DNA of 64,000 nucleotides from Pseudodesulfovibrio tunisiensis (GTDB taxonomy: Bacteria > Desulfobacterota > Desulfovibrionia > Desulfovibrionales > Desulfovibrionaceae), in NCBI RefSeq assembly GCF_022809775.1, contig NZ_CP094380.1, forward strand, positions 372,001-436,000, read 5' to 3'. A program made the translations under genes and the position numbers. Numbering within the stretch: the stretch's first letter is position 1; each line of letters begins with the position of its first letter. This document shows, piece by piece, positions 1 to 64,000 of this stretch. Under the pieces are notes generated by a model. That model did no database searches, was not told where the DNA came from, and worked only from the letters and a program-made list of their open reading frames with translations.

Positions 1-1481
1 ACAACTTCTACATGATGCCGTGCGACATGCAGGCTTCCGACAGGGCGTGGACCGGTCTGATGGGCGGTTCCGGTCAGGTCGGTTATGATCTGGAAGGTGC
101 GGATTTCGTGCTGTTTGCCGGTGCCGATGCCCTGGAATCCTGGGGCCCCACGGTTGCCAACATGAAGGCATTCACCGAGAACGGAAAGGCGACCTATGTC
201 TTTGCCGGCCCGGTGCAGACCCGCACTGCCGCGGTTTCCTCCAAATGGGTGCCGGTCCCGGCCGAAGGCATGGCCGCCTTCACCCTGGGCCTCGCCTATC
301 ATGTGCTGCAGGCTGGCAAGTCCGTGCCTGCTGCCGATTTCGCCCAGTTCAAGTCCATGGTGACCAGTGGATACTCCCCGGCCAAGGTCGAGGCGGCCAT
401 CGGCGTCAAGGGCGACGTGATGGCGAAACTTGCCAGACAGCTTCTGAGCGCTGGCAATCCCGTTGTGGTTCCCGGCGGTTCTTCGGTTGCGGCGCACGCC
501 GCGGCCTATGCCCTGAACCTGCTTCTGGGCGGCGCCATGAACATTCTGCCCGAATTCCCCACGGTTGTGGAGAACGCCATGTCCCGCAGCGAAATGCTGA
601 AGAAGGACGTGCTCAAGGGCGTGAATGCCGACGTGCTGCTGGTCAACGAAGCCAATCCTTCCTTTGTTCTGCCCGAGCAGATCAAGGCCGGATTCACCGT
701 TGCCTTCAGCCTGTACAATTCCGAAACCACTGCCGCGGCCGATCTGGTTCTGCCCGTGGCTCATTCCTTTGAACGCTTCGACGACCTCCAGAGCCCCTAT
801 GGCGTGGCCAAGGCCACCTACAGCCTGGGTACTCCGGTCTGCAAGGCCGATCTGGATGTGAAGGCTCCTGCCGACGCGGTTCTGGCCATTGCGAGCAAGG
901 CCGGTGTCGATCTCGGAGTGGAGACGTTCGAGGAAGTTCTTCAGGCCAAGGTTGAAGCCATTGGCGCGGATTGGGACGAACTGGCCGAAGGCGCTGCCTG
1001 GGTTTCCGAGGAAGCCGCGGAAGTCTCCGGCGTACGGTTTGCCGCCAACGTTCTTGGCAAGGCCGCCGTGCCTGTCAAGGGTACCGGAGCCGTCTCCCTT
1101 GCTCCGTATTCCCTGCTCACCGTGGGAACGCCGAATCAGGCGACCACTCCGAACGCACCGTGCGTGATCTCCAACAGCCAGTTGGTGGGCGACACCCTGG
1201 TTGTGATGATGGCCTCCGCCACTGCCGGCAAGCTCGGTCTTGCCGAGGGTGCCAAGGTCAAGCTGTCCGGCGGCGCCGGAGAGTGCGAAGCTCAGGTCAG
1301 GATATTCGAGGGCGTGCTGCCCGGAACGGTTGCGGCTCCGCTGAACATGGGCCACACCGTGGGCGACGAGTTCTCGAAGGGCAAGGGCGATAACATCTAC
1401 AAGATCCTCACCGTGAGTTCCGAAGCCGCCACGGGTGCTTCCACCTGGGCCGGTTCCACTGTGAACGTCGCCAAAATCTAG
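1..1481 (+). CDS. qrcB: Qrc complex subunit B, molybdopterin-oxidoreductase family (C-terminal part)
   Basis: This is the C-terminal ~490 residues of a large molybdopterin-oxidoreductase-family subunit; the frame is open to the left edge, so the start lies outside the window. Visible family features are the late core segment (VLLVNEANPSF, then a stretch ending DLVLPVAHSFER) and a C-terminal beta-barrel-like region with LNMGHTVGDEFSKG. It is followed after 11 bases by a four-cluster ferredoxin and then an NrfD-type membrane protein, which is the qrcB-qrcC-qrcD order of the Desulfovibrio quinone reductase complex. That complex moves electrons from periplasmic cytochrome c3 to menaquinone, and its QrcB is known to lack the Mo cofactor. 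The name depends largely on gene order; another member of the same complex superfamily (polysulfide reductase or alternative complex III type) is possible. Confidence 0.77.
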   Translation, partial: NFYMMPCDMQASDRAWTGLMGGSGQVGYDLEGADFVLFAGADALESWGPTVANMKAFTENGKATYVFAGPVQTRTAAVSSKWVPVPAEGMAAFTLGLAYHVLQAGKSVPAADFAQFKSMVTSGYSPAKVEAAIGVKGDVMAKLARQLLSAGNPVVVPGGSSVAAHAAAYALNLLLGGAMNILPEFPTVVENAMSRSEMLKKDVLKGVNADVLLVNEANPSFVLPEQIKAGFTVAFSLYNSETTAAADLVLPVAHSFERFDDLQSPYGVAKATYSLGTPVCKADLDVKAPADAVLAIASKAGVDLGVETFEEVLQAKVEAIGADWDELAEGAAWVSEEAAEVSGVRFAANVLGKAAVPVKGTGAVSLAPYSLLTVGTPNQATTPNAPCVISNSQLVGDTLVVMMASATAGKLGLAEGAKVKLSGGAGECEAQVRIFEGVLPGTVAAPLNMGHTVGDEFSKGKGDNIYKILTVSSEAATGASTWAGSTVNVAKI

Positions 1482-1492
1482 GGAGATTCATC

Positions 1493-2317
1493 ATGCAAAC
1501 AAAAGAATTCAAGATCAAATGGGGCATGGTGATCGATATTGACAAGTGCACCGGTTGCGGCGCCTGCATGGTTGCCTGTCAGGTGGAGAACAATATCGCT
1601 CCCATGACCAAGAAGGACCCGTACAACTACGTCCAGTCCCTGACCAAGGATCGCGACGACGCTTCCAACAAGCTGAAGACGCTGACCTGGATGAACGTGT
1701 ACGAACTGTCCAACGGCAAGGCGTTCCCGGATCACGAGGTCGCCTATCTGCCTCGCCCCTGCATGCAGTGCGGCAATCCCGCATGCGTGCCCGTGTGCCC
1801 GGTTGTTGCCACGGACAAGAATGAAGAGGGCGGCATTGTCAGCCAGATTTATCCCCGCTGCATCGGCTGCCGGTACTGCATGGCGGCTTGCCCCTACCAT
1901 GCCCGGTACTTCAACTGGTGGGATCCCCTTTGGCCGGAAGGCATGGACAAGGGCCTGAGCCCGAGCGTGTCCGTGCGTCCCCGCGGCGTTGTTGAAAAGT
2001 GCAATTTCTGCCATGGCCGTTTCATGAAGGCCAAGGAAGAAGCCCGCATCAACGGCGAGGATCCCGACAATCTGCCCGAGGGCGCTTACGTGCCTGCCTG
2101 CGTGGACATCTGCCCGACCAAGGCGATCACGTTCGGTGATCTCAACAATCCCGAACATGAAGTCCATAAACTCGCTCATGGCGACAACTCCTTCCGTCTG
2201 CTCGAAAAGCTCGGTCTGGCTCCTCAGGTCTACTACATGAGCAAGCGCGAATGGGTCCGCAAGCAGGGCGACAATTACATTGCCGGCGATGACGCTCACG
2301 GCACCCAAGGCCACTAG
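1493..2317 (+). CDS. qrcC: Qrc complex subunit C, periplasmic-type iron-sulfur protein
   Basis: The 274-residue ferredoxin-like electron-transfer subunit carries four cysteine groups. The first is C19-x2-C22-x2-C25-x3-C29. The others sit near residue 90 (CMQCGNPACVPVCP), near residue 125 (CIGCRYCMAACP), and at CNFC paired with a late CVDICP. This is the DmsB/NrfC/QrcC layout for three or four cubane clusters. No signal peptide is visible; in this family the subunit normally leaves the cell bound to the large subunit or is anchored by the membrane subunit. It lies 11 bases after qrcB and 15 before qrcD, clearly one operon. Its likely role is to pass electrons from QrcB to the membrane quinone site of QrcD. 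Confidence 0.82.
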   Translation: MQTKEFKIKWGMVIDIDKCTGCGACMVACQVENNIAPMTKKDPYNYVQSLTKDRDDASNKLKTLTWMNVYELSNGKAFPDHEVAYLPRPCMQCGNPACVPVCPVVATDKNEEGGIVSQIYPRCIGCRYCMAACPYHARYFNWWDPLWPEGMDKGLSPSVSVRPRGVVEKCNFCHGRFMKAKEEARINGEDPDNLPEGAYVPACVDICPTKAITFGDLNNPEHEVHKLAHGDNSFRLLEKLGLAPQVYYMSKREWVRKQGDNYIAGDDAHGTQGH

Positions 2318-2332
2318 GGAGAGGAGGCAATC

Positions 2333-3574
2333 ATGGATAGCAAACTGTTCCCTGAAGGCGTACAGCGGTGTTCCTTCGGCCAGTTCATGATCTGGACGCT
2401 GGCCGTCCTGGCCGTGTTCGGCTGGGGGCTCTACGCCGCGGTTCTGGTACTGTACAACGGCATCGGCACCACCGGGCTGGACAACTACTTCGGGTTCGGC
2501 CTGTGGATCACCTTTGACCTTGCGGTCATCGCCTTGGGCGCTGGTGCGTTTTTCACCGGTCTGCTCAAGTACATCCTGAAAATCAAGCAGTTGGAAAAGA
2601 TCATCAACCTGACGGTTATCGTCGGCTTCATCTGCTATTCCGGGGCCATGATGGTCCTTTGTCTGGATATCGGCCAGCCCGCCCGTTCGTGGTTCGGCTA
2701 CTGGCATCCGAATGTCCATTCCATGCTGACGGAAGTTATCTTCTGCATCACCTGCTACTGCACCGTTCTGATCATCGAGTTCGTTCCGCTGGTCCTCGAG
2801 CAGAAGCAGTTGAACAAGATTCCGTTCATCCACGCCCTTGCGCACAACATGCACATCAACATGGCGTTGTTCGCGGGTATCGGCGCGTTCCTGTCCACAT
2901 TCCACCAGGGTTCCCTTGGCGGCATGTACGGCGTGCTGATCGGCCGTCCCTACGCGTTCCGCGAAGGGTTCTTCATCTGGCCCTGGACCTTCTTCCTCTT
3001 TGTGCTGTCCGCTGTGGGGTCCGGTCCGGTCTTCACGGTTCTGGTCTGCACCCTGATGGAGAAGATCACCGGCAAGAAACTGGTCGAGTTCAAGGTCAAG
3101 GCTCTGATGGGCAAGATCGCGGGCACCATGCTCTGCGTGTACATGTTCTTCAAGATTCTTGACACCTGGGCCTGGGCCGAAGGCTACCTGCCTTCCGTTG
3201 GCCTGACCTTCGACCAGATGTTCTACGGTGTTGCCTACGGCAAGTGGATGTTCTTCACCGAACTCGTGCTGTGCGGCCTTGTCCCGGCCATCATGCTGGT
3301 GGTGCCTGCCATCCGCAATCGCCCGGGCCTGCTGTATACCGCGGCCATTCTGGACTGCGTGGGCGTGACCATCAACCGTTACGTCTTCACCGTTCAAACC
3401 ATTGCCTTCCCGGCCATGCCGTTCGACAAGTGGTACGTGTACTACCCGAACTGGGTCGAGTGGGCCTCCTGTGCCATGATCGTGGCTTACGGCGTTCTGG
3501 TCATCAGCCTCAGCTACCGTTACCTGCCGGTCTTTCCGCAGGAAACCAAGCTGAACTACCAGACCGGTGAATAA
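2333..3574 (+). CDS. qrcD: Qrc complex subunit D, NrfD-type quinone-interacting membrane protein
   Basis: A 413-residue polytopic membrane protein with about ten hydrophobic helices, beginning with MDSKLFPEGVQRCSFGQFMI and a first helix at about residues 18-40. Length and helix count match NrfD/PsrC/QrcD membrane subunits, which bind menaquinone and have no haem. It is the last gene of the qrc-like operon, 15 bases behind the iron-sulfur subunit, with a strong terminator 28 bases after its stop. Nothing looks truncated. The known D. vulgaris QrcD is of almost the same length, which supports the assignment; substrate specificity within the NrfD family cannot be read from sequence. Confidence 0.82.
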   Translation: MDSKLFPEGVQRCSFGQFMIWTLAVLAVFGWGLYAAVLVLYNGIGTTGLDNYFGFGLWITFDLAVIALGAGAFFTGLLKYILKIKQLEKIINLTVIVGFICYSGAMMVLCLDIGQPARSWFGYWHPNVHSMLTEVIFCITCYCTVLIIEFVPLVLEQKQLNKIPFIHALAHNMHINMALFAGIGAFLSTFHQGSLGGMYGVLIGRPYAFREGFFIWPWTFFLFVLSAVGSGPVFTVLVCTLMEKITGKKLVEFKVKALMGKIAGTMLCVYMFFKILDTWAWAEGYLPSVGLTFDQMFYGVAYGKWMFFTELVLCGLVPAIMLVVPAIRNRPGLLYTAAILDCVGVTINRYVFTVQTIAFPAMPFDKWYVYYPNWVEWASCAMIVAYGVLVISLSYRYLPVFPQETKLNYQTGE

Positions 3575-3601
3575 TCGCCGACAGGCAGACTAGCTACTAT
3601 G

Positions 3602-3633
3602 AAAGCGCCCGACTCAGGTCGGGCGCTTTTTTT
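3602..3633 (+). terminator. Rho-independent terminator after qrcD
   Basis: AAAGCGCCCGAC, loop TCAG, GTCGGGCGCTTT followed by a run of T. It ends the qrc operon. Confidence 0.9.
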
Positions 3634-3778
3634 GTCTGCAGCGATCTTCATTTTTTAAATTCGGCTTGTTCTGCTGGAGAACGAAAAGGTTTTTCGAGGC
3701 TTATCTCGGAGTTTCAGCGCAGTGTTATCCAAACAGGACGATGAAAATTCCCTTTCCCTTTGCCAAACCCATGGGGAT

Positions 3779-3835
3779 CCAAGGGGCTTCGCTCCTTGGC
3801 GGGTCCAGGGCAGCGCCCTGGTCTCCCCGAAGGGG
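3779..3835. repeat. Intergenic cluster of three palindromes (REP-like)
   Basis: Three back-to-back hairpins lie in the 350-base gap before the phosphoesterase gene: CCAAGG...CCTTGG at 3779-3799, CCAGGGC-AGC-GCCCTGG at 3805-3821, and CCCC-GAA-GGGG at 3825-3835. None has a T tract, so this is not a simple terminator. Its form resembles the dispersed intergenic palindromic elements of Desulfovibrionaceae genomes. Only one copy is in the window, so its repeat nature is inferred. The rest of 3634-3914 shows nothing recognisable. Confidence 0.5.
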
Positions 3836-3927
3836 CCACCGGAGGTCATAAAACTGTACACAAGCCTTTCTGTATGCAATCGTCAATATGGGTGGGCGTG
3901 GCATAATCATTTGCAGGAGGTTTGGTC

Positions 3928-5040
3928 ATGGCAGAGGGCAAGACCATTTTCATCAGTGACATTCACATGGGAACGCAAAACAGCCTGTACCCGGAAAGCG
4001 GTTCGCCGTGGTGCTGGCTCAGAGAGGATCGGGCGCGAATGCTTGGCGATTTTCTGGCCGATGTGGCACGGCGGGACGATGTCGGCTCAGTGGTCATTCT
4101 GGGAGATCTGTTCGACGACTGGGTTGTCCCGGCTTCCATGGAGCCGGAACCGGACATGTTTCAAAGCATTGCACGCGCCTCTCAGAACAGGCCAGTCATG
4201 GACGGTTTTTCCGCCATTCTCGAAGCGGGCAAGGAACTCGTCTATGTCCACGGCAATCACGACATGTTCCTGAGCGAAGACATGTTGCAGCAATTGATCC
4301 CGGGCATTGTCTTCGTTCCGGACAGGGATGGACAGGGACCCGGGACAGCCGTGTACCGGGACGGCGTGATCGCGGCGGAACACGGGTGCGCATACTGTCT
4401 GGTGAATTCCCCGTTTCGGAACGAACAGGGCGAGTTTGTCCATCCGGCCGGATATTACATTTCCCGTCTGGCCGCGTATGGCGAATTCGAGGGAGATGGG
4501 GTGAACTATCTGGAGGCGCTGGCTCTGGCTTTGCGTCGAGGCCTGAACAGCGACAGGATCGTGGGCACCATGGTCCGGGCTGCTGCGGATGGCGTTGACT
4601 ATGCCACGGACAGGGAAATCGTGTTGAATGCGGGAATCGCGCATACCGTGGCGGACGTTGCCGACGCATTTGCTGGCTGGTTCGATGTCTGGCCCGGGGA
4701 CAAGGATGTTCGTGTTGATGCCGGGCAGGCGCTGGACGGGGAAATCGGGCGCCTCAGGGATTCGGCCGCTGCGGAATACTTTGGACCGGGGACCGCATCC
4801 GTGGTGATCTTCGGCCATACGCATACCGCACGGCTGTGGGCGCGTCCGTTCGATTTGACGTACAAGGGCGACGCGACTCGTCCGCAGGAGTACATCTATG
4901 CCAATACGGGCACGTGGGTGAACGGCAAGGCTGCGACGTATGTGGAGACGGAAGAGGTTGACGGGCGGATGCATGTGCGTCTGTTTCGCCAACTGCGGGG
5001 CAGGGGAAATTTGCTTGGGGAATTCCATGTGCCTGCCTGA
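3928..5040 (+). CDS. Calcineurin-like metallophosphoesterase
   Basis: A 370-residue protein with the complete binuclear metallophosphoesterase signature: DIHMG near the N terminus (D-x-H), GDLFDD (G-D-x-x-D), HGNHDM (G-N-H-D), AEHG in the middle and a final FGHTHTARL (G-H-x-H). This predicts a soluble metal-dependent phosphoesterase. It is longer than the LpxH UDP-diacylglucosamine hydrolases (~240 residues), with an insertion of more than 100 residues between the AEHG and GHTH motifs, so the substrate is not assignable. ATG at 3928 is chosen because AGGAGG sits 7 bases upstream; an in-frame TTG lies at 3922. It is a single-gene unit with its own terminator. Confidence 0.78.
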   Translation: MAEGKTIFISDIHMGTQNSLYPESGSPWCWLREDRARMLGDFLADVARRDDVGSVVILGDLFDDWVVPASMEPEPDMFQSIARASQNRPVMDGFSAILEAGKELVYVHGNHDMFLSEDMLQQLIPGIVFVPDRDGQGPGTAVYRDGVIAAEHGCAYCLVNSPFRNEQGEFVHPAGYYISRLAAYGEFEGDGVNYLEALALALRRGLNSDRIVGTMVRAAADGVDYATDREIVLNAGIAHTVADVADAFAGWFDVWPGDKDVRVDAGQALDGEIGRLRDSAAAEYFGPGTASVVIFGHTHTARLWARPFDLTYKGDATRPQEYIYANTGTWVNGKAATYVETEEVDGRMHVRLFRQLRGRGNLLGEFHVPA

Positions 5041-5052
5041 ACAGGACATGTC

Positions 5053-5078
5053 GGCCGGGATCGTTCCCGGCCTTTTTT
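5053..5078 (+). terminator. Terminator after the metallophosphoesterase
   Basis: GGCCGGGA-TCGT-TCCCGGCC followed by six T. Confidence 0.9.
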
Positions 5079-5304
5079 CATTCTCTCGTGATCGATCAAG
5101 GGACGTTGACTTCTGCGGATGACAATAATGCCAAACCAGGGGCAAAATGGTCGCGCTGGCTGTCGCCAACCTTGACTTTTTTGCTGTTTTGGATAACAAG
5201 GTTCAGGCAAGTTCGAATGCCCGGGCCTGGCCGCCTGGGAGTGATTTCAAGCGGCTGCTCAGGGTTCTTTTTTTTGCCAATTTTCGTTTTGGAGAGAGTT
5301 TCAC

Positions 5305-6033
5305 ATGGCAATGATAGAAGTGCAGAAACTGCACAAGTGGTATGGTGATTTTCATGTGCTCCAAGGGATTTCGGAGTCCGTGAACAAGGGCGAGGTGCTG
5401 GTCATCTGCGGCCCTTCAGGCTCCGGCAAGTCCACCTTCATCCGTTGCATCAATCGGCTGGAGGATTATCAGAAGGGCACCATCCTGTTCGATGGCAGGG
5501 ACATTCATGACAAGGATGTGAACGTCAATGAACTGCGGTCCGAGATCGGCATCGTGTTTCAGCAGTTCAACCTGTATCCGCATCTGAGCGTGCTCAAGAA
5601 CGTGACGCTGGCGCCGATCAAGGTTCGCAACATGCCCAAGGACGAGGCCGAATCCATTGCCCTGTCCCTGCTGGAGCGTGTGGGCATCCATGATCAGGCC
5701 CACAAGTATCCTGCGGAACTTTCCGGCGGTCAGCAGCAGCGCGTGGCCATTGCCCGCGCTCTGGCCATGAAGCCCAAGGTCATGCTTTTCGACGAGCCCA
5801 CCTCGGCGCTGGACCCGGAAATGATCAATGAAGTTCTGAACGTCATGAAGGACCTTGCCCGCGAAGGCATGACCATGCTGTGCGTGACGCACGAAATGGG
5901 CTTTGCCAGAGAGGTCGCGGACCGGGTCATCTTCATGGACGGAGGCGTTGTCGTGGAACAGGCTCCGCCGGACGAGTTTTTCCGCAACCCCAAACATGAG
6001 CGCACCAAGGCGTTCCTGAAGGAAATCCTTTAG
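5305..6033 (+). CDS. Polar amino-acid ABC transporter, ATP-binding subunit (GlnQ-type)
   Basis: A 242-residue ABC ATPase with every nucleotide-binding motif: Walker [10 protein letters not shown] at residues 36-44, Q-loop in [14 protein letters not shown], signature [15 protein letters not shown], Walker [14 protein letters not shown] and switch histidine VTHEM. The '[13 protein letters not shown]' segment and the length place it in the GlnQ/HisP/GltL group serving polar amino acids. It heads an operon with a binding protein (29 bases downstream) and two HisM/GlnP permeases, so the import system is complete. GGAGAGAG lies about 8 bases before the ATG. The transported amino acid is not determinable from this subunit. 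Confidence 0.92.
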
Positions 6034-6062
6034 AGCGCACAAACCCATAGAGAGGAGGATGT

Positions 6063-6869
6063 ATGAAAAGACTGGCAGTCGTTCTTACGTTGATCCTGGC
6101 GTTCGCATTCGGCATCACCGCGGCTCACGCGGGCAAACTGGAGGAGATCAAGGAACGCAACAAGCTGATCTGCGGGGTCAAGGACTCCGTGAACCTGTTC
6201 GGCTTTGTTGATCCCGACTCCAAGGAACTGGTCGGTCTGGACATCGATGTATGCAAGTACATCGCTGACAAGCTGGGCGTTCCGGTCGAGTTCAAGGTCG
6301 TGACCTCCAAGAACCGGATTCCCATGCTGGTCCAGGGTTCCGTGGACATGCTGGCCGCCACCATGACTCACAAGTTCTCTCGTGACGAGAAGATCGATTT
6401 TTCCATCACCTACTTCATGGACGGCCAGAAGCTGCTCGTGAAGAAGGGCTCGGGAATTCAGTCCGCCGCGGATCTGGCCAACAAGAAGGTCGGCACGGTG
6501 AAGGGCTCCACTTCCGAGAAAAACATCAAGAATGCGCAGCCCAAGGCCCGCGTCATTTCCTATGACGAGTACCCGCAGGCCTTCATGGCCTTGAAGCAGG
6601 GCAAGGTCAAGGCCGTGACCACCGACTCCGGCATTCTGGCCGGACTCAAGGCGGGCGACGACAATCCCGAGATGTGGGATATCGTGGGTCCGTTCATTGC
6701 CTCCGAACCCTATGGGCTCGGTGTTCCTCAGGATGATTCCGCTTTCCGTGATTTCGTGAACAAGTGCCTCAATCAGATGTGGCTCGATGGCACCTATCAC
6801 AAGACGTTCAGAAAATGGATGGGTTACGAGGTCCCCGAAGGGTGGACCATGGAATTGTGGCCCATGTAG
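6063..6869 (+). CDS. Periplasmic amino-acid-binding protein (SBP_bac_3 family)
   Basis: A 268-residue family-3 solute-binding protein. A Sec signal peptide occupies about residues 1-23 (MKRLAVVLTLILAFAFG, cleavage near AHA|GK). The mature part has the family pattern LIVG.K..., GLDIDVCKYIADKLG and the region around DMLAATMTHKFSRDEKIDFS, where an arginine-type contact for the alpha-carboxylate is expected. It follows the ATPase gene by 29 bases with GAGAGGAGG as ribosome site. A strong hairpin plus T tract lies directly behind it, before the permease genes, which probably keeps the binding protein in molar excess. Similarity to glutamate/aspartate-type binding proteins is suggestive only. Confidence 0.9.
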   Translation: MKRLAVVLTLILAFAFGITAAHAGKLEEIKERNKLICGVKDSVNLFGFVDPDSKELVGLDIDVCKYIADKLGVPVEFKVVTSKNRIPMLVQGSVDMLAATMTHKFSRDEKIDFSITYFMDGQKLLVKKGSGIQSAADLANKKVGTVKGSTSEKNIKNAQPKARVISYDEYPQAFMALKQGKVKAVTTDSGILAGLKAGDDNPEMWDIVGPFIASEPYGLGVPQDDSAFRDFVNKCLNQMWLDGTYHKTFRKWMGYEVPEGWTMELWPM

Positions 6870-6885
6870 TTCGAGTTGAGGTTTT

Positions 6886-6916
6886 CGGGAGCGCCGCACG
6901 GCGCTCCCGTTTTTTT
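6886..6916 (+). terminator. Hairpin-T attenuator between binding protein and permease genes
   Basis: CGGGAGCGCCG-CA-CGGCGCTCCCG followed by seven T, inside the transporter operon. Partial termination here would make the binding protein more abundant than the permeases. Confidence 0.85.
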
Positions 6917-6948
6917 CCGTCGCAAAACCCCAACCCACGGATGGCGAT

Positions 6949-7716
6949 TTGACTTACCAGTTCAATTGGAATGTTCTGTTTTCCGGTGAACCGGCGCAGT
7001 GGATATTCGAAGGTTTTCTGACCACCATTCAGATTTCCGCCTTTGCCCTGATTGCGGCACTGGCTCTCGGAATTCTCATTTGCGTTCTTCGCATGACACC
7101 TGTTCGGCCCCTGCAATGGTTCAGTCTGGCATATACCGAGTTCTTTCGGAATACGCCGCTGCTGGTCCAGATTTTCTTCTGGTACAATGGTTCCCACTAC
7201 ATCATGCCGGAGGCGATTCGCACCTGGCTCAACGATCTGTATTACTGGTTCCCCGGCCCCTTCACCATGTTCGGCCATTCGTTTCAGGGCGAATGGATCC
7301 TGTTCAACGTGGAATTCATCACCGGGGTCATTGCCCTGACCGTGTACACTTCGGCCTTCATTGCCGAGGAAATCCGCGCGGGCATCTTTTCCATTCCCAA
7401 GAACCAGCTTGAGGCGTCCCGGGCCGTGGGCCTGTCCTTTCTGCAGGCATACCGGTTCGTGATTCTGCCGCAGGCGTTGCGGATCGTGATTCCGCCGCTT
7501 ATTTCCCAGGCTCTGAACCTGATAAAGAATTCGTCCCTGTGCATGGTCATTGGCGTGACCGAACTCATGTTCATGGCCAGTCAGGTCGAGTCCTACTATG
7601 GTGCGCCGTTTGAGGCCTTTTCCGCGGTATTGCTGATTTATCTGGTGATTTCGCTCTTTGTTTCGCTGTGCATCAACATGTACAACAAGCATTTCATGAT
7701 TCAGGTGCGGTACTAG
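6949..7716 (+). CDS. Amino-acid ABC transporter permease (HisM/GlnP type) 1
   Basis: A 255-residue inner-membrane permease with about five helices. The cytoplasmic EAA loop that docks on the ATPase is visible as QLEASRAVGLSFLQAYRFVI followed by LPQALRIVIPPL. The N terminus has the 'GFLTTIQISAFALI' start typical of polar amino-acid permeases, and an extra-long loop around residues 75-110 contains many aromatic residues. The start is TTG at 6949; no ATG fits and the ribosome site is weak, so the first few residues are uncertain. It forms the transmembrane pore together with the next gene (9 bases on). Confidence 0.9.
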   Translation: MTYQFNWNVLFSGEPAQWIFEGFLTTIQISAFALIAALALGILICVLRMTPVRPLQWFSLAYTEFFRNTPLLVQIFFWYNGSHYIMPEAIRTWLNDLYYWFPGPFTMFGHSFQGEWILFNVEFITGVIALTVYTSAFIAEEIRAGIFSIPKNQLEASRAVGLSFLQAYRFVILPQALRIVIPPLISQALNLIKNSSLCMVIGVTELMFMASQVESYYGAPFEAFSAVLLIYLVISLFVSLCINMYNKHFMIQVRY

Positions 7717-7725
7717 GAGGGCGGA

Positions 7726-8442
7726 ATGCATTGGGAAATCGTTTGGGATAATTTCGACTATTTCCTGTGGGGCGCGGCCAGAATCGACAGCGCGTTCCCC
7801 TTCATCCACAACGTGGGCGGACTCGCCGCCGGTGTGATTCTGGCATTCTTCGGCATTTTCGGTGCCTTCTGGCTCGGCATCGGGGCAGGACTCATGCGTC
7901 TGTCCAAGCGGTGGTGGGTCAAGTTGCCGGGACTCGTCTATATTGAAATGATTCGCGGCGTTCCGTTGCTGCTGTTGATCTTCTGGTTCTTTTTTCTGGC
8001 TCCTGTTCTGTTGGGACAAGCCTTGCCCGCGTTCCACACCACGCTGATCTGTTTCATCGTGTTCACCGGAGCCTATGTGGCGGAAATCGTCCGTGCCGGC
8101 GTGCTTGCCCTGCCTTCGGGGCAGATGGAAGCGGCGCGGGGAACCGGGTTGTCCCATGTGCAGGCCATGCGCCTTGTCATCCTGCCGCAGGCGCTCAGAA
8201 ACATGATTCCGTCATTCGTGAACCAGTTCGTTTCCTTGACCAAAGATACCTCGCTGGCCGCAATTATCGGCGTGAACGAGTTGACACGGACCGCTGTGCA
8301 GGTGGACAATCGCGACATGATCGCGTCTTTTGAAATCTGGATAACCATTGCGGCCATGTATTTTCTGATCTGTTTCGTGCTGACTTCGTTCAGCCGCAGG
8401 CTGGAAAAGCAACTGTCGCGCTATCAGGCGAGGAACCGCTAA
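7726..8442 (+). CDS. Amino-acid ABC transporter permease (HisM/GlnP type) 2
   Basis: A 238-residue second permease with an EAA loop QMEAARGTGLSHVQAMRLVI followed by LPQALRNMIPSF. The segment 'YIEMIRGVPLLLLIFWFFF' is typical of this permease family. AGGAGGGCGG precedes the ATG. It ends with TAA directly abutting the ATG of deoC (no gap), so translation is probably coupled to the next two genes although these are not transporter genes. With its neighbours it completes an ATPase / binding protein / two-permease importer for a polar amino acid. Confidence 0.9.
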   Translation: MHWEIVWDNFDYFLWGAARIDSAFPFIHNVGGLAAGVILAFFGIFGAFWLGIGAGLMRLSKRWWVKLPGLVYIEMIRGVPLLLLIFWFFFLAPVLLGQALPAFHTTLICFIVFTGAYVAEIVRAGVLALPSGQMEAARGTGLSHVQAMRLVILPQALRNMIPSFVNQFVSLTKDTSLAAIIGVNELTRTAVQVDNRDMIASFEIWITIAAMYFLICFVLTSFSRRLEKQLSRYQARNR

Positions 8443-9108
8443 ATGGAACTGACTCCGCAGGATATTGCCGGACATATCGACCACACCCTGCTTCGACCCG
8501 ACGCCACGGCAGCGGATTTGGAAAAAACATGCGCCGAGGCCGTGCGACACGGTTTTTTCGGCGTGTGCGTGAACCCGTCCCTGATCTCGCTGGCGAGTTG
8601 GCTGCTGCGGGACAGGACGCCCGTGCCCGTGGCCGTGGTCGGCTTTCCTCTGGGCGCGACCCTGCCCGAGGTCAAGATGTGCGAAGCGCGCGAGGCCGTG
8701 TGCCGGGGAGCGCAGGAAATCGACATGGTCATGAATATCGGGGCGTTCAAGGCTCAGGATTTTCGGGCCGTGGCCAAGGACATACGGACCGTGGTTGAAG
8801 CTGTTCAGGATCGTCCGGTCAAGGTCATTCTGGAGACCGGGCTGCTTTCCGATGCGGAAATCGTGGAAGCCTGCGGGATTTGCGTTGATGCCGGAGCTGC
8901 CTTTGTCAAGACGAGCACGGGATTCGGCCCGGGCGGGGCAACTGTGGAGCATGTCCGGCTCATGCGCGAGATCGTCGGCCCGGATGTCGGGGTCAAGGCC
9001 AGTGGCGGGATCCGGACCTTCGAGGAGGCCGTTGCCATGATCGAGGCCGGAGCCAGCCGCATCGGAGCTTCCGCTTCCGTTGCCATCGTGACGGAGCCGG
9101 AAGCATGA
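8443..9108 (+). CDS. deoC: Deoxyribose-phosphate aldolase
   Basis: A 221-residue class I aldolase splitting 2-deoxyribose-5-phosphate into glyceraldehyde-3-phosphate and acetaldehyde. Family motifs are IDHTLLRPDA at the N terminus, GFFGVCVNP, VGFPLGATLPEVK, the Schiff-base lysine in AFVKTSTGFGPGGAT (about K156) and VKASGGIRTFEEA. Length is normal. The start codon abuts the stop of the upstream permease, and its own stop overlaps the next gene by four bases (ATGA). It belongs to nucleoside catabolism, so its place in an amino-acid transport operon is odd; no other deo gene is adjacent. Confidence 0.93.
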   Translation: MELTPQDIAGHIDHTLLRPDATAADLEKTCAEAVRHGFFGVCVNPSLISLASWLLRDRTPVPVAVVGFPLGATLPEVKMCEAREAVCRGAQEIDMVMNIGAFKAQDFRAVAKDIRTVVEAVQDRPVKVILETGLLSDAEIVEACGICVDAGAAFVKTSTGFGPGGATVEHVRLMREIVGPDVGVKASGGIRTFEEAVAMIEAGASRIGASASVAIVTEPEA

Positions 9109-9752
9109 CCCATACCCGTTTGCAGCAGTTCTTCACGCCTCGCGGCATCGAGGCGGAGTCCTTTCGCATCATTGACTCCGAGGTACCGGACCCCAGACCG
9201 TATCAGGGGCCTCAGTGGGAGATCGTGCGGCGCATGATTCATACCACTGCGGATTTCGAGATGCTTGATCTGGTACGATTTCATCCGGGCGCTGTCGAGT
9301 CCGGGCGCGATGCCCTGAAACGTGGCTGTGACATTGTCACGGATACGGAAATGGCGCGCCGGGGCATTCCGGTTCGTCGCATGGATCCGCTCGGCTGCAC
9401 CGTGCATTGTCTGATGAATGACGAGCGCGTGGTTGCCAGAGCCGGGGAACAGGGAACCACCCGGGCTTTTGCTGCCGTGGACGTGGCCGTGGACGAACTG
9501 CGGCCCGAGATTTTCGTTATCGGCAATGCGCCCACGGCTCTGCTTCGCCTTCTGGAGCGTTTCGAAGCCGGAGACATTGCTCCGGCCCTTGTGGTCGGAA
9601 TGCCCGTTGGATTCGTCAATGCTGCGGAATCCAAGGATTTGCTTATTCAGAGCGAACTTCCCTACATTGCCATTCAGGGGCGCAAGGGCGGCTCCGCTCT
9701 GGCAGCCTGCGTGGTGAACGCCATAGCGGAAATGGCGCTTTCCTCGGAATAA
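9105..9752 (+). CDS. cbiC: Precorrin-8X / cobalt-precorrin-8 methylmutase
   Basis: A 215-residue protein with the CobH/CbiC pattern: VRRMIHTTADFEML near residue 45 (the histidine is the catalytic candidate), GCDIVTDTEMARRGI, and GNAPTALLRLLE followed by VVGMPVGFVNAAESK. It catalyses the methyl shift from C-11 to C-12 that yields (cobalt-)hydrogenobyrinate in corrin synthesis. It overlaps deoC by four bases and is the last gene of the transcription unit. Other cobalamin genes are not in the window; an isolated pathway gene is common in Desulfovibrio-type genomes. Anaerobic (cbi) naming is preferred from the organism type, not from sequence. Confidence 0.9.
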   Translation: MTHTRLQQFFTPRGIEAESFRIIDSEVPDPRPYQGPQWEIVRRMIHTTADFEMLDLVRFHPGAVESGRDALKRGCDIVTDTEMARRGIPVRRMDPLGCTVHCLMNDERVVARAGEQGTTRAFAAVDVAVDELRPEIFVIGNAPTALLRLLERFEAGDIAPALVVGMPVGFVNAAESKDLLIQSELPYIAIQGRKGGSALAACVVNAIAEMALSSE

Positions 9753-9868
9753 AATTCACGCATTTTACTTCTCATGAGGTTGTCATACCTCCCGCGCAAT
9801 GCTACGGGCGTTGATTATGCGTCGGGTTGGAATCCGACACGTATCATTAACGTTTTCTGGAAAGGGTT

Positions 9869-10126
9869 ATGGCCAAAAAAGACAAGGGTAAGAGCAAGGT
9901 CACCGTCTATCCAGGCTGGTGCAAGGGCTGCGGGGTCTGTGTGGAGTTCTGTCCGGGGAAGGTCCTGGAGTTGAACGAGGATGGCAAGTCCACGGTGGTT
10001 CGCGAGGATGACTGCATTCGATGCGGTTTCTGCGAATTGCACTGTCCGGATTTCGCCATCGTGGTCACGGACAAGGACCCGGATACCGGGAACAACAATA
10101 ACAACGCTTCCAAAAAAAAGGCGTAG
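9869..10126 (+). CDS. korD: 2-oxoacid:ferredoxin oxidoreductase, ferredoxin-like delta subunit
   Basis: An 85-residue protein with two [4Fe-4S] motifs: CKGCGVCVEFCPG near residue 18 and CIRCGFCELHCPD near residue 49. A polar tail rich in Asn and Lys follows. It sits seven bases before the alpha-subunit gene, matching the korDABC order seen in many anaerobes. It transfers electrons from the thiamine diphosphate subunit to free ferredoxin. About 115 bases of non-coding sequence precede it and probably hold the operon promoter, although no clear -35/-10 pair was found. Confidence 0.87.
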   Translation: MAKKDKGKSKVTVYPGWCKGCGVCVEFCPGKVLELNEDGKSTVVREDDCIRCGFCELHCPDFAIVVTDKDPDTGNNNNNASKKKA

Positions 10127-10132
10127 GGGCCC

Positions 10133-11278
10133 ATGGCGAGACGCAAGAAACACAAGGAAATTTTCGCGCTCGGCAATGAGGCAGTGGTTGAAGGCGCGCT
10201 GCTTGCCGGGTGCTCGTTCTATGCGGGATATCCCATCACGCCCTCGTCCGAGATCATGGAAATCATGGCCGCCAGACTGCCTCATCTGGAGGACGGTGTT
10301 TTCATGCAGATGGAAGACGAGATCGCGAGCATGGGCGCGGCCATAGGCGCATCCATGGCCGGGCGCAAGGTCATGACCGCCACGTCCGGGCCGGGATTTT
10401 CCCTGATGCAGGAACACATCGGTTACGCCGTCATGGCCGAGACTCCGCTGGTCGTGGTGAACGTGATGCGCGGCGGTCCGTCCACCGGGTTGCCCACCAG
10501 CCCGGCTCAGGGCGATGTGCAACAGGCCAGATGGGGCACGCACGGCGATCATCCCATCATTGTTCTGTCTGCATCCAATGTGCAGGAATGTCTGGAGATG
10601 ACCATCACGGCCTTCAACATGGCCGAGAAGTATCGCACTCCGGTCATTCTGCTTTTGGACGAAGTCACCGCGCATACCCGGGAAAAGATCGAGATTCCCC
10701 ATGCCGATGAATACGAGGTGTTTTCGCGTATCGTGCCGAACATGCCGCCGGAATGGTACAAGCCCTTCGAGGAAACCGTGCGCGGAGTGCCGCCCATGCC
10801 GCCTCTGGGGGCGGGATATCGGTTCCACACCACTGGCTTGACCCATGACCGCAACGGTTTTCCCACGTCCCGGCCCGACGAGGTCGTGGACCTGACCGAG
10901 CGCCTGCACCGCAAGATCGACCAGTTCTTTTATGATATCCAGCTCGTGGACGAGGTGGACACCGACGGTGCGGATATCGTGGTCATTGCCTACGGTTCCG
11001 TGGCCCGTTCCGCGGAATACGCGGTGCAGCAGGCCCGGGAATCCGGCATCAAGGCCGGACTGCTCAAGCTCAAGACCCTGTTCCCGTATCCCCGGCGGCA
11101 TACCGACAAGGTGCTGGCGCACGCCAAGACCGTTGTCGTGCCGGAAATGAACATGGGACAGATCTCCCGCGAGGTGAAACGCGTGAACATGGGCCGCGCC
11201 ACGGTGCGCACCATCAATCGCGTTGACGGCCAGATCGTCACTCCCTCGGAAATCCTCAAGGTCATCATGCAGGGGTAG
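10133..11278 (+). CDS. korA: 2-oxoacid (probably 2-oxoglutarate):ferredoxin oxidoreductase, alpha subunit
   Basis: A 381-residue subunit with the family's N-terminal FALGNEAVVEGALLAGC and AGYPITPSSEI motifs, the MEDEIASMGAAIGASMAG stretch, the TSGPGFSLM turn and the RGGPSTGLPTSPAQGD loop that recognises the 2-oxoacid and coenzyme A. A C-terminal transketolase-like domain is seen near VVIAYGSVARSAE. The separate gamma-subunit gene downstream and this motif set fit KorA better than pyruvate oxidoreductases, which are often fused. In a sulfate reducer it would supply 2-oxoglutarate or succinyl-CoA. Substrate choice between 2-oxoglutarate and branched-chain acids (Vor) remains open. Confidence 0.88.
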   Translation: MARRKKHKEIFALGNEAVVEGALLAGCSFYAGYPITPSSEIMEIMAARLPHLEDGVFMQMEDEIASMGAAIGASMAGRKVMTATSGPGFSLMQEHIGYAVMAETPLVVVNVMRGGPSTGLPTSPAQGDVQQARWGTHGDHPIIVLSASNVQECLEMTITAFNMAEKYRTPVILLLDEVTAHTREKIEIPHADEYEVFSRIVPNMPPEWYKPFEETVRGVPPMPPLGAGYRFHTTGLTHDRNGFPTSRPDEVVDLTERLHRKIDQFFYDIQLVDEVDTDGADIVVIAYGSVARSAEYAVQQARESGIKAGLLKLKTLFPYPRRHTDKVLAHAKTVVVPEMNMGQISREVKRVNMGRATVRTINRVDGQIVTPSEILKVIMQG

Positions 11279-11280
11279 TC

Positions 11281-12129
11281 ATGAGCGAGTTCACCGGAAA
11301 CGAAATCATTCATCAGTATCTGCGGCACAACAAGCGGTTTCCTCATGTGCTTTGCGCGGGCTGCGGCCACGGCATCGTGCTGGGAACCCTGATTCGGAGC
11401 ATTCACGATCTGGGGCTGCCCAAGGACGACGTGGTCATCGTGGCGGGCATCGGCTGTTCCGGCCGACTGGCCGTGTATGTGGATTTCAACACCATCCATA
11501 CCACGCATGGTCGCGCTTTGACCTTTGCCACGGGCATCAAGATGGCGAATCCCCAGCTCAAGGTGATCTGCCTCATGGGGGATGGCGACGCATTGTCCAT
11601 CGGCGGCAACCATTTGATCCACGCGGCCCGGCGCAACGTGGGCATCACGGCTCTGATTCTGAACAACAACATTTACGGCATGACCGGCGGCCAGAGTTCC
11701 CCGGCAACGCCGCTTGGCGCCAAGTCCATGACTTCGCCGTTCGGGCAGCTCGAAAAAAGCTTCGACACCGTGGAACTCGCCAGAGGCGCGGGCGCGAACT
11801 TCGTGGCCCGAGGTACGGTGTTTCATGTCAAGAAGCTGGAAAACATCATGATCGAGGCCATTCGGCGACCCGGGTTCAATCTTGTGGAGACCCTGACTCC
11901 CTGTCACACCCAGTTCGGACGCAAGAACAAGTACAAGAGTCCTGTCGAAATGTACAAATGGCTCAAGAAGGCCGCCATCGACAAGGAGCGGTATGACGAA
12001 TTGCCAGAGGACAAGCGCGAGGGCCGCATTCCCATCGGCGTGTTCGTGGAGCGCGAGCGTGACGGTCTTGAGGAACGCTATGCCAAGCTGAGGGAGTCGT
12101 TCCGCAAGACGTCGCAGGGAGGCAGGTAG
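11281..12129 (+). CDS. korB: 2-oxoacid:ferredoxin oxidoreductase, beta (thiamine diphosphate) subunit
   Basis: A 282-residue subunit that binds thiamine diphosphate and, in this family, a [4Fe-4S] cluster. Visible motifs are CAGCGHGIVLG (cysteine pair), the GIGCSGR segment (third cysteine), MGDGDALSIGGNH, the GDG-type Mg-diphosphate motif, and its NN end (ALILNNNIYGMTGGQ). TLTPCHTQFGR probably holds the fourth cysteine. It starts two bases after the korA stop. Size and motifs are complete, so an active enzyme is expected. The C-terminal 60 residues are highly charged. Confidence 0.9.
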   Translation: MSEFTGNEIIHQYLRHNKRFPHVLCAGCGHGIVLGTLIRSIHDLGLPKDDVVIVAGIGCSGRLAVYVDFNTIHTTHGRALTFATGIKMANPQLKVICLMGDGDALSIGGNHLIHAARRNVGITALILNNNIYGMTGGQSSPATPLGAKSMTSPFGQLEKSFDTVELARGAGANFVARGTVFHVKKLENIMIEAIRRPGFNLVETLTPCHTQFGRKNKYKSPVEMYKWLKKAAIDKERYDELPEDKREGRIPIGVFVERERDGLEERYAKLRESFRKTSQGGR

Positions 12130-12131
12130 GC

Positions 12132-12746
12132 ATGAAGCAGCCGCAATATCTCAATCGGTTCGAAATCCGGTTTTCCGGACTGGGCGGTCAGGGCATCATC
12201 ACGCTCGGCAAGATAATGGGGCAGGGGCTTGCTCTTGGCCATGGGTACAGCGTTACCCAGACCCAGAGCTACGGTCCTGAGGCGCGTGGCGGTTCCAGCA
12301 AGTGCGATCTCGTGATCAGTTCCGACGGCATCAGCTATCCCAAGGCCGAGAATCTGGATTTGCTCGTGGCTCTTTCGCAGGAAGCGTGCAACTCCTACTA
12401 TCCCTATCTCAAGCAGGGCGGGGCACTGGTTGTGGAATCCGATCTGGTTCGGCAGGTGCCGACCAACAAGTTTCTGGGCCTGCCGTTCACGGCTCTGGCC
12501 AAGGACAGGATCGGCATTCCTCAGGCCATGAACACCATTGTGCTCGGAGCGCTCAGTCATCTGTTGCCGTTCGTGCAGCAGCGGGCCATGCGCAAGAGTC
12601 TGGAGGAAGTGTTGCCTGCCAGGATCAGGGAGATCAACACCAAGGCCTTCAATCTCGGCCACAGGCTGGCGAAAAAGAATTGGGGCGACGATGCCGGGGC
12701 CATCTGGCGCGAAGATCAGACTCTTGGAGTGGAAATCAAGCGATAG
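12132..12746 (+). CDS. korC: 2-oxoacid:ferredoxin oxidoreductase, gamma subunit
   Basis: A 204-residue subunit with the gamma-domain start FSGLGGQGIITLGKIMGQGL, followed by QTQSYGPEARGGSSKCDLVIS. This beta/alpha domain completes the coenzyme A site between alpha and gamma subunits. It lies two bases behind korB and is followed by a terminator after 18 bases, so korDABC forms a closed operon. Nothing is missing compared with the family. Confidence 0.9.
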   Translation: MKQPQYLNRFEIRFSGLGGQGIITLGKIMGQGLALGHGYSVTQTQSYGPEARGGSSKCDLVISSDGISYPKAENLDLLVALSQEACNSYYPYLKQGGALVVESDLVRQVPTNKFLGLPFTALAKDRIGIPQAMNTIVLGALSHLLPFVQQRAMRKSLEEVLPARIREINTKAFNLGHRLAKKNWGDDAGAIWREDQTLGVEIKR

Positions 12747-12764
12747 ATTGATCGATGACAAATG

Positions 12765-12809
12765 AAAGGAAGTGGTTGCAGCGTCGCTGTTGCAATCACT
12801 TCCTTTTTT
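12765..12809 (+). terminator. Terminator of the kor operon
   Basis: A long stem (AAAGGAAGTG-GTTGCAGCG pairing imperfectly with CGCTGTTGCAATCACTTCC) followed by T6. The opposite-strand gene starts its stop codon about 20 bases on, so it separates two convergent genes. Confidence 0.85.
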
Positions 12810-12830
12810 GTGCGAAAAGGTGTGAAGAGT

Positions 12831-13172
12831 CTATTTTTTGGTTTTTTTCAGGCGCACGGCCGTGCCATAGCAGGAATAGTACTTGTCGCCTTCCGGGTGG
12901 AAGGACACGGATTCGCGATATCCCACGATGGCGTCGGCATTGACGTCCAGAGCCTGGGCCATGAGACCGTAGAACGCGTTGTCGAAGATGTAGCTGCGGC
13001 AGACGATGAGACCGAAGGCCGAGTGGATGTCACGGCCCGGCACGGTCTCCGTGGTCATGATCTTGATCTTGCCTGCCATGTACAGGTCCTTGGCCAGCTT
13101 GAGCCTATGGTCCTGTTTCATGTCATCGCCCCGGGAATTCTGTTTTTTCGGAGAACCGAAAATCAGTGCCAT
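12831..13172 (-). CDS. YbjQ/UPF0145-like small protein
   Basis: A 113-residue protein whose C-terminal 75 residues follow the YbjQ pattern: TTETVPGRDI, an FGLIVCRSYI segment, then AQALDVNADAIVGYR, and a final YYSCYGTAVRL before a Lys-rich end. YbjQ proteins form small pentameric domains sometimes called heavy-metal-binding, with no proven function. The N terminus (~35 residues) is extra and polar. GGAAGG lies about 6 bases upstream of the ATG. It is monocistronic between two terminators and convergent with korC. Confidence 0.6.
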   Translation of the reverse strand: MALIFGSPKKQNSRGDDMKQDHRLKLAKDLYMAGKIKIMTTETVPGRDIHSAFGLIVCRSYIFDNAFYGLMAQALDVNADAIVGYRESVSFHPEGDKYYSCYGTAVRLKKTKK

Positions 13173-13334
13173 GGTTCCTTCCTTGAATGAATAAGGTCAA
13201 TGCCGATGCCTCTGTGTAGCCCAGACCGGGGGATGTGGGCAAGTCCCGGAATTGGTTGGTTCCGCTGAATATTCCAGTAGACTGACGTAATTTTCGTATT
13301 TTTCTTGAAGAAGTCGAGATTGGATGGAGGACGG

Positions 13335-13368
13335 AAAAATCCCCCGGCGGGCGGACCGTCGGGGGATT
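13335..13368 (-). terminator. Terminator of the nucleoside transporter operon
   Basis: On the minus strand AATCCCCCG...CGGGGGATT is followed by TTTTT, directly after the last permease gene. Confidence 0.85.
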
Positions 13369-13371
13369 AGA

Positions 13372-14295
13372 TTACATTCTGTGAAAGGGCGTTCCCAGTG
13401 CGGCTGGAGCTCCGCCGCGACTTGAGGCCGCGAATTTCTTGACCAGCACGAGTACCGCGATGGTCAGGACATAGGGGAGCATCTTGAGCACCCAGGAGGG
13501 CACGAGTTCCGATCCTCCGGCTTCCACGTTCCATTGCAGGGCGGCCAGTGCGCCGAAGAGCAGTGCGCCGAGCGCAGCCCGACCGGGACGCCAGCCCGAG
13601 AAGATGACCATGGCTATGGCGATCCAGCCCTGTCCCATGGTCATGCCGTCCTTCCAGCCCGGGGTATAGGCGAGCGAGAGGTAGCAGCCGCCCAGTCCGG
13701 CCAGCATGCCACCGAAGAGCACGCATGCCCAGCGGAGCAGGAGCACGTTCACGCCCATGGCGTCTGCAGCGGCCGCGTCTTCGCCCACGGCCCGGATTTT
13801 CAGGCCGAGAGAGGTGCGGAAGAGCAGCCAGGAGGCGGCCGGGACCAGCAGATAGGCCACGTAGGCCAGTTCGTTCTGCCGGAAAAGAATGTCGCCGATG
13901 ACCGGGATGTCGGACAGGCCGGGAATCGGAGTTATGCCGAAACGCACGCCGCGTACGCCGATGATGGATCGGCCCAGAAATCCGGCAAGTCCGCCGCCGA
14001 GAATGGTGATGGCAAGGCCGGAAAGGGTCTGGTCCGCCTTGAGCGTGATGGAGAAGAAGCCGTGCACTGCGGCAAGGGCCGCACCGGCCAGCATGCCGCA
14101 ACCGGCTGCGATCCACGGATCGCCCCAGGCCACTCCGGCGGCCGCGCCGACCATGGCACCGAAGAGCATCATGCCTTCCACGCCCAGATTGAGCACGCCG
14201 CTACGTTCCGCAAACACTTCACCCACGGCGGCGAACAGGACGGCTATGGACGACTTGATGGCGATGGTGGCGATGAATGCCAGAGAATCAAGCAT
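13372..14295 (-). CDS. BMP-type nucleoside ABC transporter permease 2
   Basis: A 307-residue membrane protein with 8-10 helices in the BPD_transp_2 family (YufQ/NupQ-like). Typical segments are AVGEVFAERSGVLNLGVEGMM (an 'ERSGVLNLGVEG' box seen in these permeases), GLKIRAVGEDAAAADAMGVN in the cytoplasmic loop and IAMVIFSGWRPGRAALGALL near the C terminus. It overlaps the first permease gene by eight bases and is the last gene of the operon. With its neighbours it should import nucleosides or purine bases. Confidence 0.87.
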   Translation of the reverse strand: MLDSLAFIATIAIKSSIAVLFAAVGEVFAERSGVLNLGVEGMMLFGAMVGAAAGVAWGDPWIAAGCGMLAGAALAAVHGFFSITLKADQTLSGLAITILGGGLAGFLGRSIIGVRGVRFGITPIPGLSDIPVIGDILFRQNELAYVAYLLVPAASWLLFRTSLGLKIRAVGEDAAAADAMGVNVLLLRWACVLFGGMLAGLGGCYLSLAYTPGWKDGMTMGQGWIAIAMVIFSGWRPGRAALGALLFGALAALQWNVEAGGSELVPSWVLKMLPYVLTIAVLVLVKKFAASSRGGAPAALGTPFHRM

Positions 14296-15361
14296 GGTCG
14301 TCCTCCTTGCCGAAACTGATGGTGTAGCGGGTTACGGCCTCGGCTGCGAGCAGTCCCAGCAGGAGCGAGCCTTCCAGCACCAGTCCGATGGACGAGGGGA
14401 GTTGCATTACCGACTGGAGCCGGTCCGCGCCGATCAGGAAAGTGCCGAGCACGGCGGCGTAGGCCGGAACCAGAGCCGGACGCAATCCGGCAAGGCAGGC
14501 AACGATGATGCCATCGTATCCGTAGCCCGGGTTGATGCCCTCGCGGATCACGTAATGGATGCCGCAGACTTCGCCCATGCCCGCGAGTCCGGCCAGCGCA
14601 CCGGCCAGCGCCATGACCGTGAAGGTCTGGCGCGTGGCGTTGATGCCACCGTATCGCGCGGCCCGGGGGCTGTGACCGGTGACCCGGATGCCGTAGCCCC
14701 ATTTGGTCTTGGACAGGAGATAGTGCAGACAGACCGTGGCGAGCACGGCCACGAGGGCGCCCATGTGCAGGCGGGTTCTGCCCAGTCTGGGCAGCCATGC
14801 CGCGTCCGGGAAGATGGGCGTGCCCGGAAAGCCGAAGCCCATGGGATCGCGCCACGGCCCGAAGTAGAGATGTTCCATGAAGATGATGGCCACGTAGTTG
14901 AGCAGCAGGGTGGTCAGGATTTCACTGACGCCGTACTGCACCTTGAGCGCGGCCGGGATCATGGCCCACATGGCTCCGGCTGCCGCTCCGAGGAGCAGAC
15001 AGGCCGGAAGCACCAGAGAAGTCGGCAGGTGCGGGGACAGATACAGAGCTCCCCAGCCCGCGCCGATCGCGCCCCAGACGAACTGGCCTTCTGCTCCGAT
15101 GTTCCAGAGCAGCATGGTCGCGGCCAATGCCACGGACAGGCCGGTCAGGGTCAGGGGGATCATTTTCACGCCCACTTCGGCCAGACCGTTCATGCTGCCC
15201 AGCGCACCCGAGATCATGACCTGATAGGCGTGCACGGGAGCCACGCCCTGACTGATGAAGACCAGTGCTCCGGCCAGCAGGGCAAAGCCCACGGCCAGCA
15301 GTGCGGTGACCAGTCCCTTGCGCCTGATGGGTTCCGTGCGTTGGCGGATGCGAAGGCTCAT
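14288..15361 (-). CDS. BMP-type nucleoside ABC transporter permease 1
   Basis: A 357-residue permease of the same family (YufP/NupP-like) with about nine helices. A LWNIGAEGQFVWGAIGAG box corresponds to the 'NIGAEGQ' motif of this group, and the loop TKWGYGIRVTGHSPRAARYG is the probable ATPase contact. Its start overlaps the stop of the ATPase gene by four bases (ATGA), so translation is coupled. It pairs with the next gene to form a heterodimeric channel. Confidence 0.87.
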   Translation of the reverse strand: MSLRIRQRTEPIRRKGLVTALLAVGFALLAGALVFISQGVAPVHAYQVMISGALGSMNGLAEVGVKMIPLTLTGLSVALAATMLLWNIGAEGQFVWGAIGAGWGALYLSPHLPTSLVLPACLLLGAAAGAMWAMIPAALKVQYGVSEILTTLLLNYVAIIFMEHLYFGPWRDPMGFGFPGTPIFPDAAWLPRLGRTRLHMGALVAVLATVCLHYLLSKTKWGYGIRVTGHSPRAARYGGINATRQTFTVMALAGALAGLAGMGEVCGIHYVIREGINPGYGYDGIIVACLAGLRPALVPAYAAVLGTFLIGADRLQSVMQLPSSIGLVLEGSLLLGLLAAEAVTRYTISFGKEDDHA

Positions 15362-16869
15362 GCGTCACCCCCTCCGGCCATGAGCAGGCCGATGCGGGCC
15401 ACGCTGTCCGCGTCCAGCGCTTCCACGATGTCCAGAATGCGTCCCCGGAAGATGACCGCAATGCGGTCGGCAAGGGAAAGCACTTCCTTGAGATCGCCGG
15501 AAACCAGCAGGATGGCGGATTTCTCGCGCTGCTTGACGATGGAAGCCCAGATTTCCTCGATGGCGGCGATGTCCAGTCCCTGAGTGGGCTGTTCCGCAAC
15601 AAAGAGATCGGGGTTTCCGGCCAGCTCGCGGGCCAGAATCAGTTTCTGGAGGTTGCCGCCGGACAGGCTGCCCGCCTTGTCGTCCGGGCCTGTGGCGCGG
15701 ATGGAAAAATCCCTGATCGCCTGCGCGGTTTCCTTGCGCACCTTTTCCTGATCCAGCCAGGGGCCGGGACCTGCTTCGGCCAGCCGGGTCAGGGCGAAGT
15801 TTTCAGCCAGTGTCATGTCGTGGATGCTGCCTGTGCGGTGTCTGTCTTCCGGAACATGGGCGATGGTGGGCGCACCGCGCCAGCGGTTTGCATCAACGGT
15901 ATTGCCCATGAAGGTCACGGTGCCCGATGTCGGGGTGCCTGCGTCCGAGGTGCCGGTGATGGCCGAGGCAAGGGCGGACTGTCCGTTGCCTGCAACGCCG
16001 ATCACGGCCAGAATTTCTCCGCGTCGCACTTCCAGACTCACGTCGGCGAATCCGGCCTTGCCCGAACGGCCCGTGCCACCGAAACCGTCGACTTTCAGCA
16101 CGGTTTCGCCGAGCTTGATGTCGGGCTTGTCCACGGCCAGCACGAATTCCCGCCCCACCATGAGGCGGGCGAGTTCCCGTCGGCTGTCGATTTCGGAAGG
16201 GGCCAGTCCGGCAATGATTTCCCCTCGCCGGAGAATGGAGATGTAGTCGGCTGCGGCTTCGACCTCGTCCATCTTGTGGGTGATGAACACCACGCCGCGC
16301 CTGTTTTCGCGCAGGCGGTCGAAGATTTCGAAGAGTCCCTTGGCCTCGGGCTGGCTCAGTACGGCCGTGGGCTCGTCGAAAATGAGCACCTCGGCGTCCT
16401 GCACCAGCAGCTTGAGGATTTCCGCGCGCTGGCGCTCGCCCATGGCCAGAGAGGCCACGGTGCGAGACGGGTCGAGGTTGAGGCCATAGCGTTCCGAGAG
16501 TTCGACCATGCGCCTGTCGGCCTCGCGCGGGGCTATGCCGCACGCCTGAGCCGACAGCCGGATGTTTTCGCCCACGGTCAGCCGTTCCACGAGCATGAAG
16601 CGCTGGTAGACCATGCCGATGCCCATGCGCATGGCGTCTGCCGGGCAGGTGAAGGTGACCTTCTGCCCCTTGATGCGGATTTCCCCGGCATCCGGGCGGT
16701 AGCGGCCTGCCAGCACGGACATGAGCGTGGATTTGCCCGCGCCGTTTTCGCCAAGCAGAGCCTGAACCTGTCCGGCGCGGACTTCCAGCGTGATGTCCTT
16801 GTTGGCCACCACCTTGCCGAAGCGTTTCGTCACTCCCCGGCAGGAGAGCAGGGGGACCGAATCCGTCAT
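15358..16869 (-). CDS. BMP-type nucleoside ABC transporter, double ATP-binding protein
   Basis: A 503-residue protein with two ABC domains in tandem, as in sugar and nucleoside importers (YufO/NupO, RbsA-like). The first has GENGAGKSTLM, ASLAMGERQRAEILK as signature and LIFDEPTAVLS as Walker B. The second has the altered loop GVAGNGQSALASAITG in place of Walker A, a signature SLSGGNLQKLILARELA and FVAEQPTQGLDIA. The degenerate second site is usual in this family. It overlaps the phosphoribosyltransferase gene (upstream) and the first permease gene by four bases each. Confidence 0.9.
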   Translation of the reverse strand: MTDSVPLLSCRGVTKRFGKVVANKDITLEVRAGQVQALLGENGAGKSTLMSVLAGRYRPDAGEIRIKGQKVTFTCPADAMRMGIGMVYQRFMLVERLTVGENIRLSAQACGIAPREADRRMVELSERYGLNLDPSRTVASLAMGERQRAEILKLLVQDAEVLIFDEPTAVLSQPEAKGLFEIFDRLRENRRGVVFITHKMDEVEAAADYISILRRGEIIAGLAPSEIDSRRELARLMVGREFVLAVDKPDIKLGETVLKVDGFGGTGRSGKAGFADVSLEVRRGEILAVIGVAGNGQSALASAITGTSDAGTPTSGTVTFMGNTVDANRWRGAPTIAHVPEDRHRTGSIHDMTLAENFALTRLAEAGPGPWLDQEKVRKETAQAIRDFSIRATGPDDKAGSLSGGNLQKLILARELAGNPDLFVAEQPTQGLDIAAIEEIWASIVKQREKSAILLVSGDLKEVLSLADRIAVIFRGRILDIVEALDADSVARIGLLMAGGGDA

Positions 16870-17513
16870 TTCGTCTGCCGTACGGGCTTGGGAAGCGTTG
16901 CCAGCGAATGGAGCGGGGCAGGCAGGTACGGATGCTTGTCGCCTTCCTGCGCCACGCAGAAGATGCCGAGAATTTCCGGGGCTTCCTTGCCGCGCTGCCG
17001 TCCGATTTCATGCATCAGGTCGGCCAGACCGAGAATGGTGCCGCCGGACGACACCACGTCGTCGATGAGGATCACGCCGCGCGCTTCGGCCAGCAGGTTG
17101 AGGTCGCGTTCGTATACGGCCAGAAATTTGCTGCCGCTGGTGATGGAGTCCGAGCCTACCTGAATCACGGGGCGGCTTTCCGCCTCCATGTGCGGCTTGA
17201 CCCGGTTGTAGGCCACGGCAACCGCGTCCAGACCGAGGTCGGTGGCGACCACCTGAGTGATCTGCAGGGCCTTTTCCACCACGGTCAGGATGGCCACGCC
17301 CTCCATGTCGCCGATGGCTTCGCGGATTTGGGCGGCCATGAGCTTGCCCAGATCCTGGTTCAGCCGAATCTGACCCACCAGATTGAAGGAGGCGATCTTC
17401 ACGCCGCCGTCCTTGGAGGGCATGGTGACAAAGGGAATCTCGATTTCGTAAGGCAGGTCCTTGACCGCGAGGCGGAATTTTTCGCCGGACTCGCGTGCGC
17501 CGAGCACGTTCAT
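16866..17513 (-). CDS. Phosphoribosyltransferase (purine-type)
   Basis: A 215-residue type I phosphoribosyltransferase; the PRPP motif is VILIDDVVSSGGTILG near residue 155. About 60 residues before it lies a segment around ADVG-like 'VVATDLGLDAVAVAYNRVKP'. It lies between the binding-protein gene and the transporter ATPase (four-base overlap with the latter), so import and conversion of a base to its nucleotide are genetically linked. Adenine or a related purine is the likely substrate from context, but the hood region that selects the base is not recognisable. A hairpin precedes the gene. Confidence 0.75.
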   Translation of the reverse strand: MNVLGARESGEKFRLAVKDLPYEIEIPFVTMPSKDGGVKIASFNLVGQIRLNQDLGKLMAAQIREAIGDMEGVAILTVVEKALQITQVVATDLGLDAVAVAYNRVKPHMEAESRPVIQVGSDSITSGSKFLAVYERDLNLLAEARGVILIDDVVSSGGTILGLADLMHEIGRQRGKEAPEILGIFCVAQEGDKHPYLPAPLHSLATLPKPVRQTK

Positions 17514-17524
17514 GTGTGTCTCCG

Positions 17525-17565
17525 AAAAAAAGCTGCGGGCGCTCCCGTGGTGTCCGGGAGCGCCC
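17525..17565 (-). terminator. Hairpin-T attenuator after the BMP binding-protein gene
   Basis: On the minus strand GGGCGCTCCCG and its complement form an 11-bp perfect stem (7-base loop). A few bases later comes T7. It lies just before the phosphoribosyltransferase start and probably lowers expression of the downstream genes relative to the binding protein. Confidence 0.75.
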
Positions 17566-17583
17566 TGATTGATGGTTTGTAAA

Positions 17584-18680
17584 CTATTTTGCGAGCTTGC
17601 CCTGCACGCCCTTCACGAGCATCTGCATGGACAGGAGCTGGCCGTCGTCGAACTTCTTGCCCGCGGGCAGAACTTCGTTGCCGTTCTGGTCGTAGAGGGG
17701 ACCGGCAAAGATGTCGTCCTTGCCGTCCTTGAGCTGCTGTATTGCGGCCATGACCTTGTCGCGGACATCCTGGGGCACCTTGGCGTTGAAGTCGGCGAGT
17801 TTCACGGCGTCGGCCTCGAAGCCCTTCCAGTAGCGTTCCACCTTCCAGGTGTCGTTCAGCATGTCGTTGATGGCCTTCACGTAGTAGGGGCCCCAGTTCA
17901 GCAGGGAACTGGTCAGGGCACATTCCGCGCCCCAGGAGGCCGCGTCCGTGCCGTAGCCCAGAGCGGGCACGCCTGCGGCACAGGCAGCAAGGGAGCTGTC
18001 CGGGGTGTCGGCCATCTGGCGGATCAGGTCATGCTTCCTGGCGACCAGGGTCTCGGCCAGCGTGGTTTCCTTGACCGGGTCGGCCCAGGAGTTCAGCCAT
18101 GCGACCGTGTTCACGGTTTCGCCGTGCTTCACGCCGCTTTCCGCAAGGCCGCGAAGCTGGCCCAGAGTGAAGGCGTTCACGCCGCGCACGGGTTCCGGAA
18201 TGGGATGGGTTCCCACGGTGCCCACGTTGGTGAAGCCCATCAGACCTGCCAGATAGCCGCAAATGTAGTCGGCCTGATAGATGCGGCCCATGTAGGTGCG
18301 CATGTTGGGCAGGGTCTTGTAGCCGGAGCAGTGCTCGAACTTGATGTTCGGGTAGTCCTTTGCCACGCGGTACATGGGATCCATGTGATCGAAGCAGGTG
18401 CCGAAAATGATGTCGCAGCCGTCCTCGGCAAATTCGCGGAACACGCGTTCGGCGTCAGGGCCGAGTACCCTTTTCCTTGTACACGATCTCGACCTTGTCG
18501 CCGAGTTTCTCCTTGAGGTACTGGATGGCATTGTAGTGCGCCGTGGTCCAGCCCCGGTCGTCGATGGTCCAGAGCAGGGCAAAGCCCGCCTTGATCTTCT
18601 TCTGGGCGAAGGCAGCAGCCGGGAGCCGCCAGCACCATGCACAGCATGGCCAGCAGGCACAGAGTCACCAAACGTTTCAT
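17584..18680 (-). pseudogene. BMP-family nucleoside-binding protein, interrupted by two single-base insertions
   Basis: A BMP (PnrA/Med-type) binding protein read in three successive frames. From ATG at 18680 a signal peptide MKRLVTLCLLAMLCMVLAAP is encoded. A surplus C in the run at 18621-18623 then shifts the frame; in the next frame the expected AAAFAQKKIKAGFALLWTID and WTTAHYNAIQYLKEKLGD follow. A surplus base in the run at 18468-18470 shifts again, and from VLGPDAERVFREFAEDG onward the remaining ~290 residues are intact to the stop (KFDDGQLLSMQMLVKGVQG). Removing one base at each site restores a full-length 364-residue protein. Sequencing error in two homopolymer runs is as likely as real decay. 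It is the first gene of the transporter operon. Confidence 0.85.
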
Positions 18681-19185
18681 TTTTCCTCTCCCGTTTTAGT
18701 GATGTATCATGGAATATGAGCCAAAAGAAAAAAGAGAAATTTGTCTCAATTCCATGGTGCGGTCAAGTCGTAAAACCGTATGGATTCCTGGTTGTTCGAT
18801 TGTATATCTATTTGGAATAAATGTTTAAATGTTGAATATGGACACGTGCTCCCGCTTGTGGAGAAAATTTGGTCGGTATTTCTTGGCGGGCTTGCGTTCG
18901 GCGTTGCTGCAATCTCCGCGGTATTCCACGGCTGGCGCCTGTTTGCCATGGCGGTCCTGTGTCCGACGGCATGTCCGTTCAAAAAAATAACACTTGCCTG
19001 ATAATGATTCGTGGTAATCGGTATGCACTCGGGATGTCCATCCGGCATGGTGGAAAATAACCCTTCCCGCCGGGAACGCATGCTGGTGGGGGAGGTATGG
19101 TGAATGGATCAAGACGGTGCAATCGCGGTCGTTGCGTGATGGGAATGCGCACAACCGTCTGTTCTTCGAGGTCGATGGAGGATGC
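18681..19185. other. Intergenic region between divergent operons
   Basis: About 500 bases between the leftward BMP operon and the rightward REC-GGDEF gene. It must hold both promoters, but I see no convincing -35/-10 pair, riboswitch or coding frame with a ribosome site. Confidence 0.5.
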
Positions 19186-20079
19186 ATGAGCCGGAAGATA
19201 TTGCTGGTGGATGATGACCGCAAACTGCTTGATTCCCTTGCCCTGACTCTCCGCAAATTCGAGGTGGAGACCGAGGCCGATCCGCATCAGGCTCTGGAGC
19301 GGCTGCGAAATGGGGATTACGCCGTGATTGTTTCGGACATGCTCATGCCGGGAATGAATGGGGTGGAACTGCTTGGTGCCGCCGTGCATGAGGCACCGAC
19401 CACTGCCCGGGTCATGCTCACCGGGCATGGTGATCTGGATATCGCCATGTCCGCCATCAACAGGTGCCGGGTGTTCCGTTTCGTGACCAAACCCGTGAAA
19501 GTGGACGAGATGCGGGAAATCGTGATGCTGGCCCTTGAGGAGCATGAGCGGCTTTTGGGCGAGGAACAGGCAAAGGCTGCATGCAATCTGGATGCGTTGA
19601 CGGAATTGCCGAATCGCAGCCTGTTCATGGACAGGCTGAAGCAGGCCGTAGCCGGGGCCATTCGCAACAAGGGCAAGGTTGGGGTGCTGTTTCTGGATTT
19701 TGATGGGTTCAAGCCCATCAACGACCAGTACGGGCATCAGGCCGGAGATCGGGTGCTTGTTGAAATTGGCTGTCGTTTGCAAGGTCGAATGCGTGGCAAC
19801 GATACCGTGGCCCGCTACGGGGGAGACGAGTTCGTCATTATTCTGCCGGAGGTTTCGGGAAGGGCGGGGGCCGCGACAGTTGCCCGCGAGCTTCTCGAAC
19901 TGGTCCTGCAACCTGTGGAGTGGAATGGAGGAACTCTCGCGGTGAGTGCAAGCATTGGCGTGGGGATTTTCCCTGATGATGGCCATACGATTCAAGCCGT
20001 ACTGACGGTTGCGGATTCCGCCATGTATCGGGCCAAGCGAAACGGAGGCGGAGCCGTGGTTCTGGGAACGGAAGACTGA
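19186..20079 (+). CDS. Response regulator with diguanylate cyclase output (REC-GGDEF)
   Basis: A 297-residue cytoplasmic protein. Receiver domain, residues ~1-120: ILLVDDDRK, the phospho-acceptor aspartate in VIVSDMLMPGMNG, VMLTGHGD and the lysine in FVTKPVK. GGDEF domain, residues ~135-295: DALTELPNRSLFMDRL, then RYGGDEFVIIL with an intact GGDEF active site. An RGND (R-x-x-D) inhibitory site lies five residues before it. This predicts phosphorylation-controlled c-di-GMP synthesis with product inhibition. ATG 19186 is chosen for GGAGG at 19177-19181; an in-frame upstream ATG at 19117 lacks a ribosome site. It probably takes phosphate from the kinase encoded downstream. Confidence 0.9.
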   Translation: MSRKILLVDDDRKLLDSLALTLRKFEVETEADPHQALERLRNGDYAVIVSDMLMPGMNGVELLGAAVHEAPTTARVMLTGHGDLDIAMSAINRCRVFRFVTKPVKVDEMREIVMLALEEHERLLGEEQAKAACNLDALTELPNRSLFMDRLKQAVAGAIRNKGKVGVLFLDFDGFKPINDQYGHQAGDRVLVEIGCRLQGRMRGNDTVARYGGDEFVIILPEVSGRAGAATVARELLELVLQPVEWNGGTLAVSASIGVGIFPDDGHTIQAVLTVADSAMYRAKRNGGGAVVLGTED

Positions 20080-20429
20080 CGGAACGATGGTTCCGACTGT
20101 TGACGTCTTGAAGGTGCGGGCAGGGATTGCATATCGCTGCCCGCAGTTGTTTGGATGGCAGATGTCTGTCTTCGAAAGCTTGGATTGGTAGGTGGGATAA
20201 CTACTTGCCGATTTGCTGTCTGTACTTTCTCAAAAACAGTGGTAGGGTGGAACTGGTTTCTGTTGTTGGCGTTTTTTCCGATGTCCGTTTGTTCTGACAT
20301 CTTATGCATGACCAATGATGATCCGGATCTGGTGGGATGCTGCATGAATCCGGAGGGTGGATGGCGTGTACCGATGCAGGCAATCGGAAACGGTTTCGAT
20401 CGGGCATGCTGGGCCGGAAAGGAGAATCC
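20080..20429. other. Intergenic region, no recognised feature
   Basis: 350 bases between the GGDEF gene and the binding-protein gene. An open frame crosses it but without a ribosome site or recognisable protein. A promoter for the following operon is expected here. Confidence 0.4.
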
Positions 20430-21653
20430 ATGCTGCTTTTTCGTCGAATGGTGCGGCTTGTACTGCTCGGGACTCTGGTTGGGCTGTTCTCGATTTCGGC
20501 GCACGCGAAATCCTTTCACATCTACATTGATGCGGATTTTTCCAGAGCCGCCGCTTCCGCTCTCGCCATTGAGCGCGGAATACGTACTGCTCTGGCTCAG
20601 GAGGGGAACAGGATGCTTGGCCAGCCTGTTCAGGTCATCCCCCTGAATCATCGAGGCAATTCGGCCCGAAGTCTGGCAAATCTGAAAAAGGTGCTTGCCG
20701 ATCCTCGGGCCTTGGCCGTTTTTGCCGGGCTGCATTCGCCTCCCCTGCTGGCGCACAGGGATTTCATCAACAGGAACAGGATTCTGGTTCTTGATCCCTG
20801 GGCTGCCGCCGGGCCGATTACGCGTCCAGCCAGCGGGGAAAACTGGATATTCCGCCTGTCCGTGGACGATTCCAAGGCGGGCGAAGTCATGGTGAGCAGG
20901 GCGGTTGATCAACGGGAATTCAAACGTCCTGCCCTGCTTCTGGAGAACACGGGATGGGGAAAGGCCAATCGAGGGACCATGACCACCAGCCTTGAGAAGC
21001 GGGGACTCGAAGCCGCAACCGTCATTCTGTTTGACTGGGGAATTCGCGAGGCTGGTGCGAGAATCATGCTTCGGGACATTGTCAGGGCCGGTGCGGACGT
21101 GATTCTGCTGGTGGCCAATGCTTCGGAGGGCAAGGTCTTCTGCACGGCCATGCAGGATCTGCCGTTGGCCGAACGGTTGCCCATCATCAGTCACTGGGGA
21201 ATAACCGGTGGAGATTTTCCCGAGGTTGTCGGGCCGTTTATGCGAAAGAAGCTTGATCTGGAGTTTCTGCAAACCCGATTCTCCTTTCTGGACATGGGAA
21301 GCAGGGAATTTCCCAACAAGGTGTTCAGGGAGGCCTCGGCATTGTTCCCGGACTGGCAGGCTCCGGAAGATATCGATGCGCCAGCGGGATTTGTGCACGC
21401 CTATGATCTGACCCGGATTCTCATGGCCGCCGCCCAACTGGCCGGACCGGAAGGGGATGCGGCTTCGATTCGTGCGCGGATTCGGCAGGCGCTGGCCAAT
21501 CTCGATCCTCCTGTGCAGGGGCTTGTCAAAACGTATGAACGGCCTTTCCGGCCTTATTCCGAAGTTGATCCCGATGCGCATGAGGCCTTGGGGAGCGAGA
21601 ATTTGACCTTTGGAAAATACGGGGAACGCGGTGAGATCATCCTTGTTCGATAG
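20430..21653 (+). CDS. Periplasmic ligand-binding protein (type 1 fold), probable sensor partner
   Basis: A 407-residue protein with a signal peptide (MLLFRRMVRLVLLGTLVGLF, cleavage near AHA|KSF) and a two-lobe type 1 periplasmic-binding fold (ABC branched-chain amino-acid / Peripla_BP_6 type). Lobe 1 shows AASALAIERGIRTAL and ALAVFAGLHSPPLLAHR; lobe 2 shows RPALLLENTGWGKANR and IVRAGADVILLVANASEG. No permease or ATPase is nearby. The next gene, 25 bases on, is a membrane histidine kinase, so the protein more likely presents a ligand to the kinase than feeds a transporter. ATG 20430 is preferred for GGAAAGGAG upstream. Confidence 0.72.
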   Translation: MLLFRRMVRLVLLGTLVGLFSISAHAKSFHIYIDADFSRAAASALAIERGIRTALAQEGNRMLGQPVQVIPLNHRGNSARSLANLKKVLADPRALAVFAGLHSPPLLAHRDFINRNRILVLDPWAAAGPITRPASGENWIFRLSVDDSKAGEVMVSRAVDQREFKRPALLLENTGWGKANRGTMTTSLEKRGLEAATVILFDWGIREAGARIMLRDIVRAGADVILLVANASEGKVFCTAMQDLPLAERLPIISHWGITGGDFPEVVGPFMRKKLDLEFLQTRFSFLDMGSREFPNKVFREASALFPDWQAPEDIDAPAGFVHAYDLTRILMAAAQLAGPEGDAASIRARIRQALANLDPPVQGLVKTYERPFRPYSEVDPDAHEALGSENLTFGKYGERGEIILVR

Positions 21654-21678
21654 CAACGGAGCCTCGGGAGCGGCAAAA

Positions 21679-23848
21679 ATGCGACATGAGGCAAAGCAGA
21701 CCTCGATTTCCCGACTTTTCATGGGATTTCTGGCCCTGCTTTTCGTGCTTCAGATGGCAATCGGAATCTTCGTCATCACGCATTTCATTGGCGGGGAAAT
21801 GTCCGCCATGCTCATGGGGCATGTGCAGAGCCAGTTGCGCAGCCATCAGGTCTCTCTGGAAAATTATGTGCGCGACCGGCTGCTGCTGCTCAGGGATTAT
21901 GCCGCGATGCCTGCCCTTGTGGCGGGAAGCATGCAGCCAGCGGCAAATATGGCCAGTACCGTTGATTTCATGGAGAACCTTTCCTTTCTGGATGAATCGG
22001 CGCTGTTCTGTCTGCAGGATTTTGCCGGGGTTTCGATCCATGCTTCACTTGGCGTTCCCATGTTGCATCTTCCCGAAGGGCCGGAGCTGGCATCTCTGAT
22101 CGAAGGGGATATGGAGTCCCTTGTCAGCATGGTTCAGGTGGAACAAGGCGGGCAGGAACAGGCGTTCTGGCGGTTCAGCGTGCCCGTGAAATATCAGGGC
22201 ATGCCCGAAGGTGTCCTTTCCGCCTTTGTCAGGGTGACGCTGGCCCCCTTTCTTGCCGAAGACAATCAGGACCAGCGACTCGCCATTCTCGGGCAGGAAC
22301 GGGAAGTCGTCTCGGTCGGAGTCGTGTCCCCGCCGGTCATACGGTTGCGGGCCGAAACCGGGTATCCGGGGATTTCCCTGGTTCAGGAGGTCAGCAGAAG
22401 CAAGGTGGAAAAGCGTCTTTCCTATCTGCTGGGCGCGTTGATAGTGGCTCTGGTGGTGGGGGCTGCCCTGTTCATGCTCGGCATTCATCTTGTGAGCAGG
22501 AAGTTCTTTCTGATTCCGCATGCCCGGCTTCAGACCCTGACGGATGAGCTGGAAAGGGAAGTGCAAATACGCACTGCGGACTTGCAGGAAAAAACGCAAC
22601 AGTTGTCTCTGGAAATTCAGGACCGCCGTGATGCGGAACTTCTGGCGCGGGAAACCGGGCAACTGCTCTCTGCTCTTCTCGAGGGCATTGGCGCCGCCTT
22701 TTTCATAGTTGAGCCCCATCAAGGGAAAATCGTACGTTCCAACAGCGTTGTCAGGAACATGTTCGGCATTTCTCCCAATGATCTGCCGGGGGATAGTGAC
22801 ATTCATGTCTATGCCGATCAGCTTGACATGGAGAGTGACTTGTTTTGCCCCAACTGCATTGAAGAAAGGTATTCGGAAAGTTCGGCCCGGCATGTGGATG
22901 GGCACAGCTTTTCCGTTGCCAGATACCTCGTGCCCATGGAGATACAGGAAAAACCTCATTGGGGAATTCTGCTGCTGGATATTACGGAACGGAAGAACCT
23001 CGAGCGCAGGCTCGGCATAGCCCAGAAGCTTGAATCGCTTGGAGAGCTGGCCTCGGGCGTCGCACACGAGATCAATACCCCCATTCAGTACGTCGGCGAC
23101 AGCGTGCGTTTTGTCGAGGAGGCGTTCGAGGACGTGCTGGGCATCATGAAAGCCTATGATTCCCTTGTCCGTGAATGCGTGAAGGACGAGGTCTGTCAGA
23201 CTTCCCTGACGAAAATCGCTTCGCTTGCCGAGGAGGCCGATCTGGAATTCATCATGACCGAAGTCCCCAAGGCCTGTGGCAGGGCCCTGGAAGGAACGGA
23301 CAGGGTCGCCACCATTGTCCGGGCCCTGAAGAATTTCGCACATCCCGGGGATGGGGGCAGGAAGGCCGTGGACATCAATCAGGCACTGGAAAACACGATC
23401 CTCGTGGCCAAGAACGAATGGAAATATGTTGCAGAAATCGAGAAGGATTTTGGCGATCTCCCTCTGGTGACCTGTCTGGCGGGGGATGTGAATCAGGTGT
23501 TTCTGAACATTCTGGTCAACGCGGCTCATGCCATTGAGGACGTGGTGGGCAATTCCGGTGAAAAAGGGAAAAATAACGATATCCACGCGAGTGGACGGAG
23601 ATGATGTCGTGGTGGGCATACGTGACACGGGTACCGGTATCGCGCCGGAGAATCGGACCAAGGTCTTTGATCCGTTTTTCACCACCAAGGAGGTGGGCAA
23701 GGGATCGGGGCAGGGGTTGGCCATTGCCCACGACATTGTCGTGGAGCGTCATGGCGGAACTCTCGACTTGGAAACCGAAGTGGGAAAGGGAACAGCGTTC
23801 ATCATCAGGCTGCCTGTCATGGGCGAAAATCGGGGTGGCGAATCATGA
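21679..23848 (+). pseudogene. Membrane-bound PAS sensor histidine kinase with a one-base frameshift
   Basis: A hybrid-less histidine kinase: TM1 about residues 12-33, a periplasmic domain of ~210 residues, TM2 about 250-270, a coiled coil (LEREVQIRTADLQEKTQQLS), a PAS domain and a dimerisation helix with phospho-acceptor H463 in LASGVAHEINTPIQY. The ATPase begins normally (NQVFLNILVNAAHAI, N box). The frame is then lost at an A5 run (23569-23573) and would stop at 23604. Dropping one A restores ITISTRVDGDD, DTGTGIAPENR, FDPFFTTKEVG and GKGSGQGLAIAHDIV to a stop at 23848, which overlaps the next gene by four bases. Sequencing error or true decay cannot be separated. Start 21679 has GGGAGCGG upstream. 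Confidence 0.83.
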
Positions 23849-25047
23849 AGCGAAGAATACTGTTTGTGGATGATGAACAGAGTGTGCTGGACGGGTTCAG
23901 GGTCATGCTGCATTCCCAGAGACGGGAATGGAGGTGCGCTTTCGCCCTGAGCGGGGAGCAGGGGCTGTCAATGATCCGGGAAGCTCCGTTCGACGTGGTG
24001 ATTGCGGACATGCGCATGCCGGGAATGGACGGGGCCGATTTTCTCAAGGAAGTGGAAAGGCTTCAGCCCGCAACCATCCGCATGATTCTTTCCGGTTATT
24101 CCGACATGCAGCTTCTGCTGAAGTCCGCGCGTCACGCTCACCAGTTTCTGAGCAAGCCGTGCAGTTCCGAAAAACTGATCAGCGCGATTCGACGTGTGAC
24201 GGGGTTGAGTCCGATTCTGAACAACGAGGCTGTACGGTCCATCGTCACCGGGCTCAATGCCTTGCCCGTCATTCCGGATTTGTACATCAGGATCACCCAG
24301 GAACTGGAACGTCCGGAGCCGGACTTGAAACGCATTGCCGAGTTGGTACAGCGCGATGTCGGCATGACCGCCACGCTGATGAAGGTCGTGAATTCCTCCT
24401 TTTTCGGTTTTTACCGGAAGATCAAGGACCCGGCTCATGCCGTGACTTTGCTAGGAATTGACGCACTCAAGGGGCTTGTGCTGGGGGCTCACCTGCTGAG
24501 CAAGCTGGATACGTCCTCATTCAAGGGATATTCCGTTGAAAAGCTGTGGGAGCACTGCCTGCAGACCGGGTATTTTGCCAAGACCATTGCTTCGGGAGAA
24601 GGGCGGGACAGGCAATTCGTCGAGGATTGCTTCATCGCCGGTATCCTGCACGATGTGGGGAAACTGGTGCTCGTGACCCAGATGGACGGTTTCTACAAAC
24701 CCGTGGTGGAGTCCGTGCGACAGGAGGGTGGCCCTGTGGTCGTACATGAACGACGCAGGCTTGGTGTCAGCCATGCCGAGGTGGGAGCCTATCTTCTGGG
24801 GTTGTGGGGGTTCAAGCAAAGCGTTGTTGAAGGTGTCTTCGGACACCACGGCGCCATTCAGGACAGGGGATCGTTGACAGAGGCTCTGGTCGTGCATGTC
24901 GCCAACGCACTGCAGCATGAACTTGGCCCGGCGAATTCCGGCTATGTGTTTGAACAGGTGCATTCCGATTGGCTGGAAGCCGCGAATACTGGCGACAAGC
25001 TGGAAAAGTGGCGGGAAGCCTGCATAAGGTATGGAGAGTCGATGTGA
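23845..25047 (+). CDS. Response regulator with HDOD output domain
   Basis: A 400-residue protein. Receiver: ILFVDDEQSVLDGF, phospho-acceptor in VVIADMRMPGMDG, ILSGYSD and the FLSKPCS lysine. HDOD domain, about residues 135-340: LNALPVIPDLYIRITQEL, the RDVGMTATLMKVVNSSFFGF core, and HDVGKLVLVTQM, which retains an HD pair and a later FGHHGAI. HDOD proteins usually act as non-enzymatic signalling scaffolds. It overlaps the kinase by four bases and the next regulator by four, so one phosphorelay operon is likely. Confidence 0.9.
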   Translation: MKRRILFVDDEQSVLDGFRVMLHSQRREWRCAFALSGEQGLSMIREAPFDVVIADMRMPGMDGADFLKEVERLQPATIRMILSGYSDMQLLLKSARHAHQFLSKPCSSEKLISAIRRVTGLSPILNNEAVRSIVTGLNALPVIPDLYIRITQELERPEPDLKRIAELVQRDVGMTATLMKVVNSSFFGFYRKIKDPAHAVTLLGIDALKGLVLGAHLLSKLDTSSFKGYSVEKLWEHCLQTGYFAKTIASGEGRDRQFVEDCFIAGILHDVGKLVLVTQMDGFYKPVVESVRQEGGPVVVHERRRLGVSHAEVGAYLLGLWGFKQSVVEGVFGHHGAIQDRGSLTEALVVHVANALQHELGPANSGYVFEQVHSDWLEAANTGDKLEKWREACIRYGESM

Positions 25048-26237
25048 GAAAAGGGCAACGGATTCTTTTCGTGGATGACGAGCAGAACATTCTGGATACC
25101 TACCGCTCTTCCTTGAGAAAACGTTTTGTTGTCGACGTCGCCCCTGGCCCCAATTTGGGGCTGGAAAAAGTGCGGGAAAGCGGCCCTTATGCCGTCGTGG
25201 TTTCCGATCTCAAGATGCCCGGCATGGATGGCATCACCTTTTTGCGCAAGGTGCAGGATGTTGCTCCGGACACGGTGCGGGTGATGCTCACTGGACATGC
25301 CGATCTCGGTTCCGCGATTTCTGCGGTCAACGAAGGGGCTGTTTTTCGTTTTCTGACAAAACCGATACCTCTGGACGAAATGATTCGCACCCTGGAAAGC
25401 GCTGTCGGGCAGTATTCCTTGGTGGTGGCCGAGCGCGAATTGCTTCGCGGTACCTTGAGAGGATGCATCAAGGTGCTCACCGATATTTTGAGTCTGGTCA
25501 ATCCCGAGGCGTTCGGAAGAAGTGAACGTGTGCGTCGTTATGCCGGGTATGTTGCGCAGCATCTGCATCTGAAACATGGGCTCTTTCTTGATTTGGCAGC
25601 CATGCTTTGCCAACTGGGGTGCGTGACCCTGACGGATACTGTCCTGCACAAGGCGTATCGGGGGGATGTCATGTCTCCTGAGGAGGAAAAGATGTTCAGG
25701 ATGCATCCCGCCATAACAGCCGACATGTTGGCAAATATCCCCCGCATGGAGCGGATTTCCCGGATCATTCAGCAGCAGGACGATGCCCTGGTCGACAACC
25801 CCACCATGCCGGTGGAAGCCAGAATCCTGAAAATATGTCTGGATTACGACAGCCTGCGGCAAAGGGGGCTTAACAAGCGTGACGCCATAGATGTCTTGCG
25901 GCGTCGGGAAGGAGTGTACGATCTCAAGATTGTGGACGTACTGGAGCGGGGCACCGCCGGGGAGGATGGTTTCGTGCGGCGTGAGCTTGCGCTTGCCGAA
26001 TTGCGTCCGGGCATGATTCTGGATGACCCCCTGTGGAGCGTTGACGAGGTGCATCTGATGGCGGAAGGCACGGAATTGACGGAAACCGCGCTTATTCGCA
26101 TCCAGAATTTCATGAAGGCCAAACGGTTGCCCACGAAAATTCGGGTTCTGCTCCCTCCCTCTCGGGGGAGAGGCCTGAGTTGGAAAGGGCTTCATGAGGC
26201 TCTCGGGGATTTTGATGGCTATGCCGTGGCTGTTTGA
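25044..26237 (+). CDS. Response regulator with degenerate HD-GYP-like output domain
   Basis: A 397-residue protein starting with GTG inside the previous stop (GGAGAG upstream). Receiver: ILFVDDEQNILDTY, VVVSDLKMPGMDG, VMLTGHADLGSA and FLTKPIPLDE. The C-terminal half aligns in layout with RpfG-type HD-GYP domains: ERVRRYAGYVAQHL, MSPEEEKMFRMHPAITADML and VEARILKICLDYDSL. The metal-binding HD of the usual LHDIGK segment is replaced by AAMLCQLGCVTL, and the later HHE/GYP segment reads IIQQQDDALVDNP. C-di-GMP phosphodiesterase activity is therefore unlikely; a binding or scaffold role is inferred. Its 3' end overlaps the opposite exchanger gene by 19 bases. Confidence 0.82.
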   Translation: MRKGQRILFVDDEQNILDTYRSSLRKRFVVDVAPGPNLGLEKVRESGPYAVVVSDLKMPGMDGITFLRKVQDVAPDTVRVMLTGHADLGSAISAVNEGAVFRFLTKPIPLDEMIRTLESAVGQYSLVVAERELLRGTLRGCIKVLTDILSLVNPEAFGRSERVRRYAGYVAQHLHLKHGLFLDLAAMLCQLGCVTLTDTVLHKAYRGDVMSPEEEKMFRMHPAITADMLANIPRMERISRIIQQQDDALVDNPTMPVEARILKICLDYDSLRQRGLNKRDAIDVLRRREGVYDLKIVDVLERGTAGEDGFVRRELALAELRPGMILDDPLWSVDEVHLMAEGTELTETALIRIQNFMKAKRLPTKIRVLLPPSRGRGLSWKGLHEALGDFDGYAVAV

Positions 26238-27199
26238 AAGAGCGCAACGAGCAGGTAGGTCAGGTAGCCTCCATAACAGAACAGCAGCACGGCGCCTTCA
26301 ATGCGATTGATTCGACCTTGCCGTCCGAATCCGTAGCCAATGATGAAAAGTGAAATCGTCAATGCCGTCATGAACAGCATGTCCCGATGGACGATTTCAC
26401 GTTCAACAGGCGTGGGGTGGATCAATCCCGCAATCCCCACGACGGCCAGTGTGTTGAACAGGTTCGAACCGATCACGTTGCCGAGACATATGTCGTGTTC
26501 GCCCTTGCGCGCGGCAATGATGGATGACGCCAGCTCCGGCAATGACGTTCCGATTGCGACGATGGTCAGCCCGATGACCAGATCGCCTGCTCCGAATGCA
26601 TGGGCGATTGTCACGGCTCCCCATACCAGAATTCGGGAACTGACAATCAGCAGAATCAGGCCGATGCAAAGTCGGAACAGGGCCTTTCGAATTGGAGCTG
26701 GACGTGCGTCGAGGCTTTGTTCCATTTCGTTGCCGAACGCGTCGTTTCTGTCTCGCAATCCGCTACGGATTGTCCAGATCAGCAACCCTCCGAAAACGAG
26801 AAGCAGCATGGCGGCGTCCATACGGGACAGGTTTCCGTCCCGGAGCATCCAGATGGCAAGCAGTGAAACAGCGGAAAGAACGGGAAGTTCCGTGCGCAGA
26901 ATACGCGACTGTACGGCAATGGGGCTTACTATCGCCGTGATGCCGAGAATCAGGGCAATGTTGGTGATGTTGGAACCATAGGCATTGCCCAAGGCTATGC
27001 CCGGATTGCCTTGCAGCGAGGCCAGCGTCGAAACCACGATCTCCGGAGCCGAGGTCCCGAATCCCACGACAACCATGCCGATCAGAAGCGGCGGCATGCC
27101 GAAATGTCTGGCCGTGCCTGCTGCCCCGTCAACGAATTTGTCCGCGCTCCATAGCAGGAGCCAAAGACCGCACAAAACGGCAGAAATCGACAGAAACAT
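26219..27199 (-). CDS. Calcium/sodium antiporter (CaCA family, YrbG-like)
   Basis: A 326-residue membrane protein with about ten helices and the two alpha repeats of the Ca2+/cation antiporter family: VVGFGTSAPEIVVSTLAS near residue 45 and VAIGTSLPELASSIIAA near residue 210, each with the ion-binding acidic residue. GNVIGSNLFN follows the second repeat. It exchanges Na+ or H+ for Ca2+ across the inner membrane. It is a single gene, convergent with the signalling operon (stop codons overlap by 19 bases). Its promoter side faces the left end of the integrated element. Confidence 0.88.
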   Translation of the reverse strand: MFLSISAVLCGLWLLLWSADKFVDGAAGTARHFGMPPLLIGMVVVGFGTSAPEIVVSTLASLQGNPGIALGNAYGSNITNIALILGITAIVSPIAVQSRILRTELPVLSAVSLLAIWMLRDGNLSRMDAAMLLLVFGGLLIWTIRSGLRDRNDAFGNEMEQSLDARPAPIRKALFRLCIGLILLIVSSRILVWGAVTIAHAFGAGDLVIGLTIVAIGTSLPELASSIIAARKGEHDICLGNVIGSNLFNTLAVVGIAGLIHPTPVEREIVHRDMLFMTALTISLFIIGYGFGRQGRINRIEGAVLLFCYGGYLTYLLVALFQTATA

Positions 27200-27326
27200 G
27201 CGTTTGCCTCATTCTTCATGTTGATGCGAGGGCATTGCGGAATCAAGACCTGCAATGCCCAGGAACGACTCTGGCGAGGCTCTATGCCGAAGACGTTCTT
27301 CGGTCAACAGCAATATTGCGAAGTCG

Positions 27327-27363
27327 GAAAAAAGAAGCCCCTTTTCACATGGAAAAGGGGCTT
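27327..27363 (-). terminator. Original tRNA-Leu terminator, now separated from the tRNA
   Basis: On the minus strand a stem of AAGCCCC with TTTTC and its complement is followed by TTTTTT. It abuts the truncated tRNA-Leu copy, so before insertion it terminated the tRNA transcript. Confidence 0.8.
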
Positions 27364-27368
27364 TCGTG

Positions 27369-27428
27369 TCCTTGGTACCCGGAGCGGGAATCGAACCCGC
27401 ACAGACCGAAGTCCGAGGGATTTTAAGT
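27369..27428. repeat. attL: 60-bp direct repeat (tRNA-Leu 3' fragment)
   Basis: Identical over 60 bases to 38918-38977. Bases 27373-27428 correspond, on the minus strand, to tRNA-Leu from the anticodon loop to the CCA end. The sequences diverge immediately outside the repeat. Confidence 0.92.
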
Positions 27429-27514
27429 GTCGATTTTTGTCTTTTAATTGAATTTAATATTCTTGTAATAGACTTAAAAAGTTGAAGTTACTTCTTTAAT
27501 GAAGCTTATTTGAC

Positions 27515-27567
27515 ATTCCCCATAATTGGGATATTCGAAGGTTGTTTATGGGGAATAGCATGGGGAA
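27515..27567. repeat. Putative arm-type integrase sites, left end
   Basis: ATGGGGAA at 27548-27555 and 27560-27567 (12-base pitch), and the inverse ATTCCCCAT at 27515-27523. A matching pair at the same pitch lies at the right end. Confidence 0.65.
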
Positions 27568-27612
27568 TGGAGTTCTCCCCACATGATCAAGTCTTTCCTT
27601 GGGAGGTCGGTC

Positions 27613-28737
27613 GTGGCAGCCGTCAAACGTCACAAGACGCAATATCCGGGAGTGTTTTTCATTGAGTCGTCAGAATCTGCAACAGGCAAGCCGGAGCGTA
27701 TCTACTACATTAGATACTACAAGAAAGGAAAGTCTGTCGAGGAGAAAGCTGGACGCCAACATAAGGACAACATGACTCCAGCAAAGGCAAGTCGGATTCG
27801 TGTGCTTCGGCTTTCCGGAAAGATGGACTCCAACAATGAACGACGGGACAAGCTGAGAAAGAAGCGTGAAAGACTTACCCTGAATCGGATATGGGAAGCC
27901 TTTTTTGACTACAAGCAAAGCAACAAGAGCATCAGGAGTGACCGCTATCGTTGGAACAGGCACTTGCGGGAGGATGTTGGAGACAAGTTGCCGGAAGAGG
28001 TGACGACTTCTGATGTCGATGCCATCCGCAAGAAACTGGAAGCGCGGGGGCTTGCTCCTGCAACGGTAAAGCAGGCTCTTGTCCTGTTGAAGCGTGTGCT
28101 CAATTTCGGGGCCAAGCGTGGGCTGTGTACGCCTGTGGATGTGGCCCGGATTTATTTCGATATGCCAAAGGTCAACAATATTCGGACAGAGGATTTGTCC
28201 GAAGAGCAGTTGGAGCGGCTGCTTGATGTGTTGCACCATGAGCCGGACCGGACGCCCGCCAACATCATGCTTTTGGCCTTGTTCACCGGGATGCGAAGAG
28301 GGGAGATATTCCGGCTTGAATGGGAGCATGTGGACTTCGAGCGAGGATTCATTTTCATCAAGGACCCGAAGGGAATGGTGGATCAGCATATCCCCATGAA
28401 TTCCTCTGCCCGTGAGGTTCTGCTTGAGCAACTTGAAGTTCGCCGGAACGAGTACGTTTTCTATGGACGCACTTGCAAACCTATCCGGGACATGCGGATT
28501 CCATTTCGGAATATTTGCGACAAGGCGGGGTTGCCCAAGGATTTCCGTCCGATGCACGGGTTGCGGCATGTGTTTGCCTCGACTCTTGCCAGTTCCGGCA
28601 AGGTGGACATGTACACCCTGCAAAAGCTGCTTACCCACAAGAGTCCGCAAATGGTTCAGCGTTACGCCCATTTGCGGGATGAAGCTCTCATTGCTGCTTC
28701 CGAGTCCATAGGCGACCTGATGAAGCGGAAGAACTGA
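27613..28737 (+). CDS. int: Tyrosine-type site-specific integrase
   Basis: A phage-type tyrosine recombinase of 374 residues. Catalytic residues are visible: R228 in FTGMRRGEIFRLEW, H315 and R318 in MHGLRHVFAS, and the nucleophile Y351 in MVQRYAHLRDEAL. An N-terminal arm-binding region (YPGVFFIESS...ERIYYIRYYKKGK) and a core-binding SAM-like domain (residues ~85-165) precede the catalytic domain. GTG 27613 is preferred because GGGAGG lies 7 bases before it; ATG 27583 is the alternative. It points into the element from attL and should catalyse exchange at the tRNA-Leu 3' end. Confidence 0.92.
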   Translation: MAAVKRHKTQYPGVFFIESSESATGKPERIYYIRYYKKGKSVEEKAGRQHKDNMTPAKASRIRVLRLSGKMDSNNERRDKLRKKRERLTLNRIWEAFFDYKQSNKSIRSDRYRWNRHLREDVGDKLPEEVTTSDVDAIRKKLEARGLAPATVKQALVLLKRVLNFGAKRGLCTPVDVARIYFDMPKVNNIRTEDLSEEQLERLLDVLHHEPDRTPANIMLLALFTGMRRGEIFRLEWEHVDFERGFIFIKDPKGMVDQHIPMNSSAREVLLEQLEVRRNEYVFYGRTCKPIRDMRIPFRNICDKAGLPKDFRPMHGLRHVFASTLASSGKVDMYTLQKLLTHKSPQMVQRYAHLRDEALIAASESIGDLMKRKN

Positions 28738-28754
28738 TTCGATTTTATCTTGAA

Positions 28755-28785
28755 ATTTTACCACAACGTGATAAATATTTTACCA
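28755..28785. promoter_or_regulatory. Direct repeat at the start of the AAA_14 gene
   Basis: ATTTTACCA occurs at 28755-28763 and 28777-28785, exactly 22 bases (two helical turns) apart; the second copy ends on the A of the start codon. It could be an operator. No ribosome site is visible there. Confidence 0.35.
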
Positions 28786-30011
28786 TGTACGCACGAAATA
28801 TCACCCCGGAGTTGCTGGAAGCCCTTGAAGATTCGCCGGTTCTGTTCCTGCGTGGAGCACGGCAGGTGGGCAAGAGCACGTTGGCCAAGGAATTGCTGGC
28901 GGACAGATTCCCGGCCAAGTATGTCAGTCTGGACAACGCGACGGCCTTGGCTGCGGCGACGAGCGACCCCACGGGATTCATTGCGGGCCAGCCTCGGCCA
29001 TTGATCATAGATGAGGTGCAGCGCGTTCCGGAACTGCTGTTGGCAATCAAGGAGGACGTGGACAACAATCGGCGTCCCGGCCAATTCCTGCTGACGGGAT
29101 CGGCCAACCTGCTGACCCTGCCCATGGTGAACGAGTCTCTGGCCGGACGAATGGAGATTCAGACCTTGTGGCCGTTGTCTCACGCCGAACAGGTGGGGCG
29201 GAAAACGGATTTCGTGCATGCGCTGTTCAGCGGAAGCATTGCGGATTTCAAATCGGATGAGCCGTATGATCTGCCTTCCATGCTCACTGTCGGCGGCTAT
29301 CCCGAATCCGTATCGAAAAAGTCCGCCAAACGGCGGGCAGGATGGTTCGACGCCTATCTGACGTCCATTGTGGAGCGGGACATTCGGGATATTGCCCGCA
29401 TACAGGAGACAACCACCATGCTGCGCCTGTTGCGGCTGCTGGCAACGCGCACGGCCAACCAGCTCAATCAGTCGGAGCTGTCGCGAACCATACAGGTGCC
29501 GAACGCCTCTCTGGGGCGGTACATGAATCTGCTGGAAAAGGTGTTCCTGATCCACTTCCTTCCGGCATGGTCCGCCAATCTGGGCAAACGACTGGTCAAG
29601 GCTCCCAAGCTCTACATGGTGGATTGCGGCCTTGCCGCCCATCTCATGGAAGCGGATGCCGACCGCCTGACCTCCTCGCCGGAAATCGCAGGGCAGCTTC
29701 TGGAAACGTTCGTGGTCAACGAAGTGCTCAAGCACCTGACTTGGAGTCGAGTCATGGCAACCCCGTACCACTTCCGCACCCATGCGGGCCTAGAAGTGGA
29801 CCTCGTCCTTGAACGCCCCTCGGGCCAGCTCGCGTGCATCGAAATCAAGCACTCCGCCCAAGTCGCCGCCAAACACTTCCGGGGCCTCAAGTCCCTCCGT
29901 GACGATCTGAACAACCGCTTCCAAATCGGCGTTGTCCTCTACACCGGCACGGAAGTCGTCCCCTTCGGCGACAGGCTGTACGCCGTACCGCTGGGGGCGT
30001 TGTGGGAATAA
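28785..30011 (+). CDS. AAA_14 / DUF4143 family ATPase
   Basis: A 408-residue protein with Walker A GARQVGKST at residues 24-32, Walker B LIIDEVQRVPEL near residue 72, sensor-type LLTGSANLLTLP and an arginine-rich follow-up. The C-terminal DUF4143 part has a restriction-endonuclease-like pattern (ETFVVNEVLKHL, HFRTHAGLEVDLVLERP, CIEIKHS), i.e. the E-x-n-D-x-n-ExK arrangement of PD-(D/E)xK folds. Such ATPases are common accessory genes with no settled function. It follows the integrase gene by about 50 bases, lacks a ribosome site and has a direct repeat overlapping its start codon. Composition resembles the host chromosome. Confidence 0.85.
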   Translation: MYARNITPELLEALEDSPVLFLRGARQVGKSTLAKELLADRFPAKYVSLDNATALAAATSDPTGFIAGQPRPLIIDEVQRVPELLLAIKEDVDNNRRPGQFLLTGSANLLTLPMVNESLAGRMEIQTLWPLSHAEQVGRKTDFVHALFSGSIADFKSDEPYDLPSMLTVGGYPESVSKKSAKRRAGWFDAYLTSIVERDIRDIARIQETTTMLRLLRLLATRTANQLNQSELSRTIQVPNASLGRYMNLLEKVFLIHFLPAWSANLGKRLVKAPKLYMVDCGLAAHLMEADADRLTSSPEIAGQLLETFVVNEVLKHLTWSRVMATPYHFRTHAGLEVDLVLERPSGQLACIEIKHSAQVAAKHFRGLKSLRDDLNNRFQIGVVLYTGTEVVPFGDRLYAVPLGALWE

Positions 30012-30078
30012 AATTAAAAAACGGAAATTGGCTGGTTGATTTTGGGGCCGAATTCGATGGTGCCGAGTGGGCAATTTT

Positions 30079-30125
30079 GATTTGTAATCAGTAGGTCAGG
30101 GGTTCAATTCCGATTCCTGGCTCCA
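30079..30125 (+). other. tRNA-Thr(UGU) 3' relic
   Basis: Forty-seven bases read as the anticodon arm (GATT-TGT-AATC), variable region, a T-loop TTCAATT and an acceptor end TGGCTCCA, as in tRNA-Thr(UGU). The 5' half is absent and the T-stem has mismatches, so it is not a working gene. It resembles the att fragment left when an element uses a tRNA 3' end. Confidence 0.6.
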
Positions 30126-30134
30126 ACGGAATCA

Positions 30135-30165
30135 AGCGCTTATGAGTGATCATAAGCGCTTTTTT
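30135..30165 (+). terminator. Terminator after the tRNA-Thr relic
   Basis: AGCGCTTATG-AGTGAT-CATAAGCGCT, a perfect 10-bp stem, followed by T5. Confidence 0.85.
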
Positions 30166-30169
30166 CGTG

Positions 30170-30191
30170 CCTTGGTATACGCCTTGGTATA
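30170..30191. repeat. CCTTGGTATA direct repeat pair (12-base pitch)
   Basis: CCTTGGTATA at 30170-30179 and 30182-30191. The pitch equals that of the element's arm-type sites, but the sequence differs. Its position just behind a tRNA 3' relic suggests arm sites of a different integrase. Confidence 0.5.
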
Positions 30192-30295
30192 TAAATTAGG
30201 ACAAGGGGATGCCCTAGGAGTGCCGGTGTGTATATTGAGGGGGGCTTGGATAAAATAGTATTGTGTCTCTCAATTTCATCCCAATTTCAAGGCGT

Positions 30296-30324
30296 TTGAC
30301 GACATACTTTTATGGGAATATATA
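30296..30324 (+). promoter_or_regulatory. Sigma-70-type promoter for the PHP-ABC gene
   Basis: TTGACG at 30296-30301, a 17-base spacer, TATATA at 30319-30324. About 107 bases separate it from the ATG at 30432. Confidence 0.6.
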
Positions 30325-30431
30325 GGGTTCTAAAATTTGACATTCGGTCTAATTGTGTAATTTCGGCAAGCCATAGACCTTTGTACGTAACAAGCAAAAA
30401 CGTTTGAGCATACGAAATTAAGGAAATCGCC

Positions 30432-33173
30432 ATGAGCTATCCAAAAGGATCAGAGTGGAGAAAGTGGGATTTGCATGTCCACTCTCCTGAGTCTGCTTTT
30501 GCAAATGAGTACGAAGGGGCTACACCTGAAGAGAAGTGGGAAAAATATCTTGAATGCTTGGAACAGCTCGAAGACATAGCCGTCTTGGGTATTACAGATT
30601 ATTTTTCAGCCCAAGGCTACAGCAAGGCTCAAGAATTCAAGAATGCTGGCCGTCTTAACAATGTCGAAATGCTCCTTCCCAATGTCGAGCTTCGTCTTGA
30701 TCACAACACTAGGGAAGGGAATGCAATAAACATCCATGTCATTTTTCACCCAGAGGTATTAGTTCTCCTGACGGATGTATTCTTCCCGAACTTAAAATTT
30801 ACCTACCGGGGAAATGAGTTCAGCTGCACTAGGGCTGATTTAATTCGTCTCGGTAGAACATACACCGGGAATCAAACCCTAGAGGAACCCGCCGCTTTTA
30901 AGCAAGGGGCAAATCAGTTCAAGGTGAGTGTCGATGATCTGAGAAAAGTATTAACAACAAACACCGATTTCTTGGGCAAATATTTGATCGTTGTCCCAAA
31001 CAGCCACAGGGATGGAAATTCAGGACTGCGCGAGGGAAACTTGAAAGCTCTCAGAGAGGAGCTTTACCGATTGGCTGATTGTATTTTTTCTTCAAACCCC
31101 AAAGACAGGGAATACTTCCTAGGTAAGGGGCCTGATTCTTGCGAAAACATAATTCAAAATTATGGTGCACTAAAGCCGTGCATTCACGGTTCTGATGCTC
31201 ATTCCCTGGAGAAAATCTGTGTTCCTGATGAAGACAGATTTACATGGATCAAAGCCGATCCAACCTTCGATGGATTGAAGCAAATTCTCTTCGAACCTGA
31301 AGACCGCGTGAGAATCCAAAAAGAATCTCCTGCCCTTGAATACCCCAAAGCTCACTTTAGCTCTATTCGGGCCTGTGGGAATATTTTTGCGGATGACAAG
31401 CCCTGTTTCAAGAATTCATCAATTCCTCTCAATCATAATTTGGTGACTCTGATAGGTGGCCGAGGAACGGGAAAAAGTTTGCTTCTGGATGTAATCCATC
31501 GCACATTCCATGAACCTTCAGCTTCAGGTGGGATGTCTCAGGAACGTCTCTCGCGCATCGGCAATCCCGATTTTGATATTGTCTTGACCAAAAGCGATGG
31601 CGAGGAAAGCTTATTCAGTAAAGGAGATGAAATTTTTGCCTTCGATTACCTGCATGTCAGACAAGGTGAAGTTAAGGATGTTGCTGAGAATAAAAGGGAG
31701 CTTGGGGAAGCAATTAAAAGACTGCTAGGCTTTATTCAAAACGATTCACGCTCTTCTTTGAGTAAGAATATTTCATCCCTCAATCGAGACCATGATGAAC
31801 TTCAAGCCTGGCTTGAGAAGGAAAACGCTGAAGGTCAGCTCGTTAATTCTGAAGAATATCAGACGAAGCGGAAAGTCGGTCTTCAAAACTTGAAAGATAC
31901 TATTACCACCGAAGAAATCAAAGAAAGGATTTCTTCGTTCAGTAGCAATTCCAGCTTAATCGGAAAGCTCAACAAGGCTAAGACCGAATCAAGTTTTATC
32001 AGTGATGAGTTGAAGGCTGCTGAACTTCGATTGAACCAACAGATATCGTCTTTGAATGCCAAGGACATTGGAATGGAGACACGTATCAACGAAGTTGATT
32101 TTTCTATGCTCCAAGATCAATTGAAGCAATACTGTGATGAGGTTGAAAACAAAACTAAGAGCCTTGAAAAAAGCAATTTGAAGATTTCAGAAGAGCTTTT
32201 GGCTAAAGGCATCAAAGGTGACATCTCCGGGCTTCTCGACAAGGTGAACGAGTACCAGCAAGGAATTGAGGATTGCGACTCAATGCTTGAAGAAATAGCC
32301 GCCTCAAAAGATAAACTGAAATCCAAATGTCAACAGCGGGTCTCTCTCGCCCAAGATGTGGTTGTTTCCATAGAAGAAGAGTTAGAGTCCTTTGAGAGAA
32401 AGTTCGCTGAGATTGTCGAAGGCCGTCCAGGAATGACTGACGAACACAAAGAAATTCTCCAAGATTTGCTCAAGAATATTGAAATTAGGGGGGAGTTGCT
32501 TTTTGACCAAGACCAGTTCTTAGAAGGGTTGAATGAGTTCTTCGACGGACGGAGGATTCGAAAGGAAACGCTGAAAGATGTCTTCTCGATTTCATCAGCC
32601 GACGACTATTTTTCACTCATCCTGAATGCCCCGGTTTTGAATGTGATACAGGATAAGTATCAAAGTCTCACCGAGTTCTCTTTGGATACAGATTGGTTCT
32701 TGAGAAAAAATATATACGAGTTCTACAACTATCTTTACTCAGAGGATTCTCGCAGAAGATATTTACAGGTAGTTCCAAGCATTAAGTATTTCGGAAAAGA
32801 CCCGCAACAGCTGTCAGTGGGGCAGCGTGGAACATTCTATATTTGTTTAAAACTTGCCACGTCAGCTTTTCTCACGCCTTTCGTGTTCGACCAGCCTGAA
32901 GATGATTTGGATAACGCATTCATTGTCGAAGAGCTTGAGCCAATTTTTAGGAAGATCAAAAAACACCGCCAGGTAATTATTGTCACCCACAACGCCAACC
33001 TGGTTGTGAACTCCGATGCTGAGCAGATCATCATTGCCAGCAACAACGATGAAGAAATCTCATATGTATCTGGCTCTCTTGAATGCCCTGAAATAAGAAA
33101 AGAAGTGTGTAGAATCCTTGAGGGTGGCGAAACTGCTTTCAAGAAAAGAGAACTGCGCTACGAGTTGACTTAA
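30432..33173 (+). CDS. PHP-domain ABC/SMC-like ATPase (TrlF-like), candidate defence protein
   Basis: A 913-residue fusion. An N-terminal PHP phosphoesterase domain (residues ~1-330) has H15-x-H17 in DLHVHS, D56 in ITDYF (the usual TDH histidine is Tyr), a histidine in IFHPE, another in NSHRDGN, and H252 plus D255/H257 in HGSDAHS. An ABC-type ATPase follows: Walker A GGRGTGKS at 342-349, a long coiled coil at about 430-700, signature LSVGQ at 794-798, Walker B FVFDQPEDDLDN with D820, and H-loop IIVTHNANL. This resembles proteins labelled TrlF-family AAA-like ATPases and the SMC-type nucleases of bacterial conflict systems. It is notably AT-rich against its neighbours. DNA- or RNA-directed nuclease activity is inferred, not shown. 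Confidence 0.8.
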   Translation: MSYPKGSEWRKWDLHVHSPESAFANEYEGATPEEKWEKYLECLEQLEDIAVLGITDYFSAQGYSKAQEFKNAGRLNNVEMLLPNVELRLDHNTREGNAINIHVIFHPEVLVLLTDVFFPNLKFTYRGNEFSCTRADLIRLGRTYTGNQTLEEPAAFKQGANQFKVSVDDLRKVLTTNTDFLGKYLIVVPNSHRDGNSGLREGNLKALREELYRLADCIFSSNPKDREYFLGKGPDSCENIIQNYGALKPCIHGSDAHSLEKICVPDEDRFTWIKADPTFDGLKQILFEPEDRVRIQKESPALEYPKAHFSSIRACGNIFADDKPCFKNSSIPLNHNLVTLIGGRGTGKSLLLDVIHRTFHEPSASGGMSQERLSRIGNPDFDIVLTKSDGEESLFSKGDEIFAFDYLHVRQGEVKDVAENKRELGEAIKRLLGFIQNDSRSSLSKNISSLNRDHDELQAWLEKENAEGQLVNSEEYQTKRKVGLQNLKDTITTEEIKERISSFSSNSSLIGKLNKAKTESSFISDELKAAELRLNQQISSLNAKDIGMETRINEVDFSMLQDQLKQYCDEVENKTKSLEKSNLKISEELLAKGIKGDISGLLDKVNEYQQGIEDCDSMLEEIAASKDKLKSKCQQRVSLAQDVVVSIEEELESFERKFAEIVEGRPGMTDEHKEILQDLLKNIEIRGELLFDQDQFLEGLNEFFDGRRIRKETLKDVFSISSADDYFSLILNAPVLNVIQDKYQSLTEFSLDTDWFLRKNIYEFYNYLYSEDSRRRYLQVVPSIKYFGKDPQQLSVGQRGTFYICLKLATSAFLTPFVFDQPEDDLDNAFIVEELEPIFRKIKKHRQVIIVTHNANLVVNSDAEQIIIASNNDEEISYVSGSLECPEIRKEVCRILEGGETAFKKRELRYELT

Positions 33174-33531
33174 TTGATATGGCAGAAAATAGGCTAGTCT
33201 TTTCCATACTACACCGTTCAAATCTCTGTTTTTGATTAGTCTCATTGCACCTACTCATCCTCTCTCCAACTGCTACAAAGTTGTTCTAAAAAATCGTCTA
33301 ACCTTTGGCGAACGATACTTAATAGAATGATTCTCCCGGAATCTGGGAACACAATACTTATTTTAACCACCTCAACCTTCACTTGTAGCCTTCCCGTAAA
33401 ATAGTCCCAGCGAAAAGTAGAGATTTCTAACAAAGTGCCTATGAAGGAGGCAACCCCGGCAATCCCTCCATTCCCAAGGAACCTGAAAAGTAGAGCCTTT
33501 CAACCCGTTGAAAAACACCTCTTTTCCCCAC
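33174..33531. other. Non-coding stretch inside the element
   Basis: About 360 bases between the PHP-ABC gene and the end of the mob module. Only short frames without ribosome sites are present; nothing recognisable. Confidence 0.5.
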
Positions 33532-34944
33532 CTACCTCTCCACCCCCATCACCTTTTCCCGCATCCGCCTGACCAGTTGGAGAGCTTGGCCAAAAGCTGT
33601 TCCAAGTCGTTTTGCAAGGCTTGGCAGGCTTGGAGTTCGGCTTCGAGGTTTTGGATGCGGGCTTCGAGCTGTTGGAAGCGGGTGGTGGTGTCCTTGTCCA
33701 GTTTGCGGAGTGTTTCCGTGAGCAGGCGTTGCAGTTCGGTCATGGGTCATTCCTCCAGTTTGATGGCCGGGCGTCCGTCCCAACTCCAGCGGGTGTTCGG
33801 CGTTATTCCTTTCGGCAGGACGATGAAACGGCCGTTGCTGTCCTGATGCAGTTGTATGCCCCAGCTCTTGGCGGTTTCGAGCGTCTGCTTCTGCTGTTCG
33901 ATCTGGCGGGAGTATTCCCGAATCCTTTGCTGTCTGCCGTTCAGGATGAGGCTCGCTCCGAAGCCGAGGGCAAAGCTGGTCAGCGCCAGCACGGCCAGAA
34001 TGATCAGGCTCAGGAGCGCAGCCCGGTGCCAGCTCCGGTCGAGAGCGTCCAGCTGTCTGGCTCTGAGTCGGTCCATGTCCCGGGCCATGGCGCTGGTGAT
34101 GGTACGCAGCTCGTCGTGCACGGATTGCGTCAAGCTCGCGTTCAAGCGCGTCAATGTTTCGTGAAAGCTCCTCTCGGCTTCGGCATTCCGTTCCTCGACC
34201 TGCGTTTTCAGATTCTCGGTCAGCTCGCCAAGCTTCTGCATAGATTCCTCCTTTCAGGCGCACTCGCTGCCCGTCCTGTCCGGCCTGAACCGTGATGTAG
34301 TCCCTGCCTTTCCGGGGAACGGAAAATCCGGCCTGAATCAGCGCCTCGACAATTCCGCCCCTGTCCGTGATCTGTCCTGCGCCAATGGCCTGAGTCAGGG
34401 CGTCCGTGATGGCCTGTCTGGATGCGGCCCTGTCCCTGCCGAACTGGATGGCCTTGCCCGGCTGCATGACCCGGGCGCGGGCAGGATCATCCGGACGCGC
34501 CCAGCCCATGCGCTCGTTCCACAGGTCGCGCCAGACATCGTATTGCTTCTGCCATCCGGGCGGACATGGATTCAGCGCCTTGCCCTGATACAGCTCTGTG
34601 CGCGGAATCACGAAATGCAGTTCATGGTGCCCGGCGTGGCTGTGCCGGACCCAGAGAATGGCGTAGCGGTCCGGCTCCAGACCGGCAAAGGCCACGGATT
34701 CGAAACTGTCCATGATGTCCTGTTCCCGTTCGGGCGAAACCGGGTCTTCCGGCGCCCATGACAGAACGCCGGATGTGTATTTCCATTTTCGTTCCGTGCT
34801 GTCGATCAGCCGCCGGATCATGCCGGGATCGCCGCGCAGGACCTGCGGCGGACTCTGCCTGCGGCCCTTGCGCAACGGGTCCACCACATAATTGACCACT
34901 TTGGAGCCGCGCCCGGTGCCGTGGGCAAAGACCTTCATATACAT
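33532..34944 (-). CDS. mobA: Relaxase, MobA type
   Basis: A 470-residue mobilisation relaxase. The N-terminal ~180 residues hold the nuclease domain: early tyrosines (MYMKVFAHGTG, VVNYVVDP), and the histidine triad AGHHELHFVIPR near residue 110 that binds the metal. These proteins nick oriT and carry the strand into the recipient. The C-terminal half after residue ~235 is low-complexity (Pro, His, Arg, Gln, Thr), because two other genes are encoded in a different frame of the same DNA. The start overlaps the mobC stop; ATG 34944 has GAGGACG upstream, 34938 is an alternative. Confidence 0.83.
   Translation of the reverse strand: MYMKVFAHGTGRGSKVVNYVVDPLRKGRRQSPPQVLRGDPGMIRRLIDSTERKWKYTSGVLSWAPEDPVSPEREQDIMDSFESVAFAGLEPDRYAILWVRHSHAGHHELHFVIPRTELYQGKALNPCPPGWQKQYDVWRDLWNERMGWARPDDPARARVMQPGKAIQFGRDRAASRQAITDALTQAIGAGQITDRGGIVEALIQAGFSVPRKGRDYITVQAGQDGQRVRLKGGIYAEAWRADRESENAGRGTECRSREELSRNIDALERELDAIRARRAAYHHQRHGPGHGPTQSQTAGRSRPELAPGCAPEPDHSGRAGADQLCPRLRSEPHPERQTAKDSGILPPDRTAEADARNRQELGHTTASGQQRPFHRPAERNNAEHPLELGRTPGHQTGGMTHDRTATPAHGNTPQTGQGHHHPLPTARSPHPKPRSRTPSLPSLAKRLGTAFGQALQLVRRMREKVMGVER
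33549..33743 (-). CDS. MobD/MbeD-like small coiled-coil protein nested in mobA
   Basis: A 64-residue, mostly helical protein (LTETLRKLDKDTTTRFQQLE, then ARIQNLEAELQACQALQ) encoded wholly within mobA in another frame, three bases after the nested mobB-like gene. GGAGGAATGACCC precedes the ATG, a good ribosome site inside the mobA codons. ColE1 carries mbeD in the same nested position, where it aids mobilisation or entry exclusion. The function is transferred by position and coiled-coil character only. Confidence 0.65.
   Translation of the reverse strand: MTELQRLLTETLRKLDKDTTTRFQQLEARIQNLEAELQACQALQNDLEQLLAKLSNWSGGCGKR
33747..34241 (-). CDS. MobB/MbeB-like membrane mobilisation protein nested in mobA
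   Basis: A 164-residue protein lying wholly inside mobA in a different reading frame. AAAGGAGGAATCT before its ATG is one of the best ribosome sites in the window. Residues 1-70 are a charged coiled coil (LGELTENLKTQVEERNAEAE); one helix spans about 75-100 (LLSLIILAVLALTSFALGFG); the tail ends with a compact GRFIVLPKGITPNTRWSWDG segment. RSF1010 mobB and ColE1 mbeB are encoded out of frame within the relaxase gene in the same way. RSF1010 MobB also has a membrane segment and links the relaxosome to the secretion channel. Confidence 0.78.
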   Translation of the reverse strand: MQKLGELTENLKTQVEERNAEAERSFHETLTRLNASLTQSVHDELRTITSAMARDMDRLRARQLDALDRSWHRAALLSLIILAVLALTSFALGFGASLILNGRQQRIREYSRQIEQQKQTLETAKSWGIQLHQDSNGRFIVLPKGITPNTRWSWDGRPAIKLEE

Positions 34945-35243
34945 TTCAGGTCGTCCTCGATGACTGCGAGTCGCGCGATGACTGCGGCAGCCTCGGCGGT
35001 CCGTTTATGGGTGTTGGCCCATCGGGCAAGCTGATTCAGGTTGTTGCCGATGCGGGCGAGCTGAAGCACCTTTTCCCGTTCGACCTTGGTGGAGCGGACA
35101 CGGTGCTGTCCCAGCCGAGTCCGGAGCAGGTCGCCGACGCTCATTCCGGATTCGCTGGCGAGCCGGGCAATGGTGCGTTTTTCCTCGGGCGTCACCCGCA
35201 GGTTCACCCAACAGGTGCGAAGCTGTGCGGTTTCATTCTTCAT
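34935..35243 (-). CDS. mobC: MobC-type relaxosome accessory protein
   Basis: A 102-residue protein with a ribbon-helix-helix-like N terminus (TCWVNLRVTPEEKRTIARLA, ESGMSVGDLLR) and the MobC C-terminal pattern QLARIGNNLNQLARWANTHK. MobC proteins bind oriT and help the relaxase open it. Its TGA overlaps the ATG of the relaxase gene, so the two are coupled. The candidate oriT lies just upstream. Confidence 0.82.
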   Translation of the reverse strand: MKNETAQLRTCWVNLRVTPEEKRTIARLASESGMSVGDLLRTRLGQHRVRSTKVEREKVLQLARIGNNLNQLARWANTHKRTAEAAAVIARLAVIEDDLKCI

Positions 35244-35264
35244 GGCGTTTCAGGAAGGTTCGAA

Positions 35265-35337
35265 GGGAGGTCTCCTCCCTCGCCAGCCCCCGAGTGCCAT
35301 CCTGTTTCAACAGGATGTGTCACGAAGGGTAGGCTGG
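35265..35337. other. Candidate origin of transfer (oriT)
   Basis: Upstream of mobC are two inverted repeats: GGGAGG-TCT-CCTCCC (35265-35279) and CATCCTGTT-TC-AACAGGATG (35298-35317, 9 bp perfect). An outer CCAGCC/GGCTGG pair (35283-35288 / 35332-35337) encloses the second. Position and structure suit an oriT; the nick site is not recognised. Confidence 0.5.
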
Positions 35338-35435
35338 CTGGAACCATTATGGTGTATATTTCTCCAAGTCCTTTGGCCGTATGCGTGTCCCTGTCCTTTT
35401 CTCTTCACCTAGGCGAATTTTGCGAATTTACGAAT

Positions 35436-37505
35436 TTACTCGGATTCGGGCGAAGGGAGTAAATTCGTTTCTTCGCAATTTTCGCTTAGGTGAAATATTC
35501 TTGCAGGTCGTCCCCCTCCGACGGGCTTGCGTTCCTCGATGCGGATTTTACCGGCTGCGGAAAGGGTGTTCATGGCAACGGTCAGTTGCGCCTTGGGAAG
35601 ATGGTTGCCAAAAACCTTGTACAGGCCGGTCGTGTCCAGCGAGCCGCCGGCCTCGGCAAGGGCGTTCACAATGCGCTGCTCCACGGGATCGGATTCGAAA
35701 CCACCAAAGATGAAGGCAGCGGAATCCTCGTTGAACCGCCAGAAATCCAGCGCGGCCCGCAGATGTTCCAGAGTCACGCAGGCCGAACCGTCCAGAAGCG
35801 CATAGGTCAGGGCCAGTCTGCGCACGTACACTTCGGCCCGGTTCAGGATGGACCCCAGAAGCGCGGGCCGGTCCGTGGCAACCTGCGGATACATCTCGGC
35901 CCACAGATTCCGGGCCGCATCGTCGAACCGCAGCCTCGCCCGATCCCGTGCTGTTTGCAGATACCCGAGAAGCCGCGTCCGGAATCGGTGCAGTTTTTCC
36001 TGCGACAGCTCTTCCGGAAACGCCACCAGCTTGGGACGTCGAACGCACAGCCAGAGGAACCGGTTGGCAAAGCCGTTCAGCGCCTCGGTCGCGTCCAGCT
36101 TCCGATGCAGCTCGTGCAGGGTGACGTGCGTGACAATGCCGACATGCGGATCGGTCGCGGTGAGCTTGCTGGTCTTGGTCAACGGCTCGATCTTGTCCCC
36201 GTCGAACAGGGCGCGGATGATCGTGGACAGGGTGTTGCCCTCGCGCCGGGTGCAGGAAAGCGCACTGGCAAATTCCTGATCCAGAACGAAAAGGCGTTTG
36301 TCGTCCACGCCCGGATCAACCATCATTTCCCGGCCATTGCCGTTGCGTTTGTCGATGATGTATTCCTGCTGCGGATCGCGGACCGCATAGACAAGCCCCT
36401 CGCCGCTGGAAAGCGGACCGGGTGAAAAACGGCAGGTGAGCCATTCCGTTTCCGGAAAGCGGAACAGTTCCCGGACAGGTCGCGCGGACGTGCCTTTTCT
36501 GGCCTTGGAACTCTGGCCGACAAGCACCGCATTCAACCGGGCGCATTGCGGCTCCCCGGCCAGCATGTGCGGCTTGCGGCCCACCTCGATGCCGAACCGG
36601 CAAAGCAGGGTTGCCAGCACGGCCACGGGATCGGCCTCGGAATGCACGGTGGCGAACCGGGCGAACTCCCCGGCAAAGCCGTGAAACATGGCCGGATGCG
36701 GTGTCGGCCAGCCGTGCACGTCCAGACTGTTGAAGGGGTTGTTTCGCTCCTCCCGGTTCGCTGCCTTGAGTCCGGCCTCCAAACCGCTGCGAATCGTGGA
36801 TTCGGTCTCCCGGGTTCCCAAGCCTGCGCTGCATGCGCTCTGGCTCAAAATCTGTCGCGCGGCCTTGTCCGGCATGTCGCCCTTGGCAACCTGCTGCCCA
36901 AAGGAAAAGGCGAGCCGATTCAGGGTGTCGTTCCGTGCGCCTTTCGGCCCCAGATTTGGATTCGGACCGTCCGAAGGCAATTCGGCCTTGGTTGTCATGG
37001 CTTGAATCAGCCAGTCGGGCGCGGGAGCTGGGGCCAGCTCGTTTACCCATTCATAGGCAGTGCCGTTCGGATGAATGGACGGAGGCAGGATGACGTACCC
37101 GCCGTTTCCCCGGATATCCAATCCCGGCCCGAGTTTCCCGGCCGAGTTGCGCACGTCGATTCCCTGCGGAAGGGCAAGAAACAGGTGCCGCCCGCCGCTG
37201 CCGGTCCTTTGCTCCAATGTGTCGGGCAGCGGCCCGAATTCCTTTTCCAGCCGGGCAAGGGAAACCGGGCCGTCCGGCAGGTCCACGTCCAGCACGAAGC
37301 TGTGCAGCCCCGTGGGCGTGCCCATGTTGGCTTCCGGATGCTGTTTCCACCACGTTCGGACCTGCCCGAGATCGGCTGTCGCGTCCTTGAACCCGTGAGG
37401 CGTGAGCGGACGTTTCCCGGCACACGGGAAAACCGGAATGCCGTGGGTTGCATAAAAGACCGCAGCCAGGGGCAGGCTGCGCCCGTTGAACTGAAGCAGC
37501 TTCAT
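35436..37505 (-). CDS. Primase-polymerase / DUF3987-type replication protein
   Basis: A 689-residue protein. The N-terminal prim-pol domain (residues ~1-190) shows FYATHGIPVFPCAGKRPL, a catalytic-type VLDVDLPDG, GSGGRHLFLALP and LDIRGNGGYVILPPS. The remaining part resembles DUF3987 helicase-like proteins of integrated elements; its P-loop is atypical (VGQSSKARKGTS). A winged-helix-like end precedes the stop. Such proteins prime replication of plasmids and mobilizable elements after excision or transfer. It starts three bases after the AlpA-like gene stop, one operon. Confidence 0.8.
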   Translation of the reverse strand: MKLLQFNGRSLPLAAVFYATHGIPVFPCAGKRPLTPHGFKDATADLGQVRTWWKQHPEANMGTPTGLHSFVLDVDLPDGPVSLARLEKEFGPLPDTLEQRTGSGGRHLFLALPQGIDVRNSAGKLGPGLDIRGNGGYVILPPSIHPNGTAYEWVNELAPAPAPDWLIQAMTTKAELPSDGPNPNLGPKGARNDTLNRLAFSFGQQVAKGDMPDKAARQILSQSACSAGLGTRETESTIRSGLEAGLKAANREERNNPFNSLDVHGWPTPHPAMFHGFAGEFARFATVHSEADPVAVLATLLCRFGIEVGRKPHMLAGEPQCARLNAVLVGQSSKARKGTSARPVRELFRFPETEWLTCRFSPGPLSSGEGLVYAVRDPQQEYIIDKRNGNGREMMVDPGVDDKRLFVLDQEFASALSCTRREGNTLSTIIRALFDGDKIEPLTKTSKLTATDPHVGIVTHVTLHELHRKLDATEALNGFANRFLWLCVRRPKLVAFPEELSQEKLHRFRTRLLGYLQTARDRARLRFDDAARNLWAEMYPQVATDRPALLGSILNRAEVYVRRLALTYALLDGSACVTLEHLRAALDFWRFNEDSAAFIFGGFESDPVEQRIVNALAEAGGSLDTTGLYKVFGNHLPKAQLTVAMNTLSAAGKIRIEERKPVGGGRPARIFHLSENCEETNLLPSPESE

Positions 37506-37508
37506 GAC

Positions 37509-37730
37509 CTACCGCCCGTTTCCGGATTTCATGGCCTGCTGAATCTCGGATTCCAGAGGCCGCACCCCGCACGAATTGACGTACTCCTCAAGGTCATGCT
37601 GCTTGTACAGAACCCTGCGCCCGATCTTGAAATAGCGCGGCCCCCTGCCGATGCATCGCCACACTTCCAGAGTTCCGGCACTTACCCGCAAGACCTCGGC
37701 AGCTTCCTTCGTGTCCAATAGTCTTTCCAT
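37509..37730 (-). CDS. AlpA/excisionase-like helix-turn-helix protein
   Basis: A 73-residue MerR-type winged helix (MERLLDTKEAAEVLRVSAGT, then RCIGRGPRYFKIGRRVLYKQ) typical of AlpA/Xis proteins of integrated elements. ATG 37730 has AAAGGAG nine bases upstream; a longer frame to 37796 has none. It heads the operon with the primase gene and could act as excisionase or regulator. Confidence 0.8.
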   Translation of the reverse strand: MERLLDTKEAAEVLRVSAGTLEVWRCIGRGPRYFKIGRRVLYKQHDLEEYVNSCGVRPLESEIQQAMKSGNGR

Positions 37731-37813
37731 GAAAGCAATCTCCTTTGGTTTGTTTTCATGGAACCGTAGCGAGCTTGACGGAGTCAGCAAGGACACCTGA
37801 CTGATCCGTTACG

Positions 37814-37854
37814 CATAAAAATGCCCGGCTCCGTTTGCCAAAACGGAGCCGGGC
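37814..37854 (-). terminator. Terminator after the membrane-protein gene
   Basis: GCCCGGCTCCGTTT and its complement make a 14-bp perfect stem with a 4-base loop; on the minus strand it is followed by ATTTTTATG. Confidence 0.85.
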
Positions 37855-37945
37855 AACAAAAAACACATATTTTCAGCAAGTTGACGATTGCACGATACGA
37901 CAACGGCGGACAGCGACAAAATCGGATTTCAGGCTGTGATCCCCA

Positions 37946-38770
37946 TCATTTTTCCATGTTTCTCTGTCCCCGAAATTCCTCGGGCAAACCTTTTATCCAT
38001 GTGTCCTTCAAATATGATGCGGACAATCCGCCCTTGAGGAAGGACGTCATTTCCCGTTCCTGCTGGAGCTCCTTGAAACAGGCTTCCAGCTTTCTATGGG
38101 AAAACCGTTCCTTCGGGGTTGGGTCCGTCACCATTTTGAGGAGCAGATACGCGGTGTGAATCGGCCACTGCTTGAGTTCTTCCACGTTTCGCTTCAGGTT
38201 TGAAATCGTGGTCTGATCGACATTCCTTTTGGGATCCGCCTGACTGAAGAATCCGGATTCGTTTTCAAAGGTCTCGATTTCATCCAGATCGAAAAAGTAG
38301 CGGTCCTGAATCAGGATTTTCGAAATTCGGGCAAAGGACATGGACCCGTTGTAATATTTCGAGGCGTTCCGAACGACTTTTGTCCCGGGACAACGCAGGA
38401 ACAGAGTGAACCGCGCTCCCAGCATCAACAGCCCGATTTCGTGATCATTCAAGTGACGCCACCGCTGTTTCAATTCCAGCCCGCCAATGGGCCTGTCCGG
38501 CTGGTCCACCTTCTTCAGGCAACTTTCGAAACAGACAAGCCAGCCTGCTCCTGTGAGAATTCCCACCAATATCCCTGAACCAACCAGCAACCATAGGAAC
38601 TCCTTTTTGGCAACAGGACTGACAAACGCTTTTTCCCCGAGGCAGACAGCCCCCACAAGGGACAGCCAGAGGAGTGCCATCAGAACTATAAAGCTCCACT
38701 CGTTTGCGGTTATTTTCAATCGGAGATTCACATTGAACGGCACACGCAACTTTCCGGACGAATTCGACAT
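37946..38770 (-). CDS. Unknown two-helix membrane protein of the element
   Basis: A 274-residue protein not recognised as a known family. Two hydrophobic helices lie at about residues 26-44 and 58-78, leaving a soluble C-terminal part of ~190 residues rich in charged and aromatic residues (LNDHEIGLLMLGARFTLFLR, ILIQDRYFFDLDEIETFENE). ATG 38770 has GGGGAAAG upstream; a frame continues further left of it without a better site. It has its own terminator and faces the primase operon from the attR side, the usual place for accessory cargo. Function unknown; no toxin or immunity motif seen. Confidence 0.6.
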   Translation of the reverse strand: MSNSSGKLRVPFNVNLRLKITANEWSFIVLMALLWLSLVGAVCLGEKAFVSPVAKKEFLWLLVGSGILVGILTGAGWLVCFESCLKKVDQPDRPIGGLELKQRWRHLNDHEIGLLMLGARFTLFLRCPGTKVVRNASKYYNGSMSFARISKILIQDRYFFDLDEIETFENESGFFSQADPKRNVDQTTISNLKRNVEELKQWPIHTAYLLLKMVTDPTPKERFSHRKLEACFKELQQEREMTSFLKGGLSASYLKDTWIKGLPEEFRGQRNMEK

Positions 38771-38842
38771 GAGCTTTCCCCGCATGAGTATGAGATTGAC
38801 GTGATCAGCTTTTCTACAACTTTTTTCACGTTCAGGAAAATT

Positions 38843-38862
38843 ATGGGGAAGATTGTGGGGAA
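38843..38862. repeat. Putative arm-type integrase sites, right end
   Basis: ATGGGGAA at 38843-38850 and GTGGGGAA at 38855-38862, 12-base pitch, same orientation as the left-end pair. Confidence 0.65.
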
Positions 38863-38877
38863 CGGCAAAAATCAAAG

Positions 38878-38912
38878 AAAAAGGCACTTGCAGAAATATC
38901 CTGCAAGTGCCT
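38878..38912 (-). terminator. Element-borne terminator behind tRNA-Leu
   Basis: AGGCACTTGCAG and its complement form a 12-bp perfect stem (38882-38893 / 38901-38912). On the minus strand it is followed by TTTTTC. It lies inside the element and replaces the terminator displaced by insertion. Confidence 0.85.
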
Positions 38913-38917
38913 GTTTT

Positions 38918-38977
38918 TCCTTGGTACCCGGAGCGGGAATCGAACCCGCACAGACCGAAGTCCGAGGGATTTTAAGT
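38918..38977. repeat. attR: 60-bp direct repeat within tRNA-Leu
   Basis: Second copy of the 60-base repeat at 27369-27428, extending from four bases beyond the tRNA CCA end into the anticodon loop. Confidence 0.92.
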
Positions 38978-39008
38978 CCCTTGCGTCTACCAGTTCCGCC
39001 ATCCGGGC
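38922..39008 (-). tRNA. tRNA-Leu (anticodon UAA)
   Basis: 87 bases with the CCA end encoded. Acceptor GCCCGGA pairs with TCCGGGT, the anticodon loop reads CT-TAA-AA, and a long class II variable arm (CGGACTTCGGTCTG) is present. It closely follows the E. coli leucine UAA tRNA pattern. It is the integration target of the element. Confidence 0.95.
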
Positions 39009-39070
39009 TTGGGGTGTGCCTTCAGTATCGTGCAACTTGGCGGCACGTCAACGGGTTTGTGTGTGGGGTG

Positions 39071-40759
39071 TCATTCTCGGAACATGTTCAGGTAATTGCG
39101 GAACAGTCTTGGGCTGACCCGGGAATACTGGTCGAAATCTGCAATGAGTTCCAGCCCCGGGACCATGGCGCGGACAACCGGGATGTTCAGGTCGCGGCGG
39201 GTCAGGTCTGCGTAGGCCGGGGAAAGGTTGTTGGCGAGAAGCGTGTGTTCCAGAATCATGAGGTCGCCTTCCGCGCTGCCTGCGGATAGATCGGGGAGGT
39301 CTTCGAGACGGCGGATGGGCAGGCCCTCGGGGACAGGTGCGCTGGGCGGTCCGGGGCACGGATACGCGGTTTCGGTCATGGCTGAAATCAGGGCGCGTTT
39401 GCCGTTCAGGTCGCAGCCTGTGCCCTTGTTCACGTCGCCGTGCGGGCCGGTTACGAATGCCTTGTAGCAGGGGACACCGTATTCCGGGGTCATGTCCTGA
39501 AACCAGGCATGGATGTTCTGCATGTGGTAGTTGAACATCAGCTTGTTGATGGTCGGATCGTCCGTGGTCACCGTGAAGCAGCGGGTCGGGTCGAACGGAA
39601 TCGTGGCGTCGCAGTCGCGTTCCATGACTTCGGTCAGGCCGGAGACCTTGGCTTCGGCAAGAGTGTTGCCCGAGGCAAGGCCGGTGGAACCCAGAGCCGA
39701 GAACAGGGAAGGTTCGTCCAGATTGCAGAACAGGAACACGAATTGTGCCGGGACAAGGATGGGGCGGATATTGCCGTCCTGATCCGGGCCGTGGCCTTCG
39801 AACCAGTGGATGCGCTGGCCTGCATAGGGAACCTCCAGCCGGATGTCGGCAGGATTTACCGCTTCCTGTTCGAGTTCGCCATGGGCGGCCAGAGTCAGGG
39901 GATATTCGCGTGTGCGGTTCAGGATACCCTTGTTTCCCACGCTGGCATATGAGGAAAAGCGTTCCGCCAGTTCCATGAGATAGGATGCCTCGGCCGTGTC
40001 CGAATCCAGTCCTCGCCCATAGCAGGTTTGCAGTCCTTCGAGGGAATTGGAAAGATTGCCGTTGTCCACTCGGGTTTTGACCATCCAGTGGCGAAGCCGG
40101 GCAACGGGCGACAGGGAAGCCCGATGCTCCATGGCCGGTCCGAGAAAGGCGTCCGCCTTTTCCAGCACTTCGGTAGCGTGGGAAATGGTTTCCTGAAGCG
40201 GACGGCGGGGATTGGGGGCAGGGAGCTTGTCCTTGAGCCGGGCAAGCACGTCCGCAGCGGTCACCGGAGCCAGGCTGTCCAATTCCTTTTCCGCGAAGAG
40301 CGGGGCAAGCCCGGTCTGGTCCGGGGCGGGCAGGGGAGCATGGTCGAACAGATTGTCGGCGAAGATTCGGGTCCATTGGCGATGCAGGCTCTGCCCATCG
40401 ACCATGCGCGACCTGATGTGGATGGTGGGGGTGTGCTCGGCCAGAAAATTCGGGTCCACGCCGTCGAACAGGGGGAGCAGTTCCGCATGGCGCTGGTGGC
40501 TGATCACGGCTTCGTACAGGATGGCGCCCAGAATCGGATCGGACTCGCAGTTGTCACGCATGACGTCCTTGATGAGTTTGGCCAGCTTGCGGGTGCGGAA
40601 GTCGCCGAATTTCCGCAGCACGAATTCGTGCATGTAGGTATCGAAGGGATGCTGGCGAAGGTGGTCGATCATCTCGTTGAAGCTGAGGTTCGGGGCCGGA
40701 TCGGCCGCAAACATGCCCACGCCGAAATTCGTGTCCATGAGTTGCAGTTTGTAGCGCAT
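39071..40759 (-). CDS. YcaO-domain protein
   Basis: A 562-residue protein whose C-terminal ~350 residues carry the YcaO ATP-binding pattern: ELAERFSSYASVGN, then the strongly conserved TGLASGNTLAEAKVSGLTEV followed by MERDCDATIPFDP, and CDLNGKRALISAMTETA. The N-terminal ~200 residues are family-specific and helical. YcaO enzymes activate peptide or protein amides with ATP to build azolines, thioamides or amidines. No partner cyclodehydratase (E1-like), dehydrogenase or precursor peptide gene is adjacent. AAAGGAACG lies upstream of the ATG. The gene is next to tRNA-Leu but outside the element. Confidence 0.83.
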   Translation of the reverse strand: MRYKLQLMDTNFGVGMFAADPAPNLSFNEMIDHLRQHPFDTYMHEFVLRKFGDFRTRKLAKLIKDVMRDNCESDPILGAILYEAVISHQRHAELLPLFDGVDPNFLAEHTPTIHIRSRMVDGQSLHRQWTRIFADNLFDHAPLPAPDQTGLAPLFAEKELDSLAPVTAADVLARLKDKLPAPNPRRPLQETISHATEVLEKADAFLGPAMEHRASLSPVARLRHWMVKTRVDNGNLSNSLEGLQTCYGRGLDSDTAEASYLMELAERFSSYASVGNKGILNRTREYPLTLAAHGELEQEAVNPADIRLEVPYAGQRIHWFEGHGPDQDGNIRPILVPAQFVFLFCNLDEPSLFSALGSTGLASGNTLAEAKVSGLTEVMERDCDATIPFDPTRCFTVTTDDPTINKLMFNYHMQNIHAWFQDMTPEYGVPCYKAFVTGPHGDVNKGTGCDLNGKRALISAMTETAYPCPGPPSAPVPEGLPIRRLEDLPDLSAGSAEGDLMILEHTLLANNLSPAYADLTRRDLNIPVVRAMVPGLELIADFDQYSRVSPRLFRNYLNMFRE

Positions 40760-40912
40760 GCGTGAAACGTTCCTTTGGTCTGCGGGGAATTCCCTTCAAA
40801 TTTTCGTCTGATCACCGTAAAAGAACAGAGTGGACCTGTATGAAAATCCGAGTGGTACGCTAGGGTATAAAGCGGGTTTGTTCAAGCCCGGCATGCAATC
40901 GGGAGCGGATTC

Positions 40913-41602
40913 ATGGTGCGCGAAAGTGTCAGGCGCGCGACGTGGCGCAAGGTGTTTTTCGGCATTGCGGCGTTGATCGCTGTCGGTGTGGCGGTCTGGT
41001 GTCTGGAACATTACGGGAAGGGTGCGGCGTCGGATCTGGTGGCGTTCGTGCGGGATCAGGGCATGCTTGGTCCGGTCGTGTACATTGCGGCCACGGCGCT
41101 GTCATGCGTTCTGCTCCTGCCGCAGACGCCGTTCATGATCGTATGTGGTGTGCTGTTCGGTTGGTTGTGGGGGGCTGTATACTGTCTTGTCGGGCTGACG
41201 CTTGGTGGGGCCGGATCGTTTCTTCTGGCCCGGTATGTCTTGCGCGAGCGGCTGGAGCTTCGGTTTCGAGATTTCCCCGTGTACGACCGGATGATGCAAC
41301 TGAGTGGGCAGCATCCCGCAAAGGTCGTGGCCGTGAGTCGGCTCATGTCCGTAGTCCACTATTCGTTGGCCAGTTCCCTGCTGGGGCTGACTCCAGTTCG
41401 TTTTTCCACGTACATGGTCGTGACCGTACTTGCCATGGTGCCGGAGTGCTTTTTTCTTTCCTCAGGCGGGCATGTGCTCTGGACCGGGCTGGCAAAAGGC
41501 AGAGTGTCGTGGGAGATTGTGCTGCTGTTTGTCGGAGCTTTGGTCGTGGTTGGCGGTGTTGCGGTCTGGATGCATCGTTTTTTTCGGGATGAACCGGTAT
41601 AG
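40913..41602 (+). CDS. TVP38/TMEM64 (DedA-like) membrane protein
   Basis: A 229-residue membrane protein with about five helices and the SNARE-associated/VTT-domain pattern: LPQTPFMIVCGVLFGWLWG, LTLGGAGSFLLARYVLRERL and VAVSRLMSVVHYSLASSLLG followed by LTPVRFSTY. The family is implicated in lipid movement across membranes; no specific substrate is known here. GGGAGCGG lies before the ATG. It is a single gene. Confidence 0.82.
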   Translation: MVRESVRRATWRKVFFGIAALIAVGVAVWCLEHYGKGAASDLVAFVRDQGMLGPVVYIAATALSCVLLLPQTPFMIVCGVLFGWLWGAVYCLVGLTLGGAGSFLLARYVLRERLELRFRDFPVYDRMMQLSGQHPAKVVAVSRLMSVVHYSLASSLLGLTPVRFSTYMVVTVLAMVPECFFLSSGGHVLWTGLAKGRVSWEIVLLFVGALVVVGGVAVWMHRFFRDEPV

Positions 41603-41616
41603 CCGGGAGAGGGGGA

Positions 41617-42195
41617 TCAGTTTTTTGCAGAGGATGAAACTTGGCGGGTCAGTTCGGACACGTGAGGCAGAAGCGCGCGGGCCAGAGCTTCCACTCCGGC
41701 CGCGTTGGGATGCGTGCCGTCAATGAGCTTGAGCAGGGGATTGCCGAAGTAGGGTGACAGGATGTCCGGGAAAAGCGGGACAGCGTATTGATCGGCCAGT
41801 TCCTCGAATATGCGGTCGAATGTCTGCTTGTATTCCCGGCCAACGTCTGTCAGGGCCTTGATGCCCACCAGCAGCACGGGAATATTGCGTTTGGCAAAGG
41901 CATCGAGAATGGCGTCGAGATTGTTACGGATTTCTGAAATCGGATCGTGTACGAAACAGTCGTTTGCTCCGAAGGCCACGATGGCCGCGTCCGGGGATGC
42001 GGACAGAACCCGGTTCAACCTGAGCAGGCCGTCCCCGGCCGTATCCCCGGATACGCCGAAATTCAGACAGCGAGCAGCAACGCCCTGTTCGTTCAGCATG
42101 CGTTCCAGCACGGCCGGAAGGGCCTGACCCGGATTCAGGCCGTACCCTTCCGTCAGGCTGTCGCCGAAACACGCTATTCGCAGGGGCGTGGCCAT
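41617..42195 (-). CDS. SGNH-family esterase/lipase (TesA/arylesterase-like)
   Basis: A 192-residue hydrolase with all four SGNH blocks: catalytic serine in CFGDSLTEGYG, glycine in GVSGDTAGDG, asparagine in AFGANDCF, and the Asp-His pair in DGTHPNAAG. The N terminus (MATPLRIACFG) has no signal peptide, so it is cytoplasmic, unlike E. coli TesA. It should cleave small esters or thioesters. It is followed on the same strand only by the convergent TVP38 gene. Confidence 0.87.
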   Translation of the reverse strand: MATPLRIACFGDSLTEGYGLNPGQALPAVLERMLNEQGVAARCLNFGVSGDTAGDGLLRLNRVLSASPDAAIVAFGANDCFVHDPISEIRNNLDAILDAFAKRNIPVLLVGIKALTDVGREYKQTFDRIFEELADQYAVPLFPDILSPYFGNPLLKLIDGTHPNAAGVEALARALLPHVSELTRQVSSSAKN

Positions 42196-42201
42196 GCTAG
42201 G

Positions 42202-42723
42202 TTAGCCGTTGATCCAGAGCTTTACGGCTGCGGATTCTTCGGTCCACTCCCTGCTCAGCCTGAGCACGAGAAACCGGGTGAAGACCGCATCCAGCATTTC
42301 CAGACCGCGTTCGAGCAGGAACAGCTTTTCCAGAAATTTGGAGTCCGGATCGTCGCCGTCGTCGTCCTTGGTGTTGATTTTCGGAGTCTTGAAGCCGCTC
42401 AGGCCGAAGTCGTCCGCCTTGACCTGCATCAGCCATTCGTCCTGATCCATCGCGAAACGGAGTTGGGCCTTGTTGACTTTCTTGCCGGTCTTGAGTCCGG
42501 TCTTGGCTTCGGTCAGTTCGCCGCGCGGACTGGAAACCGTGGCGGTTTCCACGCCTTCACCATCACCGCCCTGCACAGAAACGCGCTGCTCCATGTTCAC
42601 GGAAAAGGTGCGTTTGTCCTTGATTTCGAACAGGGCGTTTTCGCTTTCGGTCTTGTACCAGAGCCAGGTCAGGAAATCCTGGCCGAGCAGGACGTTTTCA
42701 CGTTCAACGAGTTGCAAATCCAT
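42202..42723 (-). CDS. Conserved protein associated with the RdgC-like gene
   Basis: A 173-residue acidic protein starting MDLQLVERENVLLGQDFLTW; the 'GQDFLTWLWYKTE' segment recalls the C-terminal half of long RdgC-like proteins. A basic-acidic middle (FGLSGFKTPKINTKDDDGDD) follows. AAGGACG lies before the ATG, nine bases downstream of the preceding gene stop. The two genes together may encode what is one chain elsewhere. No catalytic motif is seen. Confidence 0.5.
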   Translation of the reverse strand: MDLQLVERENVLLGQDFLTWLWYKTESENALFEIKDKRTFSVNMEQRVSVQGGDGEGVETATVSSPRGELTEAKTGLKTGKKVNKAQLRFAMDQDEWLMQVKADDFGLSGFKTPKINTKDDDGDDPDSKFLEKLFLLERGLEMLDAVFTRFLVLRLSREWTEESAAVKLWING

Positions 42724-42732
42724 GATGCGTCC

Positions 42733-43347
42733 TTATACGAAAATCGTGGGGTCGAGATTTTCCAGTCTGCCTGCCGCGTCTTCTCCCAGCGTGTCCATGG
42801 CCAAAAAGAACGGGGTCAGAGGTTCCAGCTTCAGGTCGAAGGTCAGGGAAAAGTGGTCTTCGAACAGGGCCTGGACCTTGGAGTTGGTTGTGGAAAGGTA
42901 GATGCGGTTCTGCCCGGGGTTCCAGACCACGTCGAAGACTGCGGGAATGGGCCAGGTGCGTGCCCGGAGCTTGAGCATGGTCTGCTCCTTGAGTTCCCGT
43001 TTTCTGTCCCGGGATACGAAATCCTTGCCCTGCTCCTTGTTGCGGGCCATTTCGGCATTCACTGCAATGGTGTAGTGCTTCTTGAGCACGGCCGGGGGCA
43101 CGCGCCGAGTGTCCAGACGCAGGGAAAACGCGAAAAATTCGCCTTTTTCCGGCGGCGCCTGCAGCCATTGCGTATCCAGCATGTCGTCGATGCTGGTCCA
43201 TCCGAACGAGCGTTCATCCGCAGTGGCATCGATGTCCATGAAGCTGAATTGTTTCAGTTTTTCAGGTATTTCCTGCAATAAGTCCCTAGGGACGTCCTCG
43301 ATGATTCTATACCGGGTCAGCCCCAGGCTGGCGGAAAGGATACTCAC
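42733..43347 (-). CDS. RdgC-like recombination-associated protein (N-terminal type)
   Basis: A 204-residue protein beginning ILSASLGLTRYRIIEDVPRD; the layout recalls RdgC, a ring-shaped DNA-binding protein that restrains RecA: an N-terminal strand, then SFGWTSIDDML, then AVLKKHYTIAVNAEMARNKE, then LKLRARTWPIPAVFDVVW with a late FEDHFSLTFDLKLEPL. It is shorter than RdgC (~300). GTG 43347 is preferred because GGAGG lies 8 bases upstream; a GTG at 43368 extends it. It is cotranscribed with the next gene. Family assignment is tentative. Confidence 0.5.
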   Translation of the reverse strand: MSILSASLGLTRYRIIEDVPRDLLQEIPEKLKQFSFMDIDATADERSFGWTSIDDMLDTQWLQAPPEKGEFFAFSLRLDTRRVPPAVLKKHYTIAVNAEMARNKEQGKDFVSRDRKRELKEQTMLKLRARTWPIPAVFDVVWNPGQNRIYLSTTNSKVQALFEDHFSLTFDLKLEPLTPFFLAMDTLGEDAAGRLENLDPTIFV

Positions 43348-43563
43348 TTCCCGATCCTCCGTGGTCACATGAGTTTTTGTCGCAGGCCATTGGGTAGAAT
43401 CAATCTGTCCGCATGTCCAGAAAATTTAGCGGAGTCGCTCTTCTAATGCGGTTGCGTGGCATATATCTTGTAGTATTGTGTAATACACGGGAGAAGTCCC
43501 GATTTTTGACAAAAAGGAGAAAATGACGGTGTGCTGACAACATGATTGACAAAGGGGGGCGTC

Positions 43564-43767
43564 ATGTCGGTTTGGAAAGTCGAAATCCGGAAGGGCGAAA
43601 TTCGGTTTGGCGACAGAAAGCGCAGAATGCTGACCCGGAACGGATGCAACGAACCGTTCAAGGATGTCTTCTGGTGTCCCCGGAGACAGTGGTTTCGTCG
43701 CGAACCATGTCCATTTGTCAATCGCGACGAGTGCAGCACCTTTGCCCGGCTCTGCGGTTCCCTTTAG
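43564..43767 (+). CDS. Small cysteine-rich protein
   Basis: A 67-residue basic protein with six cysteines in its C-terminal half (NGCNEPFKDVFWCPRRQWF, EPCPFVNRDECSTFARLCGS). GGGGGG lies 4-9 bases before the ATG. Cysteine spacing could hold a metal, but the reducing cytoplasm and absence of a signal peptide argue against disulfides. Not recognised. It is divergent from the RdgC-like genes. Confidence 0.5.
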   Translation: MSVWKVEIRKGEIRFGDRKRRMLTRNGCNEPFKDVFWCPRRQWFRREPCPFVNRDECSTFARLCGSL

Positions 43768-43850
43768 TGGGGGATGGGTGATGAGCCTTGGATTTTGTTG
43801 CGAAAAAGTTCTGTGGCGGGTATGGTGGTCCACAAAATGTGGAGGTTCTC

Positions 43851-44231
43851 ATGGCAAGGGAAGCCTTGGACGATCTTGTCGAATTTCTGGAAGTGCAGGC
43901 TGGCAGGATTCGTGATCTGGAGAAGGAGGGGGAACAATTCCTCAACGGCCCGGAAGGGCAGGAGAAGTACGAAAAGGCAATGCGGAGCAAGGCCGGATTG
44001 CTCAGGAGTCTGCCTCGCTCCGCAGGGCGACTTGTCGATGCCGTTTCAAAAGCGTCTGGTGAGGACATTCGCCGTCGGCTGGAAGATTTTTCCGCAAGCG
44101 CTTCGACAGCGCTGTCTCTGGGCAGCGTCTTCTACATGAGTGCCTTGCTGTATCCCGAAGACCACAAGCTCGGGCAACCCAATGATCTGGAAGTTTTCAT
44201 CGGCGAGGTCCGTCGCCTGAAGTCGGAATGA
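43851..44231 (+). CDS. Conserved hypothetical helical protein
   Basis: A 126-residue acidic, helix-rich protein (MAREALDDLVEFLEVQAGRI, KASGEDIRRRLEDFSASAST) with GGAGG five bases before the ATG. No domain recognised. Its TGA directly abuts the stop of the convergent PilZ gene (TGATCA). It is 84 bases downstream of the small Cys-rich gene and may be cotranscribed. Confidence 0.55.
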   Translation: MAREALDDLVEFLEVQAGRIRDLEKEGEQFLNGPEGQEKYEKAMRSKAGLLRSLPRSAGRLVDAVSKASGEDIRRRLEDFSASASTALSLGSVFYMSALLYPEDHKLGQPNDLEVFIGEVRRLKSE

Positions 44232-44852
44232 TCAATCCGGCAGTTTGAATTCCTCGTCCCTGCGTTTGGCCCGCCGGGCCGCCTGCTGTTTCTGGCCGAG
44301 CAGCACTATGGCGTGCACGGCATCATCCTGGGCTCTATCCAAATCCATGAATACGCATCCCACCACGCCGCGTTCGTGTCGGCGTACCTTGCAGAGCACG
44401 CCTTTGGCTCGGATTTCCTTGCCCACGGCCAAATCCATTTTCAGTGTGACGCCGCTCTTGATTCTCGGCTTTTCGAATTTGAAGCCCAGCCCGGTCGCGC
44501 TGATGTCGGCCACGGGAAACACGGCCTTCAGGCGCGGAACCCGGACGCGCAATCCCTTGACTCGTATCCTGATGGCATTGCGCTTGATGGCGTGTTCGTC
44601 TTCGGCCTTGAGGGAAATGGAAAATCCCAGAGCCTTTTCATCAATGGGGTCGGCCTTGATCCGAGTGCTTTTCCTGCGGTGTTTGCTGTCGGTCGGGGCA
44701 AGCGAAATTTCCTGAGACTTCTTTCTGCCTTTGCCGGAATGTTTTGCCGTTTTCTTTCCGGATTTGGCGGAGGCATTGCCGGAAGCCCGCGTGTCAGGAT
44801 GTTTTTTCTGGGATTTTGAAAAGATTTTTTTGAAGATGTCGAAAAGTCCCAT
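44232..44852 (-). CDS. PilZ-domain protein
   Basis: A 206-residue protein. Residues 1-75 are a lysine- and serine-rich linker after MGLFDIFKKIFSK. The C-terminal ~120 residues form a PilZ-like beta-barrel: KRNAIRIRVKGLRVRVPRL, VADISATGLGFKFEKPRI and GVVGCVFMDLDRAQDDA. The canonical R-x3-R of c-di-GMP binding is replaced by KRNAIR-like residues, so ligand binding is possible but not certain. ATG 44852 is preferred (GGGGC upstream). It could respond to the REC-GGDEF protein of this window. Confidence 0.7.
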   Translation of the reverse strand: MGLFDIFKKIFSKSQKKHPDTRASGNASAKSGKKTAKHSGKGRKKSQEISLAPTDSKHRRKSTRIKADPIDEKALGFSISLKAEDEHAIKRNAIRIRVKGLRVRVPRLKAVFPVADISATGLGFKFEKPRIKSGVTLKMDLAVGKEIRAKGVLCKVRRHERGVVGCVFMDLDRAQDDAVHAIVLLGQKQQAARRAKRRDEEFKLPD

Positions 44853-45042
44853 GCTTTGCCCCGGGTTGGTGAAATCAAAGGTGTTTGTGCAAGAACTGAT
44901 ATGCCAGAAGTTCCCCTGTTGGCAAGCGCGGGGCGGACTTTCGAGTCGGCTTTTCCTGTCAAGGGGCTTGACTTTTTGCTGTTTTGAGGAGAAAAGCAAA
45001 AATCTTTTGAAGCCCAAAAGCGGGATGAGCGAGGAGGACAAC

Positions 45043-45186
45043 ATGATTGGTGAACTGCTTTCCGGCATGGCGCACAGCACTGGTGCCGGTTTTGTCGGCG
45101 TTTCCCTTATTTTCATTTACCTTGCCTGGATCATCACCATCGGTCTTATCCGGGTTCGGGAGGCCATGCAGGAGGATCACCACTAG
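45043..45186 (+). CDS. Small single-pass membrane protein
   Basis: A 47-residue protein with one helix at about residues 15-38 (GAGFVGVSLIFIYLAWIITI) and a charged tail REAMQEDHH. GAGGAGGACAAC before the ATG is a strong ribosome site; ATG 45025 is a longer alternative. A terminator follows. Function unknown; size and shape recall small accessory subunits of membrane complexes. Confidence 0.6.
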   Translation: MIGELLSGMAHSTGAGFVGVSLIFIYLAWIITIGLIRVREAMQEDHH

Positions 45187-45221
45187 AACGTGGTGCATTT
45201 TCCGGTGGAGCCATTTTTTTT

Positions 45222-45259
45222 GAAAAGGGGCCTTTCTCTTCGGAGAAAGGCCCCTTTTC
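45222..45259. terminator. Bidirectional terminator
   Basis: A perfect 17-bp stem (GAAAAGGGGCCTTTCTC) closed by a TTCG tetraloop; the T4 ends lie in the stem on both strands. It sits between the convergent small gene and rmlA. Confidence 0.9.
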
Positions 45260-45268
45260 ATTATCCTG

Positions 45269-46144
45269 CTAAGCGGATTCTTCCTCGATCAGGCTCAGCA
45301 GATACTTGCCGTAGTTGTTCTTGCTCAGAGGGGCGGCCAGTTTGCGGACCTGGGTCGCGTCGATGTATCCCATGCGGTAGGCCACTTCCTCCAGACAGGC
45401 GATGGCATTCCCCTGTCTTTCCTGAACGGATTGGACAAAGCTTGCCGCCCCGTGCAGGGATTCGTGGGTGCCCATGTCCAGCCAAGCGTAGCCCCGGTAC
45501 ATGAGCTGCACTTCCAGATCGCCGCGTTGCAGGTAGGCCTTGTTCACGTCCGTGATCTCCAGCTCTCCGCGCGCGGAAGGCTTGATGGAGCGCGCAATTT
45601 CCACCACGTCGTTGTCATAGAAATACAAGCCGGTGACCGCATATTTCGACTTGGGCTTTTCCGGTTTCTCCTCGATGGACAGCACGCGCATGTCCTTGTC
45701 GAATTCCACGACGCCGTACCGCTCCGGGTCCTTGACCGCATAGGCGAAGACCCTGCCGCCTTTTTTCAGGGCCGCGGCTTCCCTGAGCATGGGACCCAGA
45801 CCGTGTCCATAGTAGATGTTGTCCCCGAGGATCAGGCTGACAGTGTCGGTGCCGATGAATTCCTCGCCGATGAGAAAGGCCTGTGCCAGACCGTCCGGAC
45901 TTGGTTGCTCCGCGTAGTTCAGGGAAATGCCGAACTGGGAACCGTCGCCGAGAAGCTGTTGAAAGCGGGGCAGGTCCGTGGGAGTGGAGATGAGCAGAAT
46001 GTCCCGAATGCCGGCCAGCATGAGCGTGGACAGGGGGTAGTATATCATGGGCTTGTCGTACACGGGCAGGAGCTGCTTGCTGACGGCAAGGGTCAGGGGA
46101 TGCAGCCGCGTGCCGGAACCGCCAGCCAGAATGATGCCTTTCAT
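45269..46144 (-). CDS. rmlA: Glucose-1-phosphate thymidylyltransferase
   Basis: A 291-residue nucleotidyltransferase making dTDP-glucose, the first step to dTDP-rhamnose. Motifs: [20 protein letters not shown] with [53 protein letters not shown] and [15 protein letters not shown]. Length and motifs are complete. ATG 46144 has GAGGAC upstream. The rest of the rml set (rmlB, C, D) is not in the window. It feeds surface polysaccharide synthesis, as do the two glycosyltransferases 5 kb away. Confidence 0.94.
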
Positions 46145-46259
46145 TGAGTCCTCAATCGTTATCTGATTTACTTCAAAGCCGCCTTGGGCTATCGACTTCA
46201 ACGTGAGCCGTGGGCAGTATAGGGCTGTTTGCGGAGAAATGGCAACAGTTCCCGGCGTT

Positions 46260-47015
46260 ATGAGAGGAATGATGCGACAACCGTATTTCAGTTTCACCGG
46301 CGGAACCCTGGCGGCAATCCTGTTTCTCGCCGCCATGTTTTTCCTTTTTGTTTTTCTCCCGGTCAGCATCGTGACCGAAGCGTTCGGACGGCTCGGACTG
46401 ACCCCGGGGCAGGGCATTCTCATATTCATAGCCATTCTGCTCGGACGAACCGTGAACATTCCGGTGTACACCAGTGAAAGGCTGGTCATGGTCCCCAGAA
46501 TGCCGACCTTCCAGTTGCGCATGAACGAGTTCGGGCAGCCCCGATTTGATCAGGAGCCTGCCAACGAACTTCGGAAGCAGATGTTTGCCGTGAATCTCGG
46601 CGGAATGGTCATGCCTCTGCTGCTCAGCCTGTCCTTTGTGCTCAAACTGCATCTTTCCGGCGAAACCGGCACCAGTCTGGTCGCCATGGGAGGCTGGATC
46701 GGGTTTGCCGCCGTGCTGGTGGCCGGGGGATGTTTTGCCGTGTCCCGCCCCGATCCCCTGACCGGCTTTCGCGTGCCGCTGGTCGTGCCCGCACTCATTA
46801 CCCTGCTGACCGTGGCCGTTTTCGTGCCCGAACCGCTGCGTCCGGTGACTGCCTATGTGGCCGGTACCATGGGGACGCTGCTGGGCGGCAATGTCATTCC
46901 TCTGCTCATGCCGGGACGGCGCAATTCCCTCGTTGCTCCGATTGTTTCCATTGGCGGAGCAGGAACGTTCGGCGGCGTGTTTGTCGCCGGAATTCTGGCC
47001 GTGATTCTGGCCTGA
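46260..47015 (+). CDS. DUF1614 membrane protein
   Basis: A 251-residue membrane protein with six or seven helices. Features of DUF1614 include [16 protein letters not shown] near residue 65, a cytoplasmic loop and the late [18 protein letters not shown] and [20 protein letters not shown]. The function of this family is not known. The start is uncertain among ATG 46260, 46269 and 46272. The next gene starts 20 bases after its stop. Confidence 0.7.
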
Positions 47016-47035
47016 TTTTTCAAGGAGTTTTTCTG

Positions 47036-47827
47036 ATGACGGATCGCGAACTGCATTTTCGTGTTGATGAGCCTCTTTCCCATGGAGATCGCGTCTGGCT
47101 TTTTCCGGAGCGGGCAAAGGGCCCGGCCGGGAGCGTGACCCTTTTGGATGATGCGCCGGAACTGCTTCCCGGGCAGCGTTTTGCAGCCTCGGAACCGGGC
47201 GTGCTGCGGATTCTTTCCCGCCAATGGTGGCCCGGAGAAAGCGGAGCCGCTTCCGTCCGCGTGTATCTCGCGGAAGTCTTTCAGGAGGTGGCGCCCGGAG
47301 AATATCGATCCCCGGTGCTGCGCAAGGGGCCGGCATTGGCCTGGATCACCCTGAGCGACAAGGGCGCGGCCGGAAAGCGTACCGACGAATCCGGACCGCT
47401 CATCGGCGAACTGGTTCGCGAACGGCTTCCGCTGAGTCTCGTGCAGGGCTACATCCTGCCCGACGACCCGGTCCGCCTCAAGGGATTGCTCGTGGAACTC
47501 GCGCTTGAACAGGGATTCGACATCATCATGACCACGGGCGGAACCGGCGTGGGACCGAGAGACATTACCCCTGAAGCCACATTGGCAGTCATTGAAAAGC
47601 GCCTTCCCGGATACGAACGGGCCATGACCAACGCGAGTCTGGCCAAGACGCCGCATGGCGCGATTTCCCGGGCCGTGGCCGGGACCCTTGGCAATGCGCT
47701 CGTTGTCAACATGCCGGGCAGTCCCAAGGCCGTGCGGGAATGTCTGGAACCTTTGCTGCCGACGTTGAAACATACATTGGAGAAGTTGCAGGGCGATCCT
47801 TCGGATTGCGCCTTGCTTCATGAATGA
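47036..47827 (+). CDS. MoaB/Mog-domain protein with N-terminal extension
   Basis: A 263-residue protein. Residues ~105-260 form a molybdopterin-binding MoaB/Mog domain: LAWITLSDKGAAGKRTDESG, FDIIMTTGGTGVGPRDITPE and ALVVNMPGSPKAVRECLEPL. The N-terminal ~100 residues are a separate beta-rich domain (HFRVDEPLSHGDRVWLFPER) not usual in MoaB. Mog catalyses adenylation of molybdopterin before metal insertion; sulfate reducers need this for tungsten and molybdenum enzymes. AAGGAG lies 9 bases upstream of the ATG. Confidence 0.85.
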   Translation: MTDRELHFRVDEPLSHGDRVWLFPERAKGPAGSVTLLDDAPELLPGQRFAASEPGVLRILSRQWWPGESGAASVRVYLAEVFQEVAPGEYRSPVLRKGPALAWITLSDKGAAGKRTDESGPLIGELVRERLPLSLVQGYILPDDPVRLKGLLVELALEQGFDIIMTTGGTGVGPRDITPEATLAVIEKRLPGYERAMTNASLAKTPHGAISRAVAGTLGNALVVNMPGSPKAVRECLEPLLPTLKHTLEKLQGDPSDCALLHE

Positions 47828-47932
47828 TTTACCCTTTTTGGGGGTTGCGGAGTCCCGAGTCTCCTGCTAATTAGGGCTGATTGAACGTTGCGTGTGCAAC
47901 TTAACGTGCCAAGGATTCGAGGTAACTGAAAT

Positions 47933-49288
47933 ATGCAGATGAAACGGCTTGTCGCTGTTGTGCTGGCACTGTTCGTCGTGGCCGGTTTTTCCTTCGCCGC
48001 TCAGGCGCAGGAAGAGGCCTCCCCTGAAACCGGCGAGGCCGGGTATGGCGGAAGTTTCGATCTGGAGCGGTGCGTCACGCGCGCACTGGACGCCAACCCG
48101 ACCATTCTTTCCGCCCGTTCCCAGTTGCAGGGGGCGGATTTTGGTGAAAAATCCAAGGTGGGAACCTTTCTGCCTTCGGTGAGCGGTGATTACGGATACA
48201 TGAAGTATGACCGCAAGATAACCAACCTGAATGACCGCGACCAGTGGACCGGTCATGTCAATGTATCCCAGCCCATCTTCAAGGGCTTCAGCCTGTTGTC
48301 GGATTATCAGAAGTCCGCACTGACCAAGGACCAGAGTGCAGCCAAACTGACCAATGTGGAACTGACCGTCATCAAGGACGTGCAGTCCACCTTCTTCCAG
48401 TTGCTCAAGGCGCGCATGGATGTGAAGAGCGCCGAGGACTCGGTTACCCGTCTGGATTCGCAGGTCAAGGTCATCTCCGCATTCTATGAAGTGGGCCTGA
48501 AGCCCAAGGCCGAAGTGCTGGATGCCGAGGTCGATCTGGCCAACGCCAAGCAGACCCAGCTCATCGCGCAGAACAATGTCTCCATTCAGGAAGCCCAGCT
48601 CAACACGCTGCTGAACATTCCCGTGGAAGCCGAAGTCGATTATGTCGGCGAACTCAAGCAGTTTCCCTTCGGCCTGGACCTCAAGGAATGCCTGCGCCGC
48701 GCCTATGCCGCCCGGCCCGATCTCATGATTGGTGAAAAGTCCGTGGACATTGCCAGAAAGGACGCCAAGATTGCGGCCAGCAGTTTCTATCCGGACGTGA
48801 GCTTCGACTACGACTACTACAAGAAGGGCGACGACGCCTCGCTGGACGGCGGGAAGCACTATTCCCACGCTGCCAAGGAATACTGGAGCCTCGGCGTGAA
48901 CATGAACATGAAGGTGTTCGAATGGGGTTCCGATTACTACGACTACAAGCGGGTTGCCGAAACCATAACCCAGCTTGAGGCCGAACTGGACAATCTTCGT
49001 CTGAATGCCGGATTCGAGGTCAAGCAGTCCCTGTTGAACATCAGGGCCGCTTCGGACCGCATCAATGTGGCCAAGAAATCCGTGGAAGCCGCAGCCGAAG
49101 CCTACCGCATGGCCGTGGCCCGGTATCAGGCTCAGGTCGGTACCAACACGGACGTGCTGAACGCTCAGGCCCGTCTGACCGAGGCTGAGGCTCTGCTGTC
49201 GCAGGCACTATCCGACCACGGCACGGCGGTTTCGTCCCTGTACGTGGCCATGGGTGAAAAGAACCCGGCTCTGGTTACTTCCAACTAG
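47933..49288 (+). CDS. TolC-family outer-membrane efflux channel
   Basis: A 451-residue outer-membrane protein. Signal peptide MQMKRLVAVVLALFVVAGFS with cleavage after FAAQA. The mature part shows two OEP repeats, each with long coiled-coil helices (SFDLERCVTRALDANPTILS, ADFGEKSKVGTFLPSVSGDY, and a second half with KECLRRAYAARPDLMIGEKS and ASSFYPDVSFDYDYYKKG). It should form the trimeric channel of a type I secretion or RND efflux system, but no inner-membrane partner is adjacent. GAGG lies 10 bases before ATG 47933. Confidence 0.87.
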   Translation: MQMKRLVAVVLALFVVAGFSFAAQAQEEASPETGEAGYGGSFDLERCVTRALDANPTILSARSQLQGADFGEKSKVGTFLPSVSGDYGYMKYDRKITNLNDRDQWTGHVNVSQPIFKGFSLLSDYQKSALTKDQSAAKLTNVELTVIKDVQSTFFQLLKARMDVKSAEDSVTRLDSQVKVISAFYEVGLKPKAEVLDAEVDLANAKQTQLIAQNNVSIQEAQLNTLLNIPVEAEVDYVGELKQFPFGLDLKECLRRAYAARPDLMIGEKSVDIARKDAKIAASSFYPDVSFDYDYYKKGDDASLDGGKHYSHAAKEYWSLGVNMNMKVFEWGSDYYDYKRVAETITQLEAELDNLRLNAGFEVKQSLLNIRAASDRINVAKKSVEAAAEAYRMAVARYQAQVGTNTDVLNAQARLTEAEALLSQALSDHGTAVSSLYVAMGEKNPALVTSN

Positions 49289-49290
49289 CC

Positions 49291-49497
49291 ATGCTCTTCA
49301 GGGGGAAACGAACCTGGCAGGCCGCAGCCATGCGCTGCGACAAGTGTGGCAGGAAACTGGATGCGCATCGGGGATGCCGCGAAGTGTCATTGCGCTGCCC
49401 TTCCTGCGGCAAGGTCTTTGATCTTGGCAAGTATGCCGGGAAAATGGACCAGGCCTTTGAAGAGGAGATGGCTTTTGTTCCCATGGACAGGATCTAG
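49291..49497 (+). CDS. Small zinc-ribbon protein
   Basis: A 68-residue protein with MRCDKCGRKLDAHRGC and LRCPSCGKVFDLGKY, a CxxC...CxxC zinc ribbon. It may start at ATG 49330. It follows the TolC gene by two bases and its end overlaps the transglycosylase gene by 23 bases. Function unknown. Confidence 0.6.
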   Translation: MLFRGKRTWQAAAMRCDKCGRKLDAHRGCREVSLRCPSCGKVFDLGKYAGKMDQAFEEEMAFVPMDRI

Positions 49498-50440
49498 CAG
49501 TTCCGAGCCTGTCGCGTTTCGGGCGGGATTCCGCCTTTTCTTCGGCATCCTTGCCGCCATGATCATGATTATCAACGTCCCGTGTCCTGCAAAGGCGCGG
49601 GACGTCGGTGTTTGGAGGCCGCTGGTCGATCGGCTTGTGGCCGACGGGTTGGAAAAGCCGTACGCGGAGAGCCTGTTTTCCCGCAGGGGCATCACGTTCG
49701 CCCCGGACATCATGGCCCGAAAGATGAACGTGTTGCTGCGCGTCAAGCTCGCATCGGTCCAACCCGGCCCCGGGCCGGAGCCCGAGGTCATGGATCGATA
49801 TCTCAACCCCATGCTCATAGCCGGGGGATACGCCTATCTTCGGGAGCATCGGAGCACGTTGCTTGCCGCGGAAAAAAAGTATGACGTTCCCCGCACCGTA
49901 CTGGTAGCTCTGCTTATTGTGGAAACCAAGCTTGGCTTGCAGGTGGGGAGTGACAATGGCCTGAAGATTCTGGCCAGCATGGCGCTCGGCGGGGATTTCG
50001 ATCGTATTGAGCATCTTGTGGACACGGATGGAATCGATCCCGAGATTCGGGACTGGCTGGTGCGCAGGACTCGTCAGAAGGGTGATTGGGCCTATAGGGA
50101 GTTGCAGGCTCTCATCGAATATGCCAGAGGCAATCTTCAGGACCCGTACACGATTCCCTGCTCTCCGTACGGGGCGATCGGGCTGTGCCAGTTCATGCCC
50201 ACGAGCGCGCTGCACTACGGGGTTGACGGCAACGGCGACGGTCGCGTGGACCTGTTTCATTCCGAGGACGCCATTCACAGCATGGCGAATTTTCTCAAGC
50301 GGCACGGCTGGAAACGGAATCTGGACCGGGCGGCCCGGCTCAAGGTGCTGTATCGCTACAATCACTCCGAAAGCTATGCCATGACCATACTGGCTGTGGC
50401 CGACAAGCTGCAAGGCACGGCGGATTTTTTCGGGGGATGA
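49475..50440 (+). CDS. Lytic murein transglycosylase (MltB/SLT_2 family)
   Basis: A 321-residue MltB-type enzyme that cleaves the glycan strand of peptidoglycan with 1,6-anhydro product. Catalytic glutamate is in VLVALLIVETKLGLQVG. SPYGAIGLCQFMPTSALHYG is the conserved Gly-Gln-Phe box and DGNGDGRVDLF...AIHSMANFLKRHG completes the fold. A signal peptide (LFFGILAAMIMIINVPCP) is visible. Start TTG 49475 (GAGGAG seven bases before) is preferred because it puts the hydrophobic segment near the N terminus; longer frames start inside the preceding gene. Confidence 0.83.
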   Translation: MFPWTGSSSSEPVAFRAGFRLFFGILAAMIMIINVPCPAKARDVGVWRPLVDRLVADGLEKPYAESLFSRRGITFAPDIMARKMNVLLRVKLASVQPGPGPEPEVMDRYLNPMLIAGGYAYLREHRSTLLAAEKKYDVPRTVLVALLIVETKLGLQVGSDNGLKILASMALGGDFDRIEHLVDTDGIDPEIRDWLVRRTRQKGDWAYRELQALIEYARGNLQDPYTIPCSPYGAIGLCQFMPTSALHYGVDGNGDGRVDLFHSEDAIHSMANFLKRHGWKRNLDRAARLKVLYRYNHSESYAMTILAVADKLQGTADFFGG

Positions 50441-50457
50441 ACAGCTTGGAAGCCCCA

Positions 50458-50503
50458 GTCGAAACGCCCGTTGCGAACACGTGTTCGCAACGGGCGTTTC
50501 GAC
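50458..50503. terminator. 46-bp perfect palindrome between convergent genes
   Basis: Bases 50458-50480 and 50481-50503 are exact reverse complements with no spacer (centre CACGTG). It separates the transglycosylase and glycosyltransferase stop codons and probably terminates both transcripts; the stem ends in AAAC/GTTT on each side. Confidence 0.7.
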
Positions 50504-50521
50504 TCTGCTTGGATGAGTGGG

Positions 50522-51628
50522 TTACTTGTCGAGCAGGGTTTGATACAGGCTCAGTGTGCGCCGCAGAAAATCGTTGCCCGACAATTGGGACATGGTGCGC
50601 TGCTGGGCTTCCAGTACCTTGGAGCGGAACTCGGGTTCGTCCATGAGTCGTGCAACGGGTTTTGCCAGCGCTTCCGGATCGCAGGGAGGGACAATGGTTC
50701 CCGGGGCAGCCAGATCGGGCATGACGCCCACGCTGGTGGTTGCCAGAGGGATGTTGCAGGCCATGATTTCAAGGGCGGCCCGGGCAATGGCCTCGGACCA
50801 GAGCGAGGCGATCACGCCGATGTCCATGGCGGAAATGCATGCGGCAATATCCGAACGGCGTCCGCTGATGCGCGTGATGTCCCGGAGGTCGTATTCCGTG
50901 AGCCATTCCTGAATCTGTTCCTCGCGCATGGCCGTGTCGAAACCCACGAGGAAAAGGCGGATGTCTTCCCTGCCCTGGGCGCGCAGGCGGGCAATGGTCT
51001 TGATCAGTTCCTTCTGGCCCTTGACCCGGTCGAAACGGCCCAGTAAGCCCACCACGGTATGGTCGTCGGAAAAATCGAATTCCCGACGTACCCGGTCGCG
51101 GCCTTCTGCGTCGAAGTGGAAGGTCGAGGTGTCGACTCCGCCGTGAATCAGCCAGAGTCCGTCTGCCGGGGTGCGCATCTTTTTCAGGAAATAGTCGGCC
51201 ATGCGTCGATGTGTGACCACGACGGCATCAGCCACGCTGGCGTGCATGAAACGGTTGACGAAATCCCGTCTGGGAGCGCGCTGGTCGCCGCGAGTGCGTA
51301 CGAGCTTGTAGCCTCGGCCCATGTATTTGAGTGCGGCCCAGAGAAAGAAGCCGTCGCCTCTGTGGCAGTTCACTATGTCGGGCTGGCGTTCGCGGAGCAG
51401 ATTCACGACCTGGGACGTGGATTTGGCAAAGGTGACCGGATGGGTGGAATTCAAGTCCACGGCCACGGTATCGAGCCCCATTTCCCGAGCCTTTGCCTCG
51501 GGCAGGGTGCCGGGCTGGACCACGACGGTCACATCGTGTCCGTCATCGGAGAGCAGCTTGCTCAGGTACAGGGCGTACCATGCTGTTGCGTTGAACCATC
51601 TGACATTGATGACCTGAAATATCTTCAT
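50522..51628 (-). CDS. Glycosyltransferase, GT4 family
   Basis: A 368-residue GT-B enzyme. N-terminal domain MKIFQVINVRWFNATAWYAL, C-terminal donor domain with VVGLLGRFDRVKGQKELI (the K of the GR...K box) and the late E-x7-E motif WSEAIARAALEIMACNIPLA. Likely a sugar transferase for lipopolysaccharide or another surface polymer. ATG 51628 has GAGGTCG upstream and follows a possible divergent promoter region shared with the GT2 gene. It is convergent with the transglycosylase. Confidence 0.85.
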   Translation of the reverse strand: MKIFQVINVRWFNATAWYALYLSKLLSDDGHDVTVVVQPGTLPEAKAREMGLDTVAVDLNSTHPVTFAKSTSQVVNLLRERQPDIVNCHRGDGFFLWAALKYMGRGYKLVRTRGDQRAPRRDFVNRFMHASVADAVVVTHRRMADYFLKKMRTPADGLWLIHGGVDTSTFHFDAEGRDRVRREFDFSDDHTVVGLLGRFDRVKGQKELIKTIARLRAQGREDIRLFLVGFDTAMREEQIQEWLTEYDLRDITRISGRRSDIAACISAMDIGVIASLWSEAIARAALEIMACNIPLATTSVGVMPDLAAPGTIVPPCDPEALAKPVARLMDEPEFRSKVLEAQQRTMSQLSGNDFLRRTLSLYQTLLDK

Positions 51629-51698
51629 GAATTCGACCTCATGGAAACGTATAGCCGGAGCATGACAGTTCCGGTTGGGATTGGCAAGGAGTTGCCGG

Positions 51699-52556
51699 AT
51701 GCGAAGCCCTTTGGTGAGTGTTATCATTCCGACGTTTGATCGAGCGGATTTTGTTGTGGAAGCCGTGGACTCGGTGCTTGGTCAAACATATTCCCGTTGG
51801 GAATGCATTGTGATCGACGACGGGTCCACGGACGACACGGTCCAGCGATTGCAGATGTTCGAGGATTCCCGGATTCGGGTCCTGTCCCGGACGAATCGCG
51901 GGGTTTCCGCAGCCAGAAACGCGGGAATTGCGGTCTCGTCCGGTGATGTCATCGCACTGCTGGATTCGGATGATTACTGGCTGCCGGAAAAATTGACGCG
52001 GCATGTGGCGCACATGCTTGCGAACGGGCATCATATCAGCCAGACCGAGGAAATATGGTACCGGGGAGGTAGGCGGGTAAATCAGAAGAGGAAACACGCC
52101 AAGCCTGAGGGGGTCTTTTTTCGGGAGTCTCTGAAAATGTGTCTGGTGAGTCCGTCCTGTGTCATGTTTTCCAGAGAATTCTGGAATGATGTCGGACCGT
52201 TCGACGAGGAAATGCCTGCCTGCGAGGATTACGACCTCTGGCTTCGGGCATGGGAATATCCCGTGGGGCTGTTGCGCGAGGCGCTGACCGTCAAAAGGGG
52301 AGGGCGACCGGATCAGCTTTCCAATGCGGTTCCCTGTCTGGATATCTACCGGATGCGAGCCATCGTAAAGATGCTGCAAAGCGGAAAAATTGACGGTGAG
52401 GACCGGCGGGCCGCTCTTGACGAATTGCGTCGCAAGGCGGAAATATATGTACAAGGCGCTGAAAAAAGGGGAAAAAAGCATGAAGCGGATCGGGTTTGGA
52501 ACCTGATTTGCAAAGCGCTGGAGGGGAAGGAAATTCCCCTGAATTCATTGCGTTAG
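51699..52556 (+). CDS. Glycosyltransferase, GT2 family
   Basis: A 285-residue GT-A enzyme: VSVIIPTFDRADFVVEAVDS, VIDDGSTDDT, RGVSAARNAGIAVSSGD and the metal-binding DSDDYWLPEK (D-x-D type). Acceptor side ACEDYDLWLRAWEYPVGLL. The tail is lysine-rich. ATG 51699 is chosen for AAGGAG eight bases upstream. It is divergent from the GT4 gene and followed by the TPR protein gene. Confidence 0.88.
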   Translation: MRSPLVSVIIPTFDRADFVVEAVDSVLGQTYSRWECIVIDDGSTDDTVQRLQMFEDSRIRVLSRTNRGVSAARNAGIAVSSGDVIALLDSDDYWLPEKLTRHVAHMLANGHHISQTEEIWYRGGRRVNQKRKHAKPEGVFFRESLKMCLVSPSCVMFSREFWNDVGPFDEEMPACEDYDLWLRAWEYPVGLLREALTVKRGGRPDQLSNAVPCLDIYRMRAIVKMLQSGKIDGEDRRAALDELRRKAEIYVQGAEKRGKKHEADRVWNLICKALEGKEIPLNSLR

Positions 52557-52613
52557 CACAACCTCAGCATCTCCGGGCCGATGACGAAGGAAAGGCCGCG
52601 GGAAAGGATTGCC

Positions 52614-55262
52614 ATGCCGACCATTGCCAAGCTCGCTGATCAACTTCCTGAAATCACGCAATCACGGCTTGTTGCCTCGGGCTACGGCGTATGGATGGTC
52701 TGGTCCGGCAAGATGAATGCCGCCATTGGCGGCACCCTTCGGGAATACGGGGTTATCGAGGTTGTGCGCGAGGAGGATCAGGCCCTCTGGTTCTGCAATA
52801 CCGTCGAGGTGTTTCGGGCCGTGGCCCGGCTTCAGATCTGGGCCAAGGTCAACAATCTCAAGGTGTTCTGCCAGATATTCCCCATGACCATGCTGGTGGG
52901 ATACAGCATGGAGTTTTCCATGTCGCTGGCTGCGGAACTGGATCGCCAGACAGCCAAGACGCCTTCGGAGTTCGAGGTATGGATTCATCCCAAGCTCAAG
53001 GATGCAGTGGCCGGAGTGCCTGGGCTCAGCACCCGGGAATGGGGGCAGCTCGAAGGGCTGGCTCCCGTGGATTGGCTTGCCCTGAATGTGGACCAGTCCC
53101 TGGACTACGAGTCCACCTTGCGCTGGTATTTCATCATCAAGCCGCTGGGCAGGATGACGGACAAGGAGAGCATTGTCGGCTGGCGGGATTTTTCCGGGGA
53201 AATTACCGAGCTCATCAAGCGTCTCGGCCTCAAGTACATATCCGACGTCAATGAAGGCTTTCTGTTCTTCCCCCTGGACAGCTTTCGGCTGCTCAAGACG
53301 TTTTGCAGCGAAATCCTGAGCCTCATTCGCGACGTGAAGGATGATGAGGAGAGGCAGTACTGGCCGATCGTCATGGCCGCCGTGCCGCAGGGCCGTCTTC
53401 CCTTTTCCGAGGAAATGCCGAAAAAGGTGGGGCTGGACTGGAACCGTCTTGCTCCGGATTTTCCCCATGTGCGCATTGCGGACGGCTTCCTGCTTTCGGA
53501 TTCCTTTCATATCAATGAAGCGCGATACGGTACGGAACAGATTTCCCTCGACAGTTGGGTCAACATCAGTCTGAAGGACGGCGGGGAGCAAGACAGGCAC
53601 GGCACGATTCAGGTGGCTTTGCCCAATGTGCTCGTGGACATGGAAGGTGCCGAATGCTTCTACTGCGGGCAGAAGAATCATGCGCCGGGCGATTGTCCGA
53701 CCAAGCGGATCAGCAAGCTGTATTCCAATGTCTGGAAACAGTTGGCCCAGTATAATCTGGAGGAAATCGGCAAGGGCATGAACAACATCGACAGCAAGGT
53801 CAGCGTGGAGAATTTCGAGGACATGCTTGACCTTGTGGCCGACAAGAAGAACATCGAAGGCGTTCTTGCCCGTGCGATTTTCGAGATCAATGTGCCTTGC
53901 CAGCTTCGCACCTTGAACATCATGTGGCGCAGTCGGGCAAAGGAATGGGCCGATGCCATGAAGTCCCTGGCGCCGCCCGAGGGCGAATACATCTGGGATG
54001 CACTGCACAAGCTTCAGGAACGCTCCTATGACGAGGCCGAGGAGCTCATCAAGCAGGCAACGCTCAAATATCAGCGCAGTTACCAGCCGCATTCCCTGAG
54101 TGGTTTCCTGTTTCTGGATCGCGGGGACCCGAATCAGGCCCTGTTTCATTGGCAGGAGGCCGAGCGCATGAGCTATACGCCCATGCAGCAGGGGTATTTT
54201 TCCTTTCTGCAGGGACGGCTCATGGAGGTGGAGGGCAGCCTCAAGGAGGCCGTGACCAATTACAAGCGGGCCAATTCCTTTTCCCCGACATGGCTGGAGC
54301 CGGTCTATCGTCAGGGCGTGTGCATGGTGAAGATGGGATTCACGGGCCAGGCTCTGGATGTCTTCCGCGATCTGGTTTCACGTGATCCGGACATGTTCAA
54401 TCGGATACTGGTGGACCCGGAGCTGGACCGGGGCCGCGTGCAGATCATGAGTGCCATGTGGGAATGGTGGGCGGATGCCGAAGACCGTGTCAAGCAGGTG
54501 CGCGAGGACGTGAAGAAGCTGTTTGGCGACATCACCGAGCGGTTCGATGAAAACCATCATTTTTTCGAAGTTGCCAACGAAGAACTCGAGCGTCTGCGAC
54601 GATACGGCGAAGTGGACAACTATGTCTCGTTTCGCATGCTGCTTCGCGGCAAGGACAAGTTTTCCTCCCGACTGGACAACGAGGTTGCCAGAGAGGTCAA
54701 GCGCATCAACGCCAACGTTGAATATCTGTCCGACAGGATCAGGGAGATTCAGCGTGAGGCGGCATGGTTTCCGTTTCCCAAGCTGCTTCTCGAGTTCAAC
54801 AAGGACTTCAATTTTTGCGTGGACAAGATCAACTGGATCAAGACCCAACCCTTGCGTCAGGCGGACATCTTTCGCAAGTCCATGCGTTTTCTCGATGAAA
54901 TCGAAGAACATATCGATACCCTGCAAGGTCGGCTCGTGACCTTGCGGATTGTCCGTGACAGCACGTTGTTCGTACTCATGCTCGGTCGCAATTTCATCTG
55001 GTTCGAACTGATCGGTCTGGGATTGGCTCTGGTCGGCCTGCCCGCATTCATTTACTTCACCCGGGACGTGCAGGGGCATTGGATCGTGGAATCCATCCGA
55101 AGTCAGCAATGGGAGTTCACAAAGGGGCTGGTCATCATCCTGAGCGTGCTTTGCCTTGCCGGAGCCGCCATCAAGAGCGGATTGGGATTCGAGAAGCGAA
55201 AGCGTGAACTCTTTGAACAGCTGGACGAGGAAATGCGTTCCGTGGCTCCTCGGCGCTACTAG
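52614..55262 (+). CDS. Large TPR membrane protein with a CCHC zinc knuckle
   Basis: An 882-residue protein not assigned to a named family. N-terminal ~340 residues: two similar alpha/beta lobes (VVREEDQALWFCNTVEVFRA). A zinc knuckle C348-x2-C351-x4-H356-x4-C361 (CFYCGQKNHAPGDCPTK) follows. TPR-like repeats lie at about 480-610 (ALFHWQEAERMSYTPMQQGY, TNYKRANSFSPTWLEPVYRQ). A long helical region precedes two C-terminal membrane helices (~815-835 and ~850-870) and a charged tail. ATG 52614 follows AAAGGA. The layout suggests a membrane-anchored scaffold; the knuckle motif, known from retroviral Gag proteins, is unusual in bacteria. Confidence 0.65.
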   Translation: MPTIAKLADQLPEITQSRLVASGYGVWMVWSGKMNAAIGGTLREYGVIEVVREEDQALWFCNTVEVFRAVARLQIWAKVNNLKVFCQIFPMTMLVGYSMEFSMSLAAELDRQTAKTPSEFEVWIHPKLKDAVAGVPGLSTREWGQLEGLAPVDWLALNVDQSLDYESTLRWYFIIKPLGRMTDKESIVGWRDFSGEITELIKRLGLKYISDVNEGFLFFPLDSFRLLKTFCSEILSLIRDVKDDEERQYWPIVMAAVPQGRLPFSEEMPKKVGLDWNRLAPDFPHVRIADGFLLSDSFHINEARYGTEQISLDSWVNISLKDGGEQDRHGTIQVALPNVLVDMEGAECFYCGQKNHAPGDCPTKRISKLYSNVWKQLAQYNLEEIGKGMNNIDSKVSVENFEDMLDLVADKKNIEGVLARAIFEINVPCQLRTLNIMWRSRAKEWADAMKSLAPPEGEYIWDALHKLQERSYDEAEELIKQATLKYQRSYQPHSLSGFLFLDRGDPNQALFHWQEAERMSYTPMQQGYFSFLQGRLMEVEGSLKEAVTNYKRANSFSPTWLEPVYRQGVCMVKMGFTGQALDVFRDLVSRDPDMFNRILVDPELDRGRVQIMSAMWEWWADAEDRVKQVREDVKKLFGDITERFDENHHFFEVANEELERLRRYGEVDNYVSFRMLLRGKDKFSSRLDNEVAREVKRINANVEYLSDRIREIQREAAWFPFPKLLLEFNKDFNFCVDKINWIKTQPLRQADIFRKSMRFLDEIEEHIDTLQGRLVTLRIVRDSTLFVLMLGRNFIWFELIGLGLALVGLPAFIYFTRDVQGHWIVESIRSQQWEFTKGLVIILSVLCLAGAAIKSGLGFEKRKRELFEQLDEEMRSVAPRRY

Positions 55263-55355
55263 GTTATAAGTCCCTTTTGCGTCTTTTCCTTTTTGAGGGT
55301 TCTGCTGTACCCTGATTCCGACCCTTGATGATTTTGATTCATTTCGGAGGTTGGA

Positions 55356-56102
55356 ATGCACAAGCTGGTACTTATCCGTCACGGCCAGAGCGTCTGGAAT
55401 CTGGAGAACCGATTCACGGGGTGGACCGATGTGGACCTGACCAGGCAGGGCGCGGAGGAAGCTCTGGAAGGTGCGCGTCTGCTGCGGGAAGAGGGCTTCA
55501 CCTTCGATCTTGCCCATACCTCGGTGCTCAAGCGCGCCATTCGGACACTGTGGATCGTTCAGGATCACATGGACATGCTCTGGCTGCCGGTCATGAAGAC
55601 ATGGCGGCTCAACGAGCGGCATTACGGTGCGCTTCAGGGATTGAACAAGGCCGAGACCGCCGGGAAATACGGCGACGAGCAGGTGTTCATCTGGCGGCGC
55701 AGTTTCGACACCCCGCCTCCCGCTCTTGAAAAGGGGGACTCCCGTTTTCCCGGACTTGATTCGCGATATGCCGATCTTTCCGCCGAGGAGCTGCCTCTGT
55801 GCGAGAGTCTCAAGGATACCATCGGGAGAACCCTTCCATACTGGTTCGAGACCATTGCTCCGCAGATTCGGGAAGGCAGGCGTGTGCTCATCGTGGCTCA
55901 CGGCAACTCCCTGCGCGGTCTGGTCAAGCATCTGGACGGCATGACCGAGGACGAGATTACCAGGCTCAATATCCCGACAGGCGTGCCCCTTGTGTACGAA
56001 CTGGACAGGGAGCTTGCTCCGATTCGGCATTACTATCTGGGTGATCCCGAGGCCGTGGCCAAGGCGGCTCGGGCTGTTGCCAATCAGGCCAAGGGCGGGT
56101 AA
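55356..56102 (+). CDS. gpmA: 2,3-bisphosphoglycerate-dependent phosphoglycerate mutase
   Basis: A 248-residue glycolytic mutase. Catalytic H9 in [30 protein letters not shown], the acid [20 protein letters not shown] and the second histidine in [16 protein letters not shown]. Length equals E. coli GpmA. CGGAGG precedes the ATG. It lies 94 bases after the TPR gene and ten before mutY. Confidence 0.94.
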
Positions 56103-56112
56103 TCCCTGCCTC

Positions 56113-57213
56113 ATGAATGACAAGGCATTTGTTGACGAACTGCTTGCCTGGTATCGGTCCAGTCAGCGTGATTTGCCGTGGCGAAGCGACCCGGCTCCGT
56201 ACAAGGTCTGGATTTCCGAGATCATGGCCCAGCAGACCCAGATGGATCGTGTGGTGCCGTATTTCGAGCGCTGGATGCAGGCGTTTCCGGACATTGAATC
56301 CCTTGCCCGGGCGCCCGAGGAACAGGTGCTCAAGGCATGGGAAGGGCTGGGCTACTACACCCGCGCCCGCAACCTGCGCAAGGCCGCTGCACTGGTGCTC
56401 GGGGAAATGAACGGTGTTTTTCCGTCCGATCCCGATGCCATCCGGTCACTTCCCGGCATCGGCCCTTATACGGCCGGAGCCATTGCCAGCATTGCCTTCG
56501 GACAGGCTGTCCCGGCTGTGGACGCCAATGTGTTGCGCGTGTTCGCACGGCTTTTGAACCTCGACAGGCCGGTAACGCTTCAGGACGTCAAAAAGACGGT
56601 GTACGACAAGGTCCTGTCGTTGATCCCCGTGGGGTCTCCCGGAGATTTCAATCAGGCACTCATGGAGTTCGGCGCATTGGTCTGTTCCCGCAAGCCGGAT
56701 TGCGATGCATGCCCTGTGCGCGGGCATTGCGTTTCGCTTGCTGCCGGAACCGTTGCGCAACGGCCGCTTCCTGCCGCCCCCAGGGAATACATTCGAATCG
56801 AGATGGCCACCGGTCTGCTTATGCATGGCGGGCGAATCCTGATTCAGAAGCGACGGCCCGATGATGTCTGGCCCGGTCTTTGGGAGTTCCCGGGTGGTGT
56901 GCTGGAAGACGGGGAAACCCCGGAACTGGCGGTTGTCCGTGAATATCGCGAGGAAACCGGGCTGGAAGTCCGGCCCGTGGAGAAGATTGGTGTGGTTCGG
57001 TACGGATACACCAAATATCGCGTTACCATGCACGGATATTTCTGTCTGCCTGTTCATGACGGGGAACCTGCACCGGATTTTCGTGCCGCAGTGGATGGCA
57101 AATTCGTGCCTCCCTCTGAATTTGGCGGATACGCCTTTCCTTCCGGTCATCGCAGGATCATGGACCTGCTGCGCCGGGACATGCGGTTTCAGGACTGGCT
57201 TTCGAAAAGCTGA
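56113..57213 (+). CDS. mutY: A/G-specific adenine glycosylase with C-terminal Nudix domain
   Basis: A 366-residue base-excision enzyme removing adenine opposite 8-oxoguanine. HhH-GPD domain: LPWRSDPAPYKVWISEIMAQ, the hairpin SLPGIGPYTAGAIASIAFG with catalytic Asp in AVPAVDANVLRVFARLLN, and the [4Fe-4S] cysteines CSRKPDCDACPVRGHC. The C-terminal domain carries a nearly complete Nudix box (GGVLEDGETPELAVVREYRE, then ETGLE), although in the family this domain recognises 8-oxoG rather than hydrolysing it. ATG 56113 is ten bases after gpmA. Confidence 0.93.
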   Translation: MNDKAFVDELLAWYRSSQRDLPWRSDPAPYKVWISEIMAQQTQMDRVVPYFERWMQAFPDIESLARAPEEQVLKAWEGLGYYTRARNLRKAAALVLGEMNGVFPSDPDAIRSLPGIGPYTAGAIASIAFGQAVPAVDANVLRVFARLLNLDRPVTLQDVKKTVYDKVLSLIPVGSPGDFNQALMEFGALVCSRKPDCDACPVRGHCVSLAAGTVAQRPLPAAPREYIRIEMATGLLMHGGRILIQKRRPDDVWPGLWEFPGGVLEDGETPELAVVREYREETGLEVRPVEKIGVVRYGYTKYRVTMHGYFCLPVHDGEPAPDFRAAVDGKFVPPSEFGGYAFPSGHRRIMDLLRRDMRFQDWLSKS

Positions 57214-57281
57214 TTCGTCTGTATTTCAGACTGTTGTCGTGGTTGGTCCGCCATTTGCTTGTTCCGTGACGGAGGCCTGTA

Positions 57282-58304
57282 TTGGCCAAAAATCTGACAC
57301 GGGAGCAGTGCGTCATGTCGTTGGACAAACTTTCGGAATTGAATGCCGGTCTGGTCTTGCAGGCCAAGGAATCGGGCAAGGCTGACCCGGCCCGGGCCGA
57401 GCAGCTTCGCAAGGTTTTTGACGTTCAGATGCGCATGGCCCGATCCGTACTTGGCGGGAACAGCGATCCCGGGCAAAAGGGCAAGCTCGGCGGGTTTGAT
57501 TCATCGCTCATGACCGACGCCCTGATGATGGATGCCTTGTCCACCATCAATCGGCTCATGCGGTCCGAAGCCGGTCTGCCTCGTGCTCCCATGTCTCGGC
57601 AATCCGCCAATGTCCCTGCCATGGCATCCCCGAAAGCCGCAGCCGCAGCCGCTGCCAAGGCCTATCAGGCCGTGGGCGCCTTGTCCGCTCAGTTCGAATC
57701 CGGCCGGAGCGGCACGTCTGCCATCGGGTACGACCGCGTGGGCGGAACCTCCTACGGCACCTATCAGATCGCGTCCAATGTTGGCACCATGGACCGTTTT
57801 CTCGATTTTCTCGATGAAAAGGCCCCGGCATGGGCAGGGCGGCTTCGCAATGCCGGACCTGCCGACACCGGATCGAAGCAGGGGGCCATGCCCGAGGTCT
57901 GGAAGAAGATCGCTTCGGAAAATCCCGAGCGGTTCGAGGAATTGCAGCATGCCTTTGTTCGCAAGGAAAACTATCTGCCAGCCCGCGACATGATTCTTGA
58001 ACAGACCGGTCTCGATTTCGAGAATGCGCCCCCGGCTCTGCGCGAGGTGCTGTGGAGCACATCGGTGCAGCACGGCCCGACAGGCGCGGCCCGGATTTTC
58101 AACAAGGTCGTGGATACCTTTCTGGGCGGCGAGCAGAAAGCCGAATTCAGCGAGGACCTGATCAAGGGCGTGTACCAGACCCGCAAGGGACAGTTCGGTT
58201 CCTCTACCGAGCGTGTGCGCAATGCGGTAGCCAATCGTCTTGACCGGGAACAGAACCTTGCACTTGCCATGTTCCGCGATACGTCCGTGAACCGGCTCGT
58301 GTAG
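57282..58304 (+). CDS. Lysozyme/chitosanase-like domain protein
   Basis: A 340-residue protein. Residues ~1-105 are helical (TREQCVMSLDKLSELNAGLV, FDSSLMTDALMMDALSTINR); an Ala-rich linker follows; residues ~130-325 resemble GH46-type or phage-tail lysozyme-like domains: AQFESGRSGTSAIGYDRVGG, TSYGTYQIASN, FVRKENYLPARDMILEQTGL and LWSTSVQHGPTGAARIFNKV. E in QFESG is the likely catalytic acid. No signal peptide, so export would need another route. TTG 57282 is used, GGAGG lying seven bases before it. Confidence 0.6.
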   Translation: MAKNLTREQCVMSLDKLSELNAGLVLQAKESGKADPARAEQLRKVFDVQMRMARSVLGGNSDPGQKGKLGGFDSSLMTDALMMDALSTINRLMRSEAGLPRAPMSRQSANVPAMASPKAAAAAAAKAYQAVGALSAQFESGRSGTSAIGYDRVGGTSYGTYQIASNVGTMDRFLDFLDEKAPAWAGRLRNAGPADTGSKQGAMPEVWKKIASENPERFEELQHAFVRKENYLPARDMILEQTGLDFENAPPALREVLWSTSVQHGPTGAARIFNKVVDTFLGGEQKAEFSEDLIKGVYQTRKGQFGSSTERVRNAVANRLDREQNLALAMFRDTSVNRLV

Positions 58305-58402
58305 AACAGGAACGGTTTCCGCAGCCTCCCGGAAGACATCGTTCCTTTGGCAGTGTTAGGGCTGCACTCTGGTTCTTCCGAAGGGATCGCCGGAAGTTTT
58401 TC

Positions 58403-59425
58403 CTACTCGATATACTGGTAGAAATCCGCTCCGAGCTTGTGCATGGGCGTGACGCGGCCTTCGAGGATGAGGCCTTGCGGGGTGAATGTTGCGTCCCAGT
58501 ATTCGGGCGGCGGTTGAAAGCGGTTTTCCCGCGAAAGAATCAGGGAAACGCCCACATCGCGGCTGTACACGATGAGTCCGTCCGGGAAAAAGGCGGTTCT
58601 GGCGAGCCCCGGTCCTGCCACTTCGAAAAAGGTTTCGTATTTCCGGAAGAAATTGATTGCCCCGTAGGATTGCTGAATTCCGGCAACCACTTCGTTGGCA
58701 ACATAGGTCAGCTTGCGTCCCTGAAGAAGGTTGGACGCGGAAGCCCGGCCGGGATCGGCCAGAAGTACGCTGCCCGCGCCGAGAGCCCGCACCAGATCGT
58801 GCGTGCGTTCCCCGCACACGGGATCATCCTGATACCCCCATGTGAACACGTCTTCATAGCCGAGCCGTCTGGCCTGTATCTGCTGGGCCAGAAGCATGAT
58901 TCCGGTTCCGGCTCCGATGTCCACTCCCATGTAGGGATCATCGAGGCAAGGGCGGATGGCCTTCTGGTTGATTACCGCGCGCATGACGTGCGCTGCCCGG
59001 GGCGCGTCAGCCAGAATGCGGAGAACCGGCGACCATTGCCTGAGGCGGTGCATTGTTTCGATGTCGTCGTCCGGCTCGTTCAGACTCTGGTGCCTGCCAA
59101 AGAGCTCGAACAGGGCGGAAATTTCCGGGAAGGGGATTTCATCCGCCTGAGCGCCGTCATGAACATAGGCAAAAAAGTACTTTACGGCCACGTTGAGCAA
59201 TGTCTGGTCGGAAATGGGTTCGTCCGGGTCGCAGAGTCTGGCAATGTCCTTGATCAGGCTGGTCTGCGAATAGAAATCCGGAGCGATCGCCGCTGTTCTG
59301 GCGACATACCCGCCCGCAAAGTTTCGGGCCTGCATGCCTGCCGAGGCGATGGCCGACCAGTGACTTGCGGGATGCGGCGGGATGCCCGTGTCCGAAGGTG
59401 GAGAAAACTGCATGTGTTTTTTCAT
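58403..59425 (-). CDS. Methyltransferase-like protein
   Basis: A 340-residue protein with a VDIGAGTGIMLLAQQ segment at about residue 170, the SAM-binding motif I of class I methyltransferases, followed by FTWGYQDDPV and LLADPGRASASNLLQG at motif II-III positions. The flanks (YFFAYVHDGAQADEIPFPEI) are not known to me. The start is uncertain: ATG 59425 and 59413 both lack good ribosome sites. It is convergent with the lysozyme-like gene and lies downstream of the tRNA cluster on the same strand. Confidence 0.6.
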   Translation of the reverse strand: MKKHMQFSPPSDTGIPPHPASHWSAIASAGMQARNFAGGYVARTAAIAPDFYSQTSLIKDIARLCDPDEPISDQTLLNVAVKYFFAYVHDGAQADEIPFPEISALFELFGRHQSLNEPDDDIETMHRLRQWSPVLRILADAPRAAHVMRAVINQKAIRPCLDDPYMGVDIGAGTGIMLLAQQIQARRLGYEDVFTWGYQDDPVCGERTHDLVRALGAGSVLLADPGRASASNLLQGRKLTYVANEVVAGIQQSYGAINFFRKYETFFEVAGPGLARTAFFPDGLIVYSRDVGVSLILSRENRFQPPPEYWDATFTPQGLILEGRVTPMHKLGADFYQYIE

Positions 59426-59520
59426 GATGTTCGGGACGGCATGGGTTGGGAAATCATTGCCGTTCGCAAGCTTATTGCACGGACTGTTCCGGGAAGAGGG
59501 GATGCAGAGGAAAAAAGACA

Positions 59521-59552
59521 AAAAAAGAAGCCGATCCTTTCGGACCGGCTTT
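59521..59552 (-). terminator. Terminator of the tRNA cluster
   Basis: AAGCCG...CGGCTT with an imperfect inner stem and TTTC loop; on the minus strand it is followed by CTTTTTT. Confidence 0.8.
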
Positions 59553-59561
59553 ATTTCCGTA

Positions 59562-59636
<75 letters not shown>

Positions 59637-59657
59637 AATATATGGGGCTATGTAAAT

Positions 59658-59677
59658 GGCCGACCCGAAGGTCGGCC
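59658..59677. other. Spacer hairpin between tRNA-Gly copies
   Basis: GGCCGACC-CGAA-GGTCGGCC (TTCG loop on the transcribed strand), perfect 8-bp stem with no T tract, between two tRNA-Gly genes. It may be a processing or folding spacer. Confidence 0.5.
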
Positions 59678-59686
59678 GATGCTCTC

Positions 59687-59761
<75 letters not shown>

Positions 59762-59762
59762 G

Positions 59763-59837
<75 letters not shown>

Positions 59838-59843
59838 GTGTCT

Positions 59844-59918
<75 letters not shown>

Positions 59919-60258
59919 TCGAAAACGAAATATGTATCTAACCCGCTTGAGGAGAGATGTAAACCCCGAAAATTCGTCGAGATTCAATTTTGTCGCCGCG
60001 TTTCCATTCCGAAGGTGCGGACGGACAGATTTCCTGCCCTCAAGGCGAGAAACTGTTTAGCCGGGTGCCCTGAAGGTGTCAAGCAGAAAGTATGAAAAAA
60101 ATGCCCGTTGCGGCGATTTTGAACCTGTTGTAATCTATAAGCAATGGGTGAGGGTTTACTTTTCGTGGGGTTTTGGTATATCAACGCGTTCTGGTTTTGG
60201 ACATGCGAATCCGGTCACAACTTCCACAACGACACCTTACCCATCGTGGAGGCACCAT
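59919..60258. other. Intergenic region between tRNA cluster and dksA-like gene
   Basis: 340 bases that must hold the tRNA promoter (minus) and the dksA-like promoter (plus). No convincing promoter boxes or other structure identified. Confidence 0.4.
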
Positions 60259-60621
60259 ATGGAAGCAAAGGATCTTCAGTACTTTCGGGAACTTCTCAAC
60301 GGGATGCTTGATGATGTCCTGCAGAAGAGCGATGAGACCATCGAGGACATGACCGAATCGGGAGAGGTGTATGCCGATCCTGCGGACAGAGCGACCGCCG
60401 AATCCGACCGTGCGTTCACGCTGCGGCTTCGCGACAGGGAGCGCAAGCTCATCAAGAAGATTCAGAATGCCATCACGCGCATCGAGGATGGCGATTTCGG
60501 TCTTTGCCAGGATTGTGGCGAAGAGATCGGCGTGGCTCGACTCAAGGCCCGTCCCATGACCACGCTCTGCATCGAGTGCAAGAGCAAGCAGGAAGAGGAC
60601 GAAGCCGTTCGCGGCGACTAG
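60259..60621 (+). CDS. DksA/TraR-type zinc-finger protein
   Basis: A 120-residue protein with a coiled coil (residues ~1-75) followed by a four-cysteine zinc finger, C83-x2-C86 in GLCQDCGEEIGVARLKARP and C104-x2-C107 in LCIECK. The coiled-coil tip DPADRATAESDRAF holds the Asp residues that reach the RNA polymerase active site in DksA. Binding in the secondary channel modulates transcription with ppGpp. CGTGGAGGCACC precedes ATG 60259. It lies just before the NFACT gene. Confidence 0.85.
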   Translation: MEAKDLQYFRELLNGMLDDVLQKSDETIEDMTESGEVYADPADRATAESDRAFTLRLRDRERKLIKKIQNAITRIEDGDFGLCQDCGEEIGVARLKARPMTTLCIECKSKQEEDEAVRGD

Positions 60622-60639
60622 CGTCGAGGTCTTCAAGCA

Positions 60640-62154
60640 ATGGAAGCCAATTTCTTTCGCTTCCTGGCCTCGGAATTGGGAGAGTTCCTTTCCGGCCGCC
60701 GGGTGGACAAGGTCTTCAGTCCGGCACCCGATGTCTGGACCTTGAAGGTCCGGAACACGGGCGCGCCGTTGCATGTGTTGTTCAGGCCCGCCAAGTCGGC
60801 GGGCCATCTTTTTTTGTCCGCAGCCAAGCCTGCCAACCCCGCCAATGCCCCGGCCCGCGCCATGTGGTTTCGCAAGCGGCTTCAGGGGCGACTCCTTTTC
60901 CGTCATTTCGTGGATTGGCCGAATCTTCGGCTGGCCTTTGAACTTTCTCCCCGCTCCGATCCCAAGGACAGCGGTGCGTATCTCGTGTTCGACGTTCGCA
61001 ACGGCCTGTTCCTTTGCGATGAGCTTGAACCGGAGTTTTTGGCCAGCGTGGAATGGCCCGCGTTTGAAGACGCCGTGCATGATCCCGAGGTGTGGCGCGA
61101 GTATCCGCACATATCTCCGCCGTTGCGAAAGGCGCTTGCTTCGCTTCCCGGGAAAGACTCGCATTCCCTGTATCTGAATGTGGTCGGGGGCATGGCCGAC
61201 GCGTTTTACCTCGCGTGTGCCGGGAATGCGTGGAAGCCACCGTTGGCATGGCCTTTGGGGCACAACCCCGGGGAAGTCTTCTCTTCTGCCGTGGACGCAG
61301 CCAATGCCTATGGCGAACGGACTCTCTTCCCTTTGCTGGAGATGGAGGAGGAACGTCCCGAGCAGATTCAGCGAAAGCGCGAGCGCAGGAAGATACTTCG
61401 CAATTTGCAGCGGCTTGATCAGGAAGAGGAACGGCTGGACAGGTTCTCCGCCAACAAGATGCTTGCCGAGGCGCTTCAGGCCAATCTGTACCGATTGAAG
61501 AAATTGGATGGTCTGGAAACCGTGGACGTGGAACATCCGAATGGCGATCTGATGACCGTGCCCTTGAATCCGCTGCTTTCCATGACGGAAAACATGGAAA
61601 AGTATTTCAAGCTGGCTGACAAGGCAGAGCGCGGCAGGCCGCATATCGAACGCCGACGCGAGGAAATGCGGGAGCGTCTCGAACGCGTTGAAAACGGCGA
61701 ATTGTCCGGATATGAGGAGCATTCTCCGGCTTTTTCGCCAGCAGGTCCGGTCATGCCCAAACGCTACAAGGGGCTTGCGGTTTCCCTGTTTCGGTCATCC
61801 GACGGTTTCACCATCATTCGGGGCAGGAGCAAAAAGGCCAATCACGAGATGCTCAGCAAGGCGGCCAGTCCGTTCGACTACTGGTTTCACGTTTCGGACG
61901 GGCCGAGCTCGCATGTGATTCTCAAGCGCGACCATCCGGGGCAGGATGTGCCGGAGCAGACCTTGCGCGAGGCTGCAACCTTGTGCGGGCTCAAGAGTTT
62001 TCGCCGCGACGACGGCAAGGCCGAAATCATGTTCGCCCTGGTCAAGGACGTACGCAAGGTCAAGGGTTATGATCACGGACAGGTTGCCGTGGACAAGGTG
62101 GCCGGGACCGTGCTGGCCGTGCTTGACCCCGAGGTCGAGGAACGTCTGCAGTAA
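60640..62154 (+). CDS. NFACT-family protein (RqcH/FbpA-like)
   Basis: A 504-residue protein with N-terminal NFACT-N (MEANFFRFLASELGEFLSGR, VDKVFSPAPDVWTLKV), central helices with a long coiled coil (KRERRKILRNLQRLDQEEER) and the C-terminal NFACT-R domain (FTIIRGRSKKANHEMLSKAA, then DYWFHVSDGPSSHVILKRDH). RqcH recruits tRNA-Ala to stalled large ribosomal subunits and adds C-terminal Ala tails. The NFACT-N Asp-Arg pair needed for tailing in Bacillus is not evident here, so this may be a variant. It follows the dksA-like gene by 18 bases. Confidence 0.8.
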   Translation: MEANFFRFLASELGEFLSGRRVDKVFSPAPDVWTLKVRNTGAPLHVLFRPAKSAGHLFLSAAKPANPANAPARAMWFRKRLQGRLLFRHFVDWPNLRLAFELSPRSDPKDSGAYLVFDVRNGLFLCDELEPEFLASVEWPAFEDAVHDPEVWREYPHISPPLRKALASLPGKDSHSLYLNVVGGMADAFYLACAGNAWKPPLAWPLGHNPGEVFSSAVDAANAYGERTLFPLLEMEEERPEQIQRKRERRKILRNLQRLDQEEERLDRFSANKMLAEALQANLYRLKKLDGLETVDVEHPNGDLMTVPLNPLLSMTENMEKYFKLADKAERGRPHIERRREEMRERLERVENGELSGYEEHSPAFSPAGPVMPKRYKGLAVSLFRSSDGFTIIRGRSKKANHEMLSKAASPFDYWFHVSDGPSSHVILKRDHPGQDVPEQTLREAATLCGLKSFRRDDGKAEIMFALVKDVRKVKGYDHGQVAVDKVAGTVLAVLDPEVEERLQ

Positions 62155-62173
62155 TCTGCCGGACGGTTCGCCT

Positions 62174-63517
62174 TTATTCTCCCTGTACCATGAATTTCAG
62201 ATAGTAGCCGCTGGTGGGATAGGCCCAAAGAGTGTCCCGCACTGCGGAAAGCGGCACGATCTGCCGGATGATCAGGGCAAACTGGTTGGCGATTTCCTCG
62301 GCATGGTGCCCAAGGATGTGCGCGCCCAGCACACGGTCTTCCTTTTCGTTCAGCAGGACGCGGCTGTATCCGAATTTTTCTCCCAGTCGTTTCCACGGAA
62401 ATCCCTTGTCCAGATCATATTCCTTGAGAGTGAAGGGAATTCCTTTTTCCTCGGCCTCTTCAATGCCGAGTCCCACTGCGGCAATCGGCGGGATGGTAAA
62501 CGCCACTCTGGGGATGCCCGTGTAGTTCGCATGGGCGCTGCGCGGGGAAAGAATGTTGGCTGCGGCGACCGCACCTTCATGGCTGGCCGTGGGCGTGAGC
62601 GGATAGGGCGTTTCCGCCACGTCTCCGATGGCATAGACTTTGGGGTTGGTTACGGACTGCATCTGATGGTTGACCGTGATTCCTCTCGGTGTGTGGTCCA
62701 CTTCGGCCCGGGACAACCCCAACCCTTCCAGCGCGGGCTTTCTGCCTGTGCAGTTCACCACCATGTCGGCGTCGAGTGATCTGCCCGAGGACAGATGCAG
62801 GCGCAGCCCCTCATGAATTCGTTCCACGGATTGCGGTGAAGTGTTCAGTCGAACGTCGATTCCGGCCTCGCGGGTCGCGTCGACAAGCATGCCGGTCAGG
62901 ACCGGATCGAACGAGCGGAGCACGCGTTCCGATCTGTTGAGCAGGGTCACGTCCGTACCGGCTCGCACCGCAATGTGCGCCAGTTCCAGAGCGATGTAGC
63001 CGCCGCCTATGAAGGCGATGCGGTTCGGCAGGGTGTCGAGCGCAAGGAAATCGTCACTGGTGGACAGCAGTTCCGCGCCCGGAATCTGCAGGGGATGGGG
63101 GGTCTGTCCCACGCAAATGCAGAAGTGTTCGGCCGTGAATGTTTCGCCGCCGGCTTCAACCGTATCCGGAGAAGTGAAACGGGCAAAGCCGTGATACGTG
63201 TCAATGCCTTCGGATCGGTATGCCTGTTCCGCGCGTTCGGGAACCGGAAGGACAAAACCGTCCCGGAATGCGGCCAGTGCCGACCAGTCGATGTCGGGAA
63301 TTCCGGTCACGCCGTTGCCGACCATGTGCCTTGCCCTGGCCACGGTTTCGGCCGCCGCAAGCAGTACTTTCTTGGGGTTGCATCCTCGGAGCGGACATAC
63401 GCCCCCGAACCCGTCTGCTTCGATCATGGCGACTTTTTTCCCGGCTTCGGCCAGAGGACTGGCTACCGCGCCGCCCGCCGGGCCTGCGCCGATCACAACC
63501 ACGTCATATTCTTTCAT
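62174..63517 (-). CDS. Pyridine nucleotide-disulfide oxidoreductase
   Basis: A 447-residue class I flavoprotein disulfide reductase of the Lpd/MerA/glutathione-reductase group. FAD motif VVIGAGPAGGAVASPLAEAG, redox pair C-x4-C in GGVCPLRGCNPKK, NAD(P)H Rossmann motif AFIGGGYIALELAHIAVRAG and the second FAD contact VYAIGDVAETPY. The C-terminal dimerisation domain carries LGAHILGHHAEEIANQFALI with the catalytic His-Glu type pair. Substrate unknown; no lipoyl partner is adjacent. ATG 63517 has GAGGATTCCCC upstream. Confidence 0.85.
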   Translation of the reverse strand: MKEYDVVVIGAGPAGGAVASPLAEAGKKVAMIEADGFGGVCPLRGCNPKKVLLAAAETVARARHMVGNGVTGIPDIDWSALAAFRDGFVLPVPERAEQAYRSEGIDTYHGFARFTSPDTVEAGGETFTAEHFCICVGQTPHPLQIPGAELLSTSDDFLALDTLPNRIAFIGGGYIALELAHIAVRAGTDVTLLNRSERVLRSFDPVLTGMLVDATREAGIDVRLNTSPQSVERIHEGLRLHLSSGRSLDADMVVNCTGRKPALEGLGLSRAEVDHTPRGITVNHQMQSVTNPKVYAIGDVAETPYPLTPTASHEGAVAAANILSPRSAHANYTGIPRVAFTIPPIAAVGLGIEEAEEKGIPFTLKEYDLDKGFPWKRLGEKFGYSRVLLNEKEDRVLGAHILGHHAEEIANQFALIIRQIVPLSAVRDTLWAYPTSGYYLKFMVQGE

Positions 63518-63578
63518 TGGGGAATCCTCGTTTTTGGAACGGTACGTCAAATTTCCGCAAAAGGGTAGGATGATCGGG

Positions 63579-64000
63579 TTATCCGAAGGCAGCAATGCAC
63601 ATTGCCCCGGCCGTCATGATTGCCGTGCCGAGCAGGCGGCAGCGGATGTTTGCCTCCCGGAACCAGAGCCAGCCATAGCCTACCGCGAAGATGCCGGCCA
63701 GCCGCTTGATGGCAACCATGTAGGCGGCATGGACAAGGGAGATCGCCAGATGATGCGCGATGATTTCCGTGACCACCACGACTCCGGCGACAATGCCCTT
63801 GGCCGGTTTGCGGCAGAGTTGTTTCAAGGTTGTTCTGCGTGTCAGGAGGAGCATGCCGACAAGCGCAATGTCGAAGATCAGGAAAAAGAAGATGCCCGCA
63901 AACCAGGGCGAGGAGCGGAGAATCAGCATTTTCCCGCCCACGGCGCACAGGCCGTACAGGCTGGCGGCAACGAGCATGTACAGGGAGCCGGGTTCGTTGC
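63579..64000 (-). CDS. EamA-type membrane transporter (C-terminal part)
   Basis: The C-terminal ~140 residues of a drug/metabolite-type membrane protein with four or five helices; the frame remains open past an internal Met to the right edge, so the start lies outside. Segments SSPWFAGIFFFLIFDIALVG, AHHLAISLVHAAYMVAIKRL and LLGTAIMTAGAMCIAAFG follow the EamA repeat. Its stop lies about 60 bases upstream of the flavoprotein start. Transported compound unknown. Confidence 0.7.
   Translation of the reverse strand, partial: NEPGSLYMLVAASLYGLCAVGGKMLILRSSPWFAGIFFFLIFDIALVGMLLLTRRTTLKQLCRKPAKGIVAGVVVVTEIIAHHLAISLVHAAYMVAIKRLAGIFAVGYGWLWFREANIRCRLLGTAIMTAGAMCIAAFG

Follow-up and report, generated by a model that had tools for sequence, protein, structure and literature searches.

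The window analysed here is a 64,000-nt stretch of Pseudodesulfovibrio tunisiensis DNA (positions 372001–436000 of the 3.61-Mb single-contig genome, NZ_CP094380.1); all coordinates below are window coordinates. It carries an intact ORF (ATG start, TAA stop), here called trlF, which encodes a mobile PHP-SMC ATPase. The best reading, with a probability of roughly 0.7, is that trlF, a solitary gene, encodes a PHP nuclease directed against invaders and gated by an SMC-like ATPase, and that it occupies the slot for defence cargo in an integrative mobilizable element. Such an anti-invader role had been put forward in a preliminary description of the sequence, and the contents of cargo slots and gene neighbourhoods make it likely. 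The gene and its parts are as follows.

30432..33173, +: trlF, PHP-SMC/ABC ATPase, 913 aa (NCBIfam NF045780, 547.5 bits against a cut-off of 350, profile positions 1–943 of 944)
30432..31331, +: PHP domain, residues 1–300 (AlphaFold2 pLDDT 92.8 over residues 1–309; top matches are PHP-bearing enzymes)
30594..30602, +: TDY, residues 55–57, replacing the PHP motif TDH (Y in 121 of 121 sequences; H in Ppl and pYR3 TrlF)
31455..31478, +: Walker A, GGRGTGKS, residues 342–349 (motif conservation)
31746..32420, +: short coiled coil, about residues 439–663 (helices in the model)
32811..32900, +: ABC signature LSVGQ (residues 794–798) and Walker B DQPE (residues 820–823)

Both folds of the protein, PHP and SMC/Rad50-like ATPase, were predicted with good confidence. 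A fusion of the two with intact motifs had been described beforehand, and every motif was indeed found at its residues: H15xH17, T55-D56-Y57, H252-G-S-D-A-H257, K348, L794SVGQ798, D820QPE823 and H853. The PHP fold with H15xH17 and a late D255AH257 is that of the PHP superfamily, and a split head (Walker A, signature and Walker B) joined via a coiled coil is that of SMC/Rad50 ABC ATPases. The coiled coil, earlier called long, consists of helices at about residues 439–663 and is shorter than an SMC-length arm. The protein also differs from Rad50/SMC heads in that its phosphoesterase belongs to the same chain instead of forming a separate Mre11-type subunit, and no Rad50 zinc hook (CxxC) was seen on reading residues 439–663 by eye. 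A Pfam search left the PHP part unmatched, so Pfam alone would miss it, and the PHP part had no sequence relatives of note in the PDB. The family profile matched three PDB sequences at E < 1e-4, all of them Rad50; a Ppl structure was absent among the PDB and fold matches shown.

Conservation was counted over the trlF protein and its 120 nearest homologues (121 aligned sequences). PHP residues that we take to be metal ligands were kept almost throughout (H17, E86 and D255 in 121/121, H15 in 120/121, H102 in 118/121), as were K348 (121/121) and E823 (120/121, one gap) of the ATPase.

The protein is a full-length member of the NCBIfam family NF045780, ‘TrlF family AAA-like ATPase’, with the same PHP and ATPase layout; its architecture is therefore already known, and the combination is not new, being shared with kin such as the anti-phage protein Ppl. 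The NF045780 model is broad, since it also takes TDH-type proteins (623–650 bits) that score 520–608 bits with the Ppl model, whereas the window protein lies in a separate branch marked by Tyr57. Ppl (polymerase/histidinol phosphatase-like anti-phage protein, NF042955) likewise joins PHP and ABC ATPase in one protein, has the Walker B sequence DQPEDDLD and also occurs on plasmids. However, the trlF protein reached only 128.9 bits with the Ppl model, for which the cut-off is 1000. The Ppl site has SDH and a later AH histidine, whereas trlF has TDY, and Ppl AHIDAAKG corresponds to PNSHRDG in trlF, so neither the TDH-type nor the AH histidine was found. The two proteins fall on opposite sides of a branch with a support of 100. 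In the accessible text of PMC12904381, E. coli Ppl is described as an ssDNA 3′-5′ exonuclease that is kept inactive while NTPs occupy its PHP and NTPase domains alike and is triggered by nucleotide depletion together with 3′-OH ends; the mechanism is stated there without a reference. No mention of Ppl was found in the available portion of the DefensePredictor paper (PMC13092281).

The preliminary description also noted TDY in place of TDH, as a possible mark of a distinct metal site. That TDY is unique to trlF was rejected, as Tyr57 is universal in the nearest 120 homologues (121/121 with trlF); D56 is present in 109 of the 121 and N in the other 12. R88 is constant alongside Tyr57 (121/121) and N100 is invariant in 39 rows. 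In the wider set, Tyr57 (TDY, TNY or NDY) accompanies loss of the second PHP histidine (‘AH’, ~residue 191) and occurrence of the motifs E-[LFAM]-R and [IVL]-N-x-H; Ppl and its kin carry TDH, SDH or TNH plus AH.

A quick tree without bootstrap was built from the ATPase part (65 rows, 597 columns, ATPase columns only). The Tyr57 branch was separated from that of Ppl and TRL-type TrlF with an SH-aLRT support of 100. The trlF side held 41 rows, 38 with Tyr57 and no AH, two with His and AH (L052 and L055) and one with His and no AH (L054); 24 of these 41 had been picked at intervals of five from the 120 nearest homologues and are therefore not an independent sample. Besides trlF itself, the other 16 rows comprised 13 with Tyr57 and no AH, two with His and AH and one with His and no AH, and nine of the 16 had been found with trlF as the query. 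The opposite side held 24 rows (21 His with AH, three Tyr with AH), including Ppl from an E. coli plasmid and TrlF of pYR3. Neither of the two trees made included five duplicate loci or P0001 (97% identical); the long-branch rows L058 and L061 were dropped from the 65-row tree, and an earlier tree including both gave the same split. Even HxH was lost in a few proteins on the side opposite trlF (L044, L046, L047 and L053). Because trlF and pYR3 TrlF lie on opposite sides, the database name TrlF spans at least two lineages. No functional study of the Tyr57 branch, the lineage in which the window trlF sits, was found in the literature searched.

For the name TrlF, the only relevant study among the matches listed was a Photorhabdus temperature-restriction paper (PMC7554251). 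The homologue on Yersinia ruckeri pYR3 shares PHP, ATPase and family name with trlF. Its gene precedes an ORF that has 62.5% identity to one adjoining other family members, and the pair is named a syntenic TRL locus in the accessible part of PMC7554251, where TrlG is given as AlbA_2 plus HATPase_c_4. The pYR3 protein differs from trlF by its TNH motif, its tree branch and the TrlG-type gene next to it; the window trlF is solitary, and a scan of neighbouring island ORFs gave no trlG (AlbA_2 plus HATPase_c_4) partner. A branch with a support of 100 stands between the window protein and pYR3 TrlF. An assignment of the window protein to the operon from which the name TrlF comes, as a relative on Y. 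ruckeri pYR4 might suggest, was thus rejected, the TRL-type TrlF of pYR3 being on the other branch.

The location of trlF inside a mobile element, claimed earlier, was confirmed by 60-bp att repeats, an integrase and a relaxase. The features of the element are listed below.

27369..27428, unstranded: attL, 60-bp copy of the 3′ part of tRNA-Leu (perfect direct repeat with 38918–38977)
27583..28737, +: tyrosine integrase of the element (Pfam Phage_integrase, 108 bits)
28785..30011, +: AAA_14-DUF4143 ATPase, PADLOC candidate PDC-S01
30078..30125, +: putative remnant of a tRNA-Thr-like gene (3′ end) and perhaps a former att site, lying upstream of trlF (matches the host tRNA-Thr(TGT) at 80% over 49 bp, the alignment ending in CCA)
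33532..34944, -: MobA/MbeA-like relaxase (homologues beside a related primase in seven of 12 fetched places)
34935..35243, -: MobC/NikA-like mobilization protein (Pfam NikA-like, 61 bits)
35436..37505, -: Prim-Pol replication protein (Pfam Prim-Pol, 165 bits)
37509..37796, -: HTH_17 regulator (Pfam, 46.5 bits; a 65% homologue adjoins the related primase in locus L138)
38918..38977, unstranded: attR, 3′ part of the tRNA-Leu(TAA) gene at 38922–39008 on the - strand (tRNA call and repeat)

The island spans ~11.5 kb between the perfect repeats and is an integrative mobilizable element, with integrase, att repeats at a tRNA gene and relaxase; no transfer-apparatus gene was detected among its ORFs scanned. 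Its slot between mobA and the integrase contains trlF and the PDC-S01 ATPase. The AAA_14-DUF4143 gene upstream of trlF is recognised by PADLOC as a candidate only. In eight fetched genomes of the same genus, tRNA-Leu adjoins a YcaO gene and there was no trlF match. An exact empty site was rejected: these eight genomes gave no hit for the exchanger gene of the left flank and hence show no clean empty junction.

The foreign base composition reported for trlF holds, the gene (GC 0.430, GC3 0.453) being an outlier even inside the island: GC3 was 0.59–0.78 across the rest of the island (nine ORFs measured) and 0.64–0.75 in four chromosomal genes. A promoter of its own, also proposed, found no support. 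Scanning of 29900–33600 gave four promoter-like sites against 4.9 expected by chance, and none upstream of trlF on the + strand. A 28-nt repeat with TTGACA occurs (75%) at 30335 and at 27508, in the stretch before the integrase gene, and is only suggestive of a promoter. Neither ARAGORN nor Rfam called a tRNA in the tRNA-Thr-like stretch at 30078–30125.

A role of trlF in defence is supported most strongly by the cargo of sister elements (four loci in one genus). A related primase (E <= 1e-80) was found in 48 of 348 genomes of the order, and 12 places among the best-scoring of these 48 were fetched. mobA was recognisable in seven of the 12, and four of the seven showed an integrase beyond it with cargo between (L133, L137, L141 and L143). 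These sister elements share the primase-mobC-mobA backbone and carry cargo in the same slot, with an integrase at the far end 28–31% identical to that of the window, but the cargo is other than trlF; L133 lies by tRNA-Thr and L137 by tRNA-Ala, and no tRNA was found for L141 or L143. PADLOC recognised a system within the cargo of all four slots, on selected ORFs: IetAS and PDC-S73 in L133, AbiE in L137, IetAS in L141 and Gabija in L143. As all four belong to one genus (g34) and two hold the same system, they are not independent.

Neighbours of TrlF-family genes elsewhere point the same way. Among 395 genomes searched in the phylum, 27 carry a TrlF match over the cut-off. Twenty loci were compared, 17 from this search (one of them, G426, just under the cut-off) and three found with trlF as the query; only six of the 20 are Tyr57-type. 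Their 117 neighbouring ORFs (two of 119 having been dropped) matched 382 of 5027 PADLOC models and 120 control ORFs matched 16; these are counts of models, inflated by redundant ones, and the controls had fewer residues and came from 11 genomes as against 19 with TrlF. Matches to ‘pAgo’ in 11 neighbour ORFs were rejected as Argonaute, since the three tested with Pfam were SLFN_AlbA_2 plus HATPase_c_4 and thus TrlG-like. At seven of 12 other Tyr57-type loci read, a neighbour of recognised defence or toxin-antitoxin type was present: an Abi protein matching PD-T4-5 (L062, 109.6 bits), Gabija (L065, GajA 721 and GajB 571 bits), type I restriction-modification with a NACHT gene (L067, by annotation), S-4TM effector and dynamin-type genes (L063, by annotation), a Fic-type protein (SoFic, 80 bits) with a HepT/nucleotidyltransferase pair (L068) and type I specificity subunits (L071 and L073). 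L072 gave weak matches only (LmuB 81 bits, pVip 46 bits), and no recognised defence gene was found in the ORFs scanned or annotated at L064, L066, L069 and L070.

The family is large and scattered, with 5849 relatives at E <= 0.001 among 7998 candidates scored; protein matches with a named source include Desulfobaculum (64%) and Desulfocurvibacter (49%). Within the order, a relative at E <= 1e-60 was present in four of 348 genomes, two of them from the 36 of the window's genus, its own genome included. Relatives at E <= 1e-40 occurred in 340 of 72,556 plasmid records, mostly enterobacterial and 249 typed as conjugative; in 105 records at least 80% of the query was covered by one place, and the six plasmid relatives read were all Tyr57. 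One of 50,697 phage records had a partial relative (29% identity, 47% covered). This sporadic distribution over order, plasmids and phages fits a horizontally moved accessory gene. A megablast search for close copies of the island in the plasmid collection matched only short tRNA-region pieces, and a scan of genome contigs gave one locus.

The two ATPase half-sites of trlF (Walker A around residue 348; signature and Walker B at about 794–823), with the short coiled coil between them, should pair across a dimer, and the PHP domain would be kept inactive by bound ATP or another NTP. A change in the state of the ATPase would be brought about by nucleic-acid ends or by the collapse of nucleotide pools as a phage replicates. 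The altered state would free the PHP active site, and nucleic acid of the invader, or of the cell, would be degraded, as reported for the distant relative Ppl. Dimerization, hydrolase activity, substrate, trigger and protection are all predicted properties of trlF. Control of a PHP effector by an SMC-like ATPase may be transferred from Ppl with moderate confidence. For the exact Ppl chemistry, confidence in such a transfer is low, since trlF differs at two PHP histidines; with both missing from the Tyr57 branch, the chemistry may differ or be lost.

The most serious alternative keeps a defence role and gives up the Ppl-type ssDNA exonuclease: a remodelled Tyr57 site with one or two metals would act on RNA, tRNA, nucleotides or a specific DNA end. 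We hold this to be a real possibility, somewhat short of an even chance. The constancy of Tyr57 with R88 and N100 and the fully supported separation from Ppl in the ATPase tree argue for it, although the retained H15, H17, E86, H102, D255 and H257 could suffice for Ppl chemistry. Loss of the two histidines could also mean that the PHP domain is degenerate and kept as a nucleotide sensor or structural module while the ATPase does the work, and the few other-branch members that have lost HxH would fit; but the near-invariance of H15, H17, E86 and D255 makes this improbable.

A maintenance or transfer function in the element itself, such as DNA processing or exclusion of competitors, is about equally improbable. 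trlF adjoins mobilization genes and has relatives on those 340 plasmid records, yet its composition is unlike that of the mob genes, and none of the 12 related-primase places had a trlF match, four holding known defence systems instead. Least probable of all is that trlF, on the model of the Photorhabdus temperature-restriction locus, acts as a switch for growth restriction or stress. The family name derives from that operon (PMC7554251), but in the accessible text of the same paper the selected mutations were mostly in trlG and none in trlF; moreover, the pYR3 homologue of TRL TrlF is on the other branch and the window trlF is without a trlG-type partner.

These comparisons suggest that trlF is a variant of a known bacterial defence protein. 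A wider proposal, which we consider rather unlikely, is that the Tyr57 branch forms an enzyme class of its own: a mobile and widespread defence encoded by one gene, with a rebuilt PHP site (two metal histidines lost; Tyr, Arg and Asn fixed) that would act on a substrate other than the ssDNA ends reported for Ppl, under the same SMC-like NTP gate. Both family members for which studies were found, Ppl and the TRL TrlF, are on the branch opposite trlF. If the Tyr57 branch does serve in defence, a common anti-phage or anti-plasmid gene would be named after a growth-restriction operon of the other branch, and the comparison with Ppl would show one SMC-like gate coupled to two PHP active sites.

The mobilization region of the element and the stretch upstream of its cargo gene trlF contained the following features.

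30078–30161: tRNA-Thr-like 3′ half with a CCA end, then a 12-pair hairpin and a T run, between the DUF4143 gene and trlF
33549–33743, minus strand: ORF nested in another frame within the relaxase gene (mobA)
33747–34241, minus strand: second ORF nested in another frame within the relaxase gene
35404–35494: inverted repeat with arms of 38 nt (84%), lying where the primase gene ends and before mobC is reached

The two nested ORFs we take to resemble MbeB/MbeD of ColE1-type mobilization. Homologues (27–30%) of the 164-aa nested ORF, also overlapping mobA, were found in six sister elements (L133, L135, L136, L137, L141 and L143). The inverted repeat was a candidate oriT or terminator.

The tRNA-Thr-like piece is possibly a relic att site; neither ARAGORN nor Rfam called a tRNA there, and a tRNA-Thr was located near two of the places with a related primase (L132 and L133). 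At another such place (L140), a Cas3c-like protein (8589–10748, minus strand, 779 bits) was encoded a few genes away from the primase. In another genome of the genus (L114), a second partial tRNA copy (6995–7051) and an integrase (13913–14560) were detected at the tRNA-Leu site that the element occupies, suggesting that this site may be a hotspot. The AAA_14-DUF4143 ATPase gene (28785–30011), which shares the cargo slot with trlF, scored 535 bits against the PADLOC candidate model PDC-S01.

Among TrlF-family members, L052, L055 and L054 had a TDH-type PHP domain, yet their ATPase parts fell on the Tyr57 (TDY) side of the tree, and they are possible domain swaps. The HxH of the PHP domain was replaced by QxN in L044, L046, L047 and L053, whose PHP domains are perhaps without catalysis. 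On one Yersinia ruckeri plasmid (NZ_CP084649.1), a gene at 7049–9730 encoded a full-length relative (34.4%) of the window protein, and another at 66881–68020, annotated beside or overlapping a second TrlF, was of the type of TrlG, the partner of TrlF in the temperature-restriction locus.

At seven loci (L077, L078, L079, L080, L081, L082 and L085), the ORF adjoining the family member matched the PADLOC pAgo model; 10 ORFs were scanned. Six of these seven loci had members on the other branch, opposite the Tyr57 side, the L078 member being absent from the tree. All three of the matching ORFs tested by Pfam comprised SLFN_AlbA_2 and HATPase_c_4 and were thus TrlG-like, indicating that the temperature-restriction cassette may be widespread.
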